A DNA stretch of 64,000 nucleotides, taken from a virus. The stretch is taken from the IMG/VR virus record IMGVR_UViG_3300032214_000715, positions 62,001 to 126,000 of that record. One strand, written 5' to 3'. This document shows positions 1-64,000 of this stretch, in pieces. The notes under the pieces are model-generated. The model was not told the origin of the DNA. It worked only from the letters and a program-made list of their open reading frames with translations, and ran no database searches. The position numbers and the translations under genes are program-made. Every line of letters starts with the position of its first letter. Position 1 is the stretch's first letter.

Positions 1-339
1 GAAGCACACCATATGAAACAGCCCAAAAATAGACTCAAACATTCTATTCGCCAAAAGTCTTTAGGTAGTAATCATCATTTTAATACTCCAGAGAATCGCG
101 AGCGTATGCGTATCAACAACCCCGGATCATTCCCAGAGAATCGTGCTCGTGCCTCTAAACAACTATTAGAAAACAATCCAATGTATGATCCTGTAGCATT
201 AGCAAAGATAAGCGGTGAAAATCATTGGACAAAAAACAATGCCCACTTAAAAACTTGTGAGCATTGTAGTATTGCCGACATATCCAAATCGAACTACACC
301 CGATGGCACGGTCCCAAATGTAAGTCTATTACATTGTAG
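1..339 (+). CDS. C-terminal part of a homing-endonuclease-like protein (partial at window edge)
   Basis: The frame is open back to base 1, so the gene probably begins before the window; an internal ATG lies at 13. The protein is basic and has short repeats (N-NPGSFPENRARAS, NPMYDPVALAKIS) like NUMOD3-type DNA-binding modules of phage homing endonucleases. It ends in a putative zinc-binding pattern, CEHCSIADISKSNYTRWHGPKC. No catalytic motif is visible in this part. It converges on the downstream phosphoesterase gene and overlaps its 3' end by 11 bases. The family assignment is by motif only. Confidence 0.55.
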   Translation, partial: EAHHMKQPKNRLKHSIRQKSLGSNHHFNTPENRERMRINNPGSFPENRARASKQLLENNPMYDPVALAKISGENHWTKNNAHLKTCEHCSIADISKSNYTRWHGPKCKSITL

Positions 340-931
340 GACCGTTTCCACTCTTAAAGCCCACAGAGCCACCTTGTTCCGTAATCCTCTTTAAGGCATC
401 CTCAAAAAGGATAGGAGCAAAGTCTGTTTGTTCAACACAGGCACACCAGTATCTTGGATCTATCTCATCGCTGTATAAGATTTCACCAGTTCGGGCATCG
501 ACACCTCTCGCCTTCATAACTCTGTTGGCGTGTAAGTGTCCGTGTATGTTACACGCCATCCTACCAAGGCTTGCTTCGTGGACAGGAATATGACTTAAAA
601 TAAGTCCATTCATCACATGGTAGGCACGTAATTCTCTAAAGTACTGCCTGTACTCGTCATCACGAAAGATGTCGTGATTACCACGAATCAATACCTTGTC
701 GCCGTTTAAGCGGGCTAATGTCTTTAAACTCTTACGATTGATAACCACATCGCCTAGGTGATATACCTTATCACTAGGTTTAACCCGTTCGTTCCAAGCC
801 TTAACCATGTACTCGTCCATTTCTTCAGCGCAACTAAATGGGCGCAGTGAGCTACCATCTTCGCGCTTAAATACGGTACATGTCTTTTCGTGCCCGAAAT
901 GCGTATCACTAATTAACCATACTGCTGGCAT
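329..931 (-). CDS. Calcineurin-like metallophosphoesterase
   Basis: The 200-residue protein has the metallophosphoesterase motifs in order: DTHFGH near residue 9, GDVV near 61, GNHD near 84, and C-terminal SHIPVH and GHLH. These residues bind two metal ions in the calcineurin-like family, whose phage members may act on nucleic acid ends, cyclic nucleotides or signalling nucleotides. The substrate cannot be told from sequence. The start follows a plausible ribosome site (ggagaa). It is the last gene of the leftmost minus-strand run. Confidence 0.85.
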   Translation of the reverse strand: MPAVWLISDTHFGHEKTCTVFKREDGSSLRPFSCAEEMDEYMVKAWNERVKPSDKVYHLGDVVINRKSLKTLARLNGDKVLIRGNHDIFRDDEYRQYFRELRAYHVMNGLILSHIPVHEASLGRMACNIHGHLHANRVMKARGVDARTGEILYSDEIDPRYWCACVEQTDFAPILFEDALKRITEQGGSVGFKSGNGPTM

Positions 932-976
932 ATTATTCTCCTAACTTGTTAGAATTCAGTGATATCGGGAATTAAT

Positions 977-1093
977 TTATCGTATAAGAAATTGAAACGA
1001 TAGAATCGCAATCATCATTACCACTAGAATATGACCTACATTCTGCCAGAATGTAAAGTCTTTACTATAAAACCACTCTAAAATAGACTTCAT
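977..1093 (-). CDS. Small predicted membrane protein, 38 aa
   Basis: A short frame starting MKSILEWFYSKDF has one hydrophobic segment (VGHILVVMMIAILSFQFLI) and a basic end. Its ATG lies 3 bases after the stop of the HNH gene upstream, so it is probably translated from the same message. One-pass membrane proteins of this size are common in phage early regions. No function can be assigned. Support is the tight spacing and hydrophobic profile. Confidence 0.5.
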   Translation of the reverse strand: MKSILEWFYSKDFTFWQNVGHILVVMMIAILSFQFLIR

Positions 1094-1096
1094 ATT

Positions 1097-1564
1097 TTAC
1101 CTAAAACTCAGTGCTGTAGTACAAATCTTGTGAAAATTTTCTGTATCCTCTTTATACAGATCATGTGCGAATTGAATAAGTTTAAGTTTTTTCTCAATAT
1201 CTTCCTGTTTCTTGTTCTTAGAACGTTCAACGTATGTAGGACTAAGAGTTTCTTTAAAATGCTTCATGTTTCCGGCGTGATTAGTCCACTCTAGATTAGA
1301 AACATCATTATTTGACTTGTTACCATCAATATGATTGACAACATTATATCCTGGCGGGGGCCCCTTCAAAAATGTCATAGCAACGAGACGATGAACTGAA
1401 ATCGTTACTGTTTTGCCGTTTACTGACAGCCCAACTTTGCGATACCCTTGCCAGTAACTGCCATTAATTTCAACTGGTTCGCCTCCTCGTTTAGAGGAAA
1501 ATACTTTTCCACTATTAGTGACAAAGTAACCTGGAAAATTTTTGATTTCTACTGCGTCTTTCAT
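1097..1564 (-). CDS. HNH homing endonuclease with NUMOD4 domain
   Basis: The N-terminus (EIKNFPGYFVTNSGKVFSSK) is a NUMOD4-type DNA-binding module. It is followed by an HNH core: VHRLVAMTFL, then VVNHIDGNKSNNDVSNLEW with the catalytic HID and paired asparagines. The 155-residue length is usual for free-standing HNH homing nucleases of T4-like phages. No intron is visible around it, so it is probably free-standing. It sits between small early genes and has a short gap to each neighbour. Confidence 0.88.
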   Translation of the reverse strand: MKDAVEIKNFPGYFVTNSGKVFSSKRGGEPVEINGSYWQGYRKVGLSVNGKTVTISVHRLVAMTFLKGPPPGYNVVNHIDGNKSNNDVSNLEWTNHAGNMKHFKETLSPTYVERSKNKKQEDIEKKLKLIQFAHDLYKEDTENFHKICTTALSFR

Positions 1565-1573
1565 TATTGTTCC

Positions 1574-1792
1574 TTAATAAATCCCAAGAATTCGTAGTTC
1601 ATCAGCGGTGAGTAGTGATTGTAGCCTACTTACCAATATCTTACGATTTTCTTTGTATTCTCGCCAATGAGCATCAATTTGAACCCAACGTTTCTTGCTC
1701 ACTGTTTTGTTGTATCGTGCGATCTCCTCATCAATCTCTTGAAGTTTGCGCGTTGCGCCAGACTTTGGAGTGCTTTCGTCATCAGTTGTCAT
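1574..1792 (-). CDS. Hypothetical protein, 72 aa
   Basis: A small charged, mostly helical protein (LQEIDEEIARYNKTVSKKRW; ENRKILVSRLQSLLTADELRIL) that may form a coiled coil. It lies 9 bases from the HNH gene and 12 bases after the previous gene, within one transcription unit from the promoter at 2269-2297. I do not recognise the family. Confidence 0.6.
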   Translation of the reverse strand: MTTDDESTPKSGATRKLQEIDEEIARYNKTVSKKRWVQIDAHWREYKENRKILVSRLQSLLTADELRILGIY

Positions 1793-1804
1793 GATTTTTC
1801 TTGA

Positions 1805-2233
1805 TTATTTTGTAAGAAGATAGGGCTTGTTCCACTTGCCGACCTTTACATCAACGTAGTAAGCAATGTCAAAGTGATCAACCATAGTATCACTGTTGTC
1901 ATACCAACCAGCCGACTTGAGAGCCCGAAAAGCCTCAGCCAGAAAATTCTTGGCACTGCCAGAAAAATGCTCCTGAAACCAATATGGATTCACATCAATA
2001 TATTGCTTATTACGAACGTAATCAACTTGACTGGCTTCCATCTTGCGACCGCTGTAGCTATCAGCATCGGTCTTGATAAAATTCTCAACAAAATCAATCT
2101 TGCCAGATTTGAGAGTCAGCACGATAGTAGAGTGATTGTCAACAGACAGTGAGCCCTTGATGCCATACTTTTCCATAATGGGCTTGATCTTAGTAGCAAT
2201 TTGCTTCTTCATTTCCTGAGAGACATAAGCCAT
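1805..2233 (-). CDS. Conserved phage hypothetical protein, 142 aa
   Basis: First gene of a unit driven by the sigma-70-like promoter at 2269-2297, with an SD (aaggagtt) before the ATG. The N-terminal pattern (KPIMEKYGIKGSLSVDNHST, then VLTLKSGKIDF) is one I associate with a widespread phage/plasmid family of unknown function. The C-terminal half has FHIAYYVDV-like beta segments. No catalytic motif is recognised. Confidence 0.75.
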   Translation of the reverse strand: MAYVSQEMKKQIATKIKPIMEKYGIKGSLSVDNHSTIVLTLKSGKIDFVENFIKTDADSYSGRKMEASQVDYVRNKQYIDVNPYWFQEHFSGSAKNFLAEAFRALKSAGWYDNSDTMVDHFDIAYYVDVKVGKWNKPYLLTK

Positions 2234-2268
2234 TTCTTAACTCCTTGTTGCTTTCTGACTATGAATAC

Positions 2269-2297
2269 AGTATATCATCAATCTGATTTATTGTCAA
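2269..2297 (-). promoter_or_regulatory. Sigma-70-like promoter
   Basis: TTGACA, 17 bp, TATACT; drives the genes from 2233 down. Confidence 0.88.
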
Positions 2298-2328
2298 ATT
2301 TTCTCATTCGACTTAAAAAGACTGTTGA

Positions 2329-3240
2329 TTAGCACTTCCAGATATAAATCTTGTCTTGTTTCTTTTTTCCTGACTGTAGAGAACTTTGTCGTTGACCCAT
2401 TTGCTGTTTCAAATCTTCTTCTTCGTCGCAATCTGGCAATCCAAAGCTTAAAGCATCCTTGTACATTTTTGGAGAAATATTAAAGCAAACGTGACCGCCC
2501 GGCTTAATATTGTCTACGCATTTTTGCCATAGTGGAATAAGAAATTTCTTGTAAAAAATTTCATCAGATTCCCACTTAGACATATGTTCATAGACTTCTA
2601 AGTTTACATATGGCGGACTTGTCAGCACGAAATCATAATCAATTTTAGAAAAGTCAATATCTAAACAACTTGTCCATAGCATTTCTAGTCGCGACTTGTC
2701 ATCATAGTTTTTCAAATATGAGATCATATCGCGATAAGCGGGAATCATTTCTACGTTTGTATCTATTCCGGTGTAGTTTATTCCTAAAGCCCAGGCTCCT
2801 AACATTCTTCCGCCCCACCCAGCAGTGGGATCAAGTACACTGGTAGCTTTGTATTTTTTGTACAAATACTTGGAAGTTGTTGCTTTGAACATAACAACTG
2901 AGCCTAGATTTATACGAAAACACTCAAAGATGTTTCCAGCGGCAGTTCGCCCACCGCGATTTCTGTTTCTAGTATTGCTAATTAATTTAGCACGAGCGAC
3001 CTCATCATTCCATATATCGTAGATTGTTTTATCGCCGCGACGACACTTCAATAAATTTTTCAATTGAAAGTGATACAGAACTGGATTTCCAGCAAAACTA
3101 TTGGAATTAGTCGTAGCTTGAAATTTAATTAAGTTTTCAAGATCACGCACTAACTCCGCGTCGGTAATATTCTTGTGATTTTCTATATCTGTTATAGTAA
3201 CAGACTCTAAATTATTATTGATTGGCTTTATTTTTTTCAT
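2329..3240 (-). CDS. DNA methyltransferase (SPPY type)
   Basis: A 303-residue S-adenosylmethionine-dependent DNA methylase. The cofactor motif DPTAGWGGRMLGAW is near residue 137, and the catalytic motif TSPPYVNLEVYEH is near 207. SPPY is typical of amino-methyltransferases that make m4C or m6A; which of these is not decidable here. The gene lies 7 bases downstream of a PD-(D/E)XK nuclease gene, the usual order of a compact type II restriction-modification pair. It may protect phage DNA or form a working R-M system. Confidence 0.85.
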   Translation of the reverse strand: MKKIKPINNNLESVTITDIENHKNITDAELVRDLENLIKFQATTNSNSFAGNPVLYHFQLKNLLKCRRGDKTIYDIWNDEVARAKLISNTRNRNRGGRTAAGNIFECFRINLGSVVMFKATTSKYLYKKYKATSVLDPTAGWGGRMLGAWALGINYTGIDTNVEMIPAYRDMISYLKNYDDKSRLEMLWTSCLDIDFSKIDYDFVLTSPPYVNLEVYEHMSKWESDEIFYKKFLIPLWQKCVDNIKPGGHVCFNISPKMYKDALSFGLPDCDEEEDLKQQMGQRQSSLQSGKKKQDKIYIWKC

Positions 3241-3247
3241 TGTTTAT

Positions 3248-3937
3248 TTACTGTAGCAAAGCAAACTTCAATACATTTTGTTCGCATATATTACGATTCT
3301 GATGTGTGAACCAGTTTGTGAGTTCTGAGCCGCCCTGTTGAAAGTTTTGTCTTCTGCTTTTCTGAATCCACCCACGATTATACGTGTCGGCAAGTTTCAT
3401 TCTAGCAGCAAACGTTTTTGCCAGTTCGTTCATTGCTCGTTCTTGTTCTCGTAGAATAAGAATAGCTTCTTTAGAAATAACGTCTTTTCCAAGAAAAACA
3501 GTGGTAGACTGATCATATGTACCGCTACTAAGGACATACACGGCATTTTGTTGCGGAACATTATCATTCCACATCGGAGTTCCGCCTCTTGATACACTTT
3601 TACATTCTAGCGCGATCCAAGAACCAGAAAAATCTCTTACTAGAATATCGGGAAAAGATTGAGTTCCCGCTGGCTGAAGAATGAATGAGCCAGCTGACAT
3701 GTCTTGAAAGGCAACGGAAATCTCACTGCTATTTCCAGTTTCGGCCCATTTCTTCAAAATTTTCTTAGAGCTTTTTACTTTATTCTTCAATGTACATCTG
3801 ACAAATTCAGCTTGCTCAAGTCTAACAGCAACAGCATCTTCGTGTCCGACTTTAAATACACCGGACCTGGCGCTGTCATTCTTGAAATATGGCATCGCAA
3901 GAATGTTCTTAATCGCTTGTTGAAATTGTACAGACAT
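3248..3937 (-). CDS. Putative type II restriction endonuclease, PD-(D/E)XK
   Basis: The 229-residue protein carries PDILVRDFSGSWIALECKS (residues about 97-116), which matches the PD-(D/E)XK core with catalytic D and E-C-K. Helical N- and C-terminal parts flank it. It is directly followed by the SPPY DNA methyltransferase. It has its own promoter (3965-3993, with a weaker TTGAAA -35). The site specificity is unknown. The alternative is a non-specific nuclease of the same fold. Confidence 0.65.
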   Translation of the reverse strand: MSVQFQQAIKNILAMPYFKNDSARSGVFKVGHEDAVAVRLEQAEFVRCTLKNKVKSSKKILKKWAETGNSSEISVAFQDMSAGSFILQPAGTQSFPDILVRDFSGSWIALECKSVSRGGTPMWNDNVPQQNAVYVLSSGTYDQSTTVFLGKDVISKEAILILREQERAMNELAKTFAARMKLADTYNRGWIQKSRRQNFQQGGSELTNWFTHQNRNICEQNVLKFALLQ

Positions 3938-3964
3938 TTAAAAGCTTTCTATGTAAGTTTATAC

Positions 3965-3993
3965 AGTATATCACCAACCCGAATTATTTTCAA
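3965..3993 (-). promoter_or_regulatory. Sigma-70-like promoter for the R-M pair
   Basis: TTGAAA, 17 bp, TATACT; weaker -35 than its siblings. Confidence 0.75.
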
Positions 3994-3994
3994 A

Positions 3995-4126
3995 TTATCG
4001 TGTTCGGAACCATTCACGGATATCGTAGATCAGAGTGTCCAGCAGTGAGATAAGGACAATCAAGAAGGGTGACACAACTACGCCCACGGCAACGATTACC
4101 ACCAGATTTTGAAAGAATTCGTTCAT
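3995..4126 (-). CDS. Small predicted membrane protein, 43 aa
   Basis: A short frame starting MNEFFQNLVVIVAVG, almost all hydrophobic up to LLDTLIYDIREWFRTR, fits a single membrane helix with a basic cytoplasmic tail. The start is preceded by an SD (aaggagta). It lies 9 bases after the upstream gene and ends within the promoter region of the nuclease gene. Function unknown. Confidence 0.55.
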   Translation of the reverse strand: MNEFFQNLVVIVAVGVVVSPFLIVLISLLDTLIYDIREWFRTR

Positions 4127-4135
4127 TACTACTCC

Positions 4136-4531
4136 TTAGTACTGATGGTAGATAACCATGTGATCCACTCCAGGAACATTTCCTAGAGGACGATAAACAC
4201 ACATCTCACCGTCCCAGCCATCCTGGTCGAACAGACGATCCTCAGGACCAACAGTAACGAAACGCACTTCCTTACCAGTGTGATGACTCTTGACGAAAAA
4301 AGTACGAGGCATACCGAAGTACTCGGACGCCAACTTGAGAACCTTACGGCGCTTGTCGTATTCGCACAGTTGGAGAGAAACGGTGGGAATCTGAGGTTCA
4401 CGATCAGGCACATAGCGACCTTGACGGGCGATTACATTACGGGCATAAGTTCCAAACATTTCATCTTCCTCTTCAAGTGTGGGCAGGGGATAGTGCTGCT
4501 GTTCCCATTCTGCTGACATAAAACCACGCAT
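4136..4531 (-). CDS. Hypothetical protein, 131 aa
   Basis: First gene after the sigma-70-like promoter at 4563-4591. The upstream ATG is chosen because cggag lies 6 bases before it; a second ATG (MSAEW) is 12 bases further in. The protein has an acidic N-terminus (TLEEEDEMFGTY) and a beta-rich remainder. No family recognised. Out-of-frame readings across this stretch look like shadows. Confidence 0.7.
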   Translation of the reverse strand: MRGFMSAEWEQQHYPLPTLEEEDEMFGTYARNVIARQGRYVPDREPQIPTVSLQLCEYDKRRKVLKLASEYFGMPRTFFVKSHHTGKEVRFVTVGPEDRLFDQDGWDGEMCVYRPLGNVPGVDHMVIYHQY

Positions 4532-4562
4532 TTCTTGCTCCGTTATCTAACTCAGTGAATAC

Positions 4563-4591
4563 AGTATATCAAGAAATGGATTTATCGTCAA
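4563..4591 (-). promoter_or_regulatory. Sigma-70-like promoter
   Basis: TTGACG, 17 bp, TATACT. Confidence 0.82.
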
Positions 4592-5127
4592 ATTTTGCGA
4601 TTCAGTGATTTAATGATTATTTGTTTAGGAAGAAAATTCCAGCAAAAATAACTACTACTAAATGTAATCTTGTCGTTAGGACGACCATCCGGAGATATAA
4701 ATCGCATACGCTTATCAAACATCAATAATTGTAATTCGCGATTAGCAAAAAGTTGGGCCGGCGCGGCATCATTCAACCAGGTATTTGACATAATCAGAGC
4801 AAACGGTTTCTGAAAACTCAACGCTCTCTCAAATATCTTTCTTTTGTTAGTAAATGGAGGATTTGAAATCATGACATCCCATCTATCAGGCTCGTATGTG
4901 AAGAAATCTTGACCATTGTCTAGATGAGAATAAATTACTTGATTACTAATGGAGATTTGTTTTACAAACTCGCTTTGTGGCCCATCAAAAGGACACCAAA
5001 CTATTACATCTTTTGGAATGTATTCCAATATTGGCTCCACCCCATAAGATGGCGTATAGCATTCGTCATTGCTTCCAGCACTATACAGTATTTTTCCACT
5101 ATCAATAGATTTTCGTTCCGTATTCAT
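4588..5127 (-). CDS. Phage DNA N6-adenine methyltransferase-like protein
   Basis: The 179-residue protein has VWCPFDGPQSEFVKQ near residue 45 and the catalytic motif ISNPPFTNK near 88. These are hallmarks of the phage-type DNA adenine methylase family, in which the classical glycine-rich loop is weak. The C-terminus includes KITFSSSYFCWNFLP, also usual for this family. It overlaps the preceding gene by 26 bases. That gene encodes a protein with a possible E-Y-K nuclease motif, so the two may be a second methylase/nuclease pair. Confidence 0.75.
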   Translation of the reverse strand: MNTERKSIDSGKILYSAGSNDECYTPSYGVEPILEYIPKDVIVWCPFDGPQSEFVKQISISNQVIYSHLDNGQDFFTYEPDRWDVMISNPPFTNKRKIFERALSFQKPFALIMSNTWLNDAAPAQLFANRELQLLMFDKRMRFISPDGRPNDKITFSSSYFCWNFLPKQIIIKSLNRKI

Positions 5128-5638
5128 AAATTTCTCCGTGAGTAATGATGGCCGAAAGCCTGGGGTCTTTCTTATTAGAAGAAGAAAGATATGCTTTTTT
5201 AAACTTTGGAATCAAAATCTTGCAAACAGTACTACCCGGGATGCCCCACATTTCAGCAATGCGACCATTCTCATATCTAGCATAGACATGATTATATTTA
5301 CCAAGTTTTTCTTCACGCAAATATTTTTCTTGCTTGTGCCAAGACGATTGAACACTAACTCCTGTGTAGGTGCCTTTGATTTTGTCCGAAATAGTGGACT
5401 TATATTCTTGCTCTTGTCCAGTATTTGGATCTTCGGCATCTTTTCCAGAGTAAGTTTCTCCAACTTTGTGTCCGAGCTTTGCGGCCATATGAATTTCTCT
5501 GGAACGAGCATAGTTGAACGGATCACCCCAACCATTTTCCTCGGAAAGACTATACATAGCTTCAAACAATATTTCGTATTGCTGCTCTGAAGTAAGAAGA
5601 TAAAAACTTGCAGAAAAAAATTGAGAATTAGGGTTCAT
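5102..5638 (-). CDS. Putative nuclease partner of the adjacent methyltransferase
   Basis: The start at 5638 (MNPNSQFF) is chosen because the promoter at 5668-5696 lies just upstream, so longer in-frame starts would be untranscribed. The 178-residue protein contains SGKDAEDPNTGQEQEYKST, where D and E-Y-K could be a PD-(D/E)XK active site. A later part (RYENGRIAEMWGIPGSTVC) resembles a small DNA-binding helix. Overlap with the methylase gene supports a joint role. The nuclease role is inferred and not certain. Confidence 0.5.
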   Translation of the reverse strand: MNPNSQFFSASFYLLTSEQQYEILFEAMYSLSEENGWGDPFNYARSREIHMAAKLGHKVGETYSGKDAEDPNTGQEQEYKSTISDKIKGTYTGVSVQSSWHKQEKYLREEKLGKYNHVYARYENGRIAEMWGIPGSTVCKILIPKFKKAYLSSSNKKDPRLSAIITHGEIYEYGTKIY

Positions 5639-5667
5639 TTCTTGCTTCTGTTTTCTAACTTGAATAC

Positions 5668-5696
5668 AGTATATCACCAAACCGATTTATTGTCAA
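5668..5696 (-). promoter_or_regulatory. Sigma-70-like promoter
   Basis: TTGACA, 17 bp, TATACT, for the second nuclease/methylase pair. Confidence 0.88.
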
Positions 5697-5703
5697 ATTT
5701 TGG

Positions 5704-5913
5704 TTACTCAACACGCTGACGACTGATATGTGCGTCCAAAAACGACATAGCACCTTCGCCAAACTGTTTGATACCAGCCTCGTAGGCATCGTCATAACGC
5801 TCATAGACACCGTAAACTGTGCCACGATAGACAAGAACATTGACCACGCCAGGCTGATCTTCGGGAAGACCCAGTGCCCTACGCAATTCTTCTCGTGTTC
5901 TCTTTGTCATCAT
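5704..5913 (-). CDS. Hypothetical protein, 69 aa
   Basis: A single-gene unit from the promoter at 5940-5968. The start MMTKRTREELRRAL follows an SD-like aggaga. The protein is charged, with a helix, a short beta region (VVNVLVYRGTVYGVYE) and an acidic helix. Many phage early regions carry such host-modifying small proteins. No function recognised. Confidence 0.7.
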   Translation of the reverse strand: MMTKRTREELRRALGLPEDQPGVVNVLVYRGTVYGVYERYDDAYEAGIKQFGEGAMSFLDAHISRQRVE

Positions 5914-5939
5914 CTTCTCCTGTTTTCTAACTTGAATAC

Positions 5940-5968
5940 AGTATAGCAGATACCCGATTTATTGTCAA
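5940..5968 (-). promoter_or_regulatory. Sigma-70-like promoter
   Basis: TTGACA, 17 bp, TATACT. Confidence 0.88.
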
Positions 5969-6198
5969 GCGATCACGATCACGCGAGGGAATTCAGGCTT
6001 GTCAAACATATGTTGGCCTTGCTGCGGCGCCGTGAAGAAATCGGTCTTGAACTCGCGATCCTCAACGCCTTCCCAAACACGCTTGATGAACTTTGCGCGA
6101 AAAGTGCCCATTTCATGTACACCGACAACCACACCAACCATGTAGCAGTTGTCAATACCGTTGAAATCCAGACTCTTGACGATATCACCGACTTTCAT
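5965..6198 (-). CDS. Hypothetical protein, 77 aa
   Basis: The beta-rich start (MKVGDIVKSLDFNG, then MVGVVVGVHE) resembles small SH3-like or KOW-like barrels often seen in phage proteins. Its promoter is at 6230-6258. Its last codons overlap the -35 of the next gene's promoter, so transcription units are packed end to end. Function unknown. Confidence 0.7.
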   Translation of the reverse strand: MKVGDIVKSLDFNGIDNCYMVGVVVGVHEMGTFRAKFIKRVWEGVEDREFKTDFFTAPQQGQHMFDKPEFPRVIVIA

Positions 6199-6229
6199 TT
6201 ATTGCTCCGTTGTCTAACTCAGTGAATAC

Positions 6230-6258
6230 AGTATATCAAAAAACGGATTTATTGTCAA
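6230..6258 (-). promoter_or_regulatory. Sigma-70-like promoter
   Basis: TTGACA, 17 bp, TATACT. Confidence 0.88.
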
Positions 6259-6264
6259 ATCCGA

Positions 6265-6531
6265 TTACAGGAAATCCTTACGATTGTGACGTTCACGAGC
6301 ACTGCTGGCGAAATCACTGATGTTGCCGCACTTGTCTTCCCAACGAAGCAGACTACGAGCAGTAAACCCAATGTTCAGCTTAGACTCACATGCCGCCTCT
6401 TGATTCACTACACCGTTCAGCAGAACACGAACATGATAACGACCATTGATATTACGAACAGTGACTTCATGCTCACACTCGCCTACTAGACATCGTTGAA
6501 TTTTAACGATTTGAGTATACTTGTCAGTCAC
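6265..6531 (-). CDS. Hypothetical protein, 88 aa (GTG start)
   Basis: The start is GTG, six bases after a clear aaggag. No ATG fits the spacing. The promoter is at 6562-6590. The protein is beta-rich (VTVRNINGRYHVRVLLNGVV) with a charged C-terminus. No family recognised. Confidence 0.7.
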   Translation of the reverse strand: MTDKYTQIVKIQRCLVGECEHEVTVRNINGRYHVRVLLNGVVNQEAACESKLNIGFTARSLLRWEDKCGNISDFASSARERHNRKDFL

Positions 6532-6561
6532 GATTTGCTCCTTGTTTTCTAACTTGAATAC

Positions 6562-6590
6562 AGTATATCAGATACCCAATTTACTGTCAA
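6562..6590 (-). promoter_or_regulatory. Sigma-70-like promoter
   Basis: TTGACA, 17 bp, TATACT; inside the end of the upstream gene. Confidence 0.88.
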
Positions 6591-6789
6591 AAAAGTCTTC
6601 TATGAATTTAGGATCACATCGTTGCTTAAATTCATTCCATAGAGATTGATTCAGTAACGACAGGCGCAAGCTTGTCAATATTCCATTACTTTCACGAAAT
6701 CTCTCAAAATCACTACGCCAACGAACAATATCGCCGTATAGATCAGCAACTTGCTCGGCGATTTCCAATGCTTGACTTAAGCGATTCAC
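6568..6789 (-). CDS. Hypothetical helical protein, 73 aa
   Basis: A mostly helical small protein (LSQALEIAEQVADLYGDIVR) whose last codons run through the promoter of the next gene. It follows the 55-aa gene upstream with a short gap, and the two are probably cotranscribed from 7008-7036. Function unknown. Confidence 0.6.
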   Translation of the reverse strand: MNRLSQALEIAEQVADLYGDIVRWRSDFERFRESNGILTSLRLSLLNQSLWNEFKQRCDPKFIEDFFDSKLGI

Positions 6790-6812
6790 TATGAACTCTC
6801 AGTATATTGAAA

Positions 6813-6980
6813 TTACTTTACAATAGAAAGAATGATACGTGCTTGACTAATCAATTCTTCTCTAGTGCTATTTGACAGACTCATTTGAGAGAATTTCCAC
6901 CAATTTTGATTGATAATCTCAACTTGAGCCCCAGTAAAAGTCTCAGAGAAGAATTGAACAAGCCAGAGAGGAATATTCAT
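6813..6980 (-). CDS. Hypothetical protein, 55 aa
   Basis: A short frame starting MNIPLWLVQFFSETF is placed right after a consensus promoter (7008-7036) and a plausible ribosome site (aagggg). It encodes a protein with tryptophan-rich middle (NQNWWKFSQM) and a helical end. Without it, the promoter would have a leader of about 210 bases. No function recognised. Confidence 0.6.
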   Translation of the reverse strand: MNIPLWLVQFFSETFTGAQVEIINQNWWKFSQMSLSNSTREELISQARIILSIVK

Positions 6981-7007
6981 AACAAGCCCCTTATCAACAA
7001 CAAATAC

Positions 7008-7036
7008 AGTATATCACCAACTCAATTTATTGTCAA
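7008..7036 (-). promoter_or_regulatory. Sigma-70-like promoter
   Basis: TTGACA, 17 bp, TATACT. Confidence 0.88.
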
Positions 7037-7039
7037 ATT

Positions 7040-7285
7040 TTAGACCCACGTATCTATATTGTATCCAGACACTGAGTTGGAGCGAAATCGCTGATAGCCA
7101 TACAAGTGTATAGCCACAATTTTATATGGAGGGAATATATGAATCGGCTCTATTTCTTTAGGTTTTACATTAAAAATTGGCCAAGTATCACAATGTGGAA
7201 TTGGCCAACCCGTATTTTTAAGTTCTTTTACTATCACGTATGCTCTACAAATTTGATATTGGTGGCATTTATAGCAGACTGACAC
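7040..7285 (-). CDS. Small cysteine-containing hypothetical protein
   Basis: The protein begins MSVCYKCHQYQICRAYVIVK with a C-x2-C-x5-C arrangement that could bind zinc. It overlaps the 3' end of the deaminase gene by 52 bases in another frame, which is unusual, so a later GTG start is possible. Cysteine-rich openings followed by a helix and a proline-rich tail occur in other phage small proteins. Existence is moderately supported. Confidence 0.45.
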   Translation of the reverse strand: MSVCYKCHQYQICRAYVIVKELKNTGWPIPHCDTWPIFNVKPKEIEPIHIFPPYKIVAIHLYGYQRFRSNSVSGYNIDTWV

Positions 7286-7542
7286 ACATTACAGGGACGA
7301 GCCAGAGCAGGATTACCGTTTCTATCATATCTAACAATTACGAGTTTGTGAGCCCTGCTCAAATCTTTACACTTGGTAATAGCGGAAATTTCCGCGTGTA
7401 AATATACCTTATGTTCTTCTCCCACTTTTATAGCGTGTTTTGCTTGAAGTGGGTGAGTTTTCACATAAGAATTTTGTCCCACAGACAAAACTCTACCGCG
7501 CTTATCATATATGATAGCAGTGATATTTTGCTTCTGCGTCAC
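7234..7542 (-). CDS. Cytidine/deoxycytidylate deaminase-like protein
   Basis: The 102-residue protein has the zinc-binding deaminase signature: HAEISAI (H, E) near residue 49 and PCNVC near 84. This is the CDA-fold core shared by cytidine, dCMP and tRNA deaminases. The length fits a minimal single-domain enzyme. A nucleotide role would fit the phage's NrdA/B, dNMP kinase and MazG-like genes, but RNA or base substrates are possible. Confidence 0.75.
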   Translation of the reverse strand: MTQKQNITAIIYDKRGRVLSVGQNSYVKTHPLQAKHAIKVGEEHKVYLHAEISAITKCKDLSRAHKLVIVRYDRNGNPALARPCNVCQSAINATNIKFVEHT

Positions 7543-7548
7543 TGTATT

Positions 7549-7965
7549 TTAGCCAATTTCGTTTAGTGCGCGACGAAACAAAATTTCTTGCTTGGCAAAG
7601 GCTTGAATTTCCCAGGGACGATTTAGATAATCAGTGTTCTTAGAATATCGCTTACCAGCCCAGCATTGAGCTCCGCGAGTGCTGCCCTTTAGAATTCCCT
7701 TTGTCATCTGAGCTACGTGAACCATTTCGTGTGCCAACGTTATTCCGAGATTTACCGGTGACGCTTTGGAATTCAAGACTACGAAAAACATATTCTTTGC
7801 GCCGGAAATCGGGACCGTGATTCCAGCTTCCGAGCAATCTGCTTTAAGCGTAATCAAAATAGACCCAACATTTCGGTCTATCTTTAGTTGAGACAACAGA
7901 CTTGGCATAATTGCCTCAAGCAACTTGATTTTTTTGCTGGAACGTCCAGAGAATTCGTACTGCAT
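7549..7965 (-). CDS. Putative zinc metallopeptidase (HExxH)
   Basis: The start at 7965 (MQYEFSGRSSKK) is chosen since the promoter at 7997-8025 removes the longer start. The protein has ITLAHEMVHVAQMTKG, the HExxH zinc-peptidase motif. This is like SprT-type or phage-encoded metalloproteases. The sequence before it (ITVPISGAKNMFFVVLN) forms the typical preceding strands. The substrate is unknown. It heads a unit that continues into the deaminase gene 6 bases away. Confidence 0.7.
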   Translation of the reverse strand: MQYEFSGRSSKKIKLLEAIMPSLLSQLKIDRNVGSILITLKADCSEAGITVPISGAKNMFFVVLNSKASPVNLGITLAHEMVHVAQMTKGILKGSTRGAQCWAGKRYSKNTDYLNRPWEIQAFAKQEILFRRALNEIG

Positions 7966-7996
7966 GTGTATGTTCGCTTTTCTACTCAACAGATAC

Positions 7997-8025
7997 AGTA
8001 TATCATCAATCCTAATTATTGTCAA
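7997..8025 (-). promoter_or_regulatory. Sigma-70-like promoter
   Basis: TTGACA, 17 bp, TATACT; fixes the start of the metallopeptidase gene downstream of it. Confidence 0.85.
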
Positions 8026-8630
8026 ATAATATTGTCATTGTCTAGAATAACTTGCCAGCCCAATCGCAACAAATCAGTGCTAATTTCATCAGTGACTACG
8101 CTCTCGGCCACAAATTTAGCCACTACCATAGCACGGGCGCGTTGCTCTTCCGTCATATCTTCTAATTCGTCGTCTGTGTATTCTCTATTGATACCACTAC
8201 AGTACCAATTAATGTAATCACCTTCCTCACGCATATCAGCAATAATTCCGCCAGCATAGCGCCAGCTACAACTCCAAGTGGTTAGTCCATCTTTCAGAAC
8301 TAGTACAATATTCTCTGGCGTGTCCTCTACTGCGATTTTCTGAAATTCATTGTTACACATAGCCGCATACAAATTCTGTGCGTAGACCTCGCTAGTTCTT
8401 ACTTTTTCTAATACCCAATCAGTGGTTCTTAGATCGTATTCCATATTATTCTGTGTCCAGTCTGGATCTAGTTCTTTGTTATTTTGGTTTATTAACATTT
8501 GATTATAATAATCAACCATAGCTTGAGTTTCCTTATCATTCTCGGGAGTTTTACCATCAGCCGCCTGACGCTCCAAATATTTTTTTTGTTGAAAAGTATA
8601 TCGTTCTGGACTTTTACTAATTTTAGTCAT
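8022..8630 (-). CDS. Hypothetical protein, 202 aa
   Basis: A charged protein with a central tryptophan-rich stretch (TWSCSWRYAGGIIADMRE) and a conserved-looking SGINREYTDDELEDMTEEQR segment. Its start overlaps the stop of the next upstream gene by 4 bases, showing translational coupling. Its own 3' end reaches the -35 of the next promoter. Function unknown. Confidence 0.7.
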   Translation of the reverse strand: MTKISKSPERYTFQQKKYLERQAADGKTPENDKETQAMVDYYNQMLINQNNKELDPDWTQNNMEYDLRTTDWVLEKVRTSEVYAQNLYAAMCNNEFQKIAVEDTPENIVLVLKDGLTTWSCSWRYAGGIIADMREEGDYINWYCSGINREYTDDELEDMTEEQRARAMVVAKFVAESVVTDEISTDLLRLGWQVILDNDNII

Positions 8631-8815
8631 ATTTCAAATCTTGTTAATTCTACGCCACTAAGAAAATTAGTATTTACCAACTCAGATAAAGCATCAAGTT
8701 TTACTAATATCTGATCGTGGGAAATATAAACCCCGGAAATCATATATTCTTTGTTATTGTAAGTGACTAATTGTCCTGTTTTATATATTGGCAAATAAAA
8801 TACTTTAGTTGGCAT
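8627..8815 (-). CDS. Hypothetical SH3-like small protein, 62 aa
   Basis: The start MPTKVFYLPIYKTGQLV at 8815 overlaps the kinase gene end by 11 bases. A longer in-frame start inside the kinase gene is less likely. The protein is almost all beta (QLVTYNNKEYMISGVYIS), as in small barrel proteins. Coupled at both ends with overlapping genes. Function unknown. Confidence 0.6.
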   Translation of the reverse strand: MPTKVFYLPIYKTGQLVTYNNKEYMISGVYISHDQILVKLDALSELVNTNFLSGVELTRFEI

Positions 8816-9275
8816 ACCAAATCTCTTTGAAGCCTTCTTCTTCAGTGGGCATTTCAAAATTTTGAATCATAACGCTAACCACATTCCACGGAATAGTTTT
8901 TCCTGGACGATTTGACAATCGTGTCAGTAATTCGCTTTCAGCCGGTGTACGAAACACTACCGCAATCGCATAGTAGTTAGACAGCATGTTGAACTTCTTT
9001 TTTCTGCTAATGACTGACGTAGAAGTTTGATCCCAGATAATATCCTTGCCTTCATCCCGCGCCCGTACTACATCGTCTGCCATTAGTTTTACGGCATACG
9101 GCATGTAGTCTCGAAAGACTTCACTGTAGGTTTGACCCACTGTATTGGCATAGTTTTCTACATGAGCGTCTGTGCTAACAATAGCACAATTTTTAGCCCA
9201 CTCTTGATTTTTGATCCACGTAGATTTACCACTACCTGGAACACCAACTAATACATACAACTTTGGCTGACTCAT
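8805..9275 (-). CDS. P-loop kinase related to T4 polynucleotide kinase
   Basis: The start at 9275 (MSQPKLYVLVG) is chosen because the promoter at 9301-9329 covers the longer one. The Walker A motif GVPGSGKST is near residue 10. IVSTDAH, then WDQTSTSVISRKKKF and the arginine-rich lid LLTRLSNRPGKTIP, match the layout of the 5'-kinase domain of T4 Pnk. The phosphatase half of T4 Pnk is absent. A 5'-OH RNA kinase role would fit RNA repair in a tRNA-rich phage, but other kinases of this clan are possible. Confidence 0.7.
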   Translation of the reverse strand: MSQPKLYVLVGVPGSGKSTWIKNQEWAKNCAIVSTDAHVENYANTVGQTYSEVFRDYMPYAVKLMADDVVRARDEGKDIIWDQTSTSVISRKKKFNMLSNYYAIAVVFRTPAESELLTRLSNRPGKTIPWNVVSVMIQNFEMPTEEEGFKEIWYAN

Positions 9276-9300
9276 TTGTTTTCCATTTAATGATTGATGT

Positions 9301-9329
9301 AGTATACTATAGACTGTATTTTTTGTCAA
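9301..9329 (-). promoter_or_regulatory. Sigma-70-like promoter for the kinase gene
   Basis: TTGACA, 17 bp, TATACT. Confidence 0.85.
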
Positions 9330-9362
9330 ACAAATTCTATGTTATTTATTCACGTGGGAAAT

Positions 9363-9397
9363 AAAAAAGCACCCGAAGGTGCTTTTAGGTTTTTTCT
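9363..9397 (-). terminator. Rho-independent terminator after the tmRNA gene
   Basis: A GCACC-UUCG-GGTGC hairpin on the minus strand, extended by A-U pairs and followed by a T run. It closes the tmRNA transcription unit. The UUCG loop is on the minus strand. Confidence 0.9.
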
Positions 9398-9655
9398 GTT
9401 GCCCGGTATTTCCTACCGCGATAGCCGGTTTAGGCAGCCATCAGGAATGCTTCATTGTTAGCATTTAAAGGTTTTGCTTCTACAGTCGAGATATCTCAAC
9501 ATTAACGACTTCTGCTTTGCCGATTCTAATCATTTCTTATTAGCTCCGTCGAATCCTTTCATCCCCATAAAAAACATTATATTGCTTTTTATGAAAATGG
9601 TGGAGATGCCGGCATACGATAGCCGGGTCCGCAACTCATCAGATAATGACTTTCA
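9380..9655 (-). ncRNA. ssrA: Circularly permuted tmRNA (ssrA)
   Basis: Read on the minus strand, the acceptor piece comes first. It has a T-arm-like CCGGC...GCCGG hairpin and then CATCTCC-A-CCA, ending at 9599. After a 25-30 base spacer comes the usual tmRNA 5' start GGGGATGAAAGGATTCGACGG at about 9566. GGGGATG pairs with CATCTCC to form the acceptor stem. The coding piece holds the tag frame AKPLNANNEAFLMAA followed by TAA, then a CGGTA/TACCG hairpin and the terminator. This order is that of two-piece (permuted) tmRNAs. The flanks around 9540 and 9640 can form helix P2. The exact mature ends are estimates. In trans-translation the RNA would rescue stalled ribosomes. Confidence 0.82.
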
Positions 9656-9666
9656 AGGAAAATATC

Positions 9667-10353
9667 CTAGCGAATATTTTTATTTATCTCAATCATTCTG
9701 CCAATTTTTATTAGTTCAGTTTCATATAGCATTCTTCTTTCGTGTGATTTTTTACCTTCGTCAAGATTTACTAAACAACCACTATGAATTATAAGCCCAA
9801 AAATATCAATTAGCTTGGATTCTATCGACAATGCTTCATTTTTTGTCATGTTTTCTTTAAGAATAGATACTGAAATTTCAGAACCAGATTTTTTTATTTT
9901 TTGACGATATTTTCTATGCGAATCATTTCTATCTAAATCGTATGCTCTAGATCCTTGACCCATTCCTATATAAAATGGCTGATGCTGCATTCCAATCGTC
10001 GCCGCAAAAGTAGTGACTCCGTGTTTTCCTATAGCTATTTTTTTAGAAGGATCACAGTGAGCATAAACATAATAAGAATTATCAGTGACGTCTTCGTTAT
10101 ATAAATGAAGAATATCTGTGTTGTAAATGTTGACGCACGACTCAAATACTTCTTTTGAATGCTTATTCTTAGAATAATGACCGTGATTGGATCTCAAATT
10201 ACCTAACATATTTTTTGACCACGTCAGTAATTTTTTTAGTTCTTCTTCTGATTGCGAATCAACTTCTATATTCCATATAGAAGTATTACGTATCTGACCT
10301 TTAGTGTCAGTGACCTGTTTTCTTTTTATTTCCATACTAGTAGTATAAGACAT
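9667..10353 (-). CDS. GIY-YIG endonuclease
   Basis: A 228-residue protein. The GIY-YIG core is YYVYAHCDPSKK (residues about 94-105), then FYIGMGQGSRAYDLDRN, and later ALSIESKLIDIFG and LVNLDEG. The N-terminal third is basic and probably binds DNA. A TTGACT-16-TATACT promoter overlaps its first codons, so initiation may occur at a second ATG (MEIKRKQV, 10335). The gene ends just before the tmRNA acceptor piece, as if it were inserted next to that RNA gene. Confidence 0.85.
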   Translation of the reverse strand: MSYTTSMEIKRKQVTDTKGQIRNTSIWNIEVDSQSEEELKKLLTWSKNMLGNLRSNHGHYSKNKHSKEVFESCVNIYNTDILHLYNEDVTDNSYYVYAHCDPSKKIAIGKHGVTTFAATIGMQHQPFYIGMGQGSRAYDLDRNDSHRKYRQKIKKSGSEISVSILKENMTKNEALSIESKLIDIFGLIIHSGCLVNLDEGKKSHERRMLYETELIKIGRMIEINKNIR

Positions 10354-10369
10354 TTGAATGATAAGTCAA
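10342..10369 (-). promoter_or_regulatory. Sigma-70-like promoter over the GIY-YIG gene start
   Basis: TTGACT, 16 bp, TATACT. It could serve the downstream tmRNA. Confidence 0.6.
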
Positions 10370-10453
10370 GTAATTTGGCGCAATGCTAGCCGTCCGGAAC
10401 ACTTTTCTCTTTGCTTCTTTCCTTACGGTCTTTACAGCAATAACTTACAATAC

Positions 10454-10461
10454 TATTTATA
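10454..10461 (-). promoter_or_regulatory. T4-type late promoter box
   Basis: A perfect TATAAATA within an AATACTAT/ATAGTATT palindrome, about 100 bases before the GIY-YIG gene. Confidence 0.5.
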
Positions 10462-10466
10462 TAGTA

Positions 10467-10658
10467 TTACCAATTCTCCACGCTAGAAATTACAACTTCA
10501 AAGGTGCCTTCAATATCACCAATCTTAGTTTGAACTTTCATAGTAACAGTAGCGCCAATACCGCTGCTATTGTCACTTTCTACTTCAAAAAATTCCACAT
10601 CAGGAAATTTCTTTGACAGTTCAACCATCTTTTCTAAGTCATCACGATGTAGCAACAT
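10467..10658 (-). CDS. Hypothetical protein, 63 aa
   Basis: The start MLLHRDDLEKM is preferred because it overlaps the phosphatase stop by 17 bases with a purine-rich site before it. An in-frame ATG six codons earlier (MLRVSK) is also possible. The protein is a helix followed by beta strands (VEFFEVES, TVTMKVQT). Function unknown. Confidence 0.6.
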   Translation of the reverse strand: MLLHRDDLEKMVELSKKFPDVEFFEVESDNSSGIGATVTMKVQTKIGDIEGTFEVVISSVENW

Positions 10659-11130
10659 TTTGCTTACTCTTAACATATTCACGATATTCACGCTGCCAAT
10701 TATGTTCTTCGGGAACATCGTATGGCAATCCTAATTCACCCATCATAAGACGCATTACACGTGTATTTGGACTACGAAATCCTTCTACTAGCATAAAGCC
10801 CATATGTTCACCTACTTGTGCCACTGCGCCACTACGAGCTACTCCTGCGTAACAGTGTACTACAACATTCATATTCTTGTCAAGTGCGTGACGCAATAAA
10901 CCAACCAATTCTTTTGCTTGTGACTCACTGATAAACATTTCAGGATCATCAGCTTCATCGTTGTCATCAATATCAAGAAATTCAAAACGATAAATTTCTT
11001 TGAATTCATGCTTTGGTGTAGGGAACCAGCCTGCTGGATCCATAATTTGAATTAGCATAGAGTTTGATCCAGCTTTGTGATGGTGTCCTATAGGCACATC
11101 GGCAGCGGCTACATTTTCAATCCAGGGCAT
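10642..11130 (-). CDS. Tyrosine/dual-specificity protein phosphatase-like
   Basis: The 162-residue protein has VVVHCYAGVARSGAVAQV, matching the HC(X)5R active-site loop of the cysteine phosphatase family. An acidic loop (DIDDNDEADDPEMF) may supply the general acid. Phage copies may dephosphorylate host proteins, RNA or nucleotides. It follows the parvulin gene by 11 bases. Confidence 0.8.
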   Translation of the reverse strand: MPWIENVAAADVPIGHHHKAGSNSMLIQIMDPAGWFPTPKHEFKEIYRFEFLDIDDNDEADDPEMFISESQAKELVGLLRHALDKNMNVVVHCYAGVARSGAVAQVGEHMGFMLVEGFRSPNTRVMRLMMGELGLPYDVPEEHNWQREYREYVKSKQNVATS

Positions 11131-11141
11131 TATGTTTCAAA

Positions 11142-11423
11142 TTACTGAAGTCTAACTATGATGTGCCAACCAAATTGTGTTTGTACTGGGTTGCTTACTT
11201 GCCCAACAGTCATTGAAAGCACGGCGTCTTCAAACGGTTTTACCATTTGTCCTGGACCGAACATACCCAAGTTGCCTCCATTTTGTCCACTAGGACACTT
11301 TGAATGTTGTTTTGCTAATTCCACGAATGTTTCCATCGTGGAGCTTTCTGTTAGTTTCTGTAGAAGAGATTGTGCCGTGGTTTGATCTTCAACTAAGATA
11401 TGACTTGCTGCTACTTGTGACAT
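11142..11423 (-). CDS. Parvulin-type peptidyl-prolyl isomerase
   Basis: The whole 93-residue protein is one PpiC/parvulin domain: ASHILVEDQTTAQSLLQKL, FVELAKQHSKCPSGQNGGNLG, MVKPFEDAVLSM, VQTQFGWHIIVRL. It has no signal peptide or chaperone domain, so it should act in the cytoplasm, perhaps folding virion proteins. An SD (aggaaaa) precedes the ATG. Confidence 0.9.
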   Translation of the reverse strand: MSQVAASHILVEDQTTAQSLLQKLTESSTMETFVELAKQHSKCPSGQNGGNLGMFGPGQMVKPFEDAVLSMTVGQVSNPVQTQFGWHIIVRLQ

Positions 11424-11643
11424 ATTTTTCCTATATAAAATGTCGTTGCCACCGCTACCACGCGGCCCACCGACTGAGTTGCTTGCCCTGTCACGACAGT
11501 ATTTAGTATGGAAGGTTACTGTTGCCCCCTAAGATATCTCAAGTCGCCCATGTTAGCGGGCCTTGCGGTATGATCCTAAGCACCGTGTAGATATGGTAAC
11601 TACAATACCCACTTTTGTAAAGTCAAAGTGTAAAACTGGTTTT

Positions 11644-11719
11644 TGGAGCGTCCGCCCGGAAATCGAACCGGGTACTGGAACTTGGAAGGATCCTGTGTTT
11701 CCGCTTACACCACGAACGC
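11644..11719 (-). tRNA. tRNA-Gly(UCC)
   Basis: Full cloverleaf with a 7-bp acceptor stem and encoded CCA. The anticodon loop is CTTCCAA, giving UCC. One T-T mismatch sits in the anticodon stem. It is the last tRNA of the minus-strand cluster. Confidence 0.9.
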
Positions 11720-11727
11720 ATTTATTT

Positions 11728-11802
11728 TGGAGCAGGATATCGGGTTTGAACCGATGACATTCTCGTTGGCAACGAGACATTCTACCACTGAATTAATCCT
11801 GC
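11728..11802 (-). tRNA. tRNA-Gly(GCC)
   Basis: Full cloverleaf with encoded CCA. The anticodon arm CTCGT-TGCCAA-CGAG gives GCC. The T arm is ATCGG-TTCAAAC-CCGAT. Confidence 0.93.
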
Positions 11803-11810
11803 GCATTAAT

Positions 11811-11969
11811 CTATTTGTTACTATACTTCCAATCAACTACTTGCCAATACCCTTCACGATATTCTTCAATCTGTCCCATATTATTTATTCGCAACGTTTC
11901 TTGCTGATTAACTTTTCTATCGTCAATTATAGCGTTCTCGTCAAGTTTGTCAAGTACAACATTTTCCAT
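11811..11969 (-). CDS. Small hypothetical protein, 52 aa
   Basis: The start MENVVLDKLDENAIIDDR lies exactly 5 bases after a late-promoter-like TGTAAATA, so the message may be leaderless. The C-terminus is QIEEYREGYWQVVDWKY. A longer in-frame start lies upstream of the promoter and is not used here. Function unknown. Confidence 0.5.
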   Translation of the reverse strand: MENVVLDKLDENAIIDDRKVNQQETLRINNMGQIEEYREGYWQVVDWKYSNK

Positions 11970-11974
11970 AATAC

Positions 11975-11982
11975 TATTTACA
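11975..11982 (-). promoter_or_regulatory. Late-promoter-like box TGTAAATA
   Basis: Differs by one base from the T4 late consensus TATAAATA. Five bases separate it from the ATG at 11969. Confidence 0.4.
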
Positions 11983-12066
11983 CACCGTCTTATCGTGTGA
12001 AAAAATATACTTAAGTACATAACACTGATCAACAGTACTACTTAAATAAGTCATAAGGAGTCTAGC

Positions 12067-12351
12067 ATGAGCAAAGATCGCGAATTATTACAACGATACC
12101 TTCAAGTTATTAACGAAGCCACTACAGTAATCGCAGAGAAGTGGGGCGTAAGCGGAGCAGTAAATCCACGCGAACAGGGTAAATACGCTGGCAAAACAAA
12201 AGAAGAGTTACTGAAATCATATAACGCTCTTAAACGTAGCGGACCACATCCACGTAACAGTCCCGAATACGGTCGCATGCGTGAATTAGCATTTGCTATA
12301 CGTGCCAAGAGTGGATGGGGCAAAGTTGGAGAAGACTATAGCGAAGAGTAA
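12067..12351 (+). CDS. Small modular phage protein, 94 aa
   Basis: Plus-strand gene with a strong SD (aaggag) before the ATG. The core, GKYAGKTKEELLKSYNALKR followed by GPHPRNSPEYGRMRELAFAI, is a module I associate with repeat-bounded (QGVAEG) modules of environmental phages. Here it stands alone. It is followed within 3 bases by another plus-strand frame. Function unknown. Confidence 0.75.
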   Translation: MSKDRELLQRYLQVINEATTVIAEKWGVSGAVNPREQGKYAGKTKEELLKSYNALKRSGPHPRNSPEYGRMRELAFAIRAKSGWGKVGEDYSEE

Positions 12352-12354
12352 TAT

Positions 12355-12558
12355 ATGCCGCCGTGCGACTTCATCACTCTGTATGAAATAGGAGTTGGAT
12401 CATTAGCGGTACGACACAGTGAAATTACAACGATTGAACTTACCGCAGAATGCGCTAGTCGCATTACATTAAGCAATGGGTATAGCAAAGTAGTACAAGA
12501 AAATCCAACTAGAATATTGTTCTTAATCAACGCAGCACAAGAATTGTGTAAAGATTAA
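12355..12558 (+). CDS. Hypothetical protein, 67 aa
   Basis: The gene follows the previous plus-strand gene after 3 bases and has gaagag as a possible ribosome site. It contains beta-rich SLAVRHSEITTIELTAE and a helical end. It converges on the SET-domain gene with a 4-base overlap of stops. No family recognised. Confidence 0.55.
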   Translation: MPPCDFITLYEIGVGSLAVRHSEITTIELTAECASRITLSNGYSKVVQENPTRILFLINAAQELCKD

Positions 12559-13049
12559 GAATCCCAACTCAATCTAGATGTTTTCATTGCCGGAGCGCCC
12601 GCGTATTTCTTAACAATTTCTTCTCCAGCATCTATAAATCTAAGCGCTCGTAGTCCAACTACATTATTGGTAGTGTCAATGACTTCCTCAGCATTGGGTC
12701 TTTCGCTGTGATTGGATAATAAGAATGAGCTGATATGTATCACTCCAGTACTCTCACTGTATCTCCATCTTTTTGTCTTAGCAAACACAGCAGCATCTTC
12801 TGGTGATAATTTATATTCTATTCTACCAATTGGTATGACATGCTGATTATTGATCCAACGAAGACCCATCATTTTTACGAACCTAGTGTTCTTAATTATC
12901 TGCCAGTCTTCATCATCTATTTTTACAACTGGATCTAGAACAATTAATTCTCCATTCTGAATTGGAACAGAAGCAAATAATCCATTGCCCGCACTCTTAA
13001 TTCGTGACTTGGCCATATAACTCTTTGATGTTACTTCATTAATACGCAT
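12555..13049 (-). CDS. SET-domain protein (putative lysine methyltransferase)
   Basis: The SET-domain motifs are visible: SRIKSAGNGLFASVPIQNGE at the N-terminus, SNHSERPNAEEV (the N-H-S cofactor-binding motif) near residue 112, and LRFIDAGEEIVKKYAG near the end. The 164-residue length fits a minimal SET domain. In phages its target is unknown; modifying host or virion proteins is possible. The ATG lies 5 bases after an ATAAATA box, suggesting a leaderless late message. Confidence 0.75.
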   Translation of the reverse strand: MRINEVTSKSYMAKSRIKSAGNGLFASVPIQNGELIVLDPVVKIDDEDWQIIKNTRFVKMMGLRWINNQHVIPIGRIEYKLSPEDAAVFAKTKRWRYSESTGVIHISSFLLSNHSERPNAEEVIDTTNNVVGLRALRFIDAGEEIVKKYAGAPAMKTSRLSWDS

Positions 13050-13054
13050 ATATG

Positions 13055-13061
13055 TATTTAT
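13055..13061 (-). promoter_or_regulatory. T4-type late promoter
   Basis: ATAAATA placed 5 bases from the SET gene ATG. By T4 rules transcription would begin at the A of the ATG. Confidence 0.6.
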
Positions 13062-13075
13062 GTTAGAAATAAACT

Positions 13076-13149
13076 TGGTGCTCCTAGCAAGAATCGAACT
13101 TGCGATTCGGCTTTACCAAAGCCGTAGTATGCCATTTACTTATAGGAGC
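13076..13149 (-). tRNA. tRNA-Thr(GGU)
   Basis: Full cloverleaf, encoded CCA. Anticodon arm CGGCT-TTGGTAA-AGCCG gives GGU. Confidence 0.93.
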
Positions 13150-13151
13150 AG

Positions 13152-13241
13152 TGGCGGGCAAGGTGGGATTCGAACCCACGGAAGAGTTTCCCCTTCGCCA
13201 GTTTTCAAGACTGGAGCCATAATCCACTCGGCCACCTGCCC
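13152..13241 (-). tRNA. tRNA-Ser(UGA)
   Basis: Class II tRNA with long variable arm and encoded CCA. Anticodon arm CCAGT-CTTGAAA-ACTGG gives UGA. Confidence 0.95.
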
Positions 13242-13295
13242 ATATTCTTTAACACACTATTTATCACATTGTACACCGTGTGTTATGGTGAAGTT

Positions 13296-13369
13296 TGGCG
13301 TCCCTCCAGGGAGTCAAACCCCGGCCCTCAGTTTTGGAGACTGATGTGCTATCGTAACACTTGAGAGAC
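13296..13369 (-). tRNA. tRNA-Trp(CCA)
   Basis: Full cloverleaf with encoded CCA and G discriminator. Anticodon arm TCAGT-CTCCAAA-ACTGA gives CCA. Confidence 0.93.
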
Positions 13370-13376
13370 AATAATT

Positions 13377-13466
13377 TGGCGGAGTGACTGGGACTTGAAC
13401 CCAGAAGCCTGCTTTCGCAAACCGACGGATTAGCAATCCGCTCCAATACCATTATGGGACCACTCC
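13377..13466 (-). tRNA. tRNA-Ser(GCU)
   Basis: Class II tRNA with encoded CCA and G discriminator. The anticodon loop TTGCTAA gives GCU. Confidence 0.95.
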
Positions 13467-13471
13467 AATTT

Positions 13472-13556
13472 TGGTGCCCCAGGTCGGACTCGAACCGACA
13501 CGCCTTTCGGCAATGGCTTCTAAGACCATCGTGGCTACCAGTTACACCACCGGGGC
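13472..13556 (-). tRNA. tRNA-Leu(UAG)
   Basis: Class II tRNA with encoded CCA. Anticodon arm ATGGT-CTTAGAA-GCCAT gives UAG. Confidence 0.95.
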
Positions 13557-13567
13557 AATTTAAATTT

Positions 13568-13645
13568 TGGCAGGGGATCCAGGATTTGAACCTGGGAATG
13601 TCGGAATCAAAATCCGATGCCTTAGACCAACTTGGCTAATCCCCT
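13568..13645 (-). tRNA. tRNA-Gln(UUG)
   Basis: Full cloverleaf with encoded CCA. Anticodon arm TCGGA-TTTTGAT-TCCGA gives UUG. Its 5' end overlaps the last codons of the HNH gene upstream. Confidence 0.92.
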
Positions 13646-14086
13646 TTTGTTGTATTTTCCTCTTTTTTTACCGGATAAAGATGTTGAAATATTCTTTTTG
13701 TGTTCTTCTGATTTTGGTTTTGTGGATCCTTTATTCTTTTTCCCATTTTCAGATAACATATTTTTAGTCTGTTCTTCTCCGTATTTAAGAACAGATCGCT
13801 CGTATGGAGAAAGATGTGTTCCACGGTCTACTTGATCTAAGTGATTATCTTTATATGATCCCCAATAGATATGATTTGGATTTGAACATTTAGGATTATT
13901 ACAGGCATGACACACGATAGCATTGTCTCCCTTTTTAGGGATAGATGTATTAAGAGTGAATGCCAAAAGCCCAGTTAAATGATAAGAATATTTCAATCCT
14001 CTTTCGTCACATTTTTCATATAGTTTAATATGCGTCATTCTTTCATCTTTTGAACTAAACATATATTCTTTAATATCAATTGGCAT
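13622..14086 (-). CDS. HNH homing endonuclease inside the tRNA cluster
   Basis: The start MPIDIKEYMFSS at 14086 has aaagga before it. A longer reading runs through tRNA sequence and is rejected. The core is CHACNNPKCSNPNHIYWGSYKDN, a zinc-ribbon HNH (NxxH...N) of the type found in phages, followed by a lysine-rich NUMOD3-like tail (SEEHKKNISTSLSGKK). The stop lies inside the tRNA-Gln gene. A tRNA 5' half is left just upstream, as if the gene had replaced the 3' half. Confidence 0.85.
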   Translation of the reverse strand: MPIDIKEYMFSSKDERMTHIKLYEKCDERGLKYSYHLTGLLAFTLNTSIPKKGDNAIVCHACNNPKCSNPNHIYWGSYKDNHLDQVDRGTHLSPYERSVLKYGEEQTKNMLSENGKKNKGSTKPKSEEHKKNISTSLSGKKRGKYNKRGLAKLV

Positions 14087-14122
14087 AATAATTCCTTTGT
14101 TTTTATTATTTAGTAAAACAAC

Positions 14123-14157
14123 ATAAATTCTATGCTCTCCCAATTGAGCTAACCCCC
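14123..14157 (-). pseudogene. tRNA 5' half (remnant)
   Basis: GGGGGTTA followed by a perfect D arm (GCTC...GAGC) looks like the first third of a tRNA. The sequence then changes to AT-rich leader of the HNH gene. No matching 3' half is found nearby, so this is a broken tRNA at an endonuclease insertion. Confidence 0.6.
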
Positions 14158-14165
14158 ATCTGAAT

Positions 14166-14235
14166 AAAACAGGATGCTTTTTACGTTTCAAATTAAAAGT
14201 TTGATGTATAAAGTTTGCTGTACGCATCCTAAAAT
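14166..14235 (-). repeat. Spacer hairpin, copy 1
   Basis: AGGATGC at 14171 pairs with GCATCCT at 14224, with an inner TCAAA/TTTGA stem. A second copy near 14.6 kb has GGATCC arms instead, a paired change that supports RNA structure. Confidence 0.6.
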
Positions 14236-14236
14236 C

Positions 14237-14331
14237 TGGACCGTCGGACAGGATTCGAACCTGCATCAGTATACAGTGATACCACTCCAGTTACCTTTGT
14301 CCGCGTTCGTAGCGCGAGGGGATACCGACGG
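14237..14331 (-). tRNA. tRNA-like gene of unusual architecture, isotype unclear
   Basis: It has a perfect 7-bp acceptor stem (CCGTCGG/CCGACGG), a normal T arm (GCAGG-TTCGAAT-CCTGT) and encoded CCA. The middle does not fold as a normal tRNA. One hairpin, TCGCG-CTACGAA-CGCGG, looks like an anticodon arm for Arg(ACG), but then no D arm is left and the variable region is 35 bases. Alternatively this hairpin is an insert in the D loop of a tRNA with TCC/GGA D stem. I cannot choose. Confidence 0.6.
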
Positions 14332-14341
14332 ATTGTATTCT

Positions 14342-14417
14342 TGGTGCCGCCTCTAGGGATTGAACCTAGTTCTCTGGTGCTTCAAACCAGCGTGAGGACC
14401 ACCTTCACCAAAGCGGC
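14342..14417 (-). tRNA. tRNA-Phe(GAA)
   Basis: Full cloverleaf, encoded CCA. Anticodon arm CTGGT-TTGAAGC-ACCAG gives GAA. Confidence 0.94.
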
Positions 14418-14431
14418 TAAAACTTCTTAGG

Positions 14432-14503
14432 GGTGACCAACGGAATTCGAATCCGTACTATCACGGTCACAGCATGAGGTGCTAACCATTACACTATGGT
14501 CAC
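14432..14503 (-). tRNA. tRNA-His(GUG)
   Basis: Cloverleaf with GTGACCA/TGGTCAC acceptor and C discriminator, as in bacterial His tRNA. The loop CTGTGAC gives GUG. The 3' end reads CCT, so CCA is not encoded. The base before position 1 is A, so the usual extra G is not encoded either. Confidence 0.88.
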
Positions 14504-14519
14504 TCCTAAGCAGTCTTTT

Positions 14520-14594
14520 TGGTGGAGGATACCGGGGTCGAACCGGTGACTATGCCTTGCAAGGGCATCGTGTTCCCAACTATACCAATCCCCC
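14520..14594 (-). tRNA. tRNA-Ala(UGC)
   Basis: Full cloverleaf, encoded CCA. Anticodon arm ATGCC-CTTGCAA-GGCAT gives UGC. Confidence 0.94.
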
Positions 14595-14600
14595 AATAAA

Positions 14601-14666
14601 ACAACAGGATCCTTATTTTTTCAATTACAAGTTGAATTTTAAAATTTGCTGTAAGGATCCTAAAAC
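14601..14666 (-). repeat. Spacer hairpin, copy 2
   Basis: AGGATCC at 14606 and GGATCCT at 14655 pair around an inner TTCAA/TTGAA stem. It matches copy 1 in layout and in the flanks tttgctgta and taaaa. Confidence 0.6.
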
Positions 14667-14668
14667 TT

Positions 14669-14745
14669 TGGCGCACCGTAGGGGACTTGAACCCCTGGCC
14701 TCGGCAGTGACAGTGCCGCGATCTAACCAACTGATCTAACGGTGC
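14669..14745 (-). tRNA. tRNA-Asp(GUC)
   Basis: Full cloverleaf, encoded CCA, G discriminator. Anticodon arm CGGCA-CTGTCAC-TGCCG gives GUC. Confidence 0.94.
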
Positions 14746-14752
14746 GGAAATT

Positions 14753-15029
14753 TGGTGGGACCAGGGGGGTTCGAACCCCCGACCAACGGATTAACCTACC
14801 ACTATAGTTTTCACTACCAGTTTCCTGTTTGTGGTCTGGACTATACCTTCATCGTATCATTTCTGACTTAGATGCCCGCCGTCTAGTCTCTACACGTTCC
14901 CATTACTGGGCTTCGCTCGGTATCGCCATTTTACAGGGTTCACCGAATTTGACGGGTTCTACTTACAAAATTTCTTTTGTAGCACTCCTATTTTAAAGTC
15001 CGCTGCTCTACCGACTGAGCTATAGTCCC
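14753..15029 (-). tRNA. tRNA-Lys(UUU) interrupted by a group I intron
   Basis: Exon 1 runs from GGGACTA to ...GCGGACTT and exon 2 from TTAATCCG to the encoded CCA. Joined, they give the anticodon arm GCGGA-CTTTTAA-TCCGT with anticodon UUU. The insertion lies in the anticodon loop, a favoured site of bacterial group I introns. The gene has its own promoter at 15050-15078. Confidence 0.93.
14795..14995 (-). other. Group I intron in tRNA-Lys
   Basis: About 201 bases. It follows a T and ends in G, as group I introns do. It contains the conserved core segments AGAGACTAGACGGCGGGC and GAAGGTATAGTCC, which form P7 and flank P3. It has no open reading frame. Boundaries are inferred from restoring the tRNA. 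Confidence 0.9.
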
Positions 15030-15049
15030 TTTATCAATCAACAGAACAC

Positions 15050-15078
15050 AGTGTACTCGTTAGGGTAATTACTGTCAA
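15050..15078 (-). promoter_or_regulatory. Sigma-70-like promoter for tRNA-Lys and downstream
   Basis: TTGACA, 17 bp, TACACT. It lies inside the tRNA cluster about 20 bases before tRNA-Lys. Confidence 0.75.
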
Positions 15079-15088
15079 CAACTATCGG

Positions 15089-15164
15089 TGGTCTCCGTGC
15101 CCGGATTTGAACCGGGACCGCTCCGCCCCAAACGGAGTATGCAACCAGGTAACACTTCACAGAG
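15089..15164 (-). tRNA. tRNA-Pro(UGG)
   Basis: Full cloverleaf, encoded CCA. Anticodon arm CTCCG-TTTGGGG-CGGAG gives UGG. Confidence 0.94.
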
Positions 15165-15193
15165 ATAAAATTTCTTTTATTTTACACATTATG

Positions 15194-15201
15194 TATAAAT
15201 A
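15194..15201 (+). promoter_or_regulatory. T4-type late promoter (plus strand)
   Basis: A perfect TATAAATA about 100 bases before the endonuclease gene. A 9-bp hairpin (GATTGTTTG/CAAACAATC) follows in the leader. Confidence 0.65.
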
Positions 15202-15300
15202 AACGGTGAATCATAAGATTGTTTGATTAGGGCCAAACAATCAACCACACGAGGAGTGATGGCTGTCTGATTCGCAAGTATTTATAACGAGGAGAATCAA

Positions 15301-16182
15301 ATGAAATATAAATCACCACTGTGTTCATGCATAGTATGTCATGAAACAAAATCAGCAAAAGGCATATTTACCCATTATATAGTAAGTCACACTGAAGAAG
15401 GGTCAAACAGATTACAGCGTGGACAAAAAAATGGCGTCGAAAATGCAAAAAAATCAAACAATAAAAATTTCACTGAGAGAATTAAAAAATATGATCAGTC
15501 TCCAAAACAATGTATAAATTGCAACAAAAAATTAGATTATGACAAAAAATTTAGTAAATTTTGCAATCACTCTTGCTCCGCGTCTTACAACAATAATTTG
15601 CGCAGTGCCGATACAATTAGAAAACAAGGTAATTCTCTGAAAGAAACTCTTAAAAATATTTTTGAGTCAATCTCTAAAATAAAATTTAAAACTTGTACTT
15701 ATTGTTATAAAAATTACACATGGCACAAAGGAATGTCATTTAAATTTTGCTGTATAATCTGCAAAGAAAAGGAACAATTCCATAGATTATCTACTCTTGC
15801 AAAAGATCGTGGTCTTGGAGGGGTCAGACCGTCTAAACGAATACTGTACAAAGGAGTATTGCTTGGGTCCACATATGAAGTTAAATTGGCAGAATCACTT
15901 GATGATAATTGCATCAAATGGATAAAGCCAGCACGATTGAACTACGTGGATCCATTCGGAAAAGAGCGCACCTATGAAGCAGATTTTTATCTGCCAGAAT
16001 ATAATGTTTATCTTGACCCTAAAAATGACTTTTTAATTAATAATATTAATCCAAGATTAGGTTTTAAAGATTCAGAAAAAATTCATTTAGTATGTAAACA
16101 AAATGATGTTCAAATTTTCATACTTGATAAAACGCAATTAACATGGCAGCATGTTAAAAACATTATTGATGGTTCCTCGTGA
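15301..16182 (+). CDS. Putative homing endonuclease with zinc fingers
   Basis: A 293-residue plus-strand gene with a strong SD (gaggag). Several cysteine/histidine clusters are visible: CSCIVCHE at the start, QCINCNKK, FCNHSC, CTYCYKNY. The C-terminal part has GVLLGSTYEVKLAESL and YEADFYLPEYNVYLDPKND, where D and D-P-K could be a PD-(D/E)XK-type active site. The last codons (GSS-stop) lie in the 3' end of the convergent tRNA-Val. This is a free-standing mobile gene within the tRNA cluster. Confidence 0.7.
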   Translation: MKYKSPLCSCIVCHETKSAKGIFTHYIVSHTEEGSNRLQRGQKNGVENAKKSNNKNFTERIKKYDQSPKQCINCNKKLDYDKKFSKFCNHSCSASYNNNLRSADTIRKQGNSLKETLKNIFESISKIKFKTCTYCYKNYTWHKGMSFKFCCIICKEKEQFHRLSTLAKDRGLGGVRPSKRILYKGVLLGSTYEVKLAESLDDNCIKWIKPARLNYVDPFGKERTYEADFYLPEYNVYLDPKNDFLINNINPRLGFKDSEKIHLVCKQNDVQIFILDKTQLTWQHVKNIIDGSS

Positions 16183-16243
16183 AGGAATCGAACCTCCGTC
16201 TGTAGAATGTAAATCTACGGCCCTACCATTAGACGAACGAGGA
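16170..16243 (-). tRNA. tRNA-Val(UAC)
   Basis: Full cloverleaf, encoded CCA. Anticodon arm GTAGA-TTTACAT-TCTAC gives UAC. Its CCA end overlaps the 3' end of the plus-strand endonuclease gene by 13 bases. Confidence 0.94.
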
Positions 16244-16270
16244 AAATTAAAAAAATAAGTATAACAGGGT

Positions 16271-16353
16271 TGCGGAACCTGGATTCGAACCAGAACTTGC
16301 ATTAGATGTCTCAGGGTTATGAGCCCCGCGTTTTGCCAATTAAACTATTCCGC
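16271..16353 (-). tRNA. tRNA-Met/Ile2(CAU) with long variable region
   Basis: Acceptor GCGGAAT pairs with GTTCCGC. The anticodon arm CGGGG-CTCATAA-CCCTG gives CAU. The variable region is about 17 bases, long for a Met tRNA, and the T arm to acceptor junction is one base short. CCA is not encoded (ACC follows the discriminator). Confidence 0.8.
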
Positions 16354-16363
16354 TGTATTCTAT

Positions 16364-16723
16364 TTATAAACCTAACGTCTTGTAACCATATTTCTTTGCT
16401 ACTTTGACAGAAACGCCAAGCGCAGCAGCACATGGAAACCGAACATGTTTCTTGAACCGATATCCATTTAAGGTGAATGGTTTCAACACTGTGTCACAAT
16501 TCCAACAATTTCGTTGACAACTGATGTAACCAAGTTCTTCTAACTGATTACGCAACTTAGCGAACTCATCGTGATCTTTATTGCTATGTGTAATCATTTT
16601 ATGGTGACCACTGAGAATTTTAATCAAATCATCTGGTGTAGGGTTCTCACGATCAGACAACAATGTATATTCTGTCGTGACATGTACATCAGTTAGGTAT
16701 TGTTCATCAATAGTGAAATCCAT
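16364..16723 (-). CDS. Hypothetical protein, 119 aa
   Basis: The start MDFTIDEQYLTDVH at 16723 has agaggt before it. The C-terminal part contains CQRNCWNCDTVLKPFTLNGY, a cysteine cluster that may bind a metal, and a basic end. It lies between tRNA genes on the same strand. Function unknown. Confidence 0.7.
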   Translation of the reverse strand: MDFTIDEQYLTDVHVTTEYTLLSDRENPTPDDLIKILSGHHKMITHSNKDHDEFAKLRNQLEELGYISCQRNCWNCDTVLKPFTLNGYRFKKHVRFPCAAALGVSVKVAKKYGYKTLGL

Positions 16724-16846
16724 AATTACCTCTAAAAATATTTCTGTATACACCTGCTGACATGGGCACTAAGGTTAATAGTTTGTGCCTAGATTTTTTA
16801 CAGCCGATGAATCATTGTCACGACATAGCTAATAGCGACAACTTTA

Positions 16847-16886
16847 CCTGACGATTTTATAAATATCCTGACGATTTTATAAATAT
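16847..16886 (+). repeat. Tandem 20-bp repeat carrying two late-promoter boxes
   Basis: cctgacgattttataaatat occurs twice in a row, each copy with a plus-strand TATAAATA. No plus-strand gene follows, so these would read antisense to the tRNA genes. Confidence 0.7.
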
Positions 16887-16971
16887 AAAATCAGCATCTA
16901 ACTCATGTGTCTTACCACACTATATATTAAATAATATTTTAACACATCAGCATGTGTATACAGAAACAAAA

Positions 16972-17058
16972 TGGAGTGCCGAGAGGGATTTGAACCCCCG
17001 ATGTCCTTTCGGATAGGGATTTGCAATCCCTCACATTCGACCGCTCTGTCATCGGCAC
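16972..17058 (-). tRNA. tRNA-Cys(GCA), class II form
   Basis: Acceptor GTGCCGA/TCGGCAC, encoded CCA and U discriminator as in Cys tRNAs. Anticodon arm AGGGA-TTGCAAA-TCCCT gives GCA. It has a Ser-like long variable arm (ATCCGAAAGGACAT), which normal Cys tRNAs lack. Confidence 0.88.
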
Positions 17059-17134
17059 ATCGTATTCTTAAGGGGCACAGTGTCTGTCGTTTAAGAGTAG
17101 GCATCCTTCAGCCACTCCCCCAGATAAATCTATT

Positions 17135-17212
17135 TGGTGGTGATGGTTGGAATTGAACCAACCCCATTCTTCCTTATGAGGGAAGCGTACAGACCATCTA
17201 TACTACATCACC
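17135..17212 (-). tRNA. tRNA-Met/Ile2(CAU)
   Basis: Full cloverleaf, GGTGATG/CATCACC, encoded CCA. Anticodon arm CTTCC-CTCATAA-GGAAG gives CAU. It may be an elongator Met or a lysidine-modified Ile tRNA. Confidence 0.9.
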
Positions 17213-17219
17213 TATTATT

Positions 17220-17296
17220 TGGTACCCACGGTTGGATTTGAACCAACGACTTTCGCCTTATCAAGACGCTACTCTGACCAACTGAGTTACGCGGGT
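17220..17296 (-). tRNA. tRNA-Ile(GAU)
   Basis: Full cloverleaf with encoded CCA. The anticodon loop TTGATAA gives GAU. The outer pair of the anticodon stem is mismatched. Confidence 0.88.
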
Positions 17297-17302
17297 ATAT
17301 AA

Positions 17303-17372
17303 CCATATTTGAACACACTCAGGAGGTCAAATTCCTTTTACCAACCAGTTATGGTGAATGTGTTCAAATATA
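17303..17372 (-). repeat. Stem-loop cassette A
   Basis: ATATTTGAACACA at 17305 pairs exactly with TGTGTTCAAATAT at 17359, enclosing 41 bases. First member of the array of long hairpins in this region. Confidence 0.8.
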
Positions 17373-17376
17373 GCGA

Positions 17377-17467
17377 CCCTTTGTGGGCAGGATTCGAACC
17401 TGCAAGTGGCTTCTATTTCCACTGGCCCTATTAGAGGCCTATGTTTACCATATTCCATCACCACGGG
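17377..17467 (-). pseudogene. Decayed class II tRNA (Leu-like)
   Basis: The T arm (GCAGG-TTCGAAT-CCTGC), D arm and a 5-bp variable arm (AGTGG/CCACT) are present. The acceptor has AAA inserted between CCAC and GGG, and the anticodon loop is only six bases (CTAATA). It may be a worn tRNA-Leu(UAA), for which an intact intron-containing copy exists at 20.1 kb. Confidence 0.6.
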
Positions 17468-17563
17468 TCATCGGAGTCATGACTTCCGATTATGATCGAG
17501 GTTAATTACTCCTCTCTGTTAGACGCAATTTGAGTACAACTCAAGCGGCTCTTTCTAACATTT
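17468..17563 (-). ncRNA. Structured spacer between tRNA remnant and cassette C
   Basis: Holds several hairpins: ATCGGA/TCCGAT around 17470, GAGG/CCTC, and a long GTTAGA...TCTAAC arm with an inner TTGAGT-ACA-ACTCAA. No open frame and no tRNA fit. Confidence 0.5.
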
Positions 17564-17654
17564 ACCATAGTTCAGCACACTCAAACGGGTCTTTTCGCCA
17601 TTTCTCTTCCATGCCGTTCCACGTGAGAATGGGTAGAATGCGCTGAACTATGGT
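17564..17654 (-). repeat. Stem-loop cassette C
   Basis: Arms ACCATAGTTCAGCAC and GCGCTGAACTATGGT enclose about 60 bases with an inner CCATTCTC/GAGAAATGG stem. The arm sequence differs from cassette A, with matching changes on both sides. Confidence 0.85.
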
Positions 17655-17734
17655 TAGTACGAGACACGATGAGCAATCCCAACTCCTCATGACCAATCGG
17701 TCACTTAGGTTAAACCTCATGCCACTTATGTACT

Positions 17735-17816
17735 ACCATATTTGAACACACTCGCTCCCGCAATTAGACGGTTGCATTAACATCAAAAGGATGTGACGAA
17801 TGTGCTCAAATATGGT
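17735..17816 (-). repeat. Stem-loop cassette D
   Basis: Arms ACCATATTTGAACACACT and AATGTGCTCAAATATGGT. The mismatches on the plus strand are A-C, which read as G-U wobbles on the minus strand. The right arm overlaps the CCA of the next tRNA-like gene. Confidence 0.85.
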
Positions 17817-17891
17817 ACCCAGTATGGAATCGAACCGATTTCTCCAGCCGCACTTAAGAGGGTGGCGTCTTAACCAATAGACGAACTGAGT
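17813..17891 (-). tRNA. Degenerate tRNA, perhaps Lys(CUU)
   Basis: A fully paired acceptor (ACTCAGT/ACTGGGT), a D stem CGTC/GACG and encoded CCA are present. The T stem has only two good pairs and the anticodon loop is eight bases (CCTCTTAA). A proper tRNA-Lys(CUU) exists at 19.3 kb, so this may be a decaying copy. Confidence 0.5.
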
Positions 17892-17894
17892 ATA

Positions 17895-17965
17895 ACCATA
17901 TTTGAACACACTACCCAGCGTATCTAGAAAACTGTTTGTACATTAGCAATGTGCTCAAATATGGT
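17895..17965 (-). repeat. Stem-loop cassette E
   Basis: Same arm sequence as cassette D, 18 bp with two G-U pairs on the minus strand, enclosing 35 unrelated bases. Confidence 0.85.
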
Positions 17966-17981
17966 GAAACTACGTTTTCAA

Positions 17982-18191
17982 TTACATCAACCAAATGCCG
18001 TCATAATAATATTGCCAGTGATAAGAAACACTACCAGTATCCCATTTAACCATAATTTCGTTATCATCACGGCGGCTGGCTTGTTCTATTGGAATAAGTT
18101 TATATATCATTCCCTCATTACCAGTATAAGAAGATTTTACTCTATCTCCGATTCTGAGAGACTGAAATGGAACATTCGATAGTTTTTGCAT
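17982..18191 (-). CDS. Hypothetical protein, 69 aa
   Basis: A strong SD (aggagg) precedes the ATG. The sequence is beta-rich (SLRIGDRVKSSYTGNEGMIY, then EIMVKWDTGSVSYHW), resembling a small SH3/KOW-like barrel. It is the only clear gene between cassettes E and F. Function unknown. Confidence 0.75.
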   Translation of the reverse strand: MQKLSNVPFQSLRIGDRVKSSYTGNEGMIYKLIPIEQASRRDDNEIMVKWDTGSVSYHWQYYYDGIWLM

Positions 18192-18264
18192 TATGGCCTC
18201 CTATGCCATATTAAGATCCATTAAAAAATCCAAACAGTAAAATCTTTTGTGATTACTCTCCTAC

Positions 18265-18378
18265 TATATTTGAAGATACTAGTAGACTTGCGGTCGCTTC
18301 ATCGGTGTCGTTGTGCGTCCCACTCGCATCCATTTTGTCGCTCTTTCGAGAACACCAAAACTAATACCTTCAAATATA
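18265..18378 (-). repeat. Stem-loop cassette F
   Basis: TATATTTGAAG pairs with CTTCAAATATA around about 92 bases. A shorter stem than in the other cassettes. Confidence 0.65.
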
Positions 18379-18555
18379 GGCCCCACCGTTAACTGGTCAT
18401 ATCCCTAGAGTTACTTTTAGAAGGATTGTAGCACGGTGGGCACACCTGTCCTTCTCTACACTGTGTTTACTACTATTGCCTGCCCTAGGGATTAGGTACC
18501 TACCCTAGCGACTCATAGTGGATTTGTAGATAATCCGCTGCTCTTGCTAGTTTAC

Positions 18556-18648
18556 ACCATATTTTAGCAGACACGGGCCGATTCCTTATCCGTGTTTATT
18601 CTTCCCTGTGCTGGCCAGTCGGGTCGAGGCAAACTGCTAAAATATGGT
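18556..18648 (-). repeat. Stem-loop cassette G
   Basis: ACCATATTTTAGCAG and CTGCTAAAATATGGT pair over 15 bp. The arms differ from D/E at several bases, with matching changes. The loop holds CACGG/CCGTG. Confidence 0.85.
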
Positions 18649-18833
18649 GACCTGTGTTCGTATGCGGTATTGATTGACATACGGGAAAGGTCAGCGTTCC
18701 CTCTATCGGCCCTGATTTTACAGCTAGCGCGAAATTGGCGTCGGTGGTCCTAGACCTGAAGTGGTGCGGGGTCATTTCGCACGATTGCCACAAGGCTTTC
18801 GCCATCTTTCACTTACCGACATTGAATTATCAC

Positions 18834-19232
18834 TTATGATAGAAGTAATTTTTTTGATCCTTGCAGGAAATTCTGCAATTCTTTGTTTGTGCAAGCAATA
18901 GGCAAAGGAACTTTTCTCTTAACCTGCTGAACATATTTACTATCTTTGTTATTGGCATACCAATCTAGATTATCTTCCTGCATAGCAAACAAGACTGAAA
19001 TAAAACGATCTTCTTCGCCAGAATTGCTACCCACTAGTTTATATCCAACACCTAAGTTTTTTGGATGAAATTTATCCACCCATGATAAAAATTCGTTTGT
19101 TGTTATTCCTTGTGGGAAGAGATCCAAATTAGCCACACATCGCATGACATAATTTCCATACTGATCGGATTTAATCAGTTTTTTAGTTCCAACTGGAATG
19201 AGATGATCTTTTGATAAATTGAATTGTGTCAT
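18834..19232 (-). CDS. Hypothetical protein, 132 aa
   Basis: The start MTQFNLSKDHLIPVG at 19232 follows aaaaggt; a longer reading runs into the tRNA-Lys gene. The protein has a compact alpha/beta pattern (LGVGYKLVGSNSGEEDRFIS) and a basic C-terminus. It lies among tRNA genes. I do not recognise the family. Confidence 0.7.
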   Translation of the reverse strand: MTQFNLSKDHLIPVGTKKLIKSDQYGNYVMRCVANLDLFPQGITTNEFLSWVDKFHPKNLGVGYKLVGSNSGEEDRFISVLFAMQEDNLDWYANNKDSKYVQQVKRKVPLPIACTNKELQNFLQGSKKLLLS

Positions 19233-19257
19233 ATTGACCTTTTTAAGATAACTTGTT

Positions 19258-19332
19258 TGGTAGACCACCACGGTATCGAACCATGTTCTGTAGAGTAAGA
19301 GTCTACTGCATCACCATTAATGCTTGTGATCT
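19258..19332 (-). tRNA. tRNA-Lys(CUU)
   Basis: Full cloverleaf with encoded CCA. Anticodon arm GTAGA-CTCTTAC-TCTAC gives CUU. Its D arm (GCAT-TAATGGTG-ATGC) is nearly the same as that of the next tRNA-Tyr. Confidence 0.93.
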
Positions 19333-19338
19333 ATTGAT

Positions 19339-19423
19339 TGGTGGAGTGTACTGGGATCGAACCAGTCGTGCCCGAAGGCGGCGGATTTACAGTCCACTGC
19401 ATCACCATTGATGCTTCCACTCC
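19339..19423 (-). tRNA. tRNA-Tyr(GUA)
   Basis: Class II tRNA with encoded CCA. Anticodon arm GTGGA-CTGTAAA-TCCGC gives GUA. Confidence 0.94.
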
Positions 19424-19433
19424 ATTATTCTTT

Positions 19434-19533
19434 ACCATAGTTCAACACACTACCAGTCCCGGGGACTTGAACCCCTTTGCTCTAGATAGTTTCCTGACAT
19501 TTCGGTCTGGCAAGTAATATGCTGAACTATGGT
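19434..19533 (-). ncRNA. Stem-loop cassette H with T-arm-like core
   Basis: Outer arms ACCATAGTTCAACACACT and ATATGCTGAACTATGGT. Inside, CCAGACC pairs with GGACTGG (one mismatch) and GGGG-TTCAAGT-CCCC looks like a tRNA T arm, but only about 28 bases lie between, too few for D and anticodon arms. Cassette K near 21.6 kb is a close copy with matched changes. Confidence 0.75.
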
Positions 19534-19648
19534 GCCAATCATTTACATTGGCTTAGGGAATTTCGGTCCTCACGGGTGCTCCGCTACATACCACCCATCT
19601 ACCATACAAATTATCCGGTCTTTGTATGTAGACTTTTTACTCTCATTT
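19534..19648 (-). ncRNA. Structured spacer
   Basis: Contains GCCAAT-CATTTAC-ATTGGC right after cassette H and ATACAAA/TTTGTAT near 19615. No gene seen. Confidence 0.4.
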
Positions 19649-19724
19649 ACCATATTGAAACACACTACCGCAAACTTTCAATGCACGATGCAGTCTATGG
19701 CATCCGTAATGTGCTTCAATATGG
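19649..19724 (-). repeat. Stem-loop cassette I
   Basis: Arms ACCATATTGAAACACACT and AATGTGCTTCAATATGG; a further arm variant with matched changes. Confidence 0.85.
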
Positions 19725-19725
19725 C

Positions 19726-19821
19726 GGCAAGTTTCGTGATAGTTTGATGACGTTGTAGAGGTTCACTATGGCGTGAACTTACAGAGCGCAATAACTTCTC
19801 CCTATCAAAAACCCACTTGCC
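19726..19821 (-). ncRNA. Branched structured element
   Basis: GGCAAGT/ACTTGCC closes a structure with an inner GATAG/CTATC stem and a GTTCAC-TATGGC-GTGAAC hairpin. A three-level fold without coding potential. Confidence 0.5.
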
Positions 19822-19825
19822 TATT

Positions 19826-19939
19826 ACCATAGTTCAACACACTGATGAGAATCACACTCCCCTATTTCTCACAATAGGTTACGCCTAGGAGTCACACACA
19901 GATTCGGCTGTGCTGCGATACAATACGCTGAACTATGGT
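19826..19939 (-). repeat. Stem-loop cassette J
   Basis: Arms ACCATAGTTCAACACACT and AATACGCTGAACTATGGT. The loop has a CCTATT/AAATAGG hairpin. The right arm covers the CCA of tRNA-Glu. Confidence 0.85.
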
Positions 19940-20010
19940 ACCCCTGAACGGTTACGATCCGTCTTCTCAGCCTTGAAAGGGCCGTGTTCTAGCCACTAAA
20001 CTACAGGGGC
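19936..20010 (-). tRNA. tRNA-Glu(UUC)
   Basis: Full cloverleaf with encoded CCA. Anticodon arm CGGCC-CTTTCAA-GGCTG gives UUC. The T loop is ATCGTAA, not the usual TTCGAAN. It is the first tRNA after the promoter-boxB-boxA leader at 20.03-20.1 kb. Confidence 0.9.
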
Positions 20011-20024
20011 AAATACTCTATGCT

Positions 20025-20056
20025 GATTCTTAAAGAACTGTTGCTGAACTCTCAGC
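20025..20056 (-). promoter_or_regulatory. boxB-boxA leader 1
   Basis: On the minus strand GCTGA-GAGT-TCAGC is followed after two or three bases by GTTCTTTAAGAATC, like the rRNA antitermination boxA (TGCTCTTTAACAAT). It lies between a consensus promoter and tRNA-Glu. AGCATAGAGT follows. Confidence 0.65.
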
Positions 20057-20066
20057 GTATGAACAT

Positions 20067-20095
20067 ATTATATGCTAACGCTGATTTATTGTCAA
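20067..20095 (-). promoter_or_regulatory. Perfect consensus sigma-70 promoter
   Basis: TTGACA, 17 bp, TATAAT. It drives leader 1, tRNA-Glu and the cassettes below. Confidence 0.9.
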
Positions 20096-20118
20096 CAGTC
20101 TTTTGTCAATTTGTTGTT

Positions 20119-20439
20119 TGGTGCCCGGAGCCGGAATCGAACCGGCACGGCCGAAGCCGAGGGATTTTAAGCGTGTTGTCTCAAAGTTTCCAATGAGCAC
20201 GGACTATCTCTTTACCTTCAACATTACTTGTTAAGGCAGTGGGCGTTCTATGCTGGTTATTAAGAGGGCTTTACCTCTCCAGTAGTCTCTACACCTTCAC
20301 TGAATGTATTCAGTGCTTGGCTCGCGATTGCCATTTTACAGGCTCTCCCGAATTAACCCACAGTTTACTCACACATTTCTGTGTGAGGGGGACGGGCTTT
20401 CTGGTCCTCCCTTGTGTCTACCTATTTCACCATCCGGGC
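20119..20439 (-). tRNA. tRNA-Leu(UAA) interrupted by a group I intron
   Basis: Exon 1 (GCCCGGATGGTG...ACAAGGGA) and exon 2 (CTTAAAATCCCTCGG... to CCA) resemble bacterial tRNA-Leu(UAA) closely. Joined, they give the loop CTTAAAA, anticodon UAA, and a class II variable arm. The encoded CCA is present. Confidence 0.92.
20172..20407 (-). other. Group I intron in tRNA-Leu
   Basis: About 236 bases ending in G, with core pieces GTAGAGACTACTGG and AAAGAGATAGTCC (P7) and AAAATGGCAATC. The base before the 5' splice site seems to be A and not the usual U, so the boundary may be off by a few bases. No reading frame inside. Confidence 0.85.
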
Positions 20440-20508
20440 GTTTTGTTAACTTTCCATTAATTATGTTTGTAATTTTATAGACAATATAATACATTTTAAT
20501 AACATGGT

Positions 20509-20607
20509 TAATGAAGTTTGCTGGCCTGATTGGGATCGAACCAATGACCTAACGATTAACAGTCGTTTGCTACTACCGTCTGAGCTACAGGCCAGCAAAC
20601 TTCACTA
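20509..20607 (-). repeat. Long stem enclosing tRNA-Asn
   Basis: The tRNA acceptor stem is extended outward to about 20 bp by flanking arms (TAATGAAGTTTGC / GCAAACTTCACTA). The single plus-strand A-C mismatch is a G-U pair on the minus strand. It looks like a processing stem. Confidence 0.75.
20521..20594 (-). tRNA. tRNA-Asn(GUU)
   Basis: Cloverleaf with TGGCCTG/CAGGCCA acceptor and G discriminator. Anticodon arm AACGA-CTGTTAA-TCGTT gives GUU. CCA is not encoded. Confidence 0.9.
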
Positions 20608-20611
20608 ATTT

Positions 20612-20689
20612 TGGTGGGAGCGGTCGGACTCGAACCGACATCTGCGCGATTATGAGTCGCGAGTCATTAACCAATTAGACGACACTCCC
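20612..20689 (-). tRNA. tRNA-Met/Ile2(CAU)
   Basis: Full cloverleaf with encoded CCA. Anticodon arm CGCGA-CTCATAA-TCGCG gives CAU. Third CAU tRNA in the window. Confidence 0.9.
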
Positions 20690-20710
20690 AATCTTTTATC
20701 TAACAAACAA

Positions 20711-20739
20711 AGTATAACTGTATTATTTACAGTTGTCAA
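20711..20739 (-). promoter_or_regulatory. Sigma-70-like promoter for tRNA-Met and tRNA-Asn
   Basis: TTGACA, 17 bp, TATACT. The -35 overlaps the end of the endonuclease gene. Confidence 0.85.
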
Positions 20740-21521
20740 CTAGTTCTTAGAATTTTTTCTAGTTCATCAACAATCTTATTCAGATCATTTTCTACATTAT
20801 CGCTCCAAATGTATCTTATTTTAAATCCACACATTTGAGCAAGTTGTTCTTTCTTTCTATCCTTCTGCCAGATTTCTTCTCTAGTTCCCATAGATTTATA
20901 TGGTACCTTGAATTCTTCTGTTAAAGTCTTAGGATGATACGCTATTCCTTGATATTCAACAATGTATTTTATATCTAGAAACACCAAATCATAAAAAAAT
21001 ATTTGAGAATCATCCCTTAAAAAGTATTCTCTTCCATTTTTATGAAAGAAAACATTAGTGACTTTTGGAATCTGTTCTAGAAGACGCTCAATTACAACTT
21101 GACTTTCAACCGAGGCATATGAAGTCCTCGGATTTCTCAGATTTCCCTCGCGTATCAATTGTCGAGTGTGCGCGGAAACTTCTGGTTTGTCTAAGCCCAA
21201 TTCTGCTGCCTTTGAGAACTTATTACGCCCGATCCCTAATCCTTTTTTACCCTTCATTCCATAAGAAGGGTTCTTAGTCTTTTTTTCGGGATTTTTCTTA
21301 CATAATGATTCGTGCTGAGAAATGCTATTTGAATTTTTTCCTACGAAATCACAAAACTTACATTTGTATTCAGCAAGCTTAAACTGGTCTGCTTTTTCTC
21401 TAACTAGAGAAGAGAACAATTTTCCAGTTTTACATTGCTTGGATCCATAATGGATCTTTAGATTATTAGACGTTATCTCATTTTTACATGAGATACAAGA
21501 ACATAAATATTTTGCTACCAT
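20736..21521 (-). CDS. Homing endonuclease, Vsr/EDxHD-like with zinc fingers
   Basis: The 261-residue protein has N-terminal zinc-finger-like clusters (CSCISCKNE; CKFCDFVGKNSNSISQHE). It then has a linker with NUMOD-like NRFSKAAELGL pattern and a nuclease domain: FFYDLVFLDIKYIVEYQG, YHPKTL, and KDRKKEQLAQMCGFKIRYIW. This resembles Vsr-like (EDxHD) homing nucleases such as I-Bth0305I. The ATG is 5 bases after an ATAAATA box, so late and possibly leaderless. It sits free-standing in the tRNA cluster. Confidence 0.75.
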   Translation of the reverse strand: MVAKYLCSCISCKNEITSNNLKIHYGSKQCKTGKLFSSLVREKADQFKLAEYKCKFCDFVGKNSNSISQHESLCKKNPEKKTKNPSYGMKGKKGLGIGRNKFSKAAELGLDKPEVSAHTRQLIREGNLRNPRTSYASVESQVVIERLLEQIPKVTNVFFHKNGREYFLRDDSQIFFYDLVFLDIKYIVEYQGIAYHPKTLTEEFKVPYKSMGTREEIWQKDRKKEQLAQMCGFKIRYIWSDNVENDLNKIVDELEKILRTS

Positions 21522-21526
21522 ACATC

Positions 21527-21533
21527 TATTTAT
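21527..21533 (-). promoter_or_regulatory. T4-type late promoter for the endonuclease gene
   Basis: ATAAATA, 5 bases before the ATG. Confidence 0.6.
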
Positions 21534-21559
21534 GCTTTGACCTATTGTTCTATGTTTTT

Positions 21560-21659
21560 ACTATATTTGAACACACTGCCAGTCCCGGGGACTTGAACCC
21601 CTTTGCTCTTGATAGTTTCCCGACATTTCGGTCCGGCAAGCAATGCGCTCAAATATAGT
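21560..21659 (-). ncRNA. Stem-loop cassette K, twin of cassette H
   Basis: Outer arms ACTATATTTGAACACACT and AATGCGCTCAAATATAGT. The interior repeats that of cassette H (GGGG-TTCAAGT-CCCC, CCGA...TCGG), with paired changes such as GCCGG against CTGGC. Confidence 0.75.
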
Positions 21660-21710
21660 ATCACGCTACGTCAACAGTGCTAGTATTTAGCACCTCAGTT
21701 GGCGTGATAC
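21658..21710 (-). ncRNA. Hairpin between leader 2 and cassette K
   Basis: GTATCACGC/GCGTGATAC, with an inner GTGCTA-GTATT-TAGCAC hairpin. Confidence 0.6.
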
Positions 21711-21723
21711 AAAAACTCTATGC

Positions 21724-21756
21724 TAATTTTTAAAGATCATCGCTGATTTCTCAGCG
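21724..21756 (-). promoter_or_regulatory. boxB-boxA leader 2
   Basis: CGCTGA-GAAA-TCAGCG then GATCTTTAAAAATTA and TAGCATAGAGT, matching leader 1 in order and spacing. Confidence 0.6.
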
Positions 21757-21764
21757 TTGAAGAC

Positions 21765-21793
21765 AGTATATCAGAGTTCTGATTTATTGTCAA
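21765..21793 (-). promoter_or_regulatory. Sigma-70-like promoter before leader 2
   Basis: TTGACA, 17 bp, TATACT. Confidence 0.85.
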
Positions 21794-21901
21794 GAAACTG
21801 CCAGGTAGCTTAATGTGTGATTTCCACTACCCTGTTACTCTGTATCAGTCTAGATTGCTCTAGCATCAACCTGCGTCACACTGTGTGCAGACAGTATCAT
21901 A

Positions 21902-21930
21902 ACTATATCAGGACTCCCATTTATTGTCAA
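21902..21930 (-). promoter_or_regulatory. Sigma-70-like promoter
   Basis: TTGACA, 17 bp, TATAGT. It reads into a stretch of about 110 bases before the next promoter. Confidence 0.7.
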
Positions 21931-21940
21931 CAACTCTCAA

Positions 21941-22055
21941 TGATTAGATCGAAATGCACTCGCATCTGCTTTTTGAGCCGCGTGTTCTACACCCTTGATT
22001 CCTAGACTAGTACTAGAGGCGTGTGCCCATTTACACTAGCACTTCGATCTAATCA
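21941..22055 (-). ncRNA. Stem-loop cassette L after leader 3
   Basis: TGATTAGATCGAAATGC and GCACTTCGATCTAATCA form a 17-bp stem (one G-U on the minus strand) around about 80 bases with some tRNA-like flavour but no clear cloverleaf. Confidence 0.75.
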
Positions 22056-22057
22056 CT

Positions 22058-22087
22058 GATTGTTAAAGAACTTGTTGATTTCTCAAC
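22058..22087 (-). promoter_or_regulatory. boxB-boxA leader 3
   Basis: GTTGA-GAAA-TCAAC then GTTCTTTAACAATC, very close to the proteobacterial rrn boxA. Confidence 0.7.
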
Positions 22088-22097
22088 TGTTAGAGAC

Positions 22098-22126
22098 AGT
22101 ATATCAGGGTTCTGATTTATTGTCAA
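22098..22126 (-). promoter_or_regulatory. Sigma-70-like promoter before leader 3
   Basis: TTGACA, 17 bp, TATACT. Confidence 0.88.
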
Positions 22127-22137
22127 ATTTTTGGTTA

Positions 22138-22470
22138 TCACTCCGTAGGCACAATACCAACTGCGCCACCGTGCGCCTCAATGTATGCCTCTACCAGTTC
22201 AACTGGAACATATGCAAACACGGTTTGGCTATCATCAATCGAGTCGCCACCCTCTTTGTACTCGGCCGCCTCAGGCCAAGGTGCAGACGGAAAGCCAACC
22301 TCTACAGCAGTGTAGGGACCCTCACTATCGCGTGGAGTGCAATAATGCCCCGCACTCGCCTGTACCGACAGTGTAGTACCGTCAGTGCACACAATGCCTG
22401 GGCGAACTCTTACCATGAGTCCTTCATGCGCTTCATGCGTAACCGTAGGCAGTACCAATTTGTAGCTCAT
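22138..22470 (-). CDS. Hypothetical protein, 110 aa
   Basis: Single-gene unit from the promoter at 22500-22528 with gaacaagaa before the ATG. The protein is beta-rich in its first half (KLVLPTVTHEAHEGLMVRVR) and acidic later. Its 3' end reaches the -35 of the leader 3 promoter. Function unknown. Confidence 0.7.
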   Translation of the reverse strand: MSYKLVLPTVTHEAHEGLMVRVRPGIVCTDGTTLSVQASAGHYCTPRDSEGPYTAVEVGFPSAPWPEAAEYKEGGDSIDDSQTVFAYVPVELVEAYIEAHGGAVGIVPTE

Positions 22471-22499
22471 TTCTTGTTCCTTTTTTCTAACTTGAATAC

Positions 22500-22528
22500 A
22501 GTATATCAGTTACCTGATTTATTGTCAA
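22500..22528 (-). promoter_or_regulatory. Sigma-70-like promoter
   Basis: TTGACA, 17 bp, TATACT, followed by the common leader gtattcaagttag. Confidence 0.9.
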
Positions 22529-22535
22529 CTGTTAT

Positions 22536-22672
22536 CTGTAGTGTGCTTATCAGCCCATCCTGTTAATTCAAGCTATACACCCTTACCAGATGTTCACACC
22601 GTTACATGCGGGGGTTATTTCCCCTATCGTATGCCCCCGTAACGAGAGGCATATGGGCTGATAAACACACTA
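22536..22672 (-). repeat. Stem-loop cassette M
   Basis: CTTATCAGCCCAT and ATGGGCTGATAA pair, flanked by GTGTG/CACAC with one wobble on the minus strand. The loop has a GGGGGTTATTTCCCC-like hairpin. Confidence 0.8.
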
Positions 22673-22679
22673 TAGATAT

Positions 22680-22872
22680 CTGTAATGCGTTTTAGGCTGA
22701 AGACTTCATAAACTCTAGAGGGATTCGAACCCTCGTCACCGACCGATGGGCCAGTGTCTTATCCGCTAGACGATAGAGACTCCCTCCTTTTTCGCTCGGC
22801 AAAGCTACTCTGATCGGGGTGAAGTAACAGACCTTCTGACGATTGCCGCCATCAGCCTAAAACACACTACAG
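22680..22872 (-). repeat. Processing-type stem N enclosing a tRNA-like gene
   Basis: CTGTAATGCGTTTTAGGCTG and its partner at 22852 form a 21-bp stem with two G-U pairs on the minus strand, closing around a tRNA-like sequence. This layout resembles the RNase III stems around rRNA. boxA lies right before the 5' arm. Confidence 0.8.
22710..22780 (-). tRNA. tRNA-like gene, isotype unclear
   Basis: The T arm GAGGG-TTCGAAT-CCCTC and D arm are good and the acceptor pairs with one mismatch. The anticodon stem ACTGG/TCGGT leaves an eight-base loop (CCCATCGG). CCA is not encoded. It may be a decayed or specialised tRNA. Confidence 0.5.
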
Positions 22873-23072
22873 ATTGTTAAAGAACTGGACAGTTTACGCT
22901 ACTGTCAAACGAAGACCTGTAGGCTATCAGGCTGCCACGCTGATGTTAACACCGATCAACGGGATTGTGCTTCCCGAAACTTCTAGACAGTGACGGTGGG
23001 AGTTTGTTGTCCCGCTTATGTCAACAGTCTCAGAGACCCTGTTTTTTGATCAGTTCTTCAGCGTATGAATAC
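22781..23072 (-). ncRNA. Long structured leader
   Basis: Between the promoter at 23073-23101 and the boxA at 22872 no gene is seen. It holds GGGATTGTGCTTCCC and other hairpins. Confidence 0.4.
22872..22908 (-). promoter_or_regulatory. boxB-boxA leader 4
   Basis: GACAGT-AGCGTAA-ACTGTC followed by GTTCTTTAACAATC. It precedes stem N. Confidence 0.7.
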
Positions 23073-23101
23073 ATTATAGTTGAAGACACATTTATTGTCA
23101 A
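23073..23101 (-). promoter_or_regulatory. Perfect consensus sigma-70 promoter
   Basis: TTGACA, 17 bp, TATAAT. Start of the leader 4 transcript. Confidence 0.9.
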
Positions 23102-23108
23102 ATTTTGG

Positions 23109-23339
23109 TCAATCAACTCCGAAATGTTGCTTGATTTTATCTGCATTAGTGCCACCGATCTGAAGTTGGTATTCAGCATAGTCGGCACATTTCCGAACAG
23201 TGTCTTCTATAAGCAACTCGGCGAACTTTTTTCGGTCAAATACTGTCCGGATAGTGCTCAATCCACCAGCATTCATATCAAAGTCGCAAGGCACCTTTAC
23301 CCAGCATTGATCTTCAAGTTCAAGAATTCGTTCGTTCAT
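23109..23339 (-). CDS. Small phage protein, MNERI family, copy 1
   Basis: Starts MNERILELEDQ and ends KIKQHFGVD, with KFAELLIEDTVRKCADYAE between. Two close relatives lie just upstream. Length 76. The family is helical and has no known function. It overlaps the next gene by 4 bases. Confidence 0.75.
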   Translation of the reverse strand: MNERILELEDQCWVKVPCDFDMNAGGLSTIRTVFDRKKFAELLIEDTVRKCADYAEYQLQIGGTNADKIKQHFGVD

Positions 23340-23644
23340 TTTTGTGTATCTAGATAAAAAGTGGCCACACGCAACATCGCCATTGCCTGTTCACGGTTTG
23401 TGGGGAGAGGAACCTGATCTTGTTCGATAGTTTGTTCTTCAACTCCGAAATGTTGTTCGATCCGCATAGCAATGATTAGACCAGGACCGCCAAGTTTAGA
23501 ACCATCATATTCTTGGGCAATGGACATACATTCCGCCACAATCAACTCGGCGAACTTTTCTAAATCTTGCTCAATACCAAATCGTACCATTGATACCGCA
23601 TCAAAACCAGCCTGTAGAGCAAGGTCTTTAATTCGTTCGTTCAT
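23336..23644 (-). CDS. Small phage protein, MNERI family, copy 2
   Basis: MNERIKDLALQAGFD, then KFAELIVAECMSIAQ and RIEQHFGVEE, with a C-terminal extension (PLPTNREQAMAMLRVATFYL) not present in the other copies. Coupled by 4-base overlaps at both ends. Confidence 0.75.
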   Translation of the reverse strand: MNERIKDLALQAGFDAVSMVRFGIEQDLEKFAELIVAECMSIAQEYDGSKLGGPGLIIAMRIEQHFGVEEQTIEQDQVPLPTNREQAMAMLRVATFYLDTQK

Positions 23645-23895
23645 TCTTCAACTCCGTTTTTCATAAAGTCGTGTGCCCAGTCTTGAGTGTAGTCGCAGAA
23701 TGGACAGATCCATCCACGAACAGTGGGAACCAATACGCCACGATCACCAGCGACAACGGGATGATCACTACGGTTAGCACGACAAGTAAAAGGGTGCATT
23801 CTGTGTGGTAATGTAGAGTCAGTGTCGCCAAATTTTCGCCACGGTCCAAACTGATGCTGCCATAGTTTCTCTACTTCTTGTGGAGTAAAAGTCAT
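23641..23895 (-). CDS. Hypothetical protein with possible zinc site, 84 aa
   Basis: Contains HPFTCRANRSDH and GWICPFCDYTQDW, so two cysteine/histidine groups that may bind zinc. It lies between two MNERI genes with overlapping start and stop codons. Function unknown. Confidence 0.7.
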   Translation of the reverse strand: MTFTPQEVEKLWQHQFGPWRKFGDTDSTLPHRMHPFTCRANRSDHPVVAGDRGVLVPTVRGWICPFCDYTQDWAHDFMKNGVEE

Positions 23896-24149
23896 TCTTC
23901 AACTCCGAAATGTCGTTTGATCTTATTTCCAACATATATCAATGCCTCGTTGAAGCCTTCATAATACTCACTTTTGGTATTGGCATATCGGCTATTCACA
24001 GATAACTCCGCACACTCTTCCACAATGAGTTCGGCAAACTTTTTTACAAACTTTTCACTATTGACTGACAATGCGATATTTGACACTGGATGCCGTGTAG
24101 TAGCATATTCATTAGCCTGTTGGGCAAGTTCAAAGATTCGTTCGTTCAT
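23892..24149 (-). CDS. Small phage protein, MNERI family, copy 3
   Basis: MNERIFELAQQANEYA, then KFAELIVEECAELS and KIKRHFGVEE. A 17-bp QGVAEG-type repeat lies 10 bases before its ATG. Confidence 0.75.
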   Translation of the reverse strand: MNERIFELAQQANEYATTRHPVSNIALSVNSEKFVKKFAELIVEECAELSVNSRYANTKSEYYEGFNEALIYVGNKIKRHFGVEE

Positions 24150-24158
24150 TTTGATAGT

Positions 24159-24177
24159 CCTTCCGCCACACCTTGCT
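24159..24177 (-). repeat. Stray QGVAEG repeat
   Basis: The minus strand reads caaggtgtggcggaagg, the same 17 bases that recur in the 1050-residue protein gene near 49-51 kb. Here it is between two unrelated genes. A short out-of-frame reading (LKLDEQGVAEG) passes through it. Confidence 0.8.
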
Positions 24178-24186
24178 CATCTAGTT

Positions 24187-24402
24187 TCAAAGTTTCAAGT
24201 TTAATTGTTTCTGTGCTTTCTTTAGCGTTGATGCAGGAACATCGGTACCTACCTCATTCCAGTGTGTTGAAACATGATAAGTTCCATCGGAATTCTTTCT
24301 GTCTACTTTAACCGTTTTATTATGAAAAATATGACGAGGATTAGGATGCGTCACTACTACCCTATCACCTGGGCGATACTGGACACGAAAATCATCCATC
24401 AT
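24187..24402 (-). CDS. Hypothetical protein, 71 aa
   Basis: The ATG overlaps the stop of the upstream gene (ATGA type). A beta-rich start (RPGDRVVVTHPNPRH, TVKVDRKNSDG) suggests a small barrel. Function unknown. Confidence 0.65.
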   Translation of the reverse strand: MMDDFRVQYRPGDRVVVTHPNPRHIFHNKTVKVDRKNSDGTYHVSTHWNEVGTDVPASTLKKAQKQLNLKL

Positions 24403-24593
24403 TCTTCTGACTCCCAAACAATTTCATCAGTCTCACCAAGCGGCTCGACACGAACAATCTTGGCACCGTAAATCAGGTTCTTGTTCCAGTAATTGGTCAC
24501 AGACTTCTTGACGCCGGAAACAGAATCATGACCGTAAGTGGTCCAAGACTCTACCTTACCTTCAAAGAGTGCAGTGACATGGTATGCTTTCAT
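24399..24593 (-). CDS. Hypothetical protein, 64 aa
   Basis: First gene of a unit from the promoter at 24625-24653. The alpha/beta protein has VTALFEGKVESWTTYG and ends acidic. It heads the run down to 23109. Function unknown. Confidence 0.7.
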   Translation of the reverse strand: MKAYHVTALFEGKVESWTTYGHDSVSGVKKSVTNYWNKNLIYGAKIVRVEPLGETDEIVWESEE

Positions 24594-24624
24594 TTCGCTT
24601 GCTCCTGTTTTCTAACTTGAATAC

Positions 24625-24653
24625 AGTATAACAGATACCCGATTTATTGTCAA
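24625..24653 (-). promoter_or_regulatory. Sigma-70-like promoter
   Basis: TTGACA, 17 bp, TTATAC-type -10 (TATACT with a shift of one: complement of agtata). It drives the MNERI gene group. Confidence 0.85.
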
Positions 24654-24659
24654 ATTTGT

Positions 24660-24692
24660 GGCACCCCGGAGAGGATTCGAACCTCCATTGAG
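24660..24692 (-). pseudogene. tRNA 3' half (remnant)
   Basis: GGAGG-TTCGAAT-CCTCT followed by CCGGGGT, G and CCA is a full T arm and 3' acceptor end. The sequence before it becomes the leader of the plus-strand endonuclease, so the 5' half is missing. Confidence 0.65.
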
Positions 24693-24721
24693 ATAAATAA
24701 AATATCACGGAGAATAAATCA

Positions 24722-25318
24722 ATGTTTCACTATGTCTATAGAATTACTAATATAAAAAACAATAAACACTATTATGGCAAAAGATCATCTAAAGTTACTC
24801 CATTTGAAGATTTAGGCAAAAAATATTTCAGTTCCTGTAAAGATAAGTTATTTATTAATGAGCAAAAAAAATTTCCCCAAAATTTCAAATATAAAGTAAT
24901 AAGATGCTTCAATAGCTCAACTAGTGCTATAAATTTTGAAATAAAATTACACAATAAATTTCAAGTAGATATCTCACCTCATTTTTATAATAGGGCAAAA
25001 CAAACATCTAATAAATTTCAGACATCTTACGTTTCTATCGATACTAGAAAAAAATTATCAGATGCGACCAGAAAGACTAATATAGGTGCTATAACGTCTA
25101 AAAAAAGAGCGGAATCTAATAGAAAAAATGGAGACGTTAAATGGCAAAAATATATAGAAATAGTAAACGCTTCCACTATTGATTTTACCAAATATGGGTG
25201 GGCTAAATTATTGGCCGACCTACTAGGAATATCTCATCAACAATCGTCCAAATGGCTCAAAAGGCATTGCCCTGAAATTTATTCAACGTGTTTCAAACGA
25301 AAAAATGGTCCCGCGTAG
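24722..25318 (+). CDS. GIY-YIG homing endonuclease
   Basis: The start is HYVYRITNIKNNKHYYGKRSS, a clear GIY-YIG signature, with the second half INFEIKLHNKF. NUMOD-like DTRKKLSDATRKTN follows, and a C-terminal helix-turn-helix-like YGWAKLLADLLGISHQQSSK. The SD is cggaga. It replaces the 5' half of a tRNA on one side and its stop codon lies in the 3' end of the convergent tRNA-Arg on the other. Confidence 0.88.
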   Translation: MFHYVYRITNIKNNKHYYGKRSSKVTPFEDLGKKYFSSCKDKLFINEQKKFPQNFKYKVIRCFNSSTSAINFEIKLHNKFQVDISPHFYNRAKQTSNKFQTSYVSIDTRKKLSDATRKTNIGAITSKKRAESNRKNGDVKWQKYIEIVNASTIDFTKYGWAKLLADLLGISHQQSSKWLKRHCPEIYSTCFKRKNGPA

Positions 25319-25380
25319 TTGAATCGAACAACTATTCCAAATTTAGAAGATTTGTATATTTTCCATTATATGAACGCGAG
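25306..25380 (-). tRNA. tRNA-Arg(UCU)
   Basis: Full cloverleaf with encoded CCA. Anticodon arm CAAAT-CTTCTAA-ATTTG gives UCU. The 3' end overlaps the endonuclease gene by 13 bases. Confidence 0.93.
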
Positions 25381-25449
25381 AAATTCTTATCACTCCAATT
25401 ACACTGCTACGCTTTAGAAGAGCGTTGTGGTACCGAGGTATAGATTCAA

Positions 25450-25478
25450 AGTATATCTGGTGTTTGATTATTTGTCAA
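25450..25478 (-). promoter_or_regulatory. Sigma-70-like promoter for tRNA-Arg
   Basis: TTGACA, 17 bp, TATACT. Confidence 0.85.
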
Positions 25479-25492
25479 GTGTTTGTGTTGAT

Positions 25493-25575
25493 TGGTGCTG
25501 AAGGTGAGACTCGAACTCACGTAGGTTTCCCGACGGCTTACAAAACCGTTGCAATTGCCGCTATGCGACTCCAGC
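25493..25575 (-). tRNA. tRNA-Thr(UGU) with long variable arm
   Basis: Acceptor GCTGGAG/CTTCAGC, encoded CCA. Anticodon arm ACGGT-TTTGTAA-GCCGT gives UGU. The variable region is about 12 bases (GGGAAACC), class II-like, which is unusual for Thr. Confidence 0.88.
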
Positions 25576-25598
25576 GTTACTATCTTTATTTAGTCTCT

Positions 25599-25626
25599 AT
25601 TATAGGCGCAATAATTTTTTTGTCAA
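25599..25626 (-). promoter_or_regulatory. Sigma-70-like promoter at the head of the tRNA region
   Basis: TTGACA, 16 bp, TATAAT, reading into tRNA-Thr. Confidence 0.85.
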
Positions 25627-25664
25627 ACACTGTGTTGTCCGAAACTGCTTTAGTGTCATGATCG

Positions 25665-25757
25665 TCAATAAAGACGGCTCCGATATTGTTGACACAATTT
25701 GTTCCATTCATTAATTACGCGTTCGTTTATCGTACATGAGATTTCCCAATTACTCAT
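25665..25757 (-). CDS. Possible 30-aa peptide
   Basis: MSNWEISCTINERVINEWNK and ten more residues, with aaagga before the ATG. Too short to be sure; it lies between the plus-strand gene and the first tRNA promoter. Confidence 0.35.
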   Translation of the reverse strand: MSNWEISCTINERVINEWNKLCQQYRSRLY

Positions 25758-25775
25758 TTTTAATCCTTTCAGTTG

Positions 25776-25782
25776 ATAAATA
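25776..25782 (+). promoter_or_regulatory. T4-type late promoter (plus strand)
   Basis: ATAAATA before a 37-codon gene with a strong SD. Confidence 0.65.
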
Positions 25783-25799
25783 TATTTAAGGAGAATAGT

Positions 25800-25913
25800 A
25801 TGTTAGAAACATTATTATATCTATTGATTGGCGCATTCATTGGTTGGAATATTCCTCAACCAGAATTTGCTAAAAATTTACAAGCAAAAGTTATAGCATT
25901 ATTCAAAAAATAA
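25800..25913 (+). CDS. Small membrane protein, 37 aa
   Basis: MLETLLYLLIGAFIGWNIPQ, then a charged tail ending VIALFKK. It has a late promoter, a strong SD (aaggag) and a terminator-like hairpin after it, so it is very likely a real gene despite its size. One membrane segment is predicted. Similar tiny proteins occur in other T4-like phages of aquatic bacteria, as far as I recall. Confidence 0.7.
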   Translation: MLETLLYLLIGAFIGWNIPQPEFAKNLQAKVIALFKK

Positions 25914-25966
25914 CACACTCAACATTAAGTGTGTATATTAAAGAGCACTAGTTAATGCTCTTTAAT
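25914..25966 (+). terminator. Double hairpin after the small membrane protein gene
   Basis: ACACACT/AGTGTGT and then TATTAAAGAGCA/TGCTCTTTAATA. The second stem is 12 bp. There is no strong T run. Confidence 0.55.
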
Positions 25967-26007
25967 ATAGTATGCCCGTCGCATACATGTCTATTGAACT
26001 GCGTAGT

Positions 26008-26015
26008 TATAAATA
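26008..26015 (+). promoter_or_regulatory. T4-type late promoter box (plus strand)
   Basis: A perfect TATAAATA without a clear gene after it; a GGTTCTCCAGAACC hairpin follows. Confidence 0.4.
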
Positions 26016-26102
26016 ACCAACACGGTTCTCCAGAACCCCCCGTTTTAATTAAGCAGATTAAGGCTGCCGACGCCCGGGTACGCCACACACTTTACTACAT
26101 AA

Positions 26103-26135
26103 ACAAAAAACCCTAGAATTTTTGGTTCTAGGGTT
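26103..26135 (-). terminator. Rho-independent terminator of the structural run
   Basis: AACCCTAGAA/TTCTAGGGTT followed by a T run on the minus strand. Confidence 0.85.
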
Positions 26136-26162
26136 CAAGTATTTGTGTAGTATTATCTAGTT

Positions 26163-26270
26163 CTATACTTGAACCCCTGTTAGACCATCATTATAGGCAC
26201 GGCTAAAGCAGGGCATTGACCATAATGTCTGCTCTGCTTTATGTACAATAATGACTCTGAGTGAATTCAT
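26163..26270 (-). CDS. Possible 35-aa protein
   Basis: MNSLRVIIVHKAEQTLW and further residues, with a late promoter box at 26291-26297 and the terminator right after its stop. The compact unit suggests a real small late gene. Function unknown. Confidence 0.45.
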   Translation of the reverse strand: MNSLRVIIVHKAEQTLWSMPCFSRAYNDGLTGVQV

Positions 26271-26290
26271 AGTATTTCTCTTTTGTAGTA

Positions 26291-26297
26291 TATTTAT
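26291..26297 (-). promoter_or_regulatory. T4-type late promoter
   Basis: ATAAATA about 20 bases before the 35-codon frame. Confidence 0.5.
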
Positions 26298-26403
26298 CAG
26301 AACTTATTAAACTCGCTAGAAAATCGCAAAATTTTGATGTTTTTGTTTTTTGCTAGTGTTGTTGATTAACAGTTCACTAACTTTATTTAGTGTTAATAAA
26401 AAA

Positions 26404-26988
26404 TTACTGCTTATTATCGCGTTTTTTTGAATAAAAAGTGTGATTGCCTACTGTCATAACTGGATCGTAATTCCATTTTGGTTTTACGGTATGATTATGA
26501 AAGAACAATACATTTGTTGGCACAATATCACTCCAGGCGTTTTCTGTTAATACTTTACGCGCTATATCTTCTGCTTGACTATATTTGACATTTTTAACGG
26601 GAGTTTCTTTTCCTTCGCATACCCAACTAAATTGACAAGTTACTCGTTCTTGTTCATCAATGATTACTGAGTTTTTAGCGTAAATTACAGCACATGGATT
26701 TTTTTCGAATCCGTGTTTAATACGATTCATTACTACACGAGCAACCAGTACTTGACCCATAAATGGTTCAGAACCAGCTTCGTGATATATATTAGTTGCC
26801 ATACATCTTAGATATTCTTTATTTAACACCGTTATATTATGCTTGCCGCTGGGTGAAGTAGCATAATGCTGTTCGTGTATTAGCTTATTGTTGTATTTAA
26901 TTCCAATATTGAATGCCACTAGTGCCACCATCACTAGCAAAATTAAATAAAAAAGATAAGTCACTATCTTAGAGATAGAATTTTTCAT
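26404..26988 (-). CDS. SleB-type cell wall hydrolase with membrane anchor
   Basis: The first 27 residues hold a hydrophobic segment (ILLVMVALVAFNIGI). The rest is a hydrolase of the SleB/CwlJ family: LRCMATNIYHEAGSEPFMGQ with the catalytic glutamate, VARVVMNRIKHG, and CQFSWVCEGK. Such enzymes cleave peptidoglycan. The anchor suggests action at the inner membrane or export in the periplasm. A second lytic enzyme (GH19) is encoded at 47.5 kb. SD aaggag. Confidence 0.85.
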   Translation of the reverse strand: MKNSISKIVTYLFYLILLVMVALVAFNIGIKYNNKLIHEQHYATSPSGKHNITVLNKEYLRCMATNIYHEAGSEPFMGQVLVARVVMNRIKHGFEKNPCAVIYAKNSVIIDEQERVTCQFSWVCEGKETPVKNVKYSQAEDIARKVLTENAWSDIVPTNVLFFHNHTVKPKWNYDPVMTVGNHTFYSKKRDNKQ

Positions 26989-26999
26989 AGTAAAACTCC

Positions 27000-29918
27000 T
27001 TAGTTATTCCAGCAGTCGCAATTACATTGCGTAACGTTTTCTATTGCTTCTTCTACAGTGTAACTACTGTCGTCAGTGGTGACTAAGTGATCGGGAACTG
27101 GATCGTTTCCAGTCCACGGCGACCCGGCAAAACTTCCAGGAACTGTGGTGTCTCCTAATCTAGCTGATACAGGGGGTGGATCAATAATAACTGGAATACA
27201 TCCATTAGCAGTACTGTAACCACCTCCACCGTTAACTACGTTAATCTTAGTTACTCTGCTCCCTTCAACCACTGCCTCTGCTATTGCCCCACTTCCAGCG
27301 CCACCAAAAACTCCACCATATGGTCCTATTCTTACTGCGGGTGGTTGTTGATCACTATACCCACTACCGGCTGAAGTTACTGTAATTGATGATATTCCAC
27401 CTGATTCATTAAGTTGACAGGCCTCGGCAGTAGCATTATTTAAGTTTAGACTATCTGGTATATCATTATCTAACTCTCCGCCCACATTTAGTATGCGATT
27501 TGCGTTGCGAGTTTCTCGCATCATAGCTACTAATGACTGACCGCCAAGCGTTGAGGTATCTGCTATTGCTTCCAGTACACTGACCGCTTCTCCGTATTCT
27601 GTTTGAGTTGCGTAATCATACACTGACTTGACAAAAGTTTCAAACTCAGTACCATCTATAGTTCCAAATACTTCATCATTATTAGGTATAGCGATTGCTA
27701 GTGCTCTCTGCTCAGCAGATAGTTGTTCACCTATTTTATTCCAGTAGTAATTTAACTTATCAATTGTATCAACGTTTAACGTGCTTATTTTTAGAATTTC
27801 TAAATTGGCAGCATCTATTAAATTCTGTACACTAATTTCGTATTCTGTTTCTTCTACGTAGACTAAGGAAGAATTGTTTATTTTTTCAGTGAGTTGAGTT
27901 GTAAGTGTAACTACGGTATTCAGCCCATCAAAATTGGTATTCAATACAGTATATGCGTTGTACCCATTAAAATTGAATGAAATTTTTGTTCCGTTGGGCA
28001 AAATTTGTCTAAGATCGTGTTTCAATAGAATTGAATTTTCACCTGCTTCGTGTGTGTTTACTGTAGAAAATAGAGTGTACGTATATTTTGAGTCCCACTG
28101 AGTGGATGGATTAATTACTGTGTCCAAGTATCCGCGACCACGACTAATGAGAGCCCAACCATTATTCAATGATTTTTGATAAATTTTCTCGTATACATTC
28201 TTTAACGATTCTGTACTAACTGCTTTCAACGACTCTATTATTTTTTGATAGTAATCTTCATATGGAACTGCGCTAACAGCTCCAAAAAAATCAGTTTGCT
28301 TGTATGTTCCATTACTTCCGCTACCAAGAGCTATTTTTGACAAATTTTCATTGACGTCACTGATGTTAACAGTACTTCCGTCCGCGCTGTTTATTAATGG
28401 CAAAGCTTTGTCTACTACTTCTAGATTTGCTATTGTTTGTGCCAGCTTTTCTGTATTCATTAGCCGAATGTTTTTTATTTGATTCATAGTCATCATAAAT
28501 GCTCCACAAGCTAATGACAAATCGTCGGCTACTATTCCAGATAGATATTCTCCCCAATTTTGTATTCTAGTGTTTACACTATCTTCTATGTAAATAAAAT
28601 CATAAATCTTACTTGTTCCCGGATTATTGATGTCATATTTTGGTATAGTAAGAGTTTTATAGCTAGTGGGGAACATTTTTTTAGGATTCATTAAATCAAC
28701 TAGCGAAGTTAAATTTTCGGTAGTACAATTTAAAATTAGCTTCACGGCGTTCAAATCGTTGCCGCGTATTAAATCCAACGCAGTCCATATTTTCTTTTCT
28801 TGATCCACAGTTGGAGTGTATGACGCTCCAAATATTTTATCAAGTTCTATTGTTGTTAGATCCGTGTATAGCAATGCCAACTTGATACTGTCTGTTATGG
28901 CTTTGTTTGATTGAAGATTTAACAAAAACTTACTTGGAAGACCAAATTTGTGAATGTTTGACATATCCAGAGATTTGCCTAGTCTTATCATGTCGTTTCC
29001 AAACAACTTGAACGACAGTGTAACTCCTGCTATATCACTGGTAGTCAAGTCATTCATATTGCTATAGTTGCCTCTTAAAAAACTCTTGCTGTTCACGAGC
29101 GAGGAAATGCTACTATTTTTAGACTGTTTCCATATATGAGTTTGCTGAAAGCTTTTTACTATTTCAGCATATTGATTAATTCTTCTAGCAGTATGATCCG
29201 ACCACAGTTCGTAGTAGGCTTGTCTAGCTATCGTGGCTATAAACCCATTCTTAAAATATTCATCGTACTCTATTAAATTTTGATCACGCTGTCTTATGTC
29301 CGGGCGTGGGAAATAAGCAATGCTATAACTATCTAGCTCTTTTTGAAACGTATTTCTAGCAGGCCATCCAGTTATCCATCCATATGGATGATTCCATTGA
29401 TGTTCATGTTGATATGATCCTGCCTCCGTAGAGCCCCACAAATTGTAGACGTAGCTATGTTTGCCGCTTGATGGATATCCAACTGGAGGATACGTATCAT
29501 TTACAATATTTAATGTGTTGGATACTACTGTAGTATTTCCAAATTCATCCACGACTTTGTAATCCCAAGTTCCATATCCAGCATAGGTTGTCTTGAACGA
29601 GTCGGGTCTACAGTTTCCAAGAGCGGGACAATTTATTCTATCGTCGGATTGAATGTTAATTGGTCTACCAATTTTAATAAGATTTCTGTATAAATTTACA
29701 CTTGTGATTTGATTGCTGGCTAACTCATAGAAATTTTTTATTGCTAGAGTTATCTTATTAAGTACAGTCTGAGTTACTATCTCGCCCTGTATATATGATG
29801 ATGGAGCCCAAGTGCCCTGAAATTTTTTAGCAGACAGTGCTAGTGAAAATACACTATTTTTTTCTAATTGTGTAAGTACATTTATACCAAGAGGGGTTAG
29901 TTTTCCGCTATAACTCAT
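27000..29918 (-). CDS. Large virion structural protein, 972 aa
   Basis: A long, mostly helical protein (FHELWSDHTARRINQYAEIV region) followed by a glycine-rich C-terminal part with GSGYSDQQPPAVRIG and NGGGGYSTANG repeats and a cysteine-rich end (CNCDCWNN). It lies next to the PAAR gene with a 4-base overlap, so a baseplate, spike or fibre role is likely. I do not recognise a family with certainty. Confidence 0.65.
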   Translation of the reverse strand: MSYSGKLTPLGINVLTQLEKNSVFSLALSAKKFQGTWAPSSYIQGEIVTQTVLNKITLAIKNFYELASNQITSVNLYRNLIKIGRPINIQSDDRINCPALGNCRPDSFKTTYAGYGTWDYKVVDEFGNTTVVSNTLNIVNDTYPPVGYPSSGKHSYVYNLWGSTEAGSYQHEHQWNHPYGWITGWPARNTFQKELDSYSIAYFPRPDIRQRDQNLIEYDEYFKNGFIATIARQAYYELWSDHTARRINQYAEIVKSFQQTHIWKQSKNSSISSLVNSKSFLRGNYSNMNDLTTSDIAGVTLSFKLFGNDMIRLGKSLDMSNIHKFGLPSKFLLNLQSNKAITDSIKLALLYTDLTTIELDKIFGASYTPTVDQEKKIWTALDLIRGNDLNAVKLILNCTTENLTSLVDLMNPKKMFPTSYKTLTIPKYDINNPGTSKIYDFIYIEDSVNTRIQNWGEYLSGIVADDLSLACGAFMMTMNQIKNIRLMNTEKLAQTIANLEVVDKALPLINSADGSTVNISDVNENLSKIALGSGSNGTYKQTDFFGAVSAVPYEDYYQKIIESLKAVSTESLKNVYEKIYQKSLNNGWALISRGRGYLDTVINPSTQWDSKYTYTLFSTVNTHEAGENSILLKHDLRQILPNGTKISFNFNGYNAYTVLNTNFDGLNTVVTLTTQLTEKINNSSLVYVEETEYEISVQNLIDAANLEILKISTLNVDTIDKLNYYWNKIGEQLSAEQRALAIAIPNNDEVFGTIDGTEFETFVKSVYDYATQTEYGEAVSVLEAIADTSTLGGQSLVAMMRETRNANRILNVGGELDNDIPDSLNLNNATAEACQLNESGGISSITVTSAGSGYSDQQPPAVRIGPYGGVFGGAGSGAIAEAVVEGSRVTKINVVNGGGGYSTANGCIPVIIDPPPVSARLGDTTVPGSFAGSPWTGNDPVPDHLVTTDDSSYTVEEAIENVTQCNCDCWNN

Positions 29919-30193
29919 GATACTATTACGTCTTCGCTACCTTCTACTATACTGTGTCCGCAACTATTACCACTGGTAACACGAAGAACTTTCGCGCCCT
30001 CGCAAATAACGTCTTCACTGGCGCTAGTAGTAACCGCTCTTTTATGTTTACTTTTTCTAGAGGGTCTATGAGCAGATATAGGACTAACGTGTAAACCCAC
30101 TGGCTTTCCGTTGCAGACTACTTCGCTAGCGCCTCGCTCTATAGCGCCGCCCTCTTGATTTTTATCGCCCTTTCTGCTCAGTTTATTACCCAT
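29915..30193 (-). CDS. PAAR-repeat spike tip protein
   Basis: The 92-residue protein begins MGNKLSRKGDKNQEGGAIERG and carries PAAR-type repeats (VVCNGKPVGLHVSPISAH; VICEGAKVLRVTSG; GHSIVEGSEDV). T4 gp5.4 is the PAAR tip of the cell-puncturing spike. Its place among virion genes fits this role. Confidence 0.85.
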   Translation of the reverse strand: MGNKLSRKGDKNQEGGAIERGASEVVCNGKPVGLHVSPISAHRPSRKSKHKRAVTTSASEDVICEGAKVLRVTSGNSCGHSIVEGSEDVIVS

Positions 30194-30194
30194 C

Positions 30195-30497
30195 TTATCC
30201 CATAATAATTTTTTTACTAGTTGTTGCTATACCAGTGGTAGCCTCAATATACTTCATACGTACTTGATCAGCAGTAACACAATACATAGTGACACTATTA
30301 GTATTTAGCACTACGTTTTTGTCTTGTTCGGCCGTAAACATACTGGGAATTAATCCCATACCTTGATGATTAGGTGCTACGCTTAGTGGCTCAGCAAGCT
30401 CAATATAATGATCATCTATTGCCACTACTTTGCCAATGACTTCTTCGCCAGAATTTAGCTTGAAGGTCACAACCTCGTTTAATTCAACGTTCTTCAT
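30195..30497 (-). CDS. Sm-like small protein, 100 aa
   Basis: FKLNSGEEVIGKVVAIDDHY followed by strands resembles the Sm/LSm fold. I associate similar proteins with T4-like marine phages. An RNA-binding role is possible but not shown. It overlaps the glutaredoxin gene by 4 bases. Confidence 0.65.
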   Translation of the reverse strand: MKNVELNEVVTFKLNSGEEVIGKVVAIDDHYIELAEPLSVAPNHQGMGLIPSMFTAEQDKNVVLNTNSVTMYCVTADQVRMKYIEATTGIATTSKKIIMG

Positions 30498-30715
30498 TGT
30501 AATCTTTCTTTTAATTCATTAAACCCACCGATACAAGTCTCACCAAAAAATATCTGTGGCACTGATCTTGCTGTTGGTGCTGATTCTAATAATTGTTCTT
30601 TAGTCCATCCATCGCCGATCTTGCGCTCTTCAAACTCTACTCCCTTAAGTTTGAGTAAATTTTTTGCTGATTCACAATTTGGACAGTTATCTTTGCTCCA
30701 TACTATTACATTCAT
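30494..30715 (-). CDS. Glutaredoxin
   Basis: A 73-residue protein with the redox site CPNC at residues 11-14 (WSKDNCPNCESAKNLL), the TARSVPQIFF cis-proline segment and CIGGFNEL. It probably reduces ribonucleotide reductase, encoded just upstream. Confidence 0.92.
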   Translation of the reverse strand: MNVIVWSKDNCPNCESAKNLLKLKGVEFEERKIGDGWTKEQLLESAPTARSVPQIFFGETCIGGFNELKERLQ

Positions 30716-30717
30716 AA

Positions 30718-31065
30718 TTACTCCTTTACTGGAAATTTCATTAGTTTCTTCTCTACCCTAAATCCGCTGAGTGCTTGTAAGTCTTCTTCAGTTGTCTTAG
30801 TACTAATTGCTATCTGACCATATGGATCCGCTGCCCAGTCCATTTCTTCTGTTGTCATCAGTGGTTGGTCGTTCTCTTTCAACATAGCATTGATGTTGTT
30901 TATGATAGTGCGTTGTGCCTCGGTATATTTACTCAAAGGATCTGACTCAACGGTCAGAGTCTTTTTATATACTATTTTAGTACCATCTTCATTCTTCACT
31001 ACTATTGATAACGTTGGCTCAAAAGTATCTGGCTTAAGTGCATGTTGTAATAGTATCTTTCTCAT
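30718..31065 (-). CDS. Hypothetical protein in the nrd operon, 115 aa
   Basis: Starts MRKILLQHALKPD and contains SKYTEAQRTIINNINAML. It lies between glutaredoxin and nrdB with short gaps. No family recognised; a link with nucleotide metabolism is only by position. Confidence 0.65.
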   Translation of the reverse strand: MRKILLQHALKPDTFEPTLSIVVKNEDGTKIVYKKTLTVESDPLSKYTEAQRTIINNINAMLKENDQPLMTTEEMDWAADPYGQIAISTKTTEEDLQALSGFRVEKKLMKFPVKE

Positions 31066-31091
31066 TCTGCTCTCCTTGTATGTACTTATGA

Positions 31092-32192
31092 TTATAAGTC
31101 AGGTAGCAAAACTTTATCAACAGTATCGGACATTACACCTATAATATAATTTGTGGATTCTGTTTCTTGTAGTGCTGCTTGCTTCTTGTTGATGTTGATA
31201 TGCTTTGTAAACCAAGGTATCGGAGTACTCTTGGGATGAGAGCCTTGATACTTGATACCAATATCCTTCAAGCGATTGAAGGCCGTCCAATCTACAAAGT
31301 CTTTAAGAATCTCAGCATTTAGACCAATAACTGGGCCCTTCTTGAACAGATAATCAGCCCACGCCTTTTCTTCTGCAATTACTTCTTCGTATAGTTGATA
31401 TACTTCTTGCTCACAAACAAGTGCCACTCTAGCAAAACGTGGATCATCTTTTACTACTTGATTGATGATCCAAGCAGTCCATTCTGTGTGTAATAGTTCA
31501 TCTTGTAGAATTAGACTAATGATGTTGCCATTGCCGATGTAGATTTTGTTTTCTACCATAGCAAGACTGGTGGCAAAACTTACCATGAAGCGAAATGCTT
31601 CTAGTGCGTAGCTGGCATGTAATGCCATCCATATTGCCATAATGTGCTTGTCTTCGTTCACCTCATATCCCAATTCTTTATTACAATTGAGTTGATGTAA
31701 TTGCTCGTAGTATCTACCAACACTACTAGCCATGTCAATGATTTCTTGCGTGTCATGAATGGTATTGAAAACATCTTTTGGTACACCATAAATGTTACGA
31801 ATGATGTGACTATAACTCTTACTGTGAATATTGGTTTCAAAAAATGACCAGTTATTAACCAGTGCCTCTAACTCTGGAATGCTAATTACTGGATTGAATA
31901 CTTGCGCTGGAGCGCGACCTTGAATACTGTCTAGTGCTGTTTGACGTAGTAAGTTACTAGTAAAAATATGTTTGATAGCTTCACTAGAGTCTTTATGATC
32001 AATTTTGTCTTTAGTCAGTGATACTTCTTCTGGGACCCAAAAAAATCCCCTTGCCGTATCTTCAAATTTTTGAATTTTTGGATACTTAACCTCTTCAAAT
32101 CTTTGAACGGTTACTGGCCCAGCTGGATCCAGAAACATTGTACGATTTAGATAGTTTGTTTTTGTTGATAGATTATATTGTAAGTTACTCAT
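31092..32192 (-). CDS. nrdB: Ribonucleotide reductase small subunit (class I)
   Basis: The 366-residue protein has the ferritin-like R2 fold. Metal-ligand segments are visible: NWSFFETNIHSKSYSHIIRN (E and H), and LILQDELLHTEWT (E, H). It makes the tyrosyl radical for NrdA. The gene is followed by glutaredoxin and preceded by a class II aldolase gene and the split nrdA. Confidence 0.93.
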   Translation of the reverse strand: MSNLQYNLSTKTNYLNRTMFLDPAGPVTVQRFEEVKYPKIQKFEDTARGFFWVPEEVSLTKDKIDHKDSSEAIKHIFTSNLLRQTALDSIQGRAPAQVFNPVISIPELEALVNNWSFFETNIHSKSYSHIIRNIYGVPKDVFNTIHDTQEIIDMASSVGRYYEQLHQLNCNKELGYEVNEDKHIMAIWMALHASYALEAFRFMVSFATSLAMVENKIYIGNGNIISLILQDELLHTEWTAWIINQVVKDDPRFARVALVCEQEVYQLYEEVIAEEKAWADYLFKKGPVIGLNAEILKDFVDWTAFNRLKDIGIKYQGSHPKSTPIPWFTKHININKKQAALQETESTNYIIGVMSDTVDKVLLPDL

Positions 32193-32201
32193 ATGTTTCC
32201 C

Positions 32202-32807
32202 TCATAATTTCTTACTTGCTAACACGATCTGACAAATATGTTCCAAACGTTCCACATGTTCAAAAGCACGCCACGGACTAGTATCAACCGCAACCACTCC
32301 ATGACGATCAATCCCTACAATATGATTGTCTACAAACCCATTACTCTTCAAGCCCAACGCAGGTATAGTAGCATCTGCTAATTTCTGACTGATGGGCGGA
32401 ACGTCTGTAACATTTGAGCCTACCCTTGTATATCTGCCCAATTCTGGGAATTCTTTAACCAATTCATTTAACTTTATACCAGCGTACATAGCAGCCACTG
32501 TGTAGGTGGGATGTAGATGTAATACTATTCTGACCTCTGTGTCAGTGTGCTTTTGAAGCCCGTAATGTAATGGAATTTCTCCTGACGGTTTTAACGCACT
32601 ACTTAGATCAGTGTAGGGTAGTGCTCTATTTTCGGATATACTCCATTTTATAAACATTTCTGGCTGTAGCGTTTGCTTTCTAATACCACTTGGCGTGATG
32701 TACATATGATCACGATCATGCCAACGAATGCTGGCATTGCCATCTCTGGCAGTAATCCAGTTTCGCTTATATGCTTCTACAAATATTTCGCTAATAGTTT
32801 CTAACAT
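32202..32807 (-). CDS. Class II aldolase/adducin-family protein
   Basis: The 201-residue protein has DGNASIRWHDRDHMYITPSG, the zinc-binding VLHLHPTYTVAAMYAG (H-x-H), and HVERLEHICQIVL, all hallmarks of the AraD/FucA/MtnB family. Substrate unknown. It lies inside the ribonucleotide reductase operon between nrdA and nrdB, so it may be a metabolic gene taken from a host. Confidence 0.85.
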   Translation of the reverse strand: MLETISEIFVEAYKRNWITARDGNASIRWHDRDHMYITPSGIRKQTLQPEMFIKWSISENRALPYTDLSSALKPSGEIPLHYGLQKHTDTEVRIVLHLHPTYTVAAMYAGIKLNELVKEFPELGRYTRVGSNVTDVPPISQKLADATIPALGLKSNGFVDNHIVGIDRHGVVAVDTSPWRAFEHVERLEHICQIVLASKKL

Positions 32808-32816
32808 AATTCTTTC

Positions 32817-34652
32817 TTAAAGTTTGCATGCGATGCAATCCGCATCTTCCTCTTCAACCGGAGGAGTAAATTGTATGACATTCTCTGTCTTGTCTGCCAG
32901 AGCGGCTTTTGCGCCCATCTTGTTGATCAAGCTGTAGTACAGACTCTTACCGCCCCAATGATTGTACAACATTAAGTTCTTAGCAATCAAGGTAGCTGGT
33001 ATCTTGCCGCCTTCAAAATGAGCCGGATTATAGAATGTGTTTGTACTGATACTTTGATCCACGTATGCTGCCAATACTGCTGCTGTTTTTAGATAGTCTA
33101 CACAATCGGTTTGGTCCCACATTAGTTGATAGCGATTCTTTAGACGCTTATAGTCAGGCACTACTTGAACAAATGACCCCGCTTTACTTTCTTTGACACT
33201 GATCAATTCCATTGGCAACTCAATCCCGTTAGTACTGTTCAACACTACTGAACTACTTTCTACCGGAGCGATAGCCATTAATGTGGCGTTACGAATGCCA
33301 CTCTTGAGTAGTCGTGCGCGTAGTGATTCCCAATCTAGCGATGGTGTGAAGTCTGTCAACTCATTGACACCCACTGCGCGGCGCTCCCATGGGAATACAC
33401 CCTTACCATACCACGTATGTTCACTGCGACCACAACTGCCACGTTCCTCCGCCAGTTCAATGCTGGCCTCAGTGAGATAATATGCTTGATGCTCCATCCA
33501 ACGCTTGACTTCAGCAAGTGCTTCTGGTGAACCATACTTCAGACCCCGCTTGGCATGCCAGTATGCTAGATTAGTAATTCCTATGCCTAGCGGTTCAAAA
33601 TCACTGTTAGCTAGTTTACTCTGTACACTCAGGAAATCTTGATAACTCAGTAGACTGCTCAGACTACGAACCAGTGTGCGACAACTCTTACGCATGTCTT
33701 GTGGATTACGGAACGCGCCCCAGTTCTGGCTGCCCAGTGTACATAACGAGATACGCCCATTTTCATCTTCTAGTCTCTGAAATGGTTTTGTTGGAAGAAG
33801 AATCTCAGCACATAGATTTGACATATAAATTGGATCAACCTCTGTGTCAAATGATCCTTGATTGATAACATTGTCAATGTTGACCATATAGATACGACCA
33901 GTGTCTGTGCGCTCTTTTAGTATTCCGTTCTTGAAGATTTCTTCTGCTGATAACACTTTACGTTTCTTTGTAGCATCAGCCTCATACTTAACATAGAGTT
34001 CTTCAAATCGCTGTGTGTTACGATAGTATGCTTCGTACAGGTCTGGCACCTCATGCGGATCAAATAGGGTAATGTTTTCACTGTTCTTATATCTGCGCCA
34101 GAATAACTTGCTAACTACAACACCATAGTCTAACTGTCGGACACGCGTTTCTTCTGTGCCTTGGTTGTTCTTGAGTACAATAAAGTCTTCGAACTGGTAG
34201 TGCCAAATAGGTAGATACACAGTGCAGCTAGCATTCCGAATGCCGCCCTGGCTATTGTGCGTCAATACCATAGGACCATTTTCACAATCGGATGCGAAAA
34301 AAGTATGCTCATCTTCTACTGTTATATCTATATAATTAGTAGAATTTTTTTGGCCCACATCACATGCAAGCAATCTTGTAAAACCATGCTCAGTCAAAAT
34401 TCTATCATTAATAGTCAACTCTTTTGGCTTCTTTTGAGAAAAACCATTTTCCCATACCATAAAAGGATGATTTGTCGAACAATTAATTACCGTACCATTT
34501 TCCAATTCAACCCTCACCTGGTCATGTTCTGGAACAATAGTATTCCATTTATCAGTTACTGTTTTAAAAACGATGTTTCTATTTTCGTCCAGTGTTTTGA
34601 TTTTCATGCCTACTTGGAGGTCTTTTATTTGAATTTTTTTAGTAATCGCCAT
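32817..34652 (-). CDS. nrdA: Split intein C-piece fused to NrdA C-terminal part
   Basis: Residues 1-133 are an intein C-piece: block B NCSTNHPFMVW, block F YIDITVEDEHTFFA, and block G MVLTHN ending in asparagine, then serine as +1. Residues 134-611 are NrdA from SQGGIRNASCTVYLPIWH to the C-terminal CIACKL redox tail. With the N-piece gene (35784-36737) trans-splicing would give a NrdA of about 774 residues, the usual length. No endonuclease domain lies within the intein. Confidence 0.9.
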   Translation of the reverse strand: MAITKKIQIKDLQVGMKIKTLDENRNIVFKTVTDKWNTIVPEHDQVRVELENGTVINCSTNHPFMVWENGFSQKKPKELTINDRILTEHGFTRLLACDVGQKNSTNYIDITVEDEHTFFASDCENGPMVLTHNSQGGIRNASCTVYLPIWHYQFEDFIVLKNNQGTEETRVRQLDYGVVVSKLFWRRYKNSENITLFDPHEVPDLYEAYYRNTQRFEELYVKYEADATKKRKVLSAEEIFKNGILKERTDTGRIYMVNIDNVINQGSFDTEVDPIYMSNLCAEILLPTKPFQRLEDENGRISLCTLGSQNWGAFRNPQDMRKSCRTLVRSLSSLLSYQDFLSVQSKLANSDFEPLGIGITNLAYWHAKRGLKYGSPEALAEVKRWMEHQAYYLTEASIELAEERGSCGRSEHTWYGKGVFPWERRAVGVNELTDFTPSLDWESLRARLLKSGIRNATLMAIAPVESSSVVLNSTNGIELPMELISVKESKAGSFVQVVPDYKRLKNRYQLMWDQTDCVDYLKTAAVLAAYVDQSISTNTFYNPAHFEGGKIPATLIAKNLMLYNHWGGKSLYYSLINKMGAKAALADKTENVIQFTPPVEEEDADCIACKL

Positions 34653-35739
34653 TTTGATGTTGTTCCTTTGTTATCACTTTAATGTCTGGAAATTTTTTTG
34701 ACATATCATGTTGCTTTGCTTTTAATACTGTTTTGCCATTTCTGGTTTTTCTATAATAGATATCCAATAAGTTCTTTGATTTAAAGAATAAATCATCAAC
34801 TATGTAGAAACACTTGGTGGATAAGTTTGCGTAACTTTCGCTATTGGCATAATACTCTTCTGATGAAATTTGCATATTTTTTCTGTGTAGTAATGAATAT
34901 ACCGCAATTCGCTCTTCATTGGGATGTTTGTAAATCGTTGAATCATACTCATCTTTGGATATCATCCGCTTTTCGCCTGTTCTTCTATCAATGGCTTTAA
35001 ATTCACCATGTGTTACTCCCACGTACTCGCTGTCCTCTTTGTAAAATTCTGAAGCATCAACTATAGAAATTTCGCCAGTCTTTTTATTCTTGGCCGAAAC
35101 TTTGCCCGTAGTAATACCAATATATCTCTCGTTTGAATAGAACTCGTCTTTTGGTATTCTTTTGGATTTCCCGGTTATGCTATCAATGCACATCACATAA
35201 TCTTTGAATTCAGTGGTGTGAAGCATGGGATCATAGTCAACGACTTTAATTTTTTTAATTTCTCCTGACTCGGTTCTTATGTTCATCATACCGCTTGATA
35301 TATGTTTGTGATTTCCAGTTGAATATTCTTCAACCGAAACTCTATAAATTGTACCATCATCCGATCTACATAAAGTAGAACCAGCTCCGCAGTTAGTACC
35401 GCCAGCATTTATCACATTGTAAAATAATGGGTTTTTGCCAACATTAAATTTTTCGTGATACGCCTTTTCTGCATCAAAAGCGTCTGCTCTCGTAGAGAAG
35501 TATTCTACATAAATTTTAAATAATTCTGGATTGGTTTTCATTCGATCAACAAAATCAACAACAGTTGAACTAGAAAAATATCTAGAAAGTAAATCATGGG
35601 CATTAGTGCCCTCAACGCCCCTAGATCCAGAATAATATTTACCGTGTATTGTATCATACACTGTATAACAATAATAAATCGAATTTAGCAACATGTTTGT
35701 TTTTTGTCCGCCGTATGTTTCATATAGATATTTTGTCAT
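34639..35739 (-). CDS. GIY-YIG endonuclease lodged between the nrdA halves
   Basis: The start MTKYLYETYGG at 35739 has gagggag before it. YYCYTVYDTIHGKYYSGSRG is the GIY-YIG core, with AFDAEKAYHEKF and NVINAGG later. The C-terminal two thirds have repeated units of about 40 residues (PKDEFYSNERYIG; DASEFYKEDSEYVG; SKDEYDSTIY) that may read DNA. It overlaps the C-piece gene start by 14 bases. This is the fractured-gene layout known from metagenomic split inteins. Confidence 0.88.
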   Translation of the reverse strand: MTKYLYETYGGQKTNMLLNSIYYCYTVYDTIHGKYYSGSRGVEGTNAHDLLSRYFSSSTVVDFVDRMKTNPELFKIYVEYFSTRADAFDAEKAYHEKFNVGKNPLFYNVINAGGTNCGAGSTLCRSDDGTIYRVSVEEYSTGNHKHISSGMMNIRTESGEIKKIKVVDYDPMLHTTEFKDYVMCIDSITGKSKRIPKDEFYSNERYIGITTGKVSAKNKKTGEISIVDASEFYKEDSEYVGVTHGEFKAIDRRTGEKRMISKDEYDSTIYKHPNEERIAVYSLLHRKNMQISSEEYYANSESYANLSTKCFYIVDDLFFKSKNLLDIYYRKTRNGKTVLKAKQHDMSKKFPDIKVITKEQHQNGDY

Positions 35740-35757
35740 TTCGTACTCCCTCATAGT

Positions 35758-35764
35758 TATTTAT
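35758..35764 (-). promoter_or_regulatory. T4-type late promoter before the endonuclease gene
   Basis: ATAAATA about 20 bases before the ATG. Confidence 0.55.
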
Positions 35765-35783
35765 GAAGGGGTACGAAAAACAC

Positions 35784-36737
35784 TCAGATATCGTTGTTTT
35801 TTTTATCTTCTTCGACTAAAACTTCGACCCACGTATCTGGAGTAACACAACAACTACGTAGATCGCCGTACCACTTCTTTAGGAACGGAATCAATCCAGT
35901 GTGCTTTATTTCACCGTTACGAATTGGTGCGCCGACTGGACGAATTCGTCCAATTTCCAATCCGATGCCAGCACGTTTACTAGCATACTTTGCCATCATT
36001 TCACCAGCCGCGAAAATGCTGTCGAGAGTATCGTCTGCGCTAATAAGTACACAACTACTAAACTGCTTAGTAGTAGTGCCAAGACCAGCCAACACAGGTG
36101 TAGCCAGTGTAAAGTGCCCTTCACTAGCACATTCATAATATTCTTTAACATATTTCAATCTTTTTTCTTTTGGTTCCGAGTGAAATGCGGTTGCGGCGGC
36201 GATAGCGTATCGTACTTGCGGAGTTTCGTAGATTTGACCCGTGCTACGATTTTGAACAAGATATTTTTCGCATAGTTGAGCAATTGCCGCATATGTATAC
36301 TTTTCATCTTTACTATGATCAATGAATAGATCAATGATATTCCATTCATCTTGAGTGTACCAATCAAGCAATTCAGGAGTGTATAGTCCCGCTTCTACAT
36401 TTCGTTTAACTATATCATATAGTTTTGGAGGATCATAGTCGTTATACACTTCTTTACGCAACATGCTTACACGCTGTCTGCCGGCCACATATTGATAATT
36501 TACGTTGTTGATTTCTGGATTTTCAGTCTCGTCAATCAAATCCACCATTGCGTTTAATAGCAATTGATCAATTGTTGATGTTTTGATCCCGTCGTGAAAT
36601 TGAATCTGCGCACGTATTTCAATCATACTGGCACTTACACCATCTACCCCGCGACAGGCATGCGCTACTTGTCGTTGAATTTTGGAAATGTCCAACGGAA
36701 CTCTAGCTCCGTCTCGCTTGATAACGTGTATAGTCAT
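35784..36737 (-). CDS. nrdA: NrdA N-terminal part fused to a very short intein N-piece
   Basis: Residues 1-90 form an ATP-cone (HVIKRDGARVPLDISKIQRQ). The redox cysteine region is QFSSCVLISADDTLDS. The extein ends ...YGDLRSC at residue 296. The last 21 residues, CVTPDTWVEVLVEEDKKNND plus I, begin with the intein Cys1 and match block A only. A usual split intein has about 100 residues here, so the break is close to the N-terminus. Confidence 0.92.
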   Translation of the reverse strand: MTIHVIKRDGARVPLDISKIQRQVAHACRGVDGVSASMIEIRAQIQFHDGIKTSTIDQLLLNAMVDLIDETENPEINNVNYQYVAGRQRVSMLRKEVYNDYDPPKLYDIVKRNVEAGLYTPELLDWYTQDEWNIIDLFIDHSKDEKYTYAAIAQLCEKYLVQNRSTGQIYETPQVRYAIAAATAFHSEPKEKRLKYVKEYYECASEGHFTLATPVLAGLGTTTKQFSSCVLISADDTLDSIFAAGEMMAKYASKRAGIGLEIGRIRPVGAPIRNGEIKHTGLIPFLKKWYGDLRSCCVTPDTWVEVLVEEDKKNNDI

Positions 36738-36764
36738 ATTATTTTATCCTAATAATTATGTAAC

Positions 36765-36793
36765 ATTTTATACTTATAAAAGTGCTATGTCAA
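36765..36793 (-). promoter_or_regulatory. Sigma-70-like promoter for nrdA
   Basis: TTGACA, 17 bp, TAAAAT, about 28 bases before the ATG. Confidence 0.75.
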
Positions 36794-36866
36794 TTTATTT
36801 GAGTAAACATTGTGCTCCGAAACTGAACGTACAATTTCGTATTACAGTGCGAATGTTATAGCTTAT

Positions 36867-38477
36867 TTATGTAACTCTAATGCTCAGACTAGTTTTAGTT
36901 TTAACGCTAGCAAAACACGTATTGGTATTGTTATAGGGAGTAACCCCTACAGCGTAAAATCCAGTTTTAGTGGGGGTTCCAGTAATAGTTACTCTTATAG
37001 ATGGTGGTAAATTTGAAGAAGTCGGAATAGCAGTTACTGTAGCAGTGAGTCCACTAGAGATTAAACGTGTTGTGTCTAAATCAGCCGTGGTTGCGTTTCT
37101 TATATTTACTATTGTATTAAGCGGTACATTGACTCGCGCTTGTATAAGCGTGGCGGACGTATATTGGGGGGCGGGGCAATCGGGTGGAGCTACAACTCCG
37201 CTTCCGGCACTTACATTTGTAACGTTGGCTACTGCTCCTCCGTTTCCTAGATTATTAGTAGCATTGACTAGCACATTCCAAGCCTGATTCGTAGTAGTTG
37301 GAGTTCCAGTTATTGTTAGCACATAATCAGTTGCTTTAATCTTGCTTTTTGCGCCACTAAACGTCATAGTAGAGGGCAGACCAGACGCTATAGTAGCGCT
37401 AGTGGCATTTTGTATAGTGATAGTTCCGGTATAGGGATAGTTTCTTTGAAACACCGAGTTTGTATCACTTTGAGTTTTGCTGTTCTTTGATATTTGTCCT
37501 ACCACTGGGTTTGGAGCCGGAGCGGGCAATACAGTGCCAGCACCCGCTGATTTAGTAGTACTAACAGAGGTACAAGTGGTTAGCGCATTAGTGGCTACAA
37601 TGTTAACATTGTAGCTATTAGAACTTGACAGTCGTGGCATTCCACTAATCGTAAGCAAATAATTAAACCCACTTTTTACTCCAGAATGCGTTATTCCTGA
37701 TGGCCAAGTTGTAGTTCCGGATGAACTTAATACTGGAGTGGCGTTAGTGGCATTTTCAATAATTAAAGTTTCCGAGTACGGAACTCCAACAGTAAAACTG
37801 TTGGTCTGTAAGTTTGGAATAACAGGGGCGATACAACTAACGGGAGTAACCTTACCAGTGTTGATAGATACGTCATCTGTGGCAAAGCCCCCTAGATACT
37901 GCTCCAAACAGCCTGTTCCAGTATTAGTGGCCCTTACTTTGATATTGTAGGATTGATTTCCAGTAGTTGGAACTCCAGCTATTAAAAACGTATAATTTCC
38001 AGAGATGGCAGATTGTGACTGAACCTCAATGCCAGTTGGAAGTCCACTTATAGCTGCGCTAGTAGCATTATTAATTGTAATGCTACTACTAAATTGAGTT
38101 CCAACTGTAAAGACCAGAGTTTTTGTAATAGTTCCAATAGTTGGTCTAGTACATGATGGATAATTAACTGATATACTTCCTGTCCTAGTTGAGCTACATA
38201 AACTAACACTACTTATCGTACAGCCTCGTGGGAAATTACAAGCACTTCCCGTCCAAGTGAAACTACTAGGATTTGCCGGGGCAACTCCAGTGAGCATGTA
38301 CCCCGTTTGCGCGGTCCATTCGAATTTAGCACCAGGAAGAGTAGTATTAAACTGAATTTGAGTTGAAGGGTTAGCTACTACAGGTATACTATATGGCTGA
38401 CCCGGAGTTAGCGGGCCGACTAGTCTAAGACTAACTTGGCCGGCACGAATACAAGGATTATTATTAGAGATAATCAT
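36867..38477 (-). CDS. Ig-like repeat virion protein, 536 aa
   Basis: Built from repeated putative Ig-like units of 80-90 residues with motifs such as SGLPTGIEVQSQS, ITGTPTTTNQAWNV and TVGTQFSSSITINNAT. These are the same kind of unit as in the 2178-residue protein next to it. A decoration, fibre or adhesin role is likely. A late promoter box lies at 38495-38501. Confidence 0.8.
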   Translation of the reverse strand: MIISNNNPCIRAGQVSLRLVGPLTPGQPYSIPVVANPSTQIQFNTTLPGAKFEWTAQTGYMLTGVAPANPSSFTWTGSACNFPRGCTISSVSLCSSTRTGSISVNYPSCTRPTIGTITKTLVFTVGTQFSSSITINNATSAAISGLPTGIEVQSQSAISGNYTFLIAGVPTTGNQSYNIKVRATNTGTGCLEQYLGGFATDDVSINTGKVTPVSCIAPVIPNLQTNSFTVGVPYSETLIIENATNATPVLSSSGTTTWPSGITHSGVKSGFNYLLTISGMPRLSSSNSYNVNIVATNALTTCTSVSTTKSAGAGTVLPAPAPNPVVGQISKNSKTQSDTNSVFQRNYPYTGTITIQNATSATIASGLPSTMTFSGAKSKIKATDYVLTITGTPTTTNQAWNVLVNATNNLGNGGAVANVTNVSAGSGVVAPPDCPAPQYTSATLIQARVNVPLNTIVNIRNATTADLDTTRLISSGLTATVTAIPTSSNLPPSIRVTITGTPTKTGFYAVGVTPYNNTNTCFASVKTKTSLSIRVT

Positions 38478-38494
38478 TAGTTTCCTATAAATGT

Positions 38495-38501
38495 TATTTA
38501 T
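38495..38501 (-). promoter_or_regulatory. T4-type late promoter
   Basis: ATAAATA, lying across the stop of the giant repeat gene. Confidence 0.6.
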
Positions 38502-41500
38502 GCGCCACCAACTTTACCACTTCCGGCTGGAGCTTCTTCCACAATTGCTGTAGTACAAGTGCTACTAAAGTTACTTGCTTTTACTATTAACGAATATGAC
38601 TGTCCGCTGACGGTGGGAGTTCCAGTTAAGGTGATAACATAATTATTGCCTGATTTTGCGCCTGTAGCTTTTATTCCACTAGGGAGTCTATTCTTTAAAA
38701 ATACAAATGACGCTAAGGTGGCATTTGTTACCGTTATACTTCCGTTATATGGAACTCCTTTTACAAACACGTTCGGCGCGACAGTTCCTACTACGGGCGT
38801 AGTACACGCAGGCTGTTTTGCTACAACTCCTGCTCCTACACTGAATTCTGTTATTTGTGCTGCGGCTTTTCCTCCGCCACAAGCATTGGTAGCATTCACA
38901 GTTGCGCCCCACGGTTGATCCTCTGTTGTAGGAGTTCCGCTGAGAGTTAGAACATAATTAGCTCCACTTGGAGCCCCAGTTACTGTTATTCCAGTTGGCA
39001 GTCCGCTTATGGTAGCCACTGTTGCTTTGCTTACGGTTATAGTTACGGGACCGTAAGCCACATTTCGCTGAAAAGCTGACTGCGTTGTAGTCATTTTTGA
39101 CACAGACGGAGTATCACATACTGGGGCAGAGGCAACGATACCGTTTCCTATCTTAACGTCTTTTATTTCTGTGGTGGTTTTTCCACTGCCACAGGCGTTA
39201 GTAGCACTAACTGTAGCACTCCATACTTCAGCAGCATCGGTAGGTGTGCCGCTGATTGTAATTACATAATTACCAGCATTAACAGCTCCAGTCTGCGTGA
39301 TTCCTTTAGGAAGACCAGTGATTGTAGCTGCGGTCGCTTTGCTTACTGTTAGCGTTGCGGGGCCGTATGCTACATTCTTTTGAAACTGAGTGGATGTTAA
39401 CTGGGCAGCAATCGGAGTATCACATTCTGGTGCCGCCGCAACTGTTCCACTTCCAATTTGTATGTCTGATACTTCAGCATCGTCATTTCCGCCTTCACAA
39501 ACATTGGCGGCGCTAGCTTTAATTGTCCAAGAACCAGCAGTAGTTGGAGTGCCACTGATTGTGAGTACATAATTAGAACCGCTAATTGCCCCAGTGGCAG
39601 TAATTCCAGCCGGCATTCCACTTAGTGTGGCAATGGTTGCGTTAGCTATAGTTAGCGTTGTTGTTGTATATGCTACGTTTCTTTGAAATACTGTGTTAGA
39701 CAGTAACGGAATATCTGGAGCAGCGCAGCGCGGTGCCCCGAGTACAGTTCCACTAGCGATTTGTTTATTCAAAAGTTGACCAACAATTCCTCCGCACTCA
39801 TTCTTGGCGCTGATTATAATTGAGTATGTACCCACTGTTGTAGGAGTACCACTCAACGTGTAAGTAACACTTGAAGAAGTAGACGTGACGGTTCCATTAA
39901 TCCCCGGCAATCCATTTATTGTTATTGAAGCGTCCCCGTCCGTTACCGGAGAAATTAATATAGTTACTGGACCGTATGGCACGTTCTTTTGAAATTGTGT
40001 TTGAGCCAGAGTGGTTGTTACTGTTGGAGTGTCACATTGTGGCGCTGCTGCCACTGTTCCATTTCCAATTGATATGTCTTTTACTTCAGCGGTTGTTTTT
40101 CCTTCGCCGCAAGCGTTGGCCGCACTAACCTTTGCCGCCCAAGTACCAGCAGTAGTTGGAGTGCCACTGATTGTGAATACATAATTAGCTCCACTGATTG
40201 CTCCCTCGGCAGTAATGCCAGCTGGTAATCCGGTAACTGTAGCAGTGGTGGCGTTAGTGATGGTTAGAGTTGTTGGTCCATAAGCAGTGCTAACTTGTAG
40301 TGCGGTAGACTGTAGTGTTGGCACCGTTGGAGCAACGCAGAGAGGGGCATCCAAAACTACTCCACTGGAAACCTCAAAATTGTTGATAACCGTTTTTAAT
40401 TTACCAGAGCCGCAATCATTTGTAGCAGTGACTAATATCTTCCAACTTTGCGCTGCGTCAGTTGGCGTGCCGCTGACAGTGAATACATAATTGAGTCCAC
40501 TAACAGCACCCACAGCAGTAACTCCACTGGGTAGCCCACTTAAAGTAGCAGTGGTGGCGTTGTTTATAGTTAGAGTTGTCGGACCATACGCTACATTCTT
40601 TTGAAAAATTGGAGTAGCAAACGCGCTTATTGTTGGGGTAGTACATAGTGGGGCTGGATCTACTTTTCCGCTGCCGGCATTCAAATTACTGACGACGGAA
40701 GTAGTTTTTCCTCCACCACAAGCATTTTCTGCTGCTATCACCATAGCGTATACTTGTCCACTAGTAGTGGGAGTTCCACTTAAGTTAATAACATAGTCAG
40801 CTCCATCAACCGCTCCAGTTTGATTTATACCAGTCGGAATAGTTCCTGTTAATGTTGCTTTTGTGGCATTTTTAACTGTGATTTTTCCCGTATACGCTAT
40901 TTGTTCCACGAACGTATTTGGATCTACTAATATAACTAGTGGGCTAGTACAAATTGGAGCTGCGGTTACAGTTCCAGTTCCCACACTTGACCCTATTATT
41001 GAAGACTTGGTTTTTCCACCGCCGCAATCATTATCGGCACTTACTAATACTTCCCATTTTTGATCGGCAGTTGTAGGGGTACCGCTAACGGTAAATTTGT
41101 AATTGACTCCATCTTGTTGTCCAGTGGCTGCTACTCCAGTTGGAAGTCCACTAATAGTGGCGCCCGTGGCATTAGTGATCGTAATTGTGCCACTATACGC
41201 TACATTTCTTTGAAATGCGGTTGCTCCAAAAGTTAGTGATACACTTGGAACAACACAAAGTGGAGCCGCAGATACCGTACCAGTAAGAACAGTTCTTCTT
41301 GAGGTATTAGTACTACAAGTAGAACCACTATTGGTGGCATCCACTAGTATAGTATATGACTCTATGCTAATAGTAGGTGTACCCGATAACGTTAGTATGT
41401 AATTAGCTCCGTTAGCAGCACCCGTACTGGTAATACCAGTTGGGAGCCCAGTTATAGTAGCGCTAGTAGCATTAGTTATCGTAACAGACCCACTATAAGC

Positions 41501-44500
41501 AACGCTTTTTTGAAATTGAGTTGAACTCAGTGTTCCTATAGATGGAGCGGCACATGGTGGGGCTGCTGCCACTGTTCCTTTACCAATGGGAATATTAGTT
41601 ATCTCACTAGTAGTTTTTCCTCCACCACACGCATTAGTACCGCTTATTGTAGCAGCCCAGGTCTGTGATGCGACCGTAGGAGTTCCACTTAGTGTAAGAA
41701 CGTAACCATTGTCACTGGCCGCACCGGTTACGGTAATGCCAGTTGGAAGTCCGCTGATGGTGGCGATAGTTGCGTTAGGTATCGTTAACGTCGCAGAGTA
41801 TGCTACCGCTGCTTGAAAATTTGTAGAAGAAAGTTGTGAAACAGTTGGTTTAGTACATAGCGGAGCTGGTCGTACTGTTCCGGAACCAGCCGCTAATGTA
41901 GCCGTGGAAGTAGTTTTCCCACCACCACAAGCATTAGTAGCACTTACAGATGCTGTCCACGCCTCTTCTGTTGTAGGAGTTCCGCTGAGTGTTAGTACAT
42001 AATTAGCTCCGCTGACTGCGCCTGTACTAGTAACTCCAGTTGGAAGTCCAGTTATAGTAGCGCTAGTTGCGTTTGATACAGTGATTGTCTCACCAGTCGC
42101 TACATTTTTTTGAAACACTGCTGTCCCTAAACTTGTAGTAGTAGGGGTTGTACAAGCTGGTGGAGGAGCTACTGTCCCAGATCCCAAATAATTATTAGGG
42201 AAAGACAGACTGCTTGACGAATCAACGCAGTTTTTCCCCGAATTTATTGCTTGAATTTTTATGTCGTATGCTTGACCGCTTACCGTAGGAGTTCCACTAA
42301 TAGTGAATACATAGCTGGTTCCACTAGCTGCGCCAGTAGCTGTTATTCCAGTTGGTAGTCCAGTTATAGTAGCTGTAGTTGTGTTTTGTAAACCAATGTA
42401 ACTTGTAAACGCAACGTTGGCTTGAAACTTAAAGACGGTGTAAGTAGATAATGCTGAACTGGAGCAACCAAATCCTGGGGCGGTTCTAGAAACACCTGTT
42501 GATATCGCTTGATCGTTCAGGAAAATAGCATTATCTGGAAAACTGTAGACTTCTACACCGGTGTAGGTCTCCGCAGCGCGACATATCCCAAATTTAGCTG
42601 GAGCGTTGATAGTCATCAATATAGGACCAAATTTTTGATAGGGTAACGTTGGGGTTCCTTGAATACTGAATGCTATATGTTCAGGATAACTAGAATTAGC
42701 TGGCGCCGGACTGATGGTTATTCCCGTTGGTAGCATAGGTATTCCGGCTGCGACACTTGCGGAGCTAGTACTAAATATAGCAGACTCGCCATTAATGTAA
42801 AAAGTATGATTGTACTCAAATTTTTCTCTAAACATTGGCAGCGGGGTGGGCTGAGATTTAATGGGGACACAGGGCGATAAATTAGTCACAGTTCCGCTAC
42901 CAGCACTGATATTGGCAACCGATGATGAAAATTCTTTATCAGCGAGATTATTTTCAGCACTCACCGCTATATTATAGGGTTGACTAGTGGAGGTAGGAGT
43001 TCCACTAAGTGTAAAAATATAATCGCTGCCACTTGCCGCACCTACAGCAGTTATTCCAGCAGGAAGCCCGCTTATAGTAGCACTAGTAGCATTGGTGACT
43101 TTAACAGTTCCTGTATATTTGGTCTCAATTTTAAAAGAATTAGAAGAAATGAAGCCGACCGATGGTTTGGGACTAGTTCGTTCCGCTAACGATTTAGTAA
43201 CAGTACCAGTTCCCGCACTTACGTTAACCAGATTTCTAGGCGGTTCCTGAGTACAAAACTGAGAGGAAGCATTAACTTTAATATCGTATACTTGACCCCC
43301 TTTATTCGGTGTACCAGATAACGTTAGAAGATAATCACGCCCAAATGCCTGACCAGTTACAGTAATTCCACTAGGTAAATTGGCTAAATTTTCTTTTGCT
43401 ATGCCTGCCGTTTGAGCCTGTTTAACAGTAATGCTTCCAGTATACGCAACACCAGAGGCAAAAGCATTTGGACTTACTGTTTGTACATCTGGATCTATAC
43501 ATTTAATATATCCAGTGGCAATTTGAATGGCAGTCGCAGTATTAGTAAAACAAGTGCTACCAGTATTAGTTGCGTCAAATCTAATGTTATACGTGGCTCC
43601 AGGGGGTCCAGAAGCAGTTCCACTAATTGTTATGCGATATCCAGTTCCGAACGGTGTTGAACTTGTTGCTGTAATTCCAATTGGAAGACCATATATTTTT
43701 GGAGCAGAGGTACAGTTGAATACGTCTATCGTGCCTGTATAAGCATCAAATATTCTAAAGTTATTTTCACTTGTAAGAGTCGCAGTTGGTAGTACGCACG
43801 AATCGTACTGAACTGTACCGCTACCCGCTGAGCCACTAATAGTATTAGTTTCAACCCCAGAAACTTCGTTAGTAGCAGTGACTGTAGCTGCCCACGACTC
43901 TCCACCGACTGTGGGTTTTCCAGTAATAGTGAATATGTAACTTGTGCCGCTTCTAACTCCGGTAGCAGTTATTCCAGCTGGGAGTCCAGTTATAGTAGCG
44001 CTAGTAGCATTAGATATCGTCAATGTACTATTGTAGTTAAAATTTGCCTGAAATATAGAGTTGATTTTATCTGGTTGTGATAGTGAGTTAGTCGCTATTT
44101 TTCTTATAGTGGGCGCGGTTGCTTTTTCTTTATTCACAGTCCCAGTTGCCACAGATGTTAATCCGGTACTTGCTTGACCGCATCCACCAGGATTATTAAT
44201 GGCGTTTATTTTAAAATCAAATATTTGTCCACTAGTAGTTGGAGTTCCAAGAAATCTAGCTGTAAAAGTAGTGCCAACTTTTGAGTTGGAACTGTATACA
44301 ACACCAGTTGGTAGTCCAGTAACTGTAATGCCAGTGGCATTTTCTATAGTAACATTTCCAGTGTAATACACACCTTTTTGAAATGTAGTATTATCAAGTG
44401 TTCCAATTGTTGGAGTGGTACATGGAGTTAGTCCTACCTTGCCCGACACCACTAACGTTGGAGACATACCAGAGGCAGCACATCCGCCTGGGCTATTCCC

Positions 44501-45034
44501 GCCAGTTACTGAAATATTGTATGACTGATTAACAGTTGGAGTTCCAGATAGAGTCCAAACATAATTACTTCCGCTTGTCGCTCCAGTTCTATTAATACCA
44601 GTAGGCAGCCCTGAAATTCCACTACTAGTGGCGTTATTTATGGTGATTGTTCCATTAAATGCTTGTCCTAGTATAAAATTTAGCGGAGGACTAACTGTTC
44701 CAATTGATGGAGTCGCGCATGCTGGCGCTCCTACCGTGCCCGAAACTGTTGTTCCTATTTTTCTGTTACACCCAACAGCATCAGCGTTGGTGGCTTCAAA
44801 ATACATTTTGTATTTTTCACCAGAGGTAGTGGGAGTTCCAGCTAATGATATACTTGATCCACTAGTTTGTCTAGTGACTCCAGATACACTTATTCCCGAT
44901 GGCAGCCCTGTCACTGTTATACTAGTCGCGTTACTGAAATAATATGAGCCGGACATATATACGCCCTGTCGCATATTGGTAAATACTCCAGGAACAGTAG
45001 TAGCTGGTGCTGGGTTAACGCATGGAAATGGCAT
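38498..45034 (-). CDS. Giant Ig-like repeat virion protein, 2178 aa
   Basis: About two dozen units of roughly 85 residues follow each other. Each has the pattern QKNVAYGPTTLTISNATTA, TISGLPTGITVTGAASG, and VLTLSGTPTTAG with a C-T-P or C-G-G linker. This resembles putative Ig (He_PIG-like) domains in phage surface proteins, which bind carbohydrates or host surfaces weakly. Units vary from 50 to 95 percent alike by eye, so they may expand and shrink by recombination. No enzymatic domain is seen. Confidence 0.85.
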   Translation of the reverse strand: MPFPCVNPAPATTVPGVFTNMRQGVYMSGSYYFSNATSITVTGLPSGISVSGVTRQTSGSSISLAGTPTTSGEKYKMYFEATNADAVGCNRKIGTTVSGTVGAPACATPSIGTVSPPLNFILGQAFNGTITINNATSSGISGLPTGINRTGATSGSNYVWTLSGTPTVNQSYNISVTGGNSPGGCAASGMSPTLVVSGKVGLTPCTTPTIGTLDNTTFQKGVYYTGNVTIENATGITVTGLPTGVVYSSNSKVGTTFTARFLGTPTTSGQIFDFKINAINNPGGCGQASTGLTSVATGTVNKEKATAPTIRKIATNSLSQPDKINSIFQANFNYNSTLTISNATSATITGLPAGITATGVRSGTSYIFTITGKPTVGGESWAATVTATNEVSGVETNTISGSAGSGTVQYDSCVLPTATLTSENNFRIFDAYTGTIDVFNCTSAPKIYGLPIGITATSSTPFGTGYRITISGTASGPPGATYNIRFDATNTGSTCFTNTATAIQIATGYIKCIDPDVQTVSPNAFASGVAYTGSITVKQAQTAGIAKENLANLPSGITVTGQAFGRDYLLTLSGTPNKGGQVYDIKVNASSQFCTQEPPRNLVNVSAGTGTVTKSLAERTSPKPSVGFISSNSFKIETKYTGTVKVTNATSATISGLPAGITAVGAASGSDYIFTLSGTPTSTSQPYNIAVSAENNLADKEFSSSVANISAGSGTVTNLSPCVPIKSQPTPLPMFREKFEYNHTFYINGESAIFSTSSASVAAGIPMLPTGITISPAPANSSYPEHIAFSIQGTPTLPYQKFGPILMTINAPAKFGICRAAETYTGVEVYSFPDNAIFLNDQAISTGVSRTAPGFGCSSSALSTYTVFKFQANVAFTSYIGLQNTTTATITGLPTGITATGAASGTSYVFTISGTPTVSGQAYDIKIQAINSGKNCVDSSSSLSFPNNYLGSGTVAPPPACTTPTTTSLGTAVFQKNVATGETITVSNATSATITGLPTGVTSTGAVSGANYVLTLSGTPTTEEAWTASVSATNACGGGKTTSTATLAAGSGTVRPAPLCTKPTVSQLSSTNFQAAVAYSATLTIPNATIATISGLPTGITVTGAASDNGYVLTLSGTPTVASQTWAATISGTNACGGGKTTSEITNIPIGKGTVAAAPPCAAPSIGTLSSTQFQKSVAYSGSVTITNATSATITGLPTGITSTGAANGANYILTLSGTPTISIESYTILVDATNSGSTCSTNTSRRTVLTGTVSAAPLCVVPSVSLTFGATAFQRNVAYSGTITITNATGATISGLPTGVAATGQQDGVNYKFTVSGTPTTADQKWEVLVSADNDCGGGKTKSSIIGSSVGTGTVTAAPICTSPLVILVDPNTFVEQIAYTGKITVKNATKATLTGTIPTGINQTGAVDGADYVINLSGTPTTSGQVYAMVIAAENACGGGKTTSVVSNLNAGSGKVDPAPLCTTPTISAFATPIFQKNVAYGPTTLTINNATTATLSGLPSGVTAVGAVSGLNYVFTVSGTPTDAAQSWKILVTATNDCGSGKLKTVINNFEVSSGVVLDAPLCVAPTVPTLQSTALQVSTAYGPTTLTITNATTATVTGLPAGITAEGAISGANYVFTISGTPTTAGTWAAKVSAANACGEGKTTAEVKDISIGNGTVAAAPQCDTPTVTTTLAQTQFQKNVPYGPVTILISPVTDGDASITINGLPGINGTVTSTSSSVTYTLSGTPTTVGTYSIIISAKNECGGIVGQLLNKQIASGTVLGAPRCAAPDIPLLSNTVFQRNVAYTTTTLTIANATIATLSGMPAGITATGAISGSNYVLTISGTPTTAGSWTIKASAANVCEGGNDDAEVSDIQIGSGTVAAAPECDTPIAAQLTSTQFQKNVAYGPATLTVSKATAATITGLPKGITQTGAVNAGNYVITISGTPTDAAEVWSATVSATNACGSGKTTTEIKDVKIGNGIVASAPVCDTPSVSKMTTTQSAFQRNVAYGPVTITVSKATVATISGLPTGITVTGAPSGANYVLTLSGTPTTEDQPWGATVNATNACGGGKAAAQITEFSVGAGVVAKQPACTTPVVGTVAPNVFVKGVPYNGSITVTNATLASFVFLKNRLPSGIKATGAKSGNNYVITLTGTPTVSGQSYSLIVKASNFSSTCTTAIVEEAPAGSGKVGGA

Positions 45035-45036
45035 AA

Positions 45037-45474
45037 TTATTTAATGTTGTTCTTTAAAGTATCTAAGTTCATTTGTCTTAGTATGGTAAAATCGTTTATA
45101 CTAGTATTTAGCACAGATTTTGGATAATAGTTCAACACATACTTAGCGTGACCCACAATTACTAAATAATGTTCTTCGGCCTGAGTATCGTTTGCTGCTA
45201 CTAAATTTACTTCAGTAATATCACTGAGCATAAGCGTATAGCAAATGCCCATAGCTCTAGTTAGAGTACAATAAGTATTGTCCGATAACATAGTCCAGGG
45301 ATCAGGCCACGATTCACTATCAGCCCAGTGTAAATGATGATTTATTAATGGGGCTCTTTGCCACCAATCATCAACCGCTACACAAACTTTATCCAAAGAC
45401 ATACCACGAATTTCAATACGAAGACTTTTCCACTCTCTTATTCTATAGTTATAGTCTGCCTGAAAAACGTTCAT
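45037..45474 (-). CDS. Conserved T4-like phage protein, 145 aa
   Basis: Contains KVCVAVDDWWQRAPLINHHL and SWPDPWTMLSDNTYCTLTRA, which I associate with a conserved protein next to tail genes of aquatic T4-like phages. It is between two large structural genes. Virion role likely, exact function unknown. Confidence 0.65.
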   Translation of the reverse strand: MNVFQADYNYRIREWKSLRIEIRGMSLDKVCVAVDDWWQRAPLINHHLHWADSESWPDPWTMLSDNTYCTLTRAMGICYTLMLSDITEVNLVAANDTQAEEHYLVIVGHAKYVLNYYPKSVLNTSINDFTILRQMNLDTLKNNIK

Positions 45475-45475
45475 A

Positions 45476-47539
45476 TTAGCTGAGTATTGTTTTCTTTAAG
45501 GATACAGTGCTATCGTTAACATCAGAAGATGATACTGCTGATGGACGAATACTCCACGTATCAGTAGTAGGATCAAACTGATAGGTAAAACTTCTATCAA
45601 CTATAAATCTATCAACGGCAAAATGTATATCGTGTAATTTATATTGCCACATTGTGTTTATATTATTTTTAATAGTTTCGCTGCGCCCTGGGTTTGTATA
45701 GCAAATAACAAATGCCGAAACAAATCCCAAAGTATTACCATCAGGCTGTACACTTCTCATCCATAATGGTAAAATTTCGTTTTTATTAATGCTTCCAAGC
45801 TGAGCAACTATCTGTTTTCTCATATTCACCAGACTAGCGGGATATACCACTGTAACAGTGTTATTTATTTTTTCTGGCCACAATAATTCTTTGCTTACAG
45901 ATGTATTATTGTCGTTTATTAAGTCATCAATTACTTTACTATATACCACTTCATAAATTACTTTACCAGTAGAATCTTTTGCTACTGCGGTTTTTAATTC
46001 GCCCAAAACAACATTGCGCTTGTAGTGATTTCTATTGGCGGCTGTTACATAGTCATTGGTAACAGAAGACGGTACTCCAAATAAATGATGAAATAGTATT
46101 TTTGACGCTTTTCCGTAGTACGGATCCGAAAGTCTGTAAATGTACTCATCAGGAAATATTTGATCGTTAGTAATCAAATCATCATACAATTCTCTTTGTT
46201 TTTCAGTGACGAATGCCTGTATGTACAAATTATCATAGGGAGTACTATATGTATAGTTTACTGTTAAGTTAAAAGTTTTAGTTGAGGAAATAAAAGAGTA
46301 ATCAGCATTCTGCGCTCTAACAGTAAACGTATAAACAGTTTTATTATTAATATTCTGTGTAGTTGATAGAGTTTCAAAGGCAACTCGCCCAGAAATTTCT
46401 CCAGTTGAAAGCAAAGATAATCCGGGCGGTAAAGTTCCCGAGATTAAAGTATAAGTTAATGGTTCATTTGCTGTTGATTTTGCCAACACACTTGCCCTGC
46501 TTATCTCGGTGTTGCTAATTATTTCAAGATTTGATTCAGTGCTCCATATTACTTCTGGATTTATATTGCCCTGAATTTTAAAATTCAATGACAGCGGAGC
46601 GCTTATTAAAGAACCTTTACTAACAGATACACTAATAACTACAGTAGTTAAGTTATCTCCAATAGTTGGAAGTAATAGAGTAATCCATCCTGAATCAGCA
46701 TCGCATAGTATAGTGGCTACACCACTCATAATAGTAGCACTATATATTAGCGGAGTTGTTGACACCGTATCAAAGTCGTGTCCTAAAATTTTAAACTTAA
46801 ACTGTGTTCCTTGAGCAAATGTTCCCATTGAGTCACTGCTTAAGTAATAAGAATAATATTCGTCTGTTTTTGAGATAGTAGCAGTAGGATGATTTACATT
46901 AAATATTGCCGGTGTTCTACCAACAAATCCAGCAATTGTTTCCTGATTAATTATTGTGATGGAAAACGCGGCAGTTGAAAACTGTTCACCATTTGAAATT
47001 TTCAAAACAAACTCATATGTCTTAGACGTAGGACTTCCATTCGCGGTGTATTGAGCGCTTGGATAACCCTTTAACGCAGAATCTATTAATTCAAGTCCGT
47101 CTGGAAGTTCACCGTCTATAAATTCAATAGTTACTGTAGTATTTTCTAGTGGGTTTATATATGGCAAGTCAATTACGGTCCATACACTATCATTGTAACT
47201 ACCTAAATTTGAATTAGTTGATGTAAATCTAGGAACTGATTCACTACTAATAGTGAGGGAAAATGTTCTGTCTTTAATGGCAATTACAGTAGCAGATGAT
47301 AACTCAGTTACTCTAACAGTAAATGATGTGGTATATGTAGTGTTTGTCGTGATTGGAGTTCCTGATAATACTCCAGATTGACTTAATGTTAATCCAGCAG
47401 GTAATACTCCATTTAGTAATACATATTTTAGTGTATTTGATGAGTTACCTTTAGTAGCACTAAAAGAAAACGACATAGCTTTATTTTCTATGTACGCTCC
47501 TATATTTCCAGCCGAAGTATTCCAAGTTAATTGTGACAT
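45476..47539 (-). CDS. Virion protein with cadherin/Ig-like domains, 687 aa
   Basis: The N-terminus has putative Ig units (NGVLPAGLTLSQSGVLSGTP; SGTLPPGLSLLSTGEISG). The C-terminal 250 residues (VTEKQRELYDDLITNDQIFP; PYYGKASKILFHHLFG) form a separate domain which seems to be baseplate or fibre-connected. It is cotranscribed with the endolysin upstream. Confidence 0.75.
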   Translation of the reverse strand: MSQLTWNTSAGNIGAYIENKAMSFSFSATKGNSSNTLKYVLLNGVLPAGLTLSQSGVLSGTPITTNTTYTTSFTVRVTELSSATVIAIKDRTFSLTISSESVPRFTSTNSNLGSYNDSVWTVIDLPYINPLENTTVTIEFIDGELPDGLELIDSALKGYPSAQYTANGSPTSKTYEFVLKISNGEQFSTAAFSITIINQETIAGFVGRTPAIFNVNHPTATISKTDEYYSYYLSSDSMGTFAQGTQFKFKILGHDFDTVSTTPLIYSATIMSGVATILCDADSGWITLLLPTIGDNLTTVVISVSVSKGSLISAPLSLNFKIQGNINPEVIWSTESNLEIISNTEISRASVLAKSTANEPLTYTLISGTLPPGLSLLSTGEISGRVAFETLSTTQNINNKTVYTFTVRAQNADYSFISSTKTFNLTVNYTYSTPYDNLYIQAFVTEKQRELYDDLITNDQIFPDEYIYRLSDPYYGKASKILFHHLFGVPSSVTNDYVTAANRNHYKRNVVLGELKTAVAKDSTGKVIYEVVYSKVIDDLINDNNTSVSKELLWPEKINNTVTVVYPASLVNMRKQIVAQLGSINKNEILPLWMRSVQPDGNTLGFVSAFVICYTNPGRSETIKNNINTMWQYKLHDIHFAVDRFIVDRSFTYQFDPTTDTWSIRPSAVSSSDVNDSTVSLKKTILS

Positions 47540-47540
47540 T

Positions 47541-48155
47541 TTATAATAATTTCATTGCCAATTCATAATGATGTATACGATCTTCCAGTCCGTTTGTGCC
47601 ACCATTAATTCGTTTTGTTAATCCAACAAAGTCTTTTCTATCACAGTAGCCGTTCAAATCATTATTGTCCCAGAACCAACCACTACTACTTACAGCACCC
47701 TCTGGAGTTTCCATATATGTCACGCACTCATCCACTGATATACCTAAACCATCGGCAAACTTAGTATAATTATCTCTGCCCGTAAGTTGTATTAAACCAC
47801 GACCGCGAAACTTCCAACCATCACCGCTATTTTCTGATCCATTTTTCATTCTATTAGCATATACACGATTAGCTATCTTTTCTGGCTTACGCTCATATTG
47901 TTTTGCCAACTCTTCTGTTGGGAAGTATTTTTTGAATACAGTCATTAAACCCTGAGCACTGTAATTTAAATTTTCTTTTACAAAATTAAATCCACCGCTT
48001 TCGTGAATGATTTGAGCAAGATAACAAGCCAATCTTTCATTTGTATTTGATATCTCATAGTAATCAACTACATCATTTAACGCATCTACGTATGATTCTA
48101 ATATTGCTGGTTTTGTTTTTGGGCATAATTTTTTAAGTAGCGCTGCGGTAATCAT
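47541..48155 (-). CDS. GH19 endolysin
   Basis: The 204-residue protein is a lysozyme/chitinase of family GH19. ACYLAQIIHESGGFNFVKEN has the catalytic glutamate, followed by YANRMKNGSENSGDGWKFRG, GRGLIQLTGRDNYTKFA, and SSGWFWDNNDLN. It breaks peptidoglycan at lysis or during entry. There is no signal peptide. A late promoter lies at 48175-48181. Confidence 0.92.
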   Translation of the reverse strand: MITAALLKKLCPKTKPAILESYVDALNDVVDYYEISNTNERLACYLAQIIHESGGFNFVKENLNYSAQGLMTVFKKYFPTEELAKQYERKPEKIANRVYANRMKNGSENSGDGWKFRGRGLIQLTGRDNYTKFADGLGISVDECVTYMETPEGAVSSSGWFWDNNDLNGYCDRKDFVGLTKRINGGTNGLEDRIHHYELAMKLL

Positions 48156-48174
48156 ATTACATCCTCGTTGTATG

Positions 48175-48181
48175 TATTTAT
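48175..48181 (-). promoter_or_regulatory. T4-type late promoter for the endolysin
   Basis: ATAAATA, about 20 bases before the ATG. Confidence 0.65.
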
Positions 48182-48190
48182 GACTAGTAA

Positions 48191-48223
48191 ATAAAAAATC
48201 CCAGTCAAAAAATTGACTGGGAT
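48191..48223 (-). terminator. Rho-independent terminator
   Basis: ATCCCAGTCAA/TTGACTGGGAT with T run on the minus strand, between the modular protein gene and the endolysin promoter. Confidence 0.9.
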
Positions 48224-48246
48224 GTTAAGAGCATCTTGTAAGCAGA

Positions 48247-51200
48247 TTACTTGATGCCGGCTAATTTTTTCATCGTTTTGGAAATATTTTCAGAAAGATT
48301 TTCCTTAACAATTTCTGCTTTCACCTTTGTGTGTGGTAGTGTTGTCTGGTCACGATTCTGACGATTCAAACCACCACTTATTAAATGAGTCATGTAATTT
48401 AATTCAGTTTGGAACTGTTCATCTTTACTGAGTTCGCCGCGACTGTTAGCCCACTCGTTCAACTGCTCATCGCAACCGCACTTACCTTCGTAAACGCCTT
48501 GTCCGCATTCGTTACATGATTCTGTTGATTCGTCAGTCTTTTCTTTGTCTTCGGACTCATCAGAATCTTCGTCTTCGTCTTCGTCTTCCTCTTCGTCGTC
48601 ATCAGAAGAATCTTCTTTGCCTGACTTGACTGGGTATTCTTTTCCATCTACTTTCATTGTTTCGCCCGGCTGAACTCCATCAGCGCGATGTTTTTCTAAT
48701 TCACCGGTGAATTTATTTCCCTCTTTAACATCGTCATCCTCTTCTTCATGATCCGCGTGATCAGGCTCTTCAGAAGCTTCGGGTTCTTCACGAGAGCCAA
48801 GCATGCGCTTTAAGAAATCAAATTCTTGATCACCGTTATCACCATCTTGTGGTTCTAATGTTCCCATTATCTCATCATGCGCTAGTGGCTCTACTTCAAT
48901 AGCAGTGCCGCTGGTGTCGTCTGCGTGACTCATTCCTGCTCCACCGCCCATGCCAGCACCCATGCCGATTCCAGCTTGTGATAGTATCTTCATCAGTGCT
49001 TGTGCGTCTTCGTCAGTGGCACTAACACTTACGCTGTCGCCCATGCCGTTTTGTCCAGTAGAAGTAGTTACAGTCATACCCTCATTTAGTAATGCGTGTA
49101 ATTGACGATCCCATGCTTCCATTTGTGCGTCTTTAACTTTTTTCATTTCTAATTTTTCCTTTTTATTCTTGCCTTCCGCCACATCTTTCTTTTTATGATC
49201 TTTGTCCGGATATCTTTCTCCGGGGAACGGACCCTCCCTATCAGGGTGTCTCTCACCAGGCCACTTACTCTTACGATTCGGATACTTGTCACCTTCCGCC
49301 ACACCTTGCTTAGCGTTGATTGACTTTTCCAATTCTTCCGGACTCGGAACTCCTTTAAGTTGCCTCACGGTTTGATTTAGTCTAGCAAGTGACACCTTGC
49401 CGTCTTTTCTTACTGGCAATATGCGCGGCAGTCCAATTCTACCACTAAAACTAAATCCTATTATGTATGGATTCGCCTCTGATCGAAAGACTTTCTCAGC
49501 ACCTGCTTTTTTCAGTGCCTCAATTGCTCTCTCTACACTAACACCAGCATCAGATAATATGTTGCCTTCCGCCACACCTTGCTCGCTTTCGTACATAGCT
49601 TCGTTGGGAAATGGAAACTCAGCGTCATCTGACATTTCATCTTCAGTAGCGAACATGTCATCTACTCGTGATCCCAAATTTCTATCAATACTTCCCTCGG
49701 CAGCGTCTTCTATGTCGGCTCCTAATCCTTCGTCTGTCATGCTAGAAGTAGGACCAGCACCCAGTGCGCCGCCGATAAAGGTTTCGTCTAAATCTTCTTC
49801 TCCTAGCAGTGGCTTGGAATCTTTCATATAGCAGTCAAGTACATGTTCGCGACATTCTTCTTTGTCTCCGTACATAATTTTGTTTGGAATGAATCCGTTT
49901 TCAAAATAGTAATGTCTTAGTGCTTCGTATAGACCTTCATCTAACACCCAACCTTCTTCGCACATTTTGATTTCGTGAGGGAATCGTTGCTTAATTTCTT
50001 CTAGAGAATATCCCTCTGAAATTGACTTCTTAGATTCACCCATAGCTTGCTTGCGTATAGTTGAGAAATAAACATCTTCGCCCTTTTCTGGACCGTACTG
50101 ATCTATCATAGATGCTTTCATCTCGGATTTATCGTACTTGCTCTTTAGACGCGCTTCTTTTGCCTTGTGAGCGGCGGACATAGATACTTCGTCAACTTCT
50201 TCTTCTGACATTGGTTGACTCTGCTGTTGTTGTCCTTGAGTCATTGCCTGAACTGCGCCCTGTGCTGGCTTTGTTTGTTGTCCAGATTGTGCTGTGCTAG
50301 TCTGTGCTGGAAGAGTTGCTCCAGGCACTGCTGTTATTTTTCCACTCTCTATGCCCTGTTGTATTGTTTTCTGTAGAGTAGCGTCAGTGGTACTCAGCGC
50401 AGAAATTGGCTGGCCAGGACGAGGTTGTGGCTGTCCTGCTTTTGGAGGCACAACCATAGTTCCCGGAGGTAATTGCGTTGCCTCAGCTAACATAGTCGCT
50501 TCAACATGCTCCATCCAGTCTTTTAGTTTGTGTTTTACACTTGCTTTGCCTGGTAGTGTCTTTGGTTTGCTTCCCACGATCCAGCGTGATAGTTCATCAG
50601 TGTCCCATTTTTTAACTTCGCCGGTATCGCTATCACTATCCTTCTTTGGACGACCGCGTCCTTTTTTCACTGCTGGCTTGACCTTCTTTCCATCCTCGTC
50701 ATCGTCATTTTTACGACCATAACCACCGGGTTCTGCTTTATGAATTTTACCAGTTTTGGTTTCTTTTGTGCCTTCCGCCACACCTTGCGGTGCAGGTATT
50801 ATAGACCAACCGCGCATATTTGCTGACTTACTGATTTCACCTTTGCTCTTGAATACCGTTGCTTTTGCTTTGTCTGTTACCCAAGTCATTTGGCCGCCAC
50901 CTGCAGGATGTCCTCTTAGATACTTTGATCCATTTTTAACGATATAACCCTCATTCAAGGAGCCTTCCGCCACACCTTGATTTTTTGTAGAACTTTCGTC
51001 TTTTAGTTTATGCTTAACACTTGCTTTACCAGGTAGAGTCTTTGGCTTGCTTCCAACAATCCAACGAGCCAACTCATCTGTGTCCCACTTCTTTACTTCA
51101 CCAGTATCGCTATCACTGTCTTTCTTAGGGCGTCCGCGACCCTTTTTTACAGCAGGCTTTACTTTCTTGCCGTCTTCGTCGTCATCGTTCTTGCGACCGT

Positions 51201-51399
51201 ATCCGCCTGGTTCTGCTTTATGAATTTTACCAGTCTTGGTTTCTTTAGTGCCTTCATTTACACTCAATCTAGCATCTTCGTTTAAAGTTTTGCGGCCGTC
51301 GGCATACTGACTAGCAACTTTTTTAGCAGCATCATCTACTTTATTAGATGTTACTTCGCTAAGACTATCCATTTTAGAAATTAATGATTTGAAATCCAT
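48247..51399 (-). CDS. Modular acidic protein with QGVAEG repeats, 1050 aa
   Basis: The protein contains the hexapeptide QGVAEG four times and one variant (DVAEG), each at a module border. An 88-residue module with an AT-hook (KKGRGRPKKD) occurs twice; a third, unrelated module (SLNEGYIVKNGSKYLRGHPA) lies between them. The later part is acidic (EEDEDEDEDSDESEDKE) and the end (TTLPHTKVKAEIV, MKKLAGIK) is like a tail I recall from other aquatic T4-like phages. Its position suggests a head or core role, but this is not proven. Confidence 0.75.
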   Translation of the reverse strand: MDFKSLISKMDSLSEVTSNKVDDAAKKVASQYADGRKTLNEDARLSVNEGTKETKTGKIHKAEPGGYGRKNDDDEDGKKVKPAVKKGRGRPKKDSDSDTGEVKKWDTDELARWIVGSKPKTLPGKASVKHKLKDESSTKNQGVAEGSLNEGYIVKNGSKYLRGHPAGGGQMTWVTDKAKATVFKSKGEISKSANMRGWSIIPAPQGVAEGTKETKTGKIHKAEPGGYGRKNDDDEDGKKVKPAVKKGRGRPKKDSDSDTGEVKKWDTDELSRWIVGSKPKTLPGKASVKHKLKDWMEHVEATMLAEATQLPPGTMVVPPKAGQPQPRPGQPISALSTTDATLQKTIQQGIESGKITAVPGATLPAQTSTAQSGQQTKPAQGAVQAMTQGQQQQSQPMSEEEVDEVSMSAAHKAKEARLKSKYDKSEMKASMIDQYGPEKGEDVYFSTIRKQAMGESKKSISEGYSLEEIKQRFPHEIKMCEEGWVLDEGLYEALRHYYFENGFIPNKIMYGDKEECREHVLDCYMKDSKPLLGEEDLDETFIGGALGAGPTSSMTDEGLGADIEDAAEGSIDRNLGSRVDDMFATEDEMSDDAEFPFPNEAMYESEQGVAEGNILSDAGVSVERAIEALKKAGAEKVFRSEANPYIIGFSFSGRIGLPRILPVRKDGKVSLARLNQTVRQLKGVPSPEELEKSINAKQGVAEGDKYPNRKSKWPGERHPDREGPFPGERYPDKDHKKKDVAEGKNKKEKLEMKKVKDAQMEAWDRQLHALLNEGMTVTTSTGQNGMGDSVSVSATDEDAQALMKILSQAGIGMGAGMGGGAGMSHADDTSGTAIEVEPLAHDEIMGTLEPQDGDNGDQEFDFLKRMLGSREEPEASEEPDHADHEEEDDDVKEGNKFTGELEKHRADGVQPGETMKVDGKEYPVKSGKEDSSDDDEEEDEDEDEDSDESEDKEKTDESTESCNECGQGVYEGKCGCDEQLNEWANSRGELSKDEQFQTELNYMTHLISGGLNRQNRDQTTLPHTKVKAEIVKENLSENISKTMKKLAGIK
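49292..49310 (-). repeat. QGVAEG repeat
   Basis: Exact copy of caaggtgtggcggaagg on the minus strand. Confidence 0.85.
49565..49583 (-). repeat. QGVAEG repeat
   Basis: Exact 17-base copy; bounds the module NILSDAGVSVERAIEALKK. Confidence 0.85.
50520..50772 (-). repeat. Duplicated AT-hook module, copy 2
   Basis: Nearly identical in protein to 51000-51252, but with many silent changes, so the duplication is old or one copy came from a relative. Confidence 0.8.
50771..50788 (-). repeat. QGVAEG repeat
   Basis: Exact 17-base copy; right border of the inserted module SLNEGY... Confidence 0.85.
50963..50979 (-). repeat. QGVAEG repeat
   Basis: Exact 17-base copy; left border of the inserted module. 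Confidence 0.85.
51000..51252 (-). repeat. Duplicated AT-hook module, copy 1
   Basis: Partner of 50520-50772, encoding TKETKTGKIHKAEPGGYGRK through SVKHKLKD. Confidence 0.8.
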
Positions 51400-51403
51400 T
51401 TTA

Positions 51404-52021
51404 TTAACCCTTAGATTTTGATGCGCCAGTTTCTGGACGAGGCATACGAGTCACTTTCGTCATTGGACTATTGTTGTTGCCCTCTAATTTACGCATATCT
51501 TCTGCCGCTTTTGTTTTTGGAGCAGCAAATGACATATCCATTTTGTCTTTTTCGTGAGCAGCACGAATTCTACTCATATACTGCTCTCCGTATTCTTTGT
51601 TAGCCTTCTCAGCATTTTTTTCGCTTTCTAACTCTGCTGTAAGAATTGGACTAGCTTGATTGGCATATTGTTCTTCTTCTTGCTCAACGCCATCAACATA
51701 ATCTGCTTGATACATACGAACAAGATTCTCGTCATAGTTTAATAAACGAGCAATTTGCTTTACCATTGGTTCTGTACAAGGATACTTAAACTCAACGTCA
51801 ATTATTATTAATGGTTGATTTTCGGCGCCAGACACATTCTTAAAACCCATATGTTGTTTTTGAATAGGCTTAGTAACTGGAGTTCCTATTTTTACTGGAT
51901 CAAATTTTTGAAGATTCATAGCAAACATATCCATCCAATTTTTTGGAGGCTCGCCACAAATATAAATTTTGTGCTTGTACGATCTAACCGATTCCATTAA
52001 AAAATGCTTAAACGTCTTCAT
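51404..52021 (-). CDS. Hypothetical virion-region protein, 205 aa
   Basis: Starts MKTFKHFLMESVRSYKHK and has IYICGEPPKNWMDMFAMNLQ. The C-terminal third is charged and low-complexity (AEKANKEYGEQYMSRIRAAH). It sits between the terminase small subunit and the modular protein, under a late promoter at 52047-52053. A capsid-associated role is a guess. Confidence 0.65.
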   Translation of the reverse strand: MKTFKHFLMESVRSYKHKIYICGEPPKNWMDMFAMNLQKFDPVKIGTPVTKPIQKQHMGFKNVSGAENQPLIIIDVEFKYPCTEPMVKQIARLLNYDENLVRMYQADYVDGVEQEEEQYANQASPILTAELESEKNAEKANKEYGEQYMSRIRAAHEKDKMDMSFAAPKTKAAEDMRKLEGNNNSPMTKVTRMPRPETGASKSKG

Positions 52022-52045
52022 TATAGTATTCCTATACTTTATATA

Positions 52046-52555
52046 TTATTTATCTTTTTGAGTCTTTTTGGCAGCTTCGGCAAGAAATGATTTTATCAAT
52101 TCATTTCTATCAACTACTTTACCAGTGCCCTCGGTTGAAGCCGGCAATTCATCCTTTTTAGCGTTGTCCAGTTTTCTTTCAAGCTCTGCCTTCTTAAGTT
52201 GTAGATCAATCATCTTTAACTTTTTGTTTATCTTGGCAGTTTTCGCTGTGATGGCGTGGCCTAACATGCTACTGGCACTATTGAATATTTCAGCACTGAA
52301 TCTGGAATCCACCTGCATGCCAAGATCCATCAGATTATTAAAAGCATCTTTAGCTAATGATGCCATCTCATCCATCTCGGAATCGCTAGCCTCTAAGTCT
52401 TTTACCGCTGGTAGCGCTGATTCTATTTTATCTATAGTGTTCAGAGTTTCAGTTGAGACAAATGTCTGCGGAAGAGTAGCAATCGCAGTATCTACAACAT
52501 CAGCGTCAATCTCATCTGATTCTATGTTAAAAAGTGATTCCAATTTTTTGGTCAT
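52046..52555 (-). CDS. gp16: Terminase small subunit (gp16-like)
   Basis: The 169-residue helical protein has KLESLFNIESDEID at the start, then MDLGMQVDSRFSAEIFNSAS and ITAKTAKINKKLKMIDLQLK, a pattern of T4-superfamily gp16. gp16 binds DNA and regulates packaging by gp17. gp17 is not in the window. The ATAAATA box ends 8 bases before the ATG. Confidence 0.82.
   Translation of the reverse strand: MTKKLESLFNIESDEIDADVVDTAIATLPQTFVSTETLNTIDKIESALPAVKDLEASDSEMDEMASLAKDAFNNLMDLGMQVDSRFSAEIFNSASSMLGHAITAKTAKINKKLKMIDLQLKKAELERKLDNAKKDELPASTEGTGKVVDRNELIKSFLAEAAKKTQKDK
52047..52053 (-). promoter_or_regulatory. T4-type late promoter
   Basis: ATAAATA about 25 bases before the 205-residue protein gene. 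Confidence 0.6.
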
Positions 52556-52563
52556 AATATATG

Positions 52564-52570
52564 TATTTAT
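52564..52570 (-). promoter_or_regulatory. T4-type late promoter for gp16
   Basis: ATAAATA overlapping the stop of the head completion gene. Confidence 0.6.
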
Positions 52571-53004
52571 TACTTGCGACCGTTATGAAAAATTTGGTCT
52601 TCATTTATGACCCGAAAGCCGATACCATTTTGCTTACACCAAGCAGAGGCTGCCGCCCACTTTGCGTGATTAAGAACTACTGCTGCTCTATCTCGTGCGT
52701 TGGTTACTTTTTCTTCTATGATAGATTGTTTTTTTGGTTTTATCTCTATCATCTCTGCTAGCTTACGTCCGTTTTTGTCTTGATACACTATAAAAAAATC
52801 AGGGACATAGATTGTTTGTTTTCCAGTTAATGGATTACGATATGGTACGTGTATTGATTCGCTGGCCCACTGTAGTATTTTGTCGTTGTTATCGCAAAAA
52901 TTCATAAACGTCAATTCCCATCCAGAACGATATCGTATCTTTCCCTTTCCTATATATTTCTGAGGGTTTTTAGGTGTATAAAATCCTTGAGCCCAACGTG
53001 CCAT
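52570..53004 (-). CDS. gp4: Head completion nuclease-like protein (gp4-like)
   Basis: The 144-residue protein reads ARWAQGFYTPKNPQKYIGKG, RYRSGWELTFMNFCDNN, YVPDFFIVYQDKNGRKLAEM and IEIKPKKQS. This gives a PD-(D/E)XK core (PDF...EIK), as in T4 gp4 (head completion), which finishes DNA ends in filled heads. Confidence 0.85.
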   Translation of the reverse strand: MARWAQGFYTPKNPQKYIGKGKIRYRSGWELTFMNFCDNNDKILQWASESIHVPYRNPLTGKQTIYVPDFFIVYQDKNGRKLAEMIEIKPKKQSIIEEKVTNARDRAAVVLNHAKWAAASAWCKQNGIGFRVINEDQIFHNGRK

Positions 53005-53010
53005 AATTTA

Positions 53011-53367
53011 TCATCCCGCAACTGGATTATCTTGTATAATATTGCGTTGAACTTTTTCGTTAGGCACGATTACATTGTTTACTCCATACAGAACGGTTTT
53101 GTTTTCGCTCAAGGTGTTCAAGTAATATGCTAATGTAAGTGCTATTTTCATACTGTCGGTCCCACGAAACTGATCTAAAAGTTGAAGAACATTGGTATCG
53201 GTTTCGGAACTTACTCTAAACAGTATTTCTGTAAATGTTTTCGCAATATTTGTATTTTTAGTGTATTCAGCGAAGAATGAATACACCAGGTCATACTCGT
53301 TTGCTGAAACTACTAAATTTACATTGTAGAAATTATTAAATATAGCTACGGTGTTATCTAAATTCAT
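53011..53367 (-). CDS. T4-like virion-region protein, 118 aa
   Basis: A helical protein (NEYDLVYSFFAEYTKNTNIA; IALTLAYYLNTLSENKTV) with short gaps to both neighbours in the tail operon. Possibly an assembly factor. No firm family. Confidence 0.65.
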   Translation of the reverse strand: MNLDNTVAIFNNFYNVNLVVSANEYDLVYSFFAEYTKNTNIAKTFTEILFRVSSETDTNVLQLLDQFRGTDSMKIALTLAYYLNTLSENKTVLYGVNNVIVPNEKVQRNIIQDNPVAG

Positions 53368-53368
53368 A

Positions 53369-54574
53369 TCAAGGCTTAGGTTCTGATCGTCCAGTTATTG
53401 GATTGATATCTTTATTTATTACCGGAACTGATTCAATAGTTCTTGCGTTTTTAGCAAGTGAGTCCTGAGAACCAGTCCTTGTAGTGGCACCAGCGGCAGG
53501 AAAGTTGAAGAGACCACGCGCTGCGCCAGACGCCACAGAATTGATCACTCCGCCTACTACCTCAGACTTTGCCGCTTGAAGAATTTGAGAAGAATTCTTC
53601 CAAGTTTTACCTAGACGACCAGCAGTTTGAACTGCTCTCAGCGCTCGTATTGGGTCTCCACTGGACAAATCTTCTAGTATACCTAGTCCGCCATCTACAA
53701 GTCCACCCTTACCAAGTATACTTCTATTAGTTCCCTGTAGATTTAGTGGACTCAATTCAGTGTCGTATGTTTCCTTTTCTCCAAATCTATCCACTACACT
53801 ATTGGGAGTCTCTCCATTAAGAGCTCCTTCTAAGTACTTTACAGTTTCATAGCGAATGGTCATAGTGTTTTCCATTATGCCCTTTGTATCATAGTAGTTA
53901 TAGGTGTCATGATTGAAGTTTTCAATCATTGGATTAATTAATTCATACAGAGCAAAACTATGCTGATTGAAACCATAAATTTTTATTGATCTAAAAAACT
54001 TAGCTTTATTGCGTATTGATATCTCATCACTGGAAGTAATATTTCCTTTAAGTCCCCAATCTTGATTCTTAGAAATATCAGGATCGTATGTATTGATTCT
54101 GTTTAATTCCGGCGCTGCTACCCCAGACTTGCTGTTGGCAGTACTAACATAGTTAGGCTGACTTGGATCACTATAATAGTAATTAAAGTAAGCATGCCAC
54201 ATATGTCGCACTTGATTGGCGTTATCATCGTGAAATGTTACTCTTAGTGGGTCATAAGAAATCTTAGATTGAACCAGCTTTTTACGATTATATTGATTCA
54301 TTTCACTAAGTTGAATGCTGAATTTTGGTAACTCAATACTCTTTACTAATAACCCTAGATTAGTATCTTTTGGAAATATCTTTTCATACAGGTCTCCAGC
54401 AACGGCAGTTTTATTGATTTCAAAATAAACGTGAAACAGCCATTTAAGTTTTGGAGAATTAGAGTATTGCGCCTGTACAAATGTTTTGCTGGCGTGTTTA
54501 TAATCTCTTAAGTAAGGAGAGCCGAAGAATCCATCCCCGGCCCCTTTTAAGAACTGCTGGAAAAAACCAGCCAT
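53369..54574 (-). CDS. Tail tube-associated/baseplate protein, 401 aa
   Basis: The N-terminal half (KLKWLFHVYFEINKTAV; VKSIELPKFSIQLSEMNQYN; RVTFHDDNANQVRHMWHAYF) has the tail-tube type fold seen in gp19 and the tube-initiator proteins gp48/gp54 of T4. The C-terminal third is low-complexity. It follows gp19 by 3 bases. Most likely it joins tube and baseplate. Confidence 0.7.
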   Translation of the reverse strand: MAGFFQQFLKGAGDGFFGSPYLRDYKHASKTFVQAQYSNSPKLKWLFHVYFEINKTAVAGDLYEKIFPKDTNLGLLVKSIELPKFSIQLSEMNQYNRKKLVQSKISYDPLRVTFHDDNANQVRHMWHAYFNYYYSDPSQPNYVSTANSKSGVAAPELNRINTYDPDISKNQDWGLKGNITSSDEISIRNKAKFFRSIKIYGFNQHSFALYELINPMIENFNHDTYNYYDTKGIMENTMTIRYETVKYLEGALNGETPNSVVDRFGEKETYDTELSPLNLQGTNRSILGKGGLVDGGLGILEDLSSGDPIRALRAVQTAGRLGKTWKNSSQILQAAKSEVVGGVINSVASGAARGLFNFPAAGATTRTGSQDSLAKNARTIESVPVINKDINPITGRSEPKP

Positions 54575-54577
54575 AAA

Positions 54578-55219
54578 TTAACTACCTATTCCGCTTACGT
54601 TTGTGCCAATGGTTCGTCCAACCGCGGCACCAATGCCATAAGCAGGACCATCGCCATCCAATGGAGTTTGTGTCGCGTTATCAAAACGAATACTTAGTGT
54701 AATAGTTACAGGCTCGTTTGTACCGTAATTTAAGCTATTGTAATTAGCACTGGAAATATAGCATCCATAAAGTTCCCAACTCTCTAGAATATTAGGGGTT
54801 GCTACACCGCGAGCACCATCAAGTACTTGGCACACCAATTTGAATTTATAATCGCTGCCACTTGCCGCACTAGCTTGTTCCTGGAAGTCAAATTGCTTTT
54901 GAATTTGTTCTCCAACTCGTTTTGCCACTTCACCAGTAGCGTCATCACGTAGATTAACAGTAACTGCTTGCCAGGTTGGTTTACCAGCTAGATAAACTCT
55001 GCTGTTGTAGAGTTCAATTGGAATTTCTCCAAATTCTACGTTAGGACGAGTAAAGTCAATTACTTGCTTAGTTAATTCAGTCGTGGGCTTGCTAACTCCA
55101 AAATTTTCAAACAATATACGAAATCTATATTGTAATTTTGGCATCAATAAACCTTGAGCATCTCCAGTTCCATCACTGCTTACTGGTACCGTCATTCTTG
55201 CTATTGAGCTAAAAGCCAT
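54578..55219 (-). CDS. gp19: Tail tube protein (gp19-like)
   Basis: The start MAFSSIARMTVPVSS at 55219 follows aaggaga and a late promoter; a longer reading starts before the promoter and is rejected. The 213-residue protein has LQYRFRILFENFGVSK, IELYNSRVYLAGKPTWQAVT, and SWELYGCYISSANYNSLNYG, as expected for gp19, which polymerises into the inner tube. Confidence 0.9.
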   Translation of the reverse strand: MAFSSIARMTVPVSSDGTGDAQGLLMPKLQYRFRILFENFGVSKPTTELTKQVIDFTRPNVEFGEIPIELYNSRVYLAGKPTWQAVTVNLRDDATGEVAKRVGEQIQKQFDFQEQASAASGSDYKFKLVCQVLDGARGVATPNILESWELYGCYISSANYNSLNYGTNEPVTITLSIRFDNATQTPLDGDGPAYGIGAAVGRTIGTNVSGIGS

Positions 55220-55239
55220 AGTTTGTATCTCCTTAATGT

Positions 55240-55246
55240 TATTTAT
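55240..55246 (-). promoter_or_regulatory. T4-type late promoter for gp19
   Basis: ATAAATA just after the hairpin that follows the sheath gene. Confidence 0.65.
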
Positions 55247-55247
55247 C

Positions 55248-55273
55248 TTGGTCAGGAATTGCTTCCTGACCAA
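55248..55273 (-). terminator. Hairpin between sheath and tube genes
   Basis: GGTCAGGAA-GCAA-TTCCTGACC, 9 bp, without a long T run. It may slow or process the sheath transcript. Confidence 0.6.
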
Positions 55274-55277
55274 TTAA

Positions 55278-58200
55278 TTATGCTCCGCCTATCTCTCCAG
55301 TGTTGAGCAGACGAACCGGAACGTAGATGAATTCAACTGCCTTAGCTGGCTCAATTGCTATATCAATCCACAATTCATTTCTATCTATGCGTGCGGGAGT
55401 ATTATTACTCTCATCACATACCACTACGTAGTCATAGATTCCTCGTTTAGACAATATGTCGGCCATTAATGTCTGTACTACGCCGCGTGCTTCGTTACGA
55501 GTGATAGTATCATTCGGCTCAAATATAAACGGACGTAATGCTCGCTGTAACTGATAACGAATATAGCACACTAATCTAGCCACGTTTGTTCTATCAAGTG
55601 AACTTTGACTATCAAAGCTGTTTTTATTACCGTAGTTTAATATTCCTAGATTGGTGAAATAAGAAATTGGGTTGATAAAGTTTGTATATTCAATATCACG
55701 TAGAGCAACACGATTCTTTGTTACCGTAAACTCACCTGTAGCGGCATCAATATAACCGATGTTACTTGCGTTATCAACTATACCACGACGCTGACCAGCG
55801 GGCGCAAACCAAGGATAAGCAACATTATCGCTGTAAATCATAGTACGTAGTATCATATGACTAGCAGGAACAGTTACTTCAGCCCCAGTTAAGTCGGTTG
55901 TGATTCCACTTGGGTAGTATAGACCCATATAAGTGTTACGAGTTACTAGACCGTCTTCGCCTGTGCCACTAGCGTTAGAGGCGTTTGTAGCCCAGTTGAC
56001 TATTGCGTTGGCATCAGCGGGTAATCTTAATGGAGTGTCGCCTATTACATAAGCAGTTTGTCCACGATCATTATTTAATGTTACCATATCTGGCTGTAGC
56101 TCAGGGTATCCGCAAGCAGCTATTAGATTAATAAATGTGTCTTCTTCACGTATTTGTGTGTTAACATTTATTGCGTTCTTTAGCGCTTGTACTACCATAT
56201 GTCTTTGCGCCTTACGACCCATATATGGAGATCCATTATTTTTCAATCCACTTACCGACACCCAAGTATTTCGTTGAGCTGGAATTGTTCCAGAAAAATC
56301 AGCACTATTAAAGTAGTTAGTGCGATATTCCTTTACATTGTATCCACTACGACGAGTGTTAAACAGTAGTGTTCCACGTGGGTATAGTGTTGGATCTGGA
56401 GCGTCCAAGTCTACGTAGTCACTTAATAATAGACCAGCGATTGACGGGAAGGCACTAGTAACTGGATCTGTGCTTCCGTTAGAAGCCCAACGTGCGTCCG
56501 CGAATACTACACCGTTTTCGCTTGTTTGATCGGTGTTATCAATACGAACCCATTGATTTACTTGACCAACTGCTTGCCAGCGATTTATTACAGGATAATT
56601 TTCCAAATCACTAGTATCAATCCATAAATCTCCAAATTGTAATGGCAGACCAGCGGAATTTGTGGTCGGAGCAATCGGAGAAATAAGCGGACCGCTAGTA
56701 TCAGTTTGTGGAGTGCCAGTTGATTTTGGAAGTCCGTTAGCTGCGTAAGCAACGTTACGATATCCGCGCCACTGTCCGCCAACGTTAGTCATGATATCAA
56801 CTTGATTTACGCTACTGTAATACCACTGAGTTCCATTTAGTGGGTATTGAGTAGGAACTATTTCGTTAGGGATATAAGCTACTATTCTCCAATCACTTAG
56901 TTGTACCGTATACTGTGGAGTTGCGAATCCGCTTAGCCATCTTACTTGTTCAATACCACCGTCATCATCAACCGCAGTAACTTCTATTTGATATGAACCG
57001 TTTAGTGGGGAGGCTTCAGTAATAGTAAGAGCGGCACCGACTACGTATCCGTCTCCAGGGGCTGTTACTGTAAAAGAGGGTATATATCCAGTAGTTTGTA
57101 CTTGAAATAGTGCCTCGCCTGAATTTACCTCTATGTCGGAGTATGTAACAGTCTTATAAGGACCCCATTTTGCGCCCGGAGTAACTTCGCTTACAAAACC
57201 AAGCTGAGTTAGTAAAGAGCTTTGCCCGTCAAGTATAATAACTCCACCCTCGGTATGCTCTAGCACAATTGCTCCAGCAGTAGATACAGATGCCTTTGTG
57301 TAATCAATATTGGCAGCAGTCCAAGCGGCCACAAAAGCACTAGCATCTTGTGTTGCTGGACTACTTGGCATAACTATTTCGTATTCATCACTTAGTGCGT
57401 TGCTACTTGGAAAGCTAACTCTAACCTTAAGAGTTGCACCCGCTGATATTGCGGGACTAGCTACTGTGCCGACAAACAGTGATGAGCCGCTTGAGAATCT
57501 GCGATACACTTGAAGTGGTCCTACAAAGTTGGTAGGATTAGTGTTGTACTGAGCGTAAAGTGAACCCTCTGTAATATTTCTTCCACCAGAACTGTCTAAT
57601 GTACTGTTAATAGTCCAATCGTTAGTACTCATCGGAGCGGATACTGATACGAATGACCCTAATGCCGCACTGTATTGATTGAATACTAGATTTGTTCCGG
57701 CATTGGCTGAGTTGGTTTTAATCCAAACACTGCCTGTTGGGCGAGGCTGACTGTCCGAACTTCTCCATAGTGGTTGTTGAGCGTTAGTTCCAAATAGCAC
57801 CTGTGGTGAATTGTAAGTGCCGCTTCCAATTCCTATTTCTGTAAGAACAGTATTTGAACCAACAGGAGCAATTATTATGGCTTGATCCACTTCACTGTAA
57901 ATCTCCAATCTTCCACCAACAGCAGCAGCAGAAACAAATGGAACGTTTGCCTCTTCAATCAAGTCAACAAGTTCACCTAGTGTGTTAGCTGGAGCAGCTG
58001 GAATAGTAATGGTGGTACCATTTATAGAGAACGCAGCTCCAGCTGTTAATGAAGTCACTACCTGTGATCCTTGAATGGTAGGCCAATTATTTCTCCACTC
58101 GGAACCACCTACGGAAACCCACTGATTATTTTTTGCTTTATACCAGTATGTGTGATATGTGTCTGGATTATCAGCTAGTGTAAGATTAGCTGTATTGGTC

Positions 58201-58778
58201 TTCATAGAAATAGCGTAGTCACCAATATTTCCAATAGCAGAAGATGGGCGACCAGATGGGGCATCAGCCATATCACTAGTTTCCATTACAATTAGTGGAG
58301 TCTTGTTAATGAAGTTTCCAGTTACCTGATCAAATTCAAAAATTCCCCAAGTAGTATTTGTTGTATCTAGCCAGTATGTTCCGTCGCTTACGTCAGCCGC
58401 GGGTCTGGTAGTTCTACCCACTAATGATGCCAAATCAATATCGGCACGTAGCACATAGCATAAATTGGTAAGACCCAATACGCTATAGGCGGCCATTAAA
58501 CCGTATTCATTTAACTCATAACCTTGAATGGGTGTACCATTTGTGGTCTTGTAAAAGAATGGATTTCCAAATAGAGTAGTCAAGTCTCGCTGACTAGTTA
58601 CTCTGTATAACTTGTTGGCATTAGCAGCAATAGTGCCAGTCGCTACTCCCGTTCCCGCCGCATTTGATTTATTTTGAGCAGTTGCTAAAACAATAAGAGG
58701 AACTGATGCCGGTGCTGCCGGTAAATATTGACTCTCGTCAACTATGCTTACTTGTACGCCTGGACTGTTTAGTGCCAT
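55278..58778 (-). CDS. gp18: Contractile tail sheath protein (gp18-like), 1166 aa
   Basis: The N-terminus (ALNSPGVQVSIVDESQYLPA) and C-terminus (SKRGIYDYVVVCDESNNTPA; IDIAIEPAKAVEFIYVPVRL) are typical of T4-like sheath proteins. At 1166 residues it is far longer than T4 gp18 (659). The middle has inserted, partly repeated domains (PTGSVWIKTNSANAG; PLQFGDLWIDTSD) which probably sit on the outside of the tail. Confidence 0.93.
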   Translation of the reverse strand: MALNSPGVQVSIVDESQYLPAAPASVPLIVLATAQNKSNAAGTGVATGTIAANANKLYRVTSQRDLTTLFGNPFFYKTTNGTPIQGYELNEYGLMAAYSVLGLTNLCYVLRADIDLASLVGRTTRPAADVSDGTYWLDTTNTTWGIFEFDQVTGNFINKTPLIVMETSDMADAPSGRPSSAIGNIGDYAISMKTNTANLTLADNPDTYHTYWYKAKNNQWVSVGGSEWRNNWPTIQGSQVVTSLTAGAAFSINGTTITIPAAPANTLGELVDLIEEANVPFVSAAAVGGRLEIYSEVDQAIIIAPVGSNTVLTEIGIGSGTYNSPQVLFGTNAQQPLWRSSDSQPRPTGSVWIKTNSANAGTNLVFNQYSAALGSFVSVSAPMSTNDWTINSTLDSSGGRNITEGSLYAQYNTNPTNFVGPLQVYRRFSSGSSLFVGTVASPAISAGATLKVRVSFPSSNALSDEYEIVMPSSPATQDASAFVAAWTAANIDYTKASVSTAGAIVLEHTEGGVIILDGQSSLLTQLGFVSEVTPGAKWGPYKTVTYSDIEVNSGEALFQVQTTGYIPSFTVTAPGDGYVVGAALTITEASPLNGSYQIEVTAVDDDGGIEQVRWLSGFATPQYTVQLSDWRIVAYIPNEIVPTQYPLNGTQWYYSSVNQVDIMTNVGGQWRGYRNVAYAANGLPKSTGTPQTDTSGPLISPIAPTTNSAGLPLQFGDLWIDTSDLENYPVINRWQAVGQVNQWVRIDNTDQTSENGVVFADARWASNGSTDPVTSAFPSIAGLLLSDYVDLDAPDPTLYPRGTLLFNTRRSGYNVKEYRTNYFNSADFSGTIPAQRNTWVSVSGLKNNGSPYMGRKAQRHMVVQALKNAINVNTQIREEDTFINLIAACGYPELQPDMVTLNNDRGQTAYVIGDTPLRLPADANAIVNWATNASNASGTGEDGLVTRNTYMGLYYPSGITTDLTGAEVTVPASHMILRTMIYSDNVAYPWFAPAGQRRGIVDNASNIGYIDAATGEFTVTKNRVALRDIEYTNFINPISYFTNLGILNYGNKNSFDSQSSLDRTNVARLVCYIRYQLQRALRPFIFEPNDTITRNEARGVVQTLMADILSKRGIYDYVVVCDESNNTPARIDRNELWIDIAIEPAKAVEFIYVPVRLLNTGEIGGA

Positions 58779-58837
58779 ATTATTTTCCTTTATCTAAATA
58801 ATTACTGTGATTATAGAATTTCTTTTATCACTAAATT

Positions 58838-58844
58838 TATTTAT
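58838..58844 (-). promoter_or_regulatory. T4-type late promoter for gp18
   Basis: ATAAATA about 60 bases before the ATG. Confidence 0.6.
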
Positions 58845-58907
58845 GATAAATTTCAAAAAAACGCTACTTAAAAACTCTTCGCAAAGAGTTGATATCTAAA
58901 TATAGAT

Positions 58908-59255
58908 ATGAGTAGACCAATATGCCCGGCATGTGGCAAGCACTATGTAGCCCCAAACTACTACAAGAACGAAGTAAGACACTATCGCAGTCGCTGTAGT
59001 ACTTGTATTAAAGGTAACAAAAGAATAAAAGAACCAGAGCCGCGATGGAAAATAAGCGGGTACAAGAAAAAAGCCACATGTGACTTATGTGGCTTCAAAG
59101 CAAGTTATAGTAGTCAAATTACTGTGTTTCACATAGATGGAAATCTCAATAATTCTGCGTTATCAAATCTACGTAGCGTGTGTTTATGCTGCGTAGAAGT
59201 TGTAAAACGTAAAAACGTTAACTGGATTCGTGGAGATTTAGAAGTAGATTTTTAA
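58908..59255 (+). CDS. HNH-type zinc-finger protein
   Basis: A plus-strand gene between gp18 and gp1. CPACGKHYVAPNYYKNEVRH, CSTCIKG, and then CDLCGFKASYSSQITVFHID, LNNSALSNLRSVCLCC match an HNH nuclease built on zinc-binding CxxC pairs (H-I-D...N...). The start codon lies in a hairpin (ATATCTA/TAGATAT), which may hide it. The 3' ends of this gene and gp1 overlap by 38 bases. Confidence 0.75.
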   Translation: MSRPICPACGKHYVAPNYYKNEVRHYRSRCSTCIKGNKRIKEPEPRWKISGYKKKATCDLCGFKASYSSQITVFHIDGNLNNSALSNLRSVCLCCVEVVKRKNVNWIRGDLEVDF

Positions 59256-59841
59256 CCGACTCATAAGTGAGCGCTAATGGTCCATTATTATCTATTACAC
59301 AATCATAATCCCATTCAATGCTGCTGTATTCACTAGCGTGTATGTTTTTGTACTTCTTAGCAAACTGAAGTGTACGACCAGTACGTTTGTACTCATCTAG
59401 CCACTCGGGATCATCACCGCGAACTACACGTGCGGTAATTCCACCAAGTCTCTTGACGCACTGTAGCTCATTGATAAACCGACAATCAGTGATTACAATA
59501 TTTTCGCTGGCAGATAGCAACTTACGTTCTAGACTGGCAATCCATATTTCACTGTGAAAGTTGTCTCGCATAATCTCAGTAGCATACTCCTGTAATACAA
59601 GACGAGGAGTTAAATTTGATATACTCAATCTCTCTGCCCACCAGATATCTACAGTTTCTCGCCAGGCACGAGATTTTAGTGTGCGACCTTCCAGTAGCTC
59701 GCGATCCCAACCAAAAATAACAGACACAGAATCTTTTACAGAATCGGCCCAACTAGCGCGAACAAAATTATGCTCGTTTACCAAATAGTCAGCAACTGAG
59801 TCCTTGCCCGAATTTATAAAACCACTAATACTAATTATCAT
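59218..59841 (-). CDS. gp1: Deoxynucleoside monophosphate kinase (gp1-like)
   Basis: ISISGFINSGKDSVADYLV is the P-loop. FVRASWADSVKDSVSVIFGW and LVLQEYATEIMRDNFHSEIW match T4 gp1, which phosphorylates dNMPs for DNA synthesis. It has its own sigma-70-like promoter (59848-59876), so it is probably made early even though it lies among late genes. Confidence 0.92.
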   Translation of the reverse strand: MIISISGFINSGKDSVADYLVNEHNFVRASWADSVKDSVSVIFGWDRELLEGRTLKSRAWRETVDIWWAERLSISNLTPRLVLQEYATEIMRDNFHSEIWIASLERKLLSASENIVITDCRFINELQCVKRLGGITARVVRGDDPEWLDEYKRTGRTLQFAKKYKNIHASEYSSIEWDYDCVIDNNGPLALTYESVKNLLLNLHESS

Positions 59842-59847
59842 CGTAGC

Positions 59848-59876
59848 AGTATAACTGCTAACTCACGAATAGTCAA
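59848..59876 (-). promoter_or_regulatory. Sigma-70-like promoter for gp1
   Basis: TTGACT, 17 bp, TATACT. Confidence 0.8.
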
Positions 59877-59883
59877 ACGTGAG

Positions 59884-60639
59884 TTATCCAATCACCCATG
59901 TAAGAGGGGCGCTGCCGTCAATGTATCGCTTCAAGTCTTCTAGCAAGTCTTCCTGCATCTTGGTGCCCTCGGCCTTCATAGCAGAACCGTTTAGACTAGT
60001 TCCACCACCAGGACCAACGATAGTACCAAATTTCTCACGTGCTTCGCCCATTATGATTTTACACTGCGCTACTGTCCAACTAGTAATCCAGTTGCCAGTT
60101 TGATAGTTTTGTAATAGAGTAATCTCGGGTTTAAGATTATCAGTCCATAGCAATAATTGCTCGCCGCTGCCCTTGAAAGTTCTAACAAAGTGTATTACTT
60201 TAGTAACTGGATTGAATGTGAAAATTACGTAGCCACCAAACATACGCGCTGCCAATTCAATGTACCCAGCATAGAAATCATAAGTAGCCAATCCACCAGC
60301 ATAGTTGTAGTTCAACAAGTATGTGTTTAATATGGCACTGCTGAATGGGTCAAAACTGCTAGAACTGGGACCAGTTTCTAAACCCACTGTTCTACGAAAT
60401 ACTTGTCTCACATTGATAACTTCATGTGGCAACGTGTAAGTATTTTGATCCTTCTCTATAGTTAACAGACTATAGGACTCTTCATAAGCATTTTGCGCTC
60501 GTTGTCTGTACGTAGCTATGGCATACTGATAAGCAGCCTCATAGTGTTCTGGGTCTAATTCCAAATCAATAATGTTTTTTCCTAAACGAAAGCCAACATT
60601 ATCAAATATCTTTTGTTTCATTTCTGCTAGATCGGCCAT
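59884..60639 (-). CDS. Neck/head-tail connector protein (gp13/gp14-like)
   Basis: The 251-residue protein starts with helices (DLELDPEHYEAAYQYAIATY) and has GGLATYDFYAGYIELAARMF and YVIFTFNPVTKVIHFVR. This is like the neck proteins of T4-like aquatic phages. T4 gp13 and gp14 close the head and join the tail. Which of the two it matches is uncertain. Late promoter at 60659-60665. Confidence 0.7.
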   Translation of the reverse strand: MADLAEMKQKIFDNVGFRLGKNIIDLELDPEHYEAAYQYAIATYRQRAQNAYEESYSLLTIEKDQNTYTLPHEVINVRQVFRRTVGLETGPSSSSFDPFSSAILNTYLLNYNYAGGLATYDFYAGYIELAARMFGGYVIFTFNPVTKVIHFVRTFKGSGEQLLLWTDNLKPEITLLQNYQTGNWITSWTVAQCKIIMGEAREKFGTIVGPGGGTSLNGSAMKAEGTKMQEDLLEDLKRYIDGSAPLTWVIG

Positions 60640-60658
60640 ATATTCACCTCTGTGAATA

Positions 60659-60665
60659 TATTTAT
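60659..60665 (-). promoter_or_regulatory. T4-type late promoter for the neck gene
   Basis: ATAAATA about 20 bases before the ATG, over the stop of the gene upstream. Confidence 0.6.
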
Positions 60666-61147
60666 GTTTTTGGCTCTATCGTAATAGAAATGGACGGAGA
60701 TTTGCCACTGTAAGTAGTAGGCTCTCCTACAATGTATTTGTTTTCATTACCACGTATCAATCTGTTTATTATTCTTTGATAGACGGGCAACATGCCGCTC
60801 TTATCAGTGACAATCAATCTGATTTTTTCACCGCGATCTAATTTGTCTTTATACAACTGAATAGCAGTAGTAAGATACTTGGTTGCTTTTGATGTGCTTG
60901 GTTGTGTGCCTACATCTTTTACTCTTGAACCGCTATAGTGTTTTCCTTTAACTACAGTAGTGTGATGTACTTCCCAATACCCATCTGGTTGTTTTAGTTC
61001 TACGAATATCTGTGATGAATCAGTACTACTTACATAAACATGTAGTTCTTCATCTATATTTTTATCAGCTAGCCATTTTTCTAGTCTTCGTGTGTACTCA
61101 TTAGATATTAATTCGTGTTGAGTATCAAATATTTCCAATATACGCAT
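60662..61147 (-). CDS. Hypothetical late protein, 161 aa
   Basis: An alpha/beta protein (RILEIFDTQHELISNEYTRR; YVSSTDSSQIFVELKQPDGY; TKYLTTAIQLYKDKLDRGEK). The ATG is exactly 5 bases after an ATAAATA box, suggesting a leaderless late message. No family recognised. Confidence 0.65.
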   Translation of the reverse strand: MRILEIFDTQHELISNEYTRRLEKWLADKNIDEELHVYVSSTDSSQIFVELKQPDGYWEVHHTTVVKGKHYSGSRVKDVGTQPSTSKATKYLTTAIQLYKDKLDRGEKIRLIVTDKSGMLPVYQRIINRLIRGNENKYIVGEPTTYSGKSPSISITIEPKT

Positions 61148-61152
61148 GCGTA

Positions 61153-61159
61153 TATTTAT
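61153..61159 (-). promoter_or_regulatory. T4-type late promoter
   Basis: ATAAATA, 5 bases from the ATG at 61147. Confidence 0.6.
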
Positions 61160-61160
61160 C

Positions 61161-61612
61161 AGTAATCAATAATTGTTTTGATTGAAACTTATTGTATGCA
61201 GCAGAATATGCGAGTAGATACATGCTACCCGCAAAATCGTATGCTCGTCACACGCGACGATGAATTATACAATTACGGTGGGGGATTGTCTATGTCTCAC
61301 CAATCTACTAGAGTAGAAAGTATCTATATTCGCTGTTATCGCCGGAACATTATTCATCGAGTAGTCCCAACCAGCCCACGCCCTCTATCGCTATTACTAT
61401 GACGCGGCACACTTTAAGGCGCATTACTGCGCTCACAACCATTACGACACAGAAAACGCTGCTGCCAGAGGGCAGCCGTTTGTGGCATCCTATTAGGGTA
61501 GTTCTGTGAAGCTGTCTGACCGGACAACTACCGTCCAATAAAAATTAACGGATTTTCGGCATACTTCCGGGTGATGCTAACCCATGCGGTCAATAATTAT
61601 TGATTGCTTGTT
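61161..61612 (-). ncRNA. Candidate large structured non-coding RNA
   Basis: No gene fits in this stretch. AATCAATAATT near 61163 and AATTATTGATT near 61592 form an 11-bp closing stem. Inside are GCTGCC-CTCT-GGCAGC, GGTAGTT...AACTACC, GCGC-AGTAAT-GCGC and CGTC...GACG hairpins. The flanking genes are on the minus strand, so that strand is chosen. I do not recognise a known RNA family. Confidence 0.5.
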
Positions 61613-61622
61613 ACGCTAATCA

Positions 61623-62060
61623 TTAGTTAGCTACAATACGATTTACTCTTACGTAAGTAGCATCAAAAATATCGGTCTTAACCACGCCGTAATCGTTCGC
61701 TTCATGACGAACGATATAATCGTTAGCGGTGGTGTAGTAGAGATTCTGTGGACCACTGCCCCAGTTAACTACTACATGCCCGTCGTGATCGGCTAGTTTA
61801 GCTAGCTTGACGATCTTTACTGGACGACATTCTCCATTACCCAAGTCTTCTTTTGTATTCTTAAAAGTTTCTGGGCTCACGATCCAACGTTCGTTCTTAA
61901 CTCCAGTAAGAATATAATCACCTACACCATACGGCACTGGATTTGGATTTTCAAGCGATACTAATGTTCCAGCTTCAGTTGCGATTTCATATCGCTCAAC
62001 ACGATCTTGCCTTTTATAACACTCAAAAGAATTTGAGTCAAACCACGATTCATCAATCAT
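61623..62060 (-). CDS. PGDYI-type conserved phage protein, 145 aa
   Basis: Contains VPYGVGDYILTGVKNERWIV and SPETFKNTKEDL, a pattern found in a widespread phage family (GDYIV-TG...W/YPI-P..F...Y) of unknown function. It lies 6 bases after the MazG-like gene. Confidence 0.7.
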   Translation of the reverse strand: MIDESWFDSNSFECYKRQDRVERYEIATEAGTLVSLENPNPVPYGVGDYILTGVKNERWIVSPETFKNTKEDLGNGECRPVKIVKLAKLADHDGHVVVNWGSGPQNLYYTTANDYIVRHEANDYGVVKTDIFDATYVRVNRIVAN

Positions 62061-62066
62061 TTTACT

Positions 62067-62432
62067 TTACTCCTTAACAAATAATTTAAGATTGGGTGGA
62101 GTCCAACCTTCGGGCTTTAATACTTTGCCGTCATCACGCTTACGAACTTTTCCGGTGACGCTATCAATCTTGGCAAAGTTTGTACGCATTACTTCATTCC
62201 ACGCACCATCTCCGTCTGCTCCAAGACTGTGAATAGCACCAGCAGTTACCACCATGATATCAATCAGTGCGTCTAAACACTCAACGCGATCACCGGCAGA
62301 ATTTGCTTCCCACAATTCATCTACTTCTTCAGCAATCAACTTTGTATAAAGATTGAATTGACTCTCATTAAACGTGCCCACTGATTGGTCACACGCCGAC
62401 ATAAATTTTTCTTGGTCTTTAAATACACTCAT
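62067..62432 (-). CDS. MazG-like nucleotide pyrophosphohydrolase
   Basis: The 121-residue protein has the all-alpha NTP pyrophosphatase pattern: LYTKLIAEEVDELWEANSAG (ExxE), then VECLDALIDIMVVTAGAIHS (DxxxD) and WNEVMRTNFAKID. It may clean up nucleotide pools or alarmones. Confidence 0.85.
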   Translation of the reverse strand: MSVFKDQEKFMSACDQSVGTFNESQFNLYTKLIAEEVDELWEANSAGDRVECLDALIDIMVVTAGAIHSLGADGDGAWNEVMRTNFAKIDSVTGKVRKRDDGKVLKPEGWTPPNLKLFVKE

Positions 62433-62466
62433 TTGGGTTCTTTCTTTGACTTAGTGTAGTACACTA

Positions 62467-63648
62467 TTAATTCGCTCGCAAGATGATTAGGTCATCATTG
62501 GTCCGACCCTTAACTTGTGCCTGCACTGCGTTGATTTCCTTGAACAGCTTACGAGCAGCCGGCTTACCTACACCAAGCAACTTCTTAAGTTGGTCCCCAG
62601 GCTTCCGAAGTGTCTTCATTCCACTTTGAGTAGAATCAAAGCCCACAATCGTAGTGCCCTTAACAGACAGAGTTCCAACATGCGAGTCGGCAATGTAGTA
62701 GTGAAGCTTACGCTTGGCACTATCGTATGCCCACACTTCAGTGGCACCAACAATCTTGCTAGGATGAATGCTAACCAAATCAATCTTGGCAGCGTCATCC
62801 TTAAATTGGCGCATGTACTTGATTTTGGAAACTTGCTTCTCAACGGGGACAGGCTTACGCTTGCGAACCGTTTTGGTTTGCTTCTTTACGCTTACATAGG
62901 ATCCAACTGCGGCCAACACCGAATCGCAAAACTTAATCATATTGCGAATGGCAATTTTTCCGTACTGAGCATGGCCTTCCTTAAGATCGGCGTCACTGCC
63001 CTGTTGTACTTCTTCCAGTTCAGCGCGACGACGCTTCCACACTTCAACAATAATGCTGGTGTGTTGAGGAAGAATGTTGCGCTCGGAAAGAATACCAACC
63101 ACGTTTACATCGGCGGGTTGAGGTTCGCCATTCAACAGATATGAGTCAAAAAGACCCTCAATGTCGCCAGCAGCTTCACGTGCCTTGTCGCGCATAATCT
63201 CCTGAACGTTTGGGCGAGTAGAAATCTTTTCTACTTCAGGCTCAACTTCTTCTTGCTTAGCGGTTTTAGTCAACAGAGCCTTGAGATGATCGCCGATGCG
63301 AGCCAATTCTTGTTCGGTTAGAACAAGACCGCGCATTCCCATACGAGCAATCCATCCAAGAGAAATGTTATATTCACGCTCGTGTACACCGCGCAGACGC
63401 TTGATATCAGCAGCAGTGACTCCGCGATGAGCAGCAAATTCCAGAATCAATTCTTTGCTCATCTTACGATCAAAAAAGCGAGAGTACCAGTTCAGTGATT
63501 GAACCAGAATTCCCTTGCGAGACTCAGTGTCAGGCTGCTCAAAAAATACTGGTTCGGAACCAGCAAACTTTGTATCAGCGTCACGAGGATTCAATTCGGG
63601 TGCGATAACAACGTCACCGACCACTGTATTGCGAGATTTGCGAGCCAT
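62467..63648 (-). CDS. Hypothetical early protein, 393 aa
   Basis: Driven by the promoter at 63674-63702. A helical N-terminal half (GILVQSLNWYSRFFDRKMSK), a lysine-rich linker (VSVKKQTKTVRKRKPVPVEK), and a compact C-terminal domain (AKRKLHYYIADSHVGTLSVK; LRKPGDQLKKLLGVG). The basic linker suggests nucleic acid binding. I do not recognise the family. Confidence 0.75.
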   Translation of the reverse strand: MARKSRNTVVGDVVIAPELNPRDADTKFAGSEPVFFEQPDTESRKGILVQSLNWYSRFFDRKMSKELILEFAAHRGVTAADIKRLRGVHEREYNISLGWIARMGMRGLVLTEQELARIGDHLKALLTKTAKQEEVEPEVEKISTRPNVQEIMRDKAREAAGDIEGLFDSYLLNGEPQPADVNVVGILSERNILPQHTSIIVEVWKRRRAELEEVQQGSDADLKEGHAQYGKIAIRNMIKFCDSVLAAVGSYVSVKKQTKTVRKRKPVPVEKQVSKIKYMRQFKDDAAKIDLVSIHPSKIVGATEVWAYDSAKRKLHYYIADSHVGTLSVKGTTIVGFDSTQSGMKTLRKPGDQLKKLLGVGKPAARKLFKEINAVQAQVKGRTNDDLIILRAN

Positions 63649-63673
63649 GTGTATTTCCTACTGAACAGACTAT

Positions 63674-63702
63674 AGTATAGCACTGTATTGATTTATTGTC
63701 AA
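63674..63702 (-). promoter_or_regulatory. Sigma-70-like promoter
   Basis: TTGACA, 17 bp, TATACT, before the 393-residue protein gene. Confidence 0.88.
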
Positions 63703-63770
63703 ATTTTTGGTTAATCAAAAATATCGTTTATTGGTGCTAACACAGACTCTATTTATTGTCAAGTTTTTTG

Positions 63771-63777
63771 ATAAATA
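63771..63777 (+). promoter_or_regulatory. T4-type late promoter (plus strand)
   Basis: ATAAATA, 4 bases before the ATG of the last gene. Confidence 0.6.
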
Positions 63778-63781
63778 CAAT

Positions 63782-64000
63782 ATGCCACGTTTATCGCTAT
63801 ATCGCTCGGAAAAATCCAAAGACTATAAATTCTTTGACAGAATAATCAGTCAAATGTTTACTGCTGGGGCAACTGATTTGTATATTCACAAGTATATTGG
63901 AGTTAACAATAGCTCGACAAGTAAGGACTTAACTCAACCTCATTATGATAAGACAGACGTAACTAATATACAAGATTTGGTGTTTATGGAAAATCGGGAT
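63782..64000 (+). CDS. Neck/virion structural protein, N-terminal part (partial)
   Basis: The visible 73 residues, MPRLSLYRSEKSKDYKFFDR and then MFTAGATDLYIHKYIGVNN, with NIQDLVFMENRD at the window edge, resemble a neck protein of T4-like phages (gp14-type by my recollection). It is cut by the window end. Confidence 0.6.
   Translation, partial: MPRLSLYRSEKSKDYKFFDRIISQMFTAGATDLYIHKYIGVNNSSTSKDLTQPHYDKTDVTNIQDLVFMENRD

Follow-up and report, generated by a model that had tools for sequence, protein, structure and literature searches.

The usual T-loop of tmRNA consists of seven nucleotides and reads UUCRANY. According to PMC1168896 this loop is highly conserved, the same source describing a potential sixth T-stem pair for the tmRNA from Dehalococcoides. 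Permuted tmRNA genes—those with the acceptor piece encoded first—are represented in Rfam by RF04321 and RF01849, covering the alphaproteobacterial, betaproteobacterial and cyanobacterial types, and they are also found in phages, such as the Methylophilales phage Melnitz and related marine phages, which carry permuted tmRNAs with tags of their own (PMC9004378). According to the latter paper, 402 of the 18,146 phage genomes have a tmRNA, with 53 of the two-piece type in a total of 133 unique ones, 50 of them marine or aquatic, and the tmRNA database, built mainly from ARAGORN and BLASTN, gives 79 bacteriophage entries of all forms (PMC11915505). Since it is already in print (PMC9004378), the permuted phage tmRNA as such is a known kind, and the permuted-order pattern matches at least 120 viral stretches in IMG/VR. 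The novelty of the locus presented here, as far as searched, is a T-loop with an inserted base pair, no description of which was found in the titles and abstract openings of the open-access tmRNA and phage literature.

The permuted tmRNA of the window

The window, i.e. the whole stretch of 64,000 nucleotides analysed, belongs to a record that also encodes a tail sheath, a tail tube and a tRNA array, and, because of the sheath and tube genes, the phage is considered contractile-tailed. At the locus, this phage, whose record covers at least 239 kb, carries a tmRNA gene in circularly permuted form. The gene was recognized by Rfam cmscan with both RF04321 (9661-9430(-), 82.7 bits against a cut-off of 47, E 2.5e-14) and RF01849 (9708-9385(-), 62.5 bits against a cut-off of 50), the former being the single RF04321 match across the whole virus record of 239,163 bases. 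Its features are as follows:

9598..9661, minus strand: 3' (acceptor) piece, encoded first (the RF04321 alignment starts at 9661, that of RF01849 at 9708)
9614..9621, minus strand: 8-nt T-loop U-A-U-C-G-U-A-U with the inserted pair between A (loop position 2) and U (position 6), from the sequence and from covariation over 46 distinct T-arms
9567..9597, minus strand: intervening sequence of 31 nt, from CCA to the 5' start GGGG, from the sequence
9430..9566, minus strand: 5' (mRNA-like) piece as far as the tag stop, from RF04321, with the 3' end taken at the tag stop
9430..9477, minus strand: tag reading frame AKPLNANNEAFLMAA and stop, with the resume codon GCA and UAGAA before it, from translation
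9365..9386, minus strand: intrinsic terminator-like hairpin AAAAGCACC-UUCG-GGUGCUUUU with a T-rich tail, from the terminator scan
9667..10353, minus strand: 228-residue upstream ORF, ending just 5' of the tmRNA, with a weak match to phrog_5356 (unknown function)

The acceptor piece comprises the T-arm GGAC-CCGGC-UAUCGUAU-GCCGG, with the T-stem CCGGC/GCCGG, followed by the acceptor strand CAUCUCC, A73 and CCA; in the DNA, the T-arm and CATCTCC-A-CCA occupy 9630-9598(-). The 5' piece, running down from 9566(-), begins with GGGGATGAAAGGATTCGACGG (also given as GGGGAUGAAAGGAUUCGACGG) and is composed of the acceptor strand GGGGAUG, the 3-nt linker AAA, the D-loop GGAUUCGAC and the tag region. Together, GGGGAUG/CAUCUCC make an acceptor stem of 7 bp including G3-U70, which is followed by A73 and CCA.

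The first-pass annotation, made from the sequence alone, had taken the locus for a circularly permuted tmRNA on a phage contig and had proposed the covariance models as a check; this identification holds, both models exceeding their cut-offs in the permuted order. Its further claims concerning the architecture are also confirmed: the acceptor piece CATCTCC-A-CCA is read from the minus strand ahead of the 5' start, the gene order is of the two-piece type, as seen from the RF04321 match and the 31-nt intervening piece, and the acceptor strands pair over the 7 bp given above. The proposed tag frame is recovered by translation as AKPLNANNEAFLMAA and stop at 9477-9430(-), and the UUCG terminator placed 3' of the tag corresponds to the hairpin at 9386-9365(-). 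The terminator scan gave two sites against a mean of 0.5 in shuffles, this hairpin being terminator-like also on the plus strand, and the upstream 228-residue ORF may be co-transcribed with the tmRNA.

Compared with the RF04321 and RF01849 types, the window tmRNA shares the gene order, the acceptor stem with G3-U70, the CCA, the GG-UUCGAC start and the tag with its stop. It differs from them, however, by the 8-nt inserted-pair T-loop—the feature absent from the first-pass annotation—by the 3-nt D-loop linker, by its phage carrier and by the lack of an ARAGORN call, since ARAGORN run on the window did not call a permuted tmRNA gene at 9661-9430(-).

The inserted pair in the T-loop

The loop UAUCGUAU, with its eight nucleotides, departs from the 7-nt UUCRANY and reads U-N-UCR-N'-A-N, the N-N' pair being A-U. 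In a scan of permuted genes for 8-nt loops of free sequence, all nine loci obtained were U-N-UCR-N'-A (six UAUCGUA together with UCUCGGAU, UAUCAUAU and UCUCAGAU), which suggested U-N-UCR-N'-A-N as the general form, N being paired with N'. This form is shared by a group of phage tmRNAs, both one-piece and permuted; compared with the standard U54-UCR-A58-N-N, the loop lacks one 3' nucleotide and has gained a Watson-Crick pair N-N', which separates the U54/A58 position from the U55-C56-R57 turn. The T-arm is extended as in the tmRNA from Dehalococcoides, but the potential sixth pair described there belongs to the stem (PMC1168896), whereas the variant pair sits inside the loop.

To survey the group, IMG/VR was scanned with UAUCGUA fixed, giving 51 viral stretches (all matches), and with positions 2 and 6 freed, giving 64 stretches with a nucleotide other than A at position 2 and four with A at position 2 and a nucleotide other than U at position 6. 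Loci identical across ±60 nt were counted once. Requiring a T-stem paired 5/5 left 72 distinct loci, related to each other so that the counts do not stand for independent events, with the 2-6 pair being A-U in 39, C-G in 20 and U-A in 13, and mismatched in none. Among the 46 distinct T-arms (A-U 22, C-G 15, U-A 9), both sides of the pair have changed in 24 and one side in none, and none is unpaired. Over these 46, the structure as a whole scores 0.727 for covariation against 0.182 in shuffles, with the qualification that the T-stem figures carry a bias from the selection for 5/5 pairing, to which the 2-6 loop pair was not subject. The patterns prescribed positions 1, 3, 4, 5 and 7, whose conservation is therefore shown only by the nine loci, all permuted, of the scan with free loop sequence.

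The matches unpaired at 2-6 (one distinct CT and one distinct AA) were set aside as chance, with at most 1/5 T-stem pairs each, and the four stretches with A at position 2 and non-U at position 6 represent one T-arm sequence with 1/5 T-stem pairs, which is likewise chance-like. For the U-A class (TTTCGAAN), an alternative reading is a standard UUCGA core to which an outer U-A pair has been added, and this addition may have been the origin of the class.

With regard to loop length, the 93 distinct viral permuted loci among the matches listed include 84 with 7 nt, seven with 6 nt, one with 8 nt and one unassigned; the variant, at one of the 93 listed, is therefore rare among permuted viral tmRNAs. 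The 6-nt loops, found in L005, L012, L018, L050 and similar loci, read UUCRAN, which equals the 8-nt loop minus the inserted pair.

Concerning gene order, 37 of the 65 resolved distinct variant-loop loci are one-piece and 28 permuted, the remaining seven of the 72, several of them at contig ends, being without an assignable order. Both orders thus occur within the group, and loop and permuted order are therefore not linked in it; the permutation, the loop or both may have arisen or moved more than once. The variant-loop genes resemble the phage entries of the tmRNA database (PMC11915505) in being phage-borne and, in the 37 of 65 cases, one-piece. Between the acceptor strand and GG, the D-loop linker measures 3 nt in 63 of the 65 resolved variant loci (AAA in the window) and in 11 of the 84 distinct 7-nt-loop permuted loci among the matches listed, a contrast with a Fisher p of 8.6e-28 when the loci are treated as independent despite their relatedness.

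As for the tags, those predicted for the one-piece variant-loop genes L160, L164, L168, L177, L186 and similar are mutually similar and 33-35 residues long, which is much longer than the usual 10 residues. The permuted variant-loop genes L123, L125 and L163 have, in place of a short tag ending in AA, long open frames that end in AV or LV and have an FSAR motif in common.

The A-U form (UAUCGUA) was also sought in one genome per species from 84,980 species, yielding five stretches, of which L204 and L206 are credible, having a paired stem and the 5' half; L202, L203 and L205, also on genome contigs, have neither the fully paired (5/5) T-stem nor the 5' half and are attributed to chance. A cellular origin of the two credible loci was rejected, since both contigs bear phage-type genes—PHROG exonuclease and endonuclease VII genes in the case of L206, an adjoining phage-type RtcB in that of L204—and the metagenome-assembled genome (MAG) with L204 has a separate canonical tmRNA (L280). 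The wider loop pattern, including the C-G and U-A classes, was scanned through the phyla of both MAGs, where it was found in one of 395 genomes for L206 and one of 392 for L204, the matches being the already known contigs. The cellular loops from E. coli (L276) and from MAG copies (L277, L278 and L280) read TTCAACT or TTCGACT, and in the cellular tmRNA L279 (Chloroflexi) the loop is TTCGATT and the stem longer.

Most of the variant loci are recovered by Rfam models. In the first set of 50 records, 28 exceed the RF00023 cut-off and 17 that of RF04321, with none exceeding both (45 of 50 in total), and four of the five below cut-off are truncated, the contig ending close to the T-arm. The 45 records of the later scans gave 23 above RF00023 and 17 above RF04321, with one above both (39 of 45), or 37 of 39 when the T-stem is paired 5/5. 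For the 17 first-set loci spanning a whole contig, the Rfam match overlaps the variant T-arm in 14, the other three being cut by the contig end. ARAGORN, by contrast, called only four of the 72 variant loci (A-U 0/39, C-G 2/20, U-A 2/13); its yield was 85 of 86 for loci with the canonical loop and 23 of 33 for those with non-canonical loops of other kinds. Owing to the extra T-loop pair, nearly all variant-loop tmRNAs are therefore overlooked by the standard gene finder, which is a practical blind spot of ARAGORN-based annotation, both Pharokka (PMC9805569) and the huge-phage survey (PMC7162821) assigning tmRNA with this program. The Melnitz-type tmRNAs were counted with it as well (PMC9004378).

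Possible function and alternative readings

The best explanation overall, and in our judgement a highly probable one, is that the locus encodes a permuted phage tmRNA of the inserted-pair-loop group that would be cut into two, charged and used in host SmpB-dependent tagging with an elbow of possibly altered geometry. From known tmRNA biology, a single transcript ending at the UUCG hairpin would be cut by tRNA-processing enzymes, and the two resulting RNAs would be kept together by the acceptor stem. Charging would be performed by alanyl-tRNA synthetase via G3-U70 and A73, the role of these acceptor features for alanine being described in PMC3968760. With host SmpB, the charged tmRNA would then enter stalled ribosomes and add alanine and AKPLNANNEAFLMAA. 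An SmpB gene was not found in the record of 239,163 bases, nor in 48 further records carrying or related to such tmRNAs, these records being fragments.

As regards the elbow, the variant still has the U, C, R and A positions of the T-loop and the D-loop GG, and D-T loop contacts are required for SmpB binding according to PMC3968760. The inserted pair may raise the UCR turn while the bases contacting the D-loop GG are kept, and the shorter D-loop linker could compensate for this, so that the geometry of the elbow might be altered where SmpB binds. The best reading is that of a working phage tmRNA that probably uses host SmpB, with an elbow probably rebuilt at the SmpB binding site, and a phage T-loop insertion with perfect compensatory changes represents a natural experiment on the function of the tmRNA elbow.

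The strongest competitor to this reading, with a chance somewhat short of even, is an ordinary phage tmRNA whose T-loop has drifted neutrally, the pair being kept because the hairpin has to fold, but with SmpB binding, modification and activity all unaltered. Drift would fit the retention of the UCR turn, the U and A positions, the D-loop GG, G3-U70 and the tag, as well as the 6-nt UUCRAN loops in seven of the 93 distinct viral permuted tmRNAs listed, which indicate that loop length tolerates change; the same architecture, however, recurs at many loci in both gene orders, with the short D-loop linker, and is nearly absent in cellular genomes, which seems too orderly for it. A larger proposal, which we put forward tentatively and with some doubt, is that large phages share a distinct class of tmRNA—with the inserted T-loop pair, the short D-loop linker and both gene orders, and essentially absent from cellular chromosomes—whose relation to host SmpB or to host T-loop enzymes might have changed so that trans-translation during infection uses the phage tag.

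It is also conceivable, albeit unlikely, that the altered loop serves to escape host readers of the T-loop, be it modification by TrmA/TruB, T-loop-directed nucleases or mobile elements targeting the tmRNA T-loop. TrmA and probably also TruB modify the T-loop (PMC3968760), all 883 group I introns that PMC11915505 reports for tmRNA genes are inserted there, and the window phage has two Rfam group I introns, but the link from the loop to any of these agents is a conjecture here. Quite improbable is a decoy that would bind SmpB or ribosomes and inhibit host trans-translation, as is reported for phage DS6A, whose tmRNA-like gene has no tag (PMC11915505); the elbow would indeed be altered at the SmpB binding site, yet all the parts for full activity are present, i.e. 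a tag frame ending in AA, the resume codon, CCA, the discriminator A and the alanine identity pair. A decaying or mis-assembled tmRNA, which the rejection by ARAGORN might suggest, is scarcely credible and already contradicted by the perfect covariation of the T-stem and loop pair over many contigs and by L122, a separate IMG/VR contig with a T-arm identical to that of the window.

Relatives and genome context of the window phage

Among 50,697 deposited phages, no DNA match was found for the window tmRNA or for 25 kb of structural genes, and no blastn match for the variant tmRNA genes L186, L214, L197, L215 and L227. The best protein matches are to phages of Pseudomonas, Stenotrophomonas, Xanthomonas, Acidovorax, Sinorhizobium, Vibrio and Synechococcus, nearly all with less than 60% identity. 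A search for the tmRNA type next to the downstream ATPase gene of other contigs did not show it to be conserved there: the relatives L153, L154 and L156, found through this gene, have permuted tmRNAs without the inserted-pair loop, and the tmRNA type is therefore not tied to the ATPase neighbourhood. In both L154 and L156, the permuted tmRNA match (1501-2021) is 521 nt long, with an intervening sequence of more than 200 nt and an acceptor strand ending in GGUCC.

The tRNA-rich region of the window, 11644-25575(-), contains 26 tRNA genes by ARAGORN, those at 17379-17467 and 22709-22781 being without an assigned amino acid, and the two Rfam group I introns (14814-15005 and 20180-20414) are situated inside it. 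The NrdA-like ORF at 32817-36737 matches its family from residue ~131 only, the ORF next upstream (34639-35754) has a weak match to a homing endonuclease family, and nrdA may be split by an intron. Adjoining the tRNA genes, at 12555-13049, there is also a phage SET-domain protein (Pfam PF00856, E 3.3e-10).

What the first reader, a model, noticed from the sequence alone, without database searches (positions are those of the whole stretch)
34254..35849. NrdA broken by a split intein with an extremely short N-piece and a GIY-YIG gene in the gap
The N-terminal NrdA gene ends in only 21 intein residues (CVTPDTWVEVLVEEDKK...), and the C-terminal gene begins with 133 intein residues holding blocks B, F and G and ending HN-S. 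Most natural split inteins break after about 100 residues. Breaks near residue 20-25 are known from a few environmental phage inteins. A GIY-YIG endonuclease gene fills the gap, the fractured-gene arrangement described from metagenomes.
Basis: partly seen in the sequence, partly recalled or inferred. Interest (0 to 1): 0.85.

Follow-up and report, generated by a model that had tools for sequence, protein, structure and literature searches.

The report
Mobile split intein breaking phage NrdA
A phage's essential DNA-building-block enzyme (NrdA) is encoded as two separate genes that carry the two halves of a very unevenly split self-splicing protein element, with a mobile DNA-cutting enzyme gene between them; relatives show that the whole cassette jumps between phages, swaps or loses its nuclease, and is sometimes fused back into one gene.

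Summary
nrdA-N (36737..35784, -) ends in 21 intein residues; nrdA-C (34652..32817) begins with 133; a GIY-YIG-type nuclease gene lies between. All intein catalytic positions are intact, and the predicted ligation LRSC^SQGGIR matches 79 of 80 unbroken relatives. The break lies between E. coli NrdA residues 292 and 293, inside specificity loop 2.

The locus is not isolated. I found 39 IMG/VR contigs and five phage isolates with an intein of this family at this position; most are split in the same flexible loop after residue ~12. Int-N is 21 aa here and only 12 aa in Acinetobacter phage KARL-1. The gap holds one of at least three nuclease types, a nuclease relic, or nothing; two relatives look re-fused. 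In two contig pairs the cassette is 96-99% identical while flanking nrdA is only ~75-80%, so it moves as one unit. The nuclease leader carries a covarying hairpin that sequesters the ribosome site, with a late-promoter-like box in its loop, as in T4 homing endonucleases. In five contigs nrdA is in three genes, with an 8-residue middle extein.

Splicing and cleavage are inferred, not shown. New member of a known kind, in an unusually informative family.

The parts
35784..36737 (-). nrdA-N gene, 317 aa: N-extein (ATP-cone, all-alpha domain, start of barrel, residues 1-296) plus Int-N
   Evidence: Pfam ATP-cone, Ribonuc_red_lgN, start of lgC; aligns to E. coli NrdA 6-292
35787..35849 (-). Int-N, 21 aa CVTPDTWVEVLVEEDKKNNDI: intein block A / first strand, then a charged tail and stop
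   Evidence: AF2 model of re-fused relative places the split in the only internal low-confidence loop
35758..35765 (-). CATAAATA, late-promoter-like box 18 bp upstream of the likely nuclease start codon, in the hairpin loop
   Evidence: 6 of 10 CATAAATA sites in the window lie 5-19 bp upstream of same-strand ORF starts versus 7% for permuted motifs; others precede head-tail adaptor and endolysin genes
35739..35778 (-). RNA hairpin sequestering the ribosome-binding site and reaching the likely nuclease start codon (TTTCGTACCCC...GGGAGTACGAAA)
   Evidence: 92.7% of cells paired over 10 sequences, 3 pairs with changes on both sides, covariation score above all 500 shuffles and all slid controls
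34639..35754 (-). HEG-A: GIY-YIG-type homing endonuclease gene (371-codon ORF; likely start 35739, 366 aa), overlaps nrdA-C by 14 bp
   Evidence: conserved Y-Y...YSG...E...N motif; AF2 N-domain order strand-strand-helix-helix-strand-helix; BFVD GIY-YIG match E=2e-13; only found between the two halves of this intein
32817..34652 (-). nrdA-C gene, 611 aa: Int-C plus C-extein (rest of the barrel, C-terminal Cys pair)
   Evidence: Pfam Ribonuc_red_lgC 2.7e-89; aligns to E. coli NrdA from 293 on
34254..34652 (-). Int-C, 133 aa, blocks B (CSTNHP), F (YIDITVEDEHTFF) and G (VLTHN), then Ser+1
   Evidence: HINT fold for the family
32820..34253 (-). C-extein of NrdA (478 aa), starting SQGGIRNAS at E. 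coli position 293

Best explanation
The phage makes NrdA from two precursors. The 21-residue Int-N on the N-piece docks onto the 133-residue Int-C on the C-piece; together they rebuild a class 1 HINT intein (Cys1, block-B His, block-G His-Asn, Ser+1) that splices in trans to give one 774-residue NrdA with an unscarred ...LRSC-SQGGIR... junction. The gene between them encodes a GIY-YIG homing endonuclease expressed mainly late: early read-through mRNA hides its ribosome site in a hairpin, while a late promoter inside the hairpin gives an open mRNA. The nuclease cuts intein-less nrdA genes of co-infecting phages, and repair copies the whole cassette Int-N / nuclease / Int-C into them. Shown by sequence: anatomy, conserved catalytic residues, the native junction, purifying selection, unit transfer of the cassette, hairpin covariation. 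Inferred: splicing, nuclease specificity, late timing.
For: Exact anatomy. Family with invariant catalytic positions. HINT fold of the re-fused relative L048, pLDDT 90.5, PDB hits to NpuDnaB, NrdJ-1, gp41-1 and VidaL inteins at E about 1e-7 to 5e-6, with the split in the only disordered internal loop. Native junction in 80/80 intein-less relatives. Purifying selection: dN/dS about 0.1 for Int-C, 0.09-0.16 for the nuclease, almost no Int-N amino-acid change. Homing signature: L033/L035 cassette 98-99% identical against about 79% in nrdA flanks, with boundaries within about 15-25 bp of the intein ends; L021/L025 similar. L031 has a window-like NrdA (83%) but a cassette from another NrdA lineage (nuclease 85% to L020, 57% to window). 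Acidic Int-N tails (net -1 to -7) facing basic Int-C heads in 17 of 18 compared split members, KARL-1 being the exception. Hairpin and late box, the device described for I-TevI, I-TevII, I-TevIII, segB and Aeh1 mobE (PMC2988022).
Against: No splicing, cleavage or transcript has been measured. Pfam Intein_splicing stays below its curated cut-off and Pfam does not call the nuclease. Foldseek against the PDB gives no significant match for the nuclease model (best GIY-YIG, UvrC 1ycz, E=1). The window's own cassette has no very close relative with a diverged nrdA, so its recent movement is inferred from siblings.
Confidence: 0.85

Rival explanations
1. Genes-in-pieces without splicing: the intein halves are inactive relics and the two NrdA pieces work as a non-covalent complex, as reported for Aeromonas phage Aeh1 NrdA split by mobE.
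For: There is a precedent for a functional split NrdA around a homing endonuclease (cited in PMC10448857 and PMC2988022).
Against: All catalytic intein residues are kept across more than 30 diverged members and Int-C is under purifying selection. The break is inside specificity loop 2 (E. coli 292-301, PMC4728125), which would carry 154 extra residues. Re-fused contiguous inteins in relatives (L045, L048) could not work this way.
Confidence: 0.06
2. The nuclease only parasitises the intein: it targets contiguous intein genes at the loop and splits them, and does not mobilise the intein itself.
For: At least three nuclease types occur at the same loop position (HEG-A, KARL-1-type HEG-B, the 540/920-aa HEG-C), as expected if the loop is a tolerant landing site. 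Contiguous, nuclease-free inteins exist at the site (L009, L011, L051, Thanatos, SUMAE).
Against: In recently transferred pairs the identity tract ends at the two intein ends, not at random distances from the loop, which fits intein-less recipients. HEG and Int-C divergence correlate (r 0.87) better than either does with the N-extein (0.38, 0.62).
Confidence: 0.12
3. Decaying nrdA: a broken gene with debris, functionally dead.
For: Campylobacter phage nrdA with several inteins has been suggested to be degenerating (PMC3653736).
Against: Extein Cys225, Cys439, Glu441, Cys462, the two tyrosines and the C-terminal Cys pair are present; extein amino-acid divergence is low where silent sites are saturated; nrdB is intact next door.
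Confidence: 0.03
4. Sequencing or assembly artefact hiding one reading frame.
For: Single-contig metagenomic record.
Against: Identical second assembly over 12.4 kb; same layout in an isolate (KARL-1) and in many contigs.
Confidence: 0.01

Closest known systems
AceL TerL / GOS TerL and PolB16 OarG atypically split inteins (Int-N 25, 37 and 15 aa)
   Same: Natural split after the first strand, short Int-N, long Int-C, separate genes, metagenomic phage-like sources
   Different: Other exteins (TerL, PolB); here NrdA loop 2, Cys1/Ser+1, 21 aa (12 aa in KARL-1). I have no evidence on the gene in their gaps.
AceL NrdHF split class 3 intein
   Same: Fractured phage ribonucleotide reductase gene with a GIY-YIG-type nuclease gene in the gap (PMC7891396)
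   Different: Small-subunit gene, class 3 chemistry, ordinary split (98 + 48 aa)
Fractured genes of Dassa et al. 2009 (GOS metagenome; 7 nrdA cases cited by PMC3653736)
   Same: Split intein halves flanking a free homing endonuclease gene
   Different: Original paper not held, so split positions of its nrdA cases could not be compared; the HEG-C type seen in L044/L050 may be its Vsr-like nuclease family (recalled from memory, not tested)
Acinetobacter phage KARL-1 nrdA (MH713599)
   Same: Same intein family, same loop split, nuclease gene between, unbroken NrdA otherwise
   Different: 12-aa Int-N, different nuclease (DUF7487/phrog_3339), insertion one codon earlier (Cys+1); its genome paper does not mention inteins or nrdA
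Aeh1 mobE-split nrdA and T4 I-TevI/mobE regulation
   Same: Nuclease gene inside nrdA; RBS-sequestering hairpin with late promoter
   Different: Aeh1 case is described as working as two peptides; here full intein halves are present

Membership tests
Class 1 intein (HINT) | Cys/Ser at position 1 with block A | tested here: met
   CVTPDTWVEV, Cys1 invariant in the family
Class 1 intein (HINT) | Block B His | tested here: met
   CSTNHP, His invariant in 21 sequences
Class 1 intein (HINT) | Blocks F and G: Asp/His motif, terminal His-Asn, nucleophile at +1 | tested here: met
   YIDITVEDEHTFF, VLTHN^S
Class 1 intein (HINT) | HINT fold | tested here: met
   Shown on relative L048 (85% or less identical family member), pLDDT 90.5, 63 PDB hits E<=0.001 nearly all inteins/Hint domains; not modelled for the window's two-chain form
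Class 1 intein (HINT) | Curated Pfam cut-off for Intein_splicing | tested here: not met
   30.6 bits against 35.8 with only the Int-C part in one protein; expected for a split mini-intein, not a biochemical criterion
Natural atypically split intein | Two genes, split near the N end, Int-N about 15-25 aa | tested here: met
   21 + 133 aa, separate ORFs
Natural atypically split intein | Trans-splicing activity | not testable with these tools
   Needs expression
Fractured gene | Homing endonuclease gene between the two intein-bearing gene pieces | tested here: met
   HEG-A between the halves
Fractured gene | Intein-less alleles exist with native junction | tested here: met
   80/80 relatives, LRSC^SQGGIR in 79
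GIY-YIG homing endonuclease | Tyr/YxG, Glu and Asn motif residues in a bb-aa-b-a domain | tested here: met
   Y27-Y28, Y41-S-G43, E96, N113 invariant in 12; predicted topology; BFVD E=2e-13 to a GIY-YIG protein
GIY-YIG homing endonuclease | Match to the Pfam GIY-YIG family or a solved GIY-YIG structure | tested here: inconclusive
   No Pfam hit; PDB best GIY-YIG E=1
GIY-YIG homing endonuclease | Site-specific cleavage and homing | not testable with these tools
   Sequence signature of unit transfer only
T4-type late/hairpin control of homing endonucleases | Hairpin over the ribosome site with late promoter within | tested here: met
   Covariation; CATAAATA enriched 17-19 bp before late genes of this phage
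T4-type late/hairpin control of homing endonucleases | Late transcript start inside the hairpin; late sigma factor | not tested
   No RNA data; gp55 homologue not looked for
Genes-in-pieces RNR (Aeh1 type) | No intein; pieces active as a complex | tested here: not met
   Complete, conserved intein halves present; activity not testable

The most novel reading that the evidence does not exclude
This nrdA site carries a self-contained mobile unit, an atypically split intein plus its nuclease, that runs a full cycle in nature: contiguous mini-intein, fracture by one of at least three nuclease types, homing of the whole split cassette into intein-less genes, loss of the nuclease, and re-fusion into one gene. 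Some phages carry two such split inteins in tandem, so NrdA is assembled from three proteins by two trans-splicing events around an 8-residue extein (SQGGIRNA) that is the specificity loop 2 itself.
Probability: 0.6. Interest if true: 0.82.

Novelty: new member of a known kind. Interest (0 to 1): 0.66.

Why it matters
It supplies a natural family (over 30 split members found here) of inteins split at the engineered 'S1' position, including what would be the shortest natural Int-N known to me (12 aa in KARL-1, against 15 aa for the shortest characterised one, PMC10189870); short Int-N pieces are wanted for peptide-based protein labelling. The cassettes with near-identical inserts in diverged genes make split-intein homing directly testable, and the relic and re-fused alleles show that a split is reversible. 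The break inside loop 2 of ribonucleotide reductase means unspliced precursor should be unable to select substrates normally, so splicing could gate dNTP supply during infection.

Tried and rejected
(1) I first took the junction Cys for catalytic Cys225; the alignment to E. coli NrdA shows it is Cys292, and Cys225 lies in QFSSCVLI inside the N-piece. (2) Pfam for the nuclease: nothing usable, alone or over 12 members. (3) Foldseek of the nuclease model against the PDB: no significant hit; the viral library resolved it. (4) Canonical T4 late box TATAAATA: not enriched in the window and never before ORF starts; the CATAAATA form is. (5) Whole-genome count of CATAAATA against the reversed pattern: no excess, so the promoter claim rests on position only. 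(6) Bacterial/archaeal genomes: no relative of Int-C. (7) A tree of Int-C alone resolves few branches (4 of 24 starred), so I do not count the number of splits or losses; only the nesting of re-fused and nuclease-less alleles within split ones is used. (8) Dassa et al. 2009 was not held, so priority on atypical splits in nrdA could not be checked. (9) Considered and dropped: group I intron (the halves are translated intein, with catalytic residues), pseudogene, artefact.
Full report
OBSERVATION. Reading the minus strand, the window holds nrdA-N (36737..35784, 317 aa), an ORF of 371 codons (35754..34639), nrdA-C (34652..32817, 611 aa), a class II aldolase-like gene and nrdB. The last 21 residues of nrdA-N (35849..35787) are CVTPDTWVEVLVEEDKKNNDI; the first 133 of nrdA-C (34652..34254) end VLTHN and are followed by SQGGIRNAS. 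A second IMG/VR assembly is identical over 12.4 kb. The window is part of a 239-kb virus record.

INTEIN. The two halves align end to end with contiguous mini-inteins in Shewanella phage Thanatos-2 and Vibrio phage SUMAE and with a split one in Acinetobacter phage KARL-1. Cys1, the block-B His, block F and the terminal His-Asn are kept throughout. A model of the contiguous (re-fused) relative L048 has pLDDT 90.5 and matches solved inteins and Hint domains (top E 1e-7; NpuDnaB, NrdJ-1, gp41-1, VidaL among them); its only internal low-confidence stretch, residues 17-20, is where the split members break. Excising the intein gives LRSC^SQGGIR, the sequence of 79 of 80 intein-less relatives; all 80 are uninterrupted there.

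POSITION IN THE ENZYME. Against solved E. coli NrdA, the last N-extein residue is Cys292 and the first C-extein residue is Ser293. Loop 2 is residues 292-301; Cys292, Ser293 and Gln294 read the effector base and pass it to the active site (PMC4728125). The precursor is therefore interrupted in the loop that sets substrate specificity. Catalytic Cys225 lies in the N-piece, Cys439/Glu441/Cys462 in the C-piece (assignment of catalytic roles from general knowledge).

FAMILY. Two scans of IMG/VR with Int-C and one with the nuclease gave 39 contigs with an intein of this family at this position, besides the window, KARL-1, Thanatos-1 and -2, SUMAE and VPALA. By my count: 24 contigs plus the window are split with the same nuclease type (HEG-A); 2 plus KARL-1 are split with a second type (HEG-B, DUF7487/phrog_3339); 3 (L044, L046, L050) are split with a third (HEG-C, 920 or 540 aa, DUF7487 plus a weak MTES_1575 restriction-enzyme-like match); 3 are split without an intact nuclease; 2 look re-fused; 5 are contiguous. 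Int-N lengths range from 12 (KARL-1) to about 25 aa. HEG-A turned up only at this site, within the reach of a pattern-based scan. No relative was found in bacterial or archaeal genomes.

LOSS AND RE-FUSION. L008 keeps about 46 codons of the HEG-A 3' end between the halves, no longer joined to a nuclease; L040 and L049 keep only about the last dozen codons, next to the nrdA-C start. L048 is one open frame, CVTPETWVEVIDEGDSDE-MEKTKKIQIKD, retaining both the acidic Int-N tail and the Met-Xaa-Lys-Thr-Lys-Lys start of a once separate Int-C gene, and it groups with split L031 (100/99); L045 is similar but has no such Met. These alleles sit in a supported clade (98/98) with split ones. Re-fusion is the simplest reading; insertion of the nuclease into a pre-existing acidic linker is not fully excluded for L045.

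MOBILITY. L033 and L035 have nrdA flanks of about 79% identity with saturated silent sites (pS 0.81), but their Int-N / HEG-A / Int-C cassettes are 98-99% identical, with the change at about 15-25 bp from each intein end; L021 and L025 show the same pattern (96% against about 75%). L031's NrdA is closest to the window's (83%) but its nuclease is 85% identical to that of L020 and 57% to the window's. Excluding the two most divergent loci, HEG and Int-C distances correlate at 0.87, HEG and N-extein at 0.38. The cassette travels as a unit, independently of the gene it sits in.

NUCLEASE. HEG-A has invariant Y27-Y28, Y41-S-G, E96 and N113, a predicted strand-strand-helix-helix-strand-helix N-domain and a Foldseek match to a viral GIY-YIG protein at 2e-13, with many weaker GIY-YIG matches. 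Pfam and the PDB give no significant support. dN/dS of 0.09-0.16 shows it is maintained.

EXPRESSION. Just before HEG-A is a hairpin whose 3' arm holds the ribosome site and reaches the start codon. Over ten distinct sequences 92.7% of cells pair, three pairs change on both sides, and the covariation score exceeds all shuffles and slid controls; shuffles do not remove relatedness, but the slid controls do keep it. A CATAAATA box lies in the loop. In this window 6 of 10 CATAAATA sites lie 5-19 bp before a same-strand ORF start, against 7% for permuted motifs (binomial about 2e-5), including those of a head-tail adaptor and an endolysin gene at 19 bp. T4 I-TevI, I-TevII, I-TevIII, segB and Aeh1 mobE use this device: the structure blocks translation from early mRNA, and the late promoter gives mRNA too short to form it (PMC2988022). 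Late timing here is inferred.

FRAGMENT ASSEMBLY. Split members have acidic Int-N tails (net -1 to -7; -2 here) and basic Int-C heads (M.KTKK); KARL-1, with no tail, is the exception. Electrostatic docking is a reasonable inference; some contiguous members (L051) also have an acidic linker followed by TKK, so the charges may predate the split.

TANDEM CASE. In L021-L024 and L037 a second split intein follows the first after eight extein residues: Int-C1-SQGGIRNA-Int-N2 (61 aa), then a 313-codon ORF that looks like an HNH nuclease by eye (no Pfam support), then Int-C2-SATVFYP. NrdA there needs two trans-splicing events, and the middle extein is residues 293-300, most of loop 2.

COMPARISON. Atypically split natural inteins are known with Int-N of 25 (AceL TerL), 37 (GOS TerL) and 15 aa (PolB16 OarG, the shortest characterised by 2023); engineered inteins with an 11-aa Int-N splice (Ssp DnaX S1, table in PMC11766414). 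A fractured phage nrdHF with a GIY-YIG gene in the gap is known but is split in the usual place (PMC7891396). Seven intein-interrupted nrdA cases were reported from ocean metagenomes (cited in PMC3653736); I could not read that paper. The window locus is therefore a new member of a known kind; what is unusual is the family around it.

LIMITS. Nothing biochemical was tested. Contig counts include near-identical assemblies and are not independent events. The Int-C tree resolves few branches, so numbers of gains and losses are not claimed.

Noticed in passing
L021:7097-9100 (also L022, L023, L024, L037): NrdA in three genes: a second split intein begins eight extein residues (SQGGIRNA = E. coli 293-300) after the first, with a 313-codon nuclease-like ORF in the second gap.
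   Followed up: partly
L004:3080-3115 (Acinetobacter phage KARL-1): Int-N of only 12 residues (CLTPDTKVEILV), shorter than any natural Int-N in the papers I could read; not mentioned in the phage's genome paper.
   Followed up: partly
L003, L004 versus window and other loci: In Thanatos and KARL-1 the intein sits before the Cys292 codon (Cys+1), in all others after it (Ser+1): the insertion point moved by one codon within one intein family while the spliced product is the same.
   Followed up: no
L011, L012, L014, L016, L019-L027, L034, L035, L044, L047, L048, L051: Further interruptions of NrdA about 150-175 residues into the C-extein, some clearly additional inteins; the gene is a multiple target.
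   Followed up: no
L009/L010 versus L011: Sister phages with the same gene neighbourhood carry different intein alleles (CVTPDTWVEV versus CLRPDMYVEV) at the same nrdA site.
   Followed up: no
window 32202-32807: A class II aldolase/adducin-like gene (Pfam 3.3e-27) lies between nrdA-C and nrdB.
   Followed up: no
window 36867-45034: Two long repetitive Ig-like proteins (536 and 2178 aa) just upstream of nrdA-N; no PHROG match for the 536-aa one, which has a CATAAATA box 17 bp before its start.
   Followed up: no
window 55278-58778: Unusually long tail sheath protein (1166 aa, phrog_10581).
   Followed up: no
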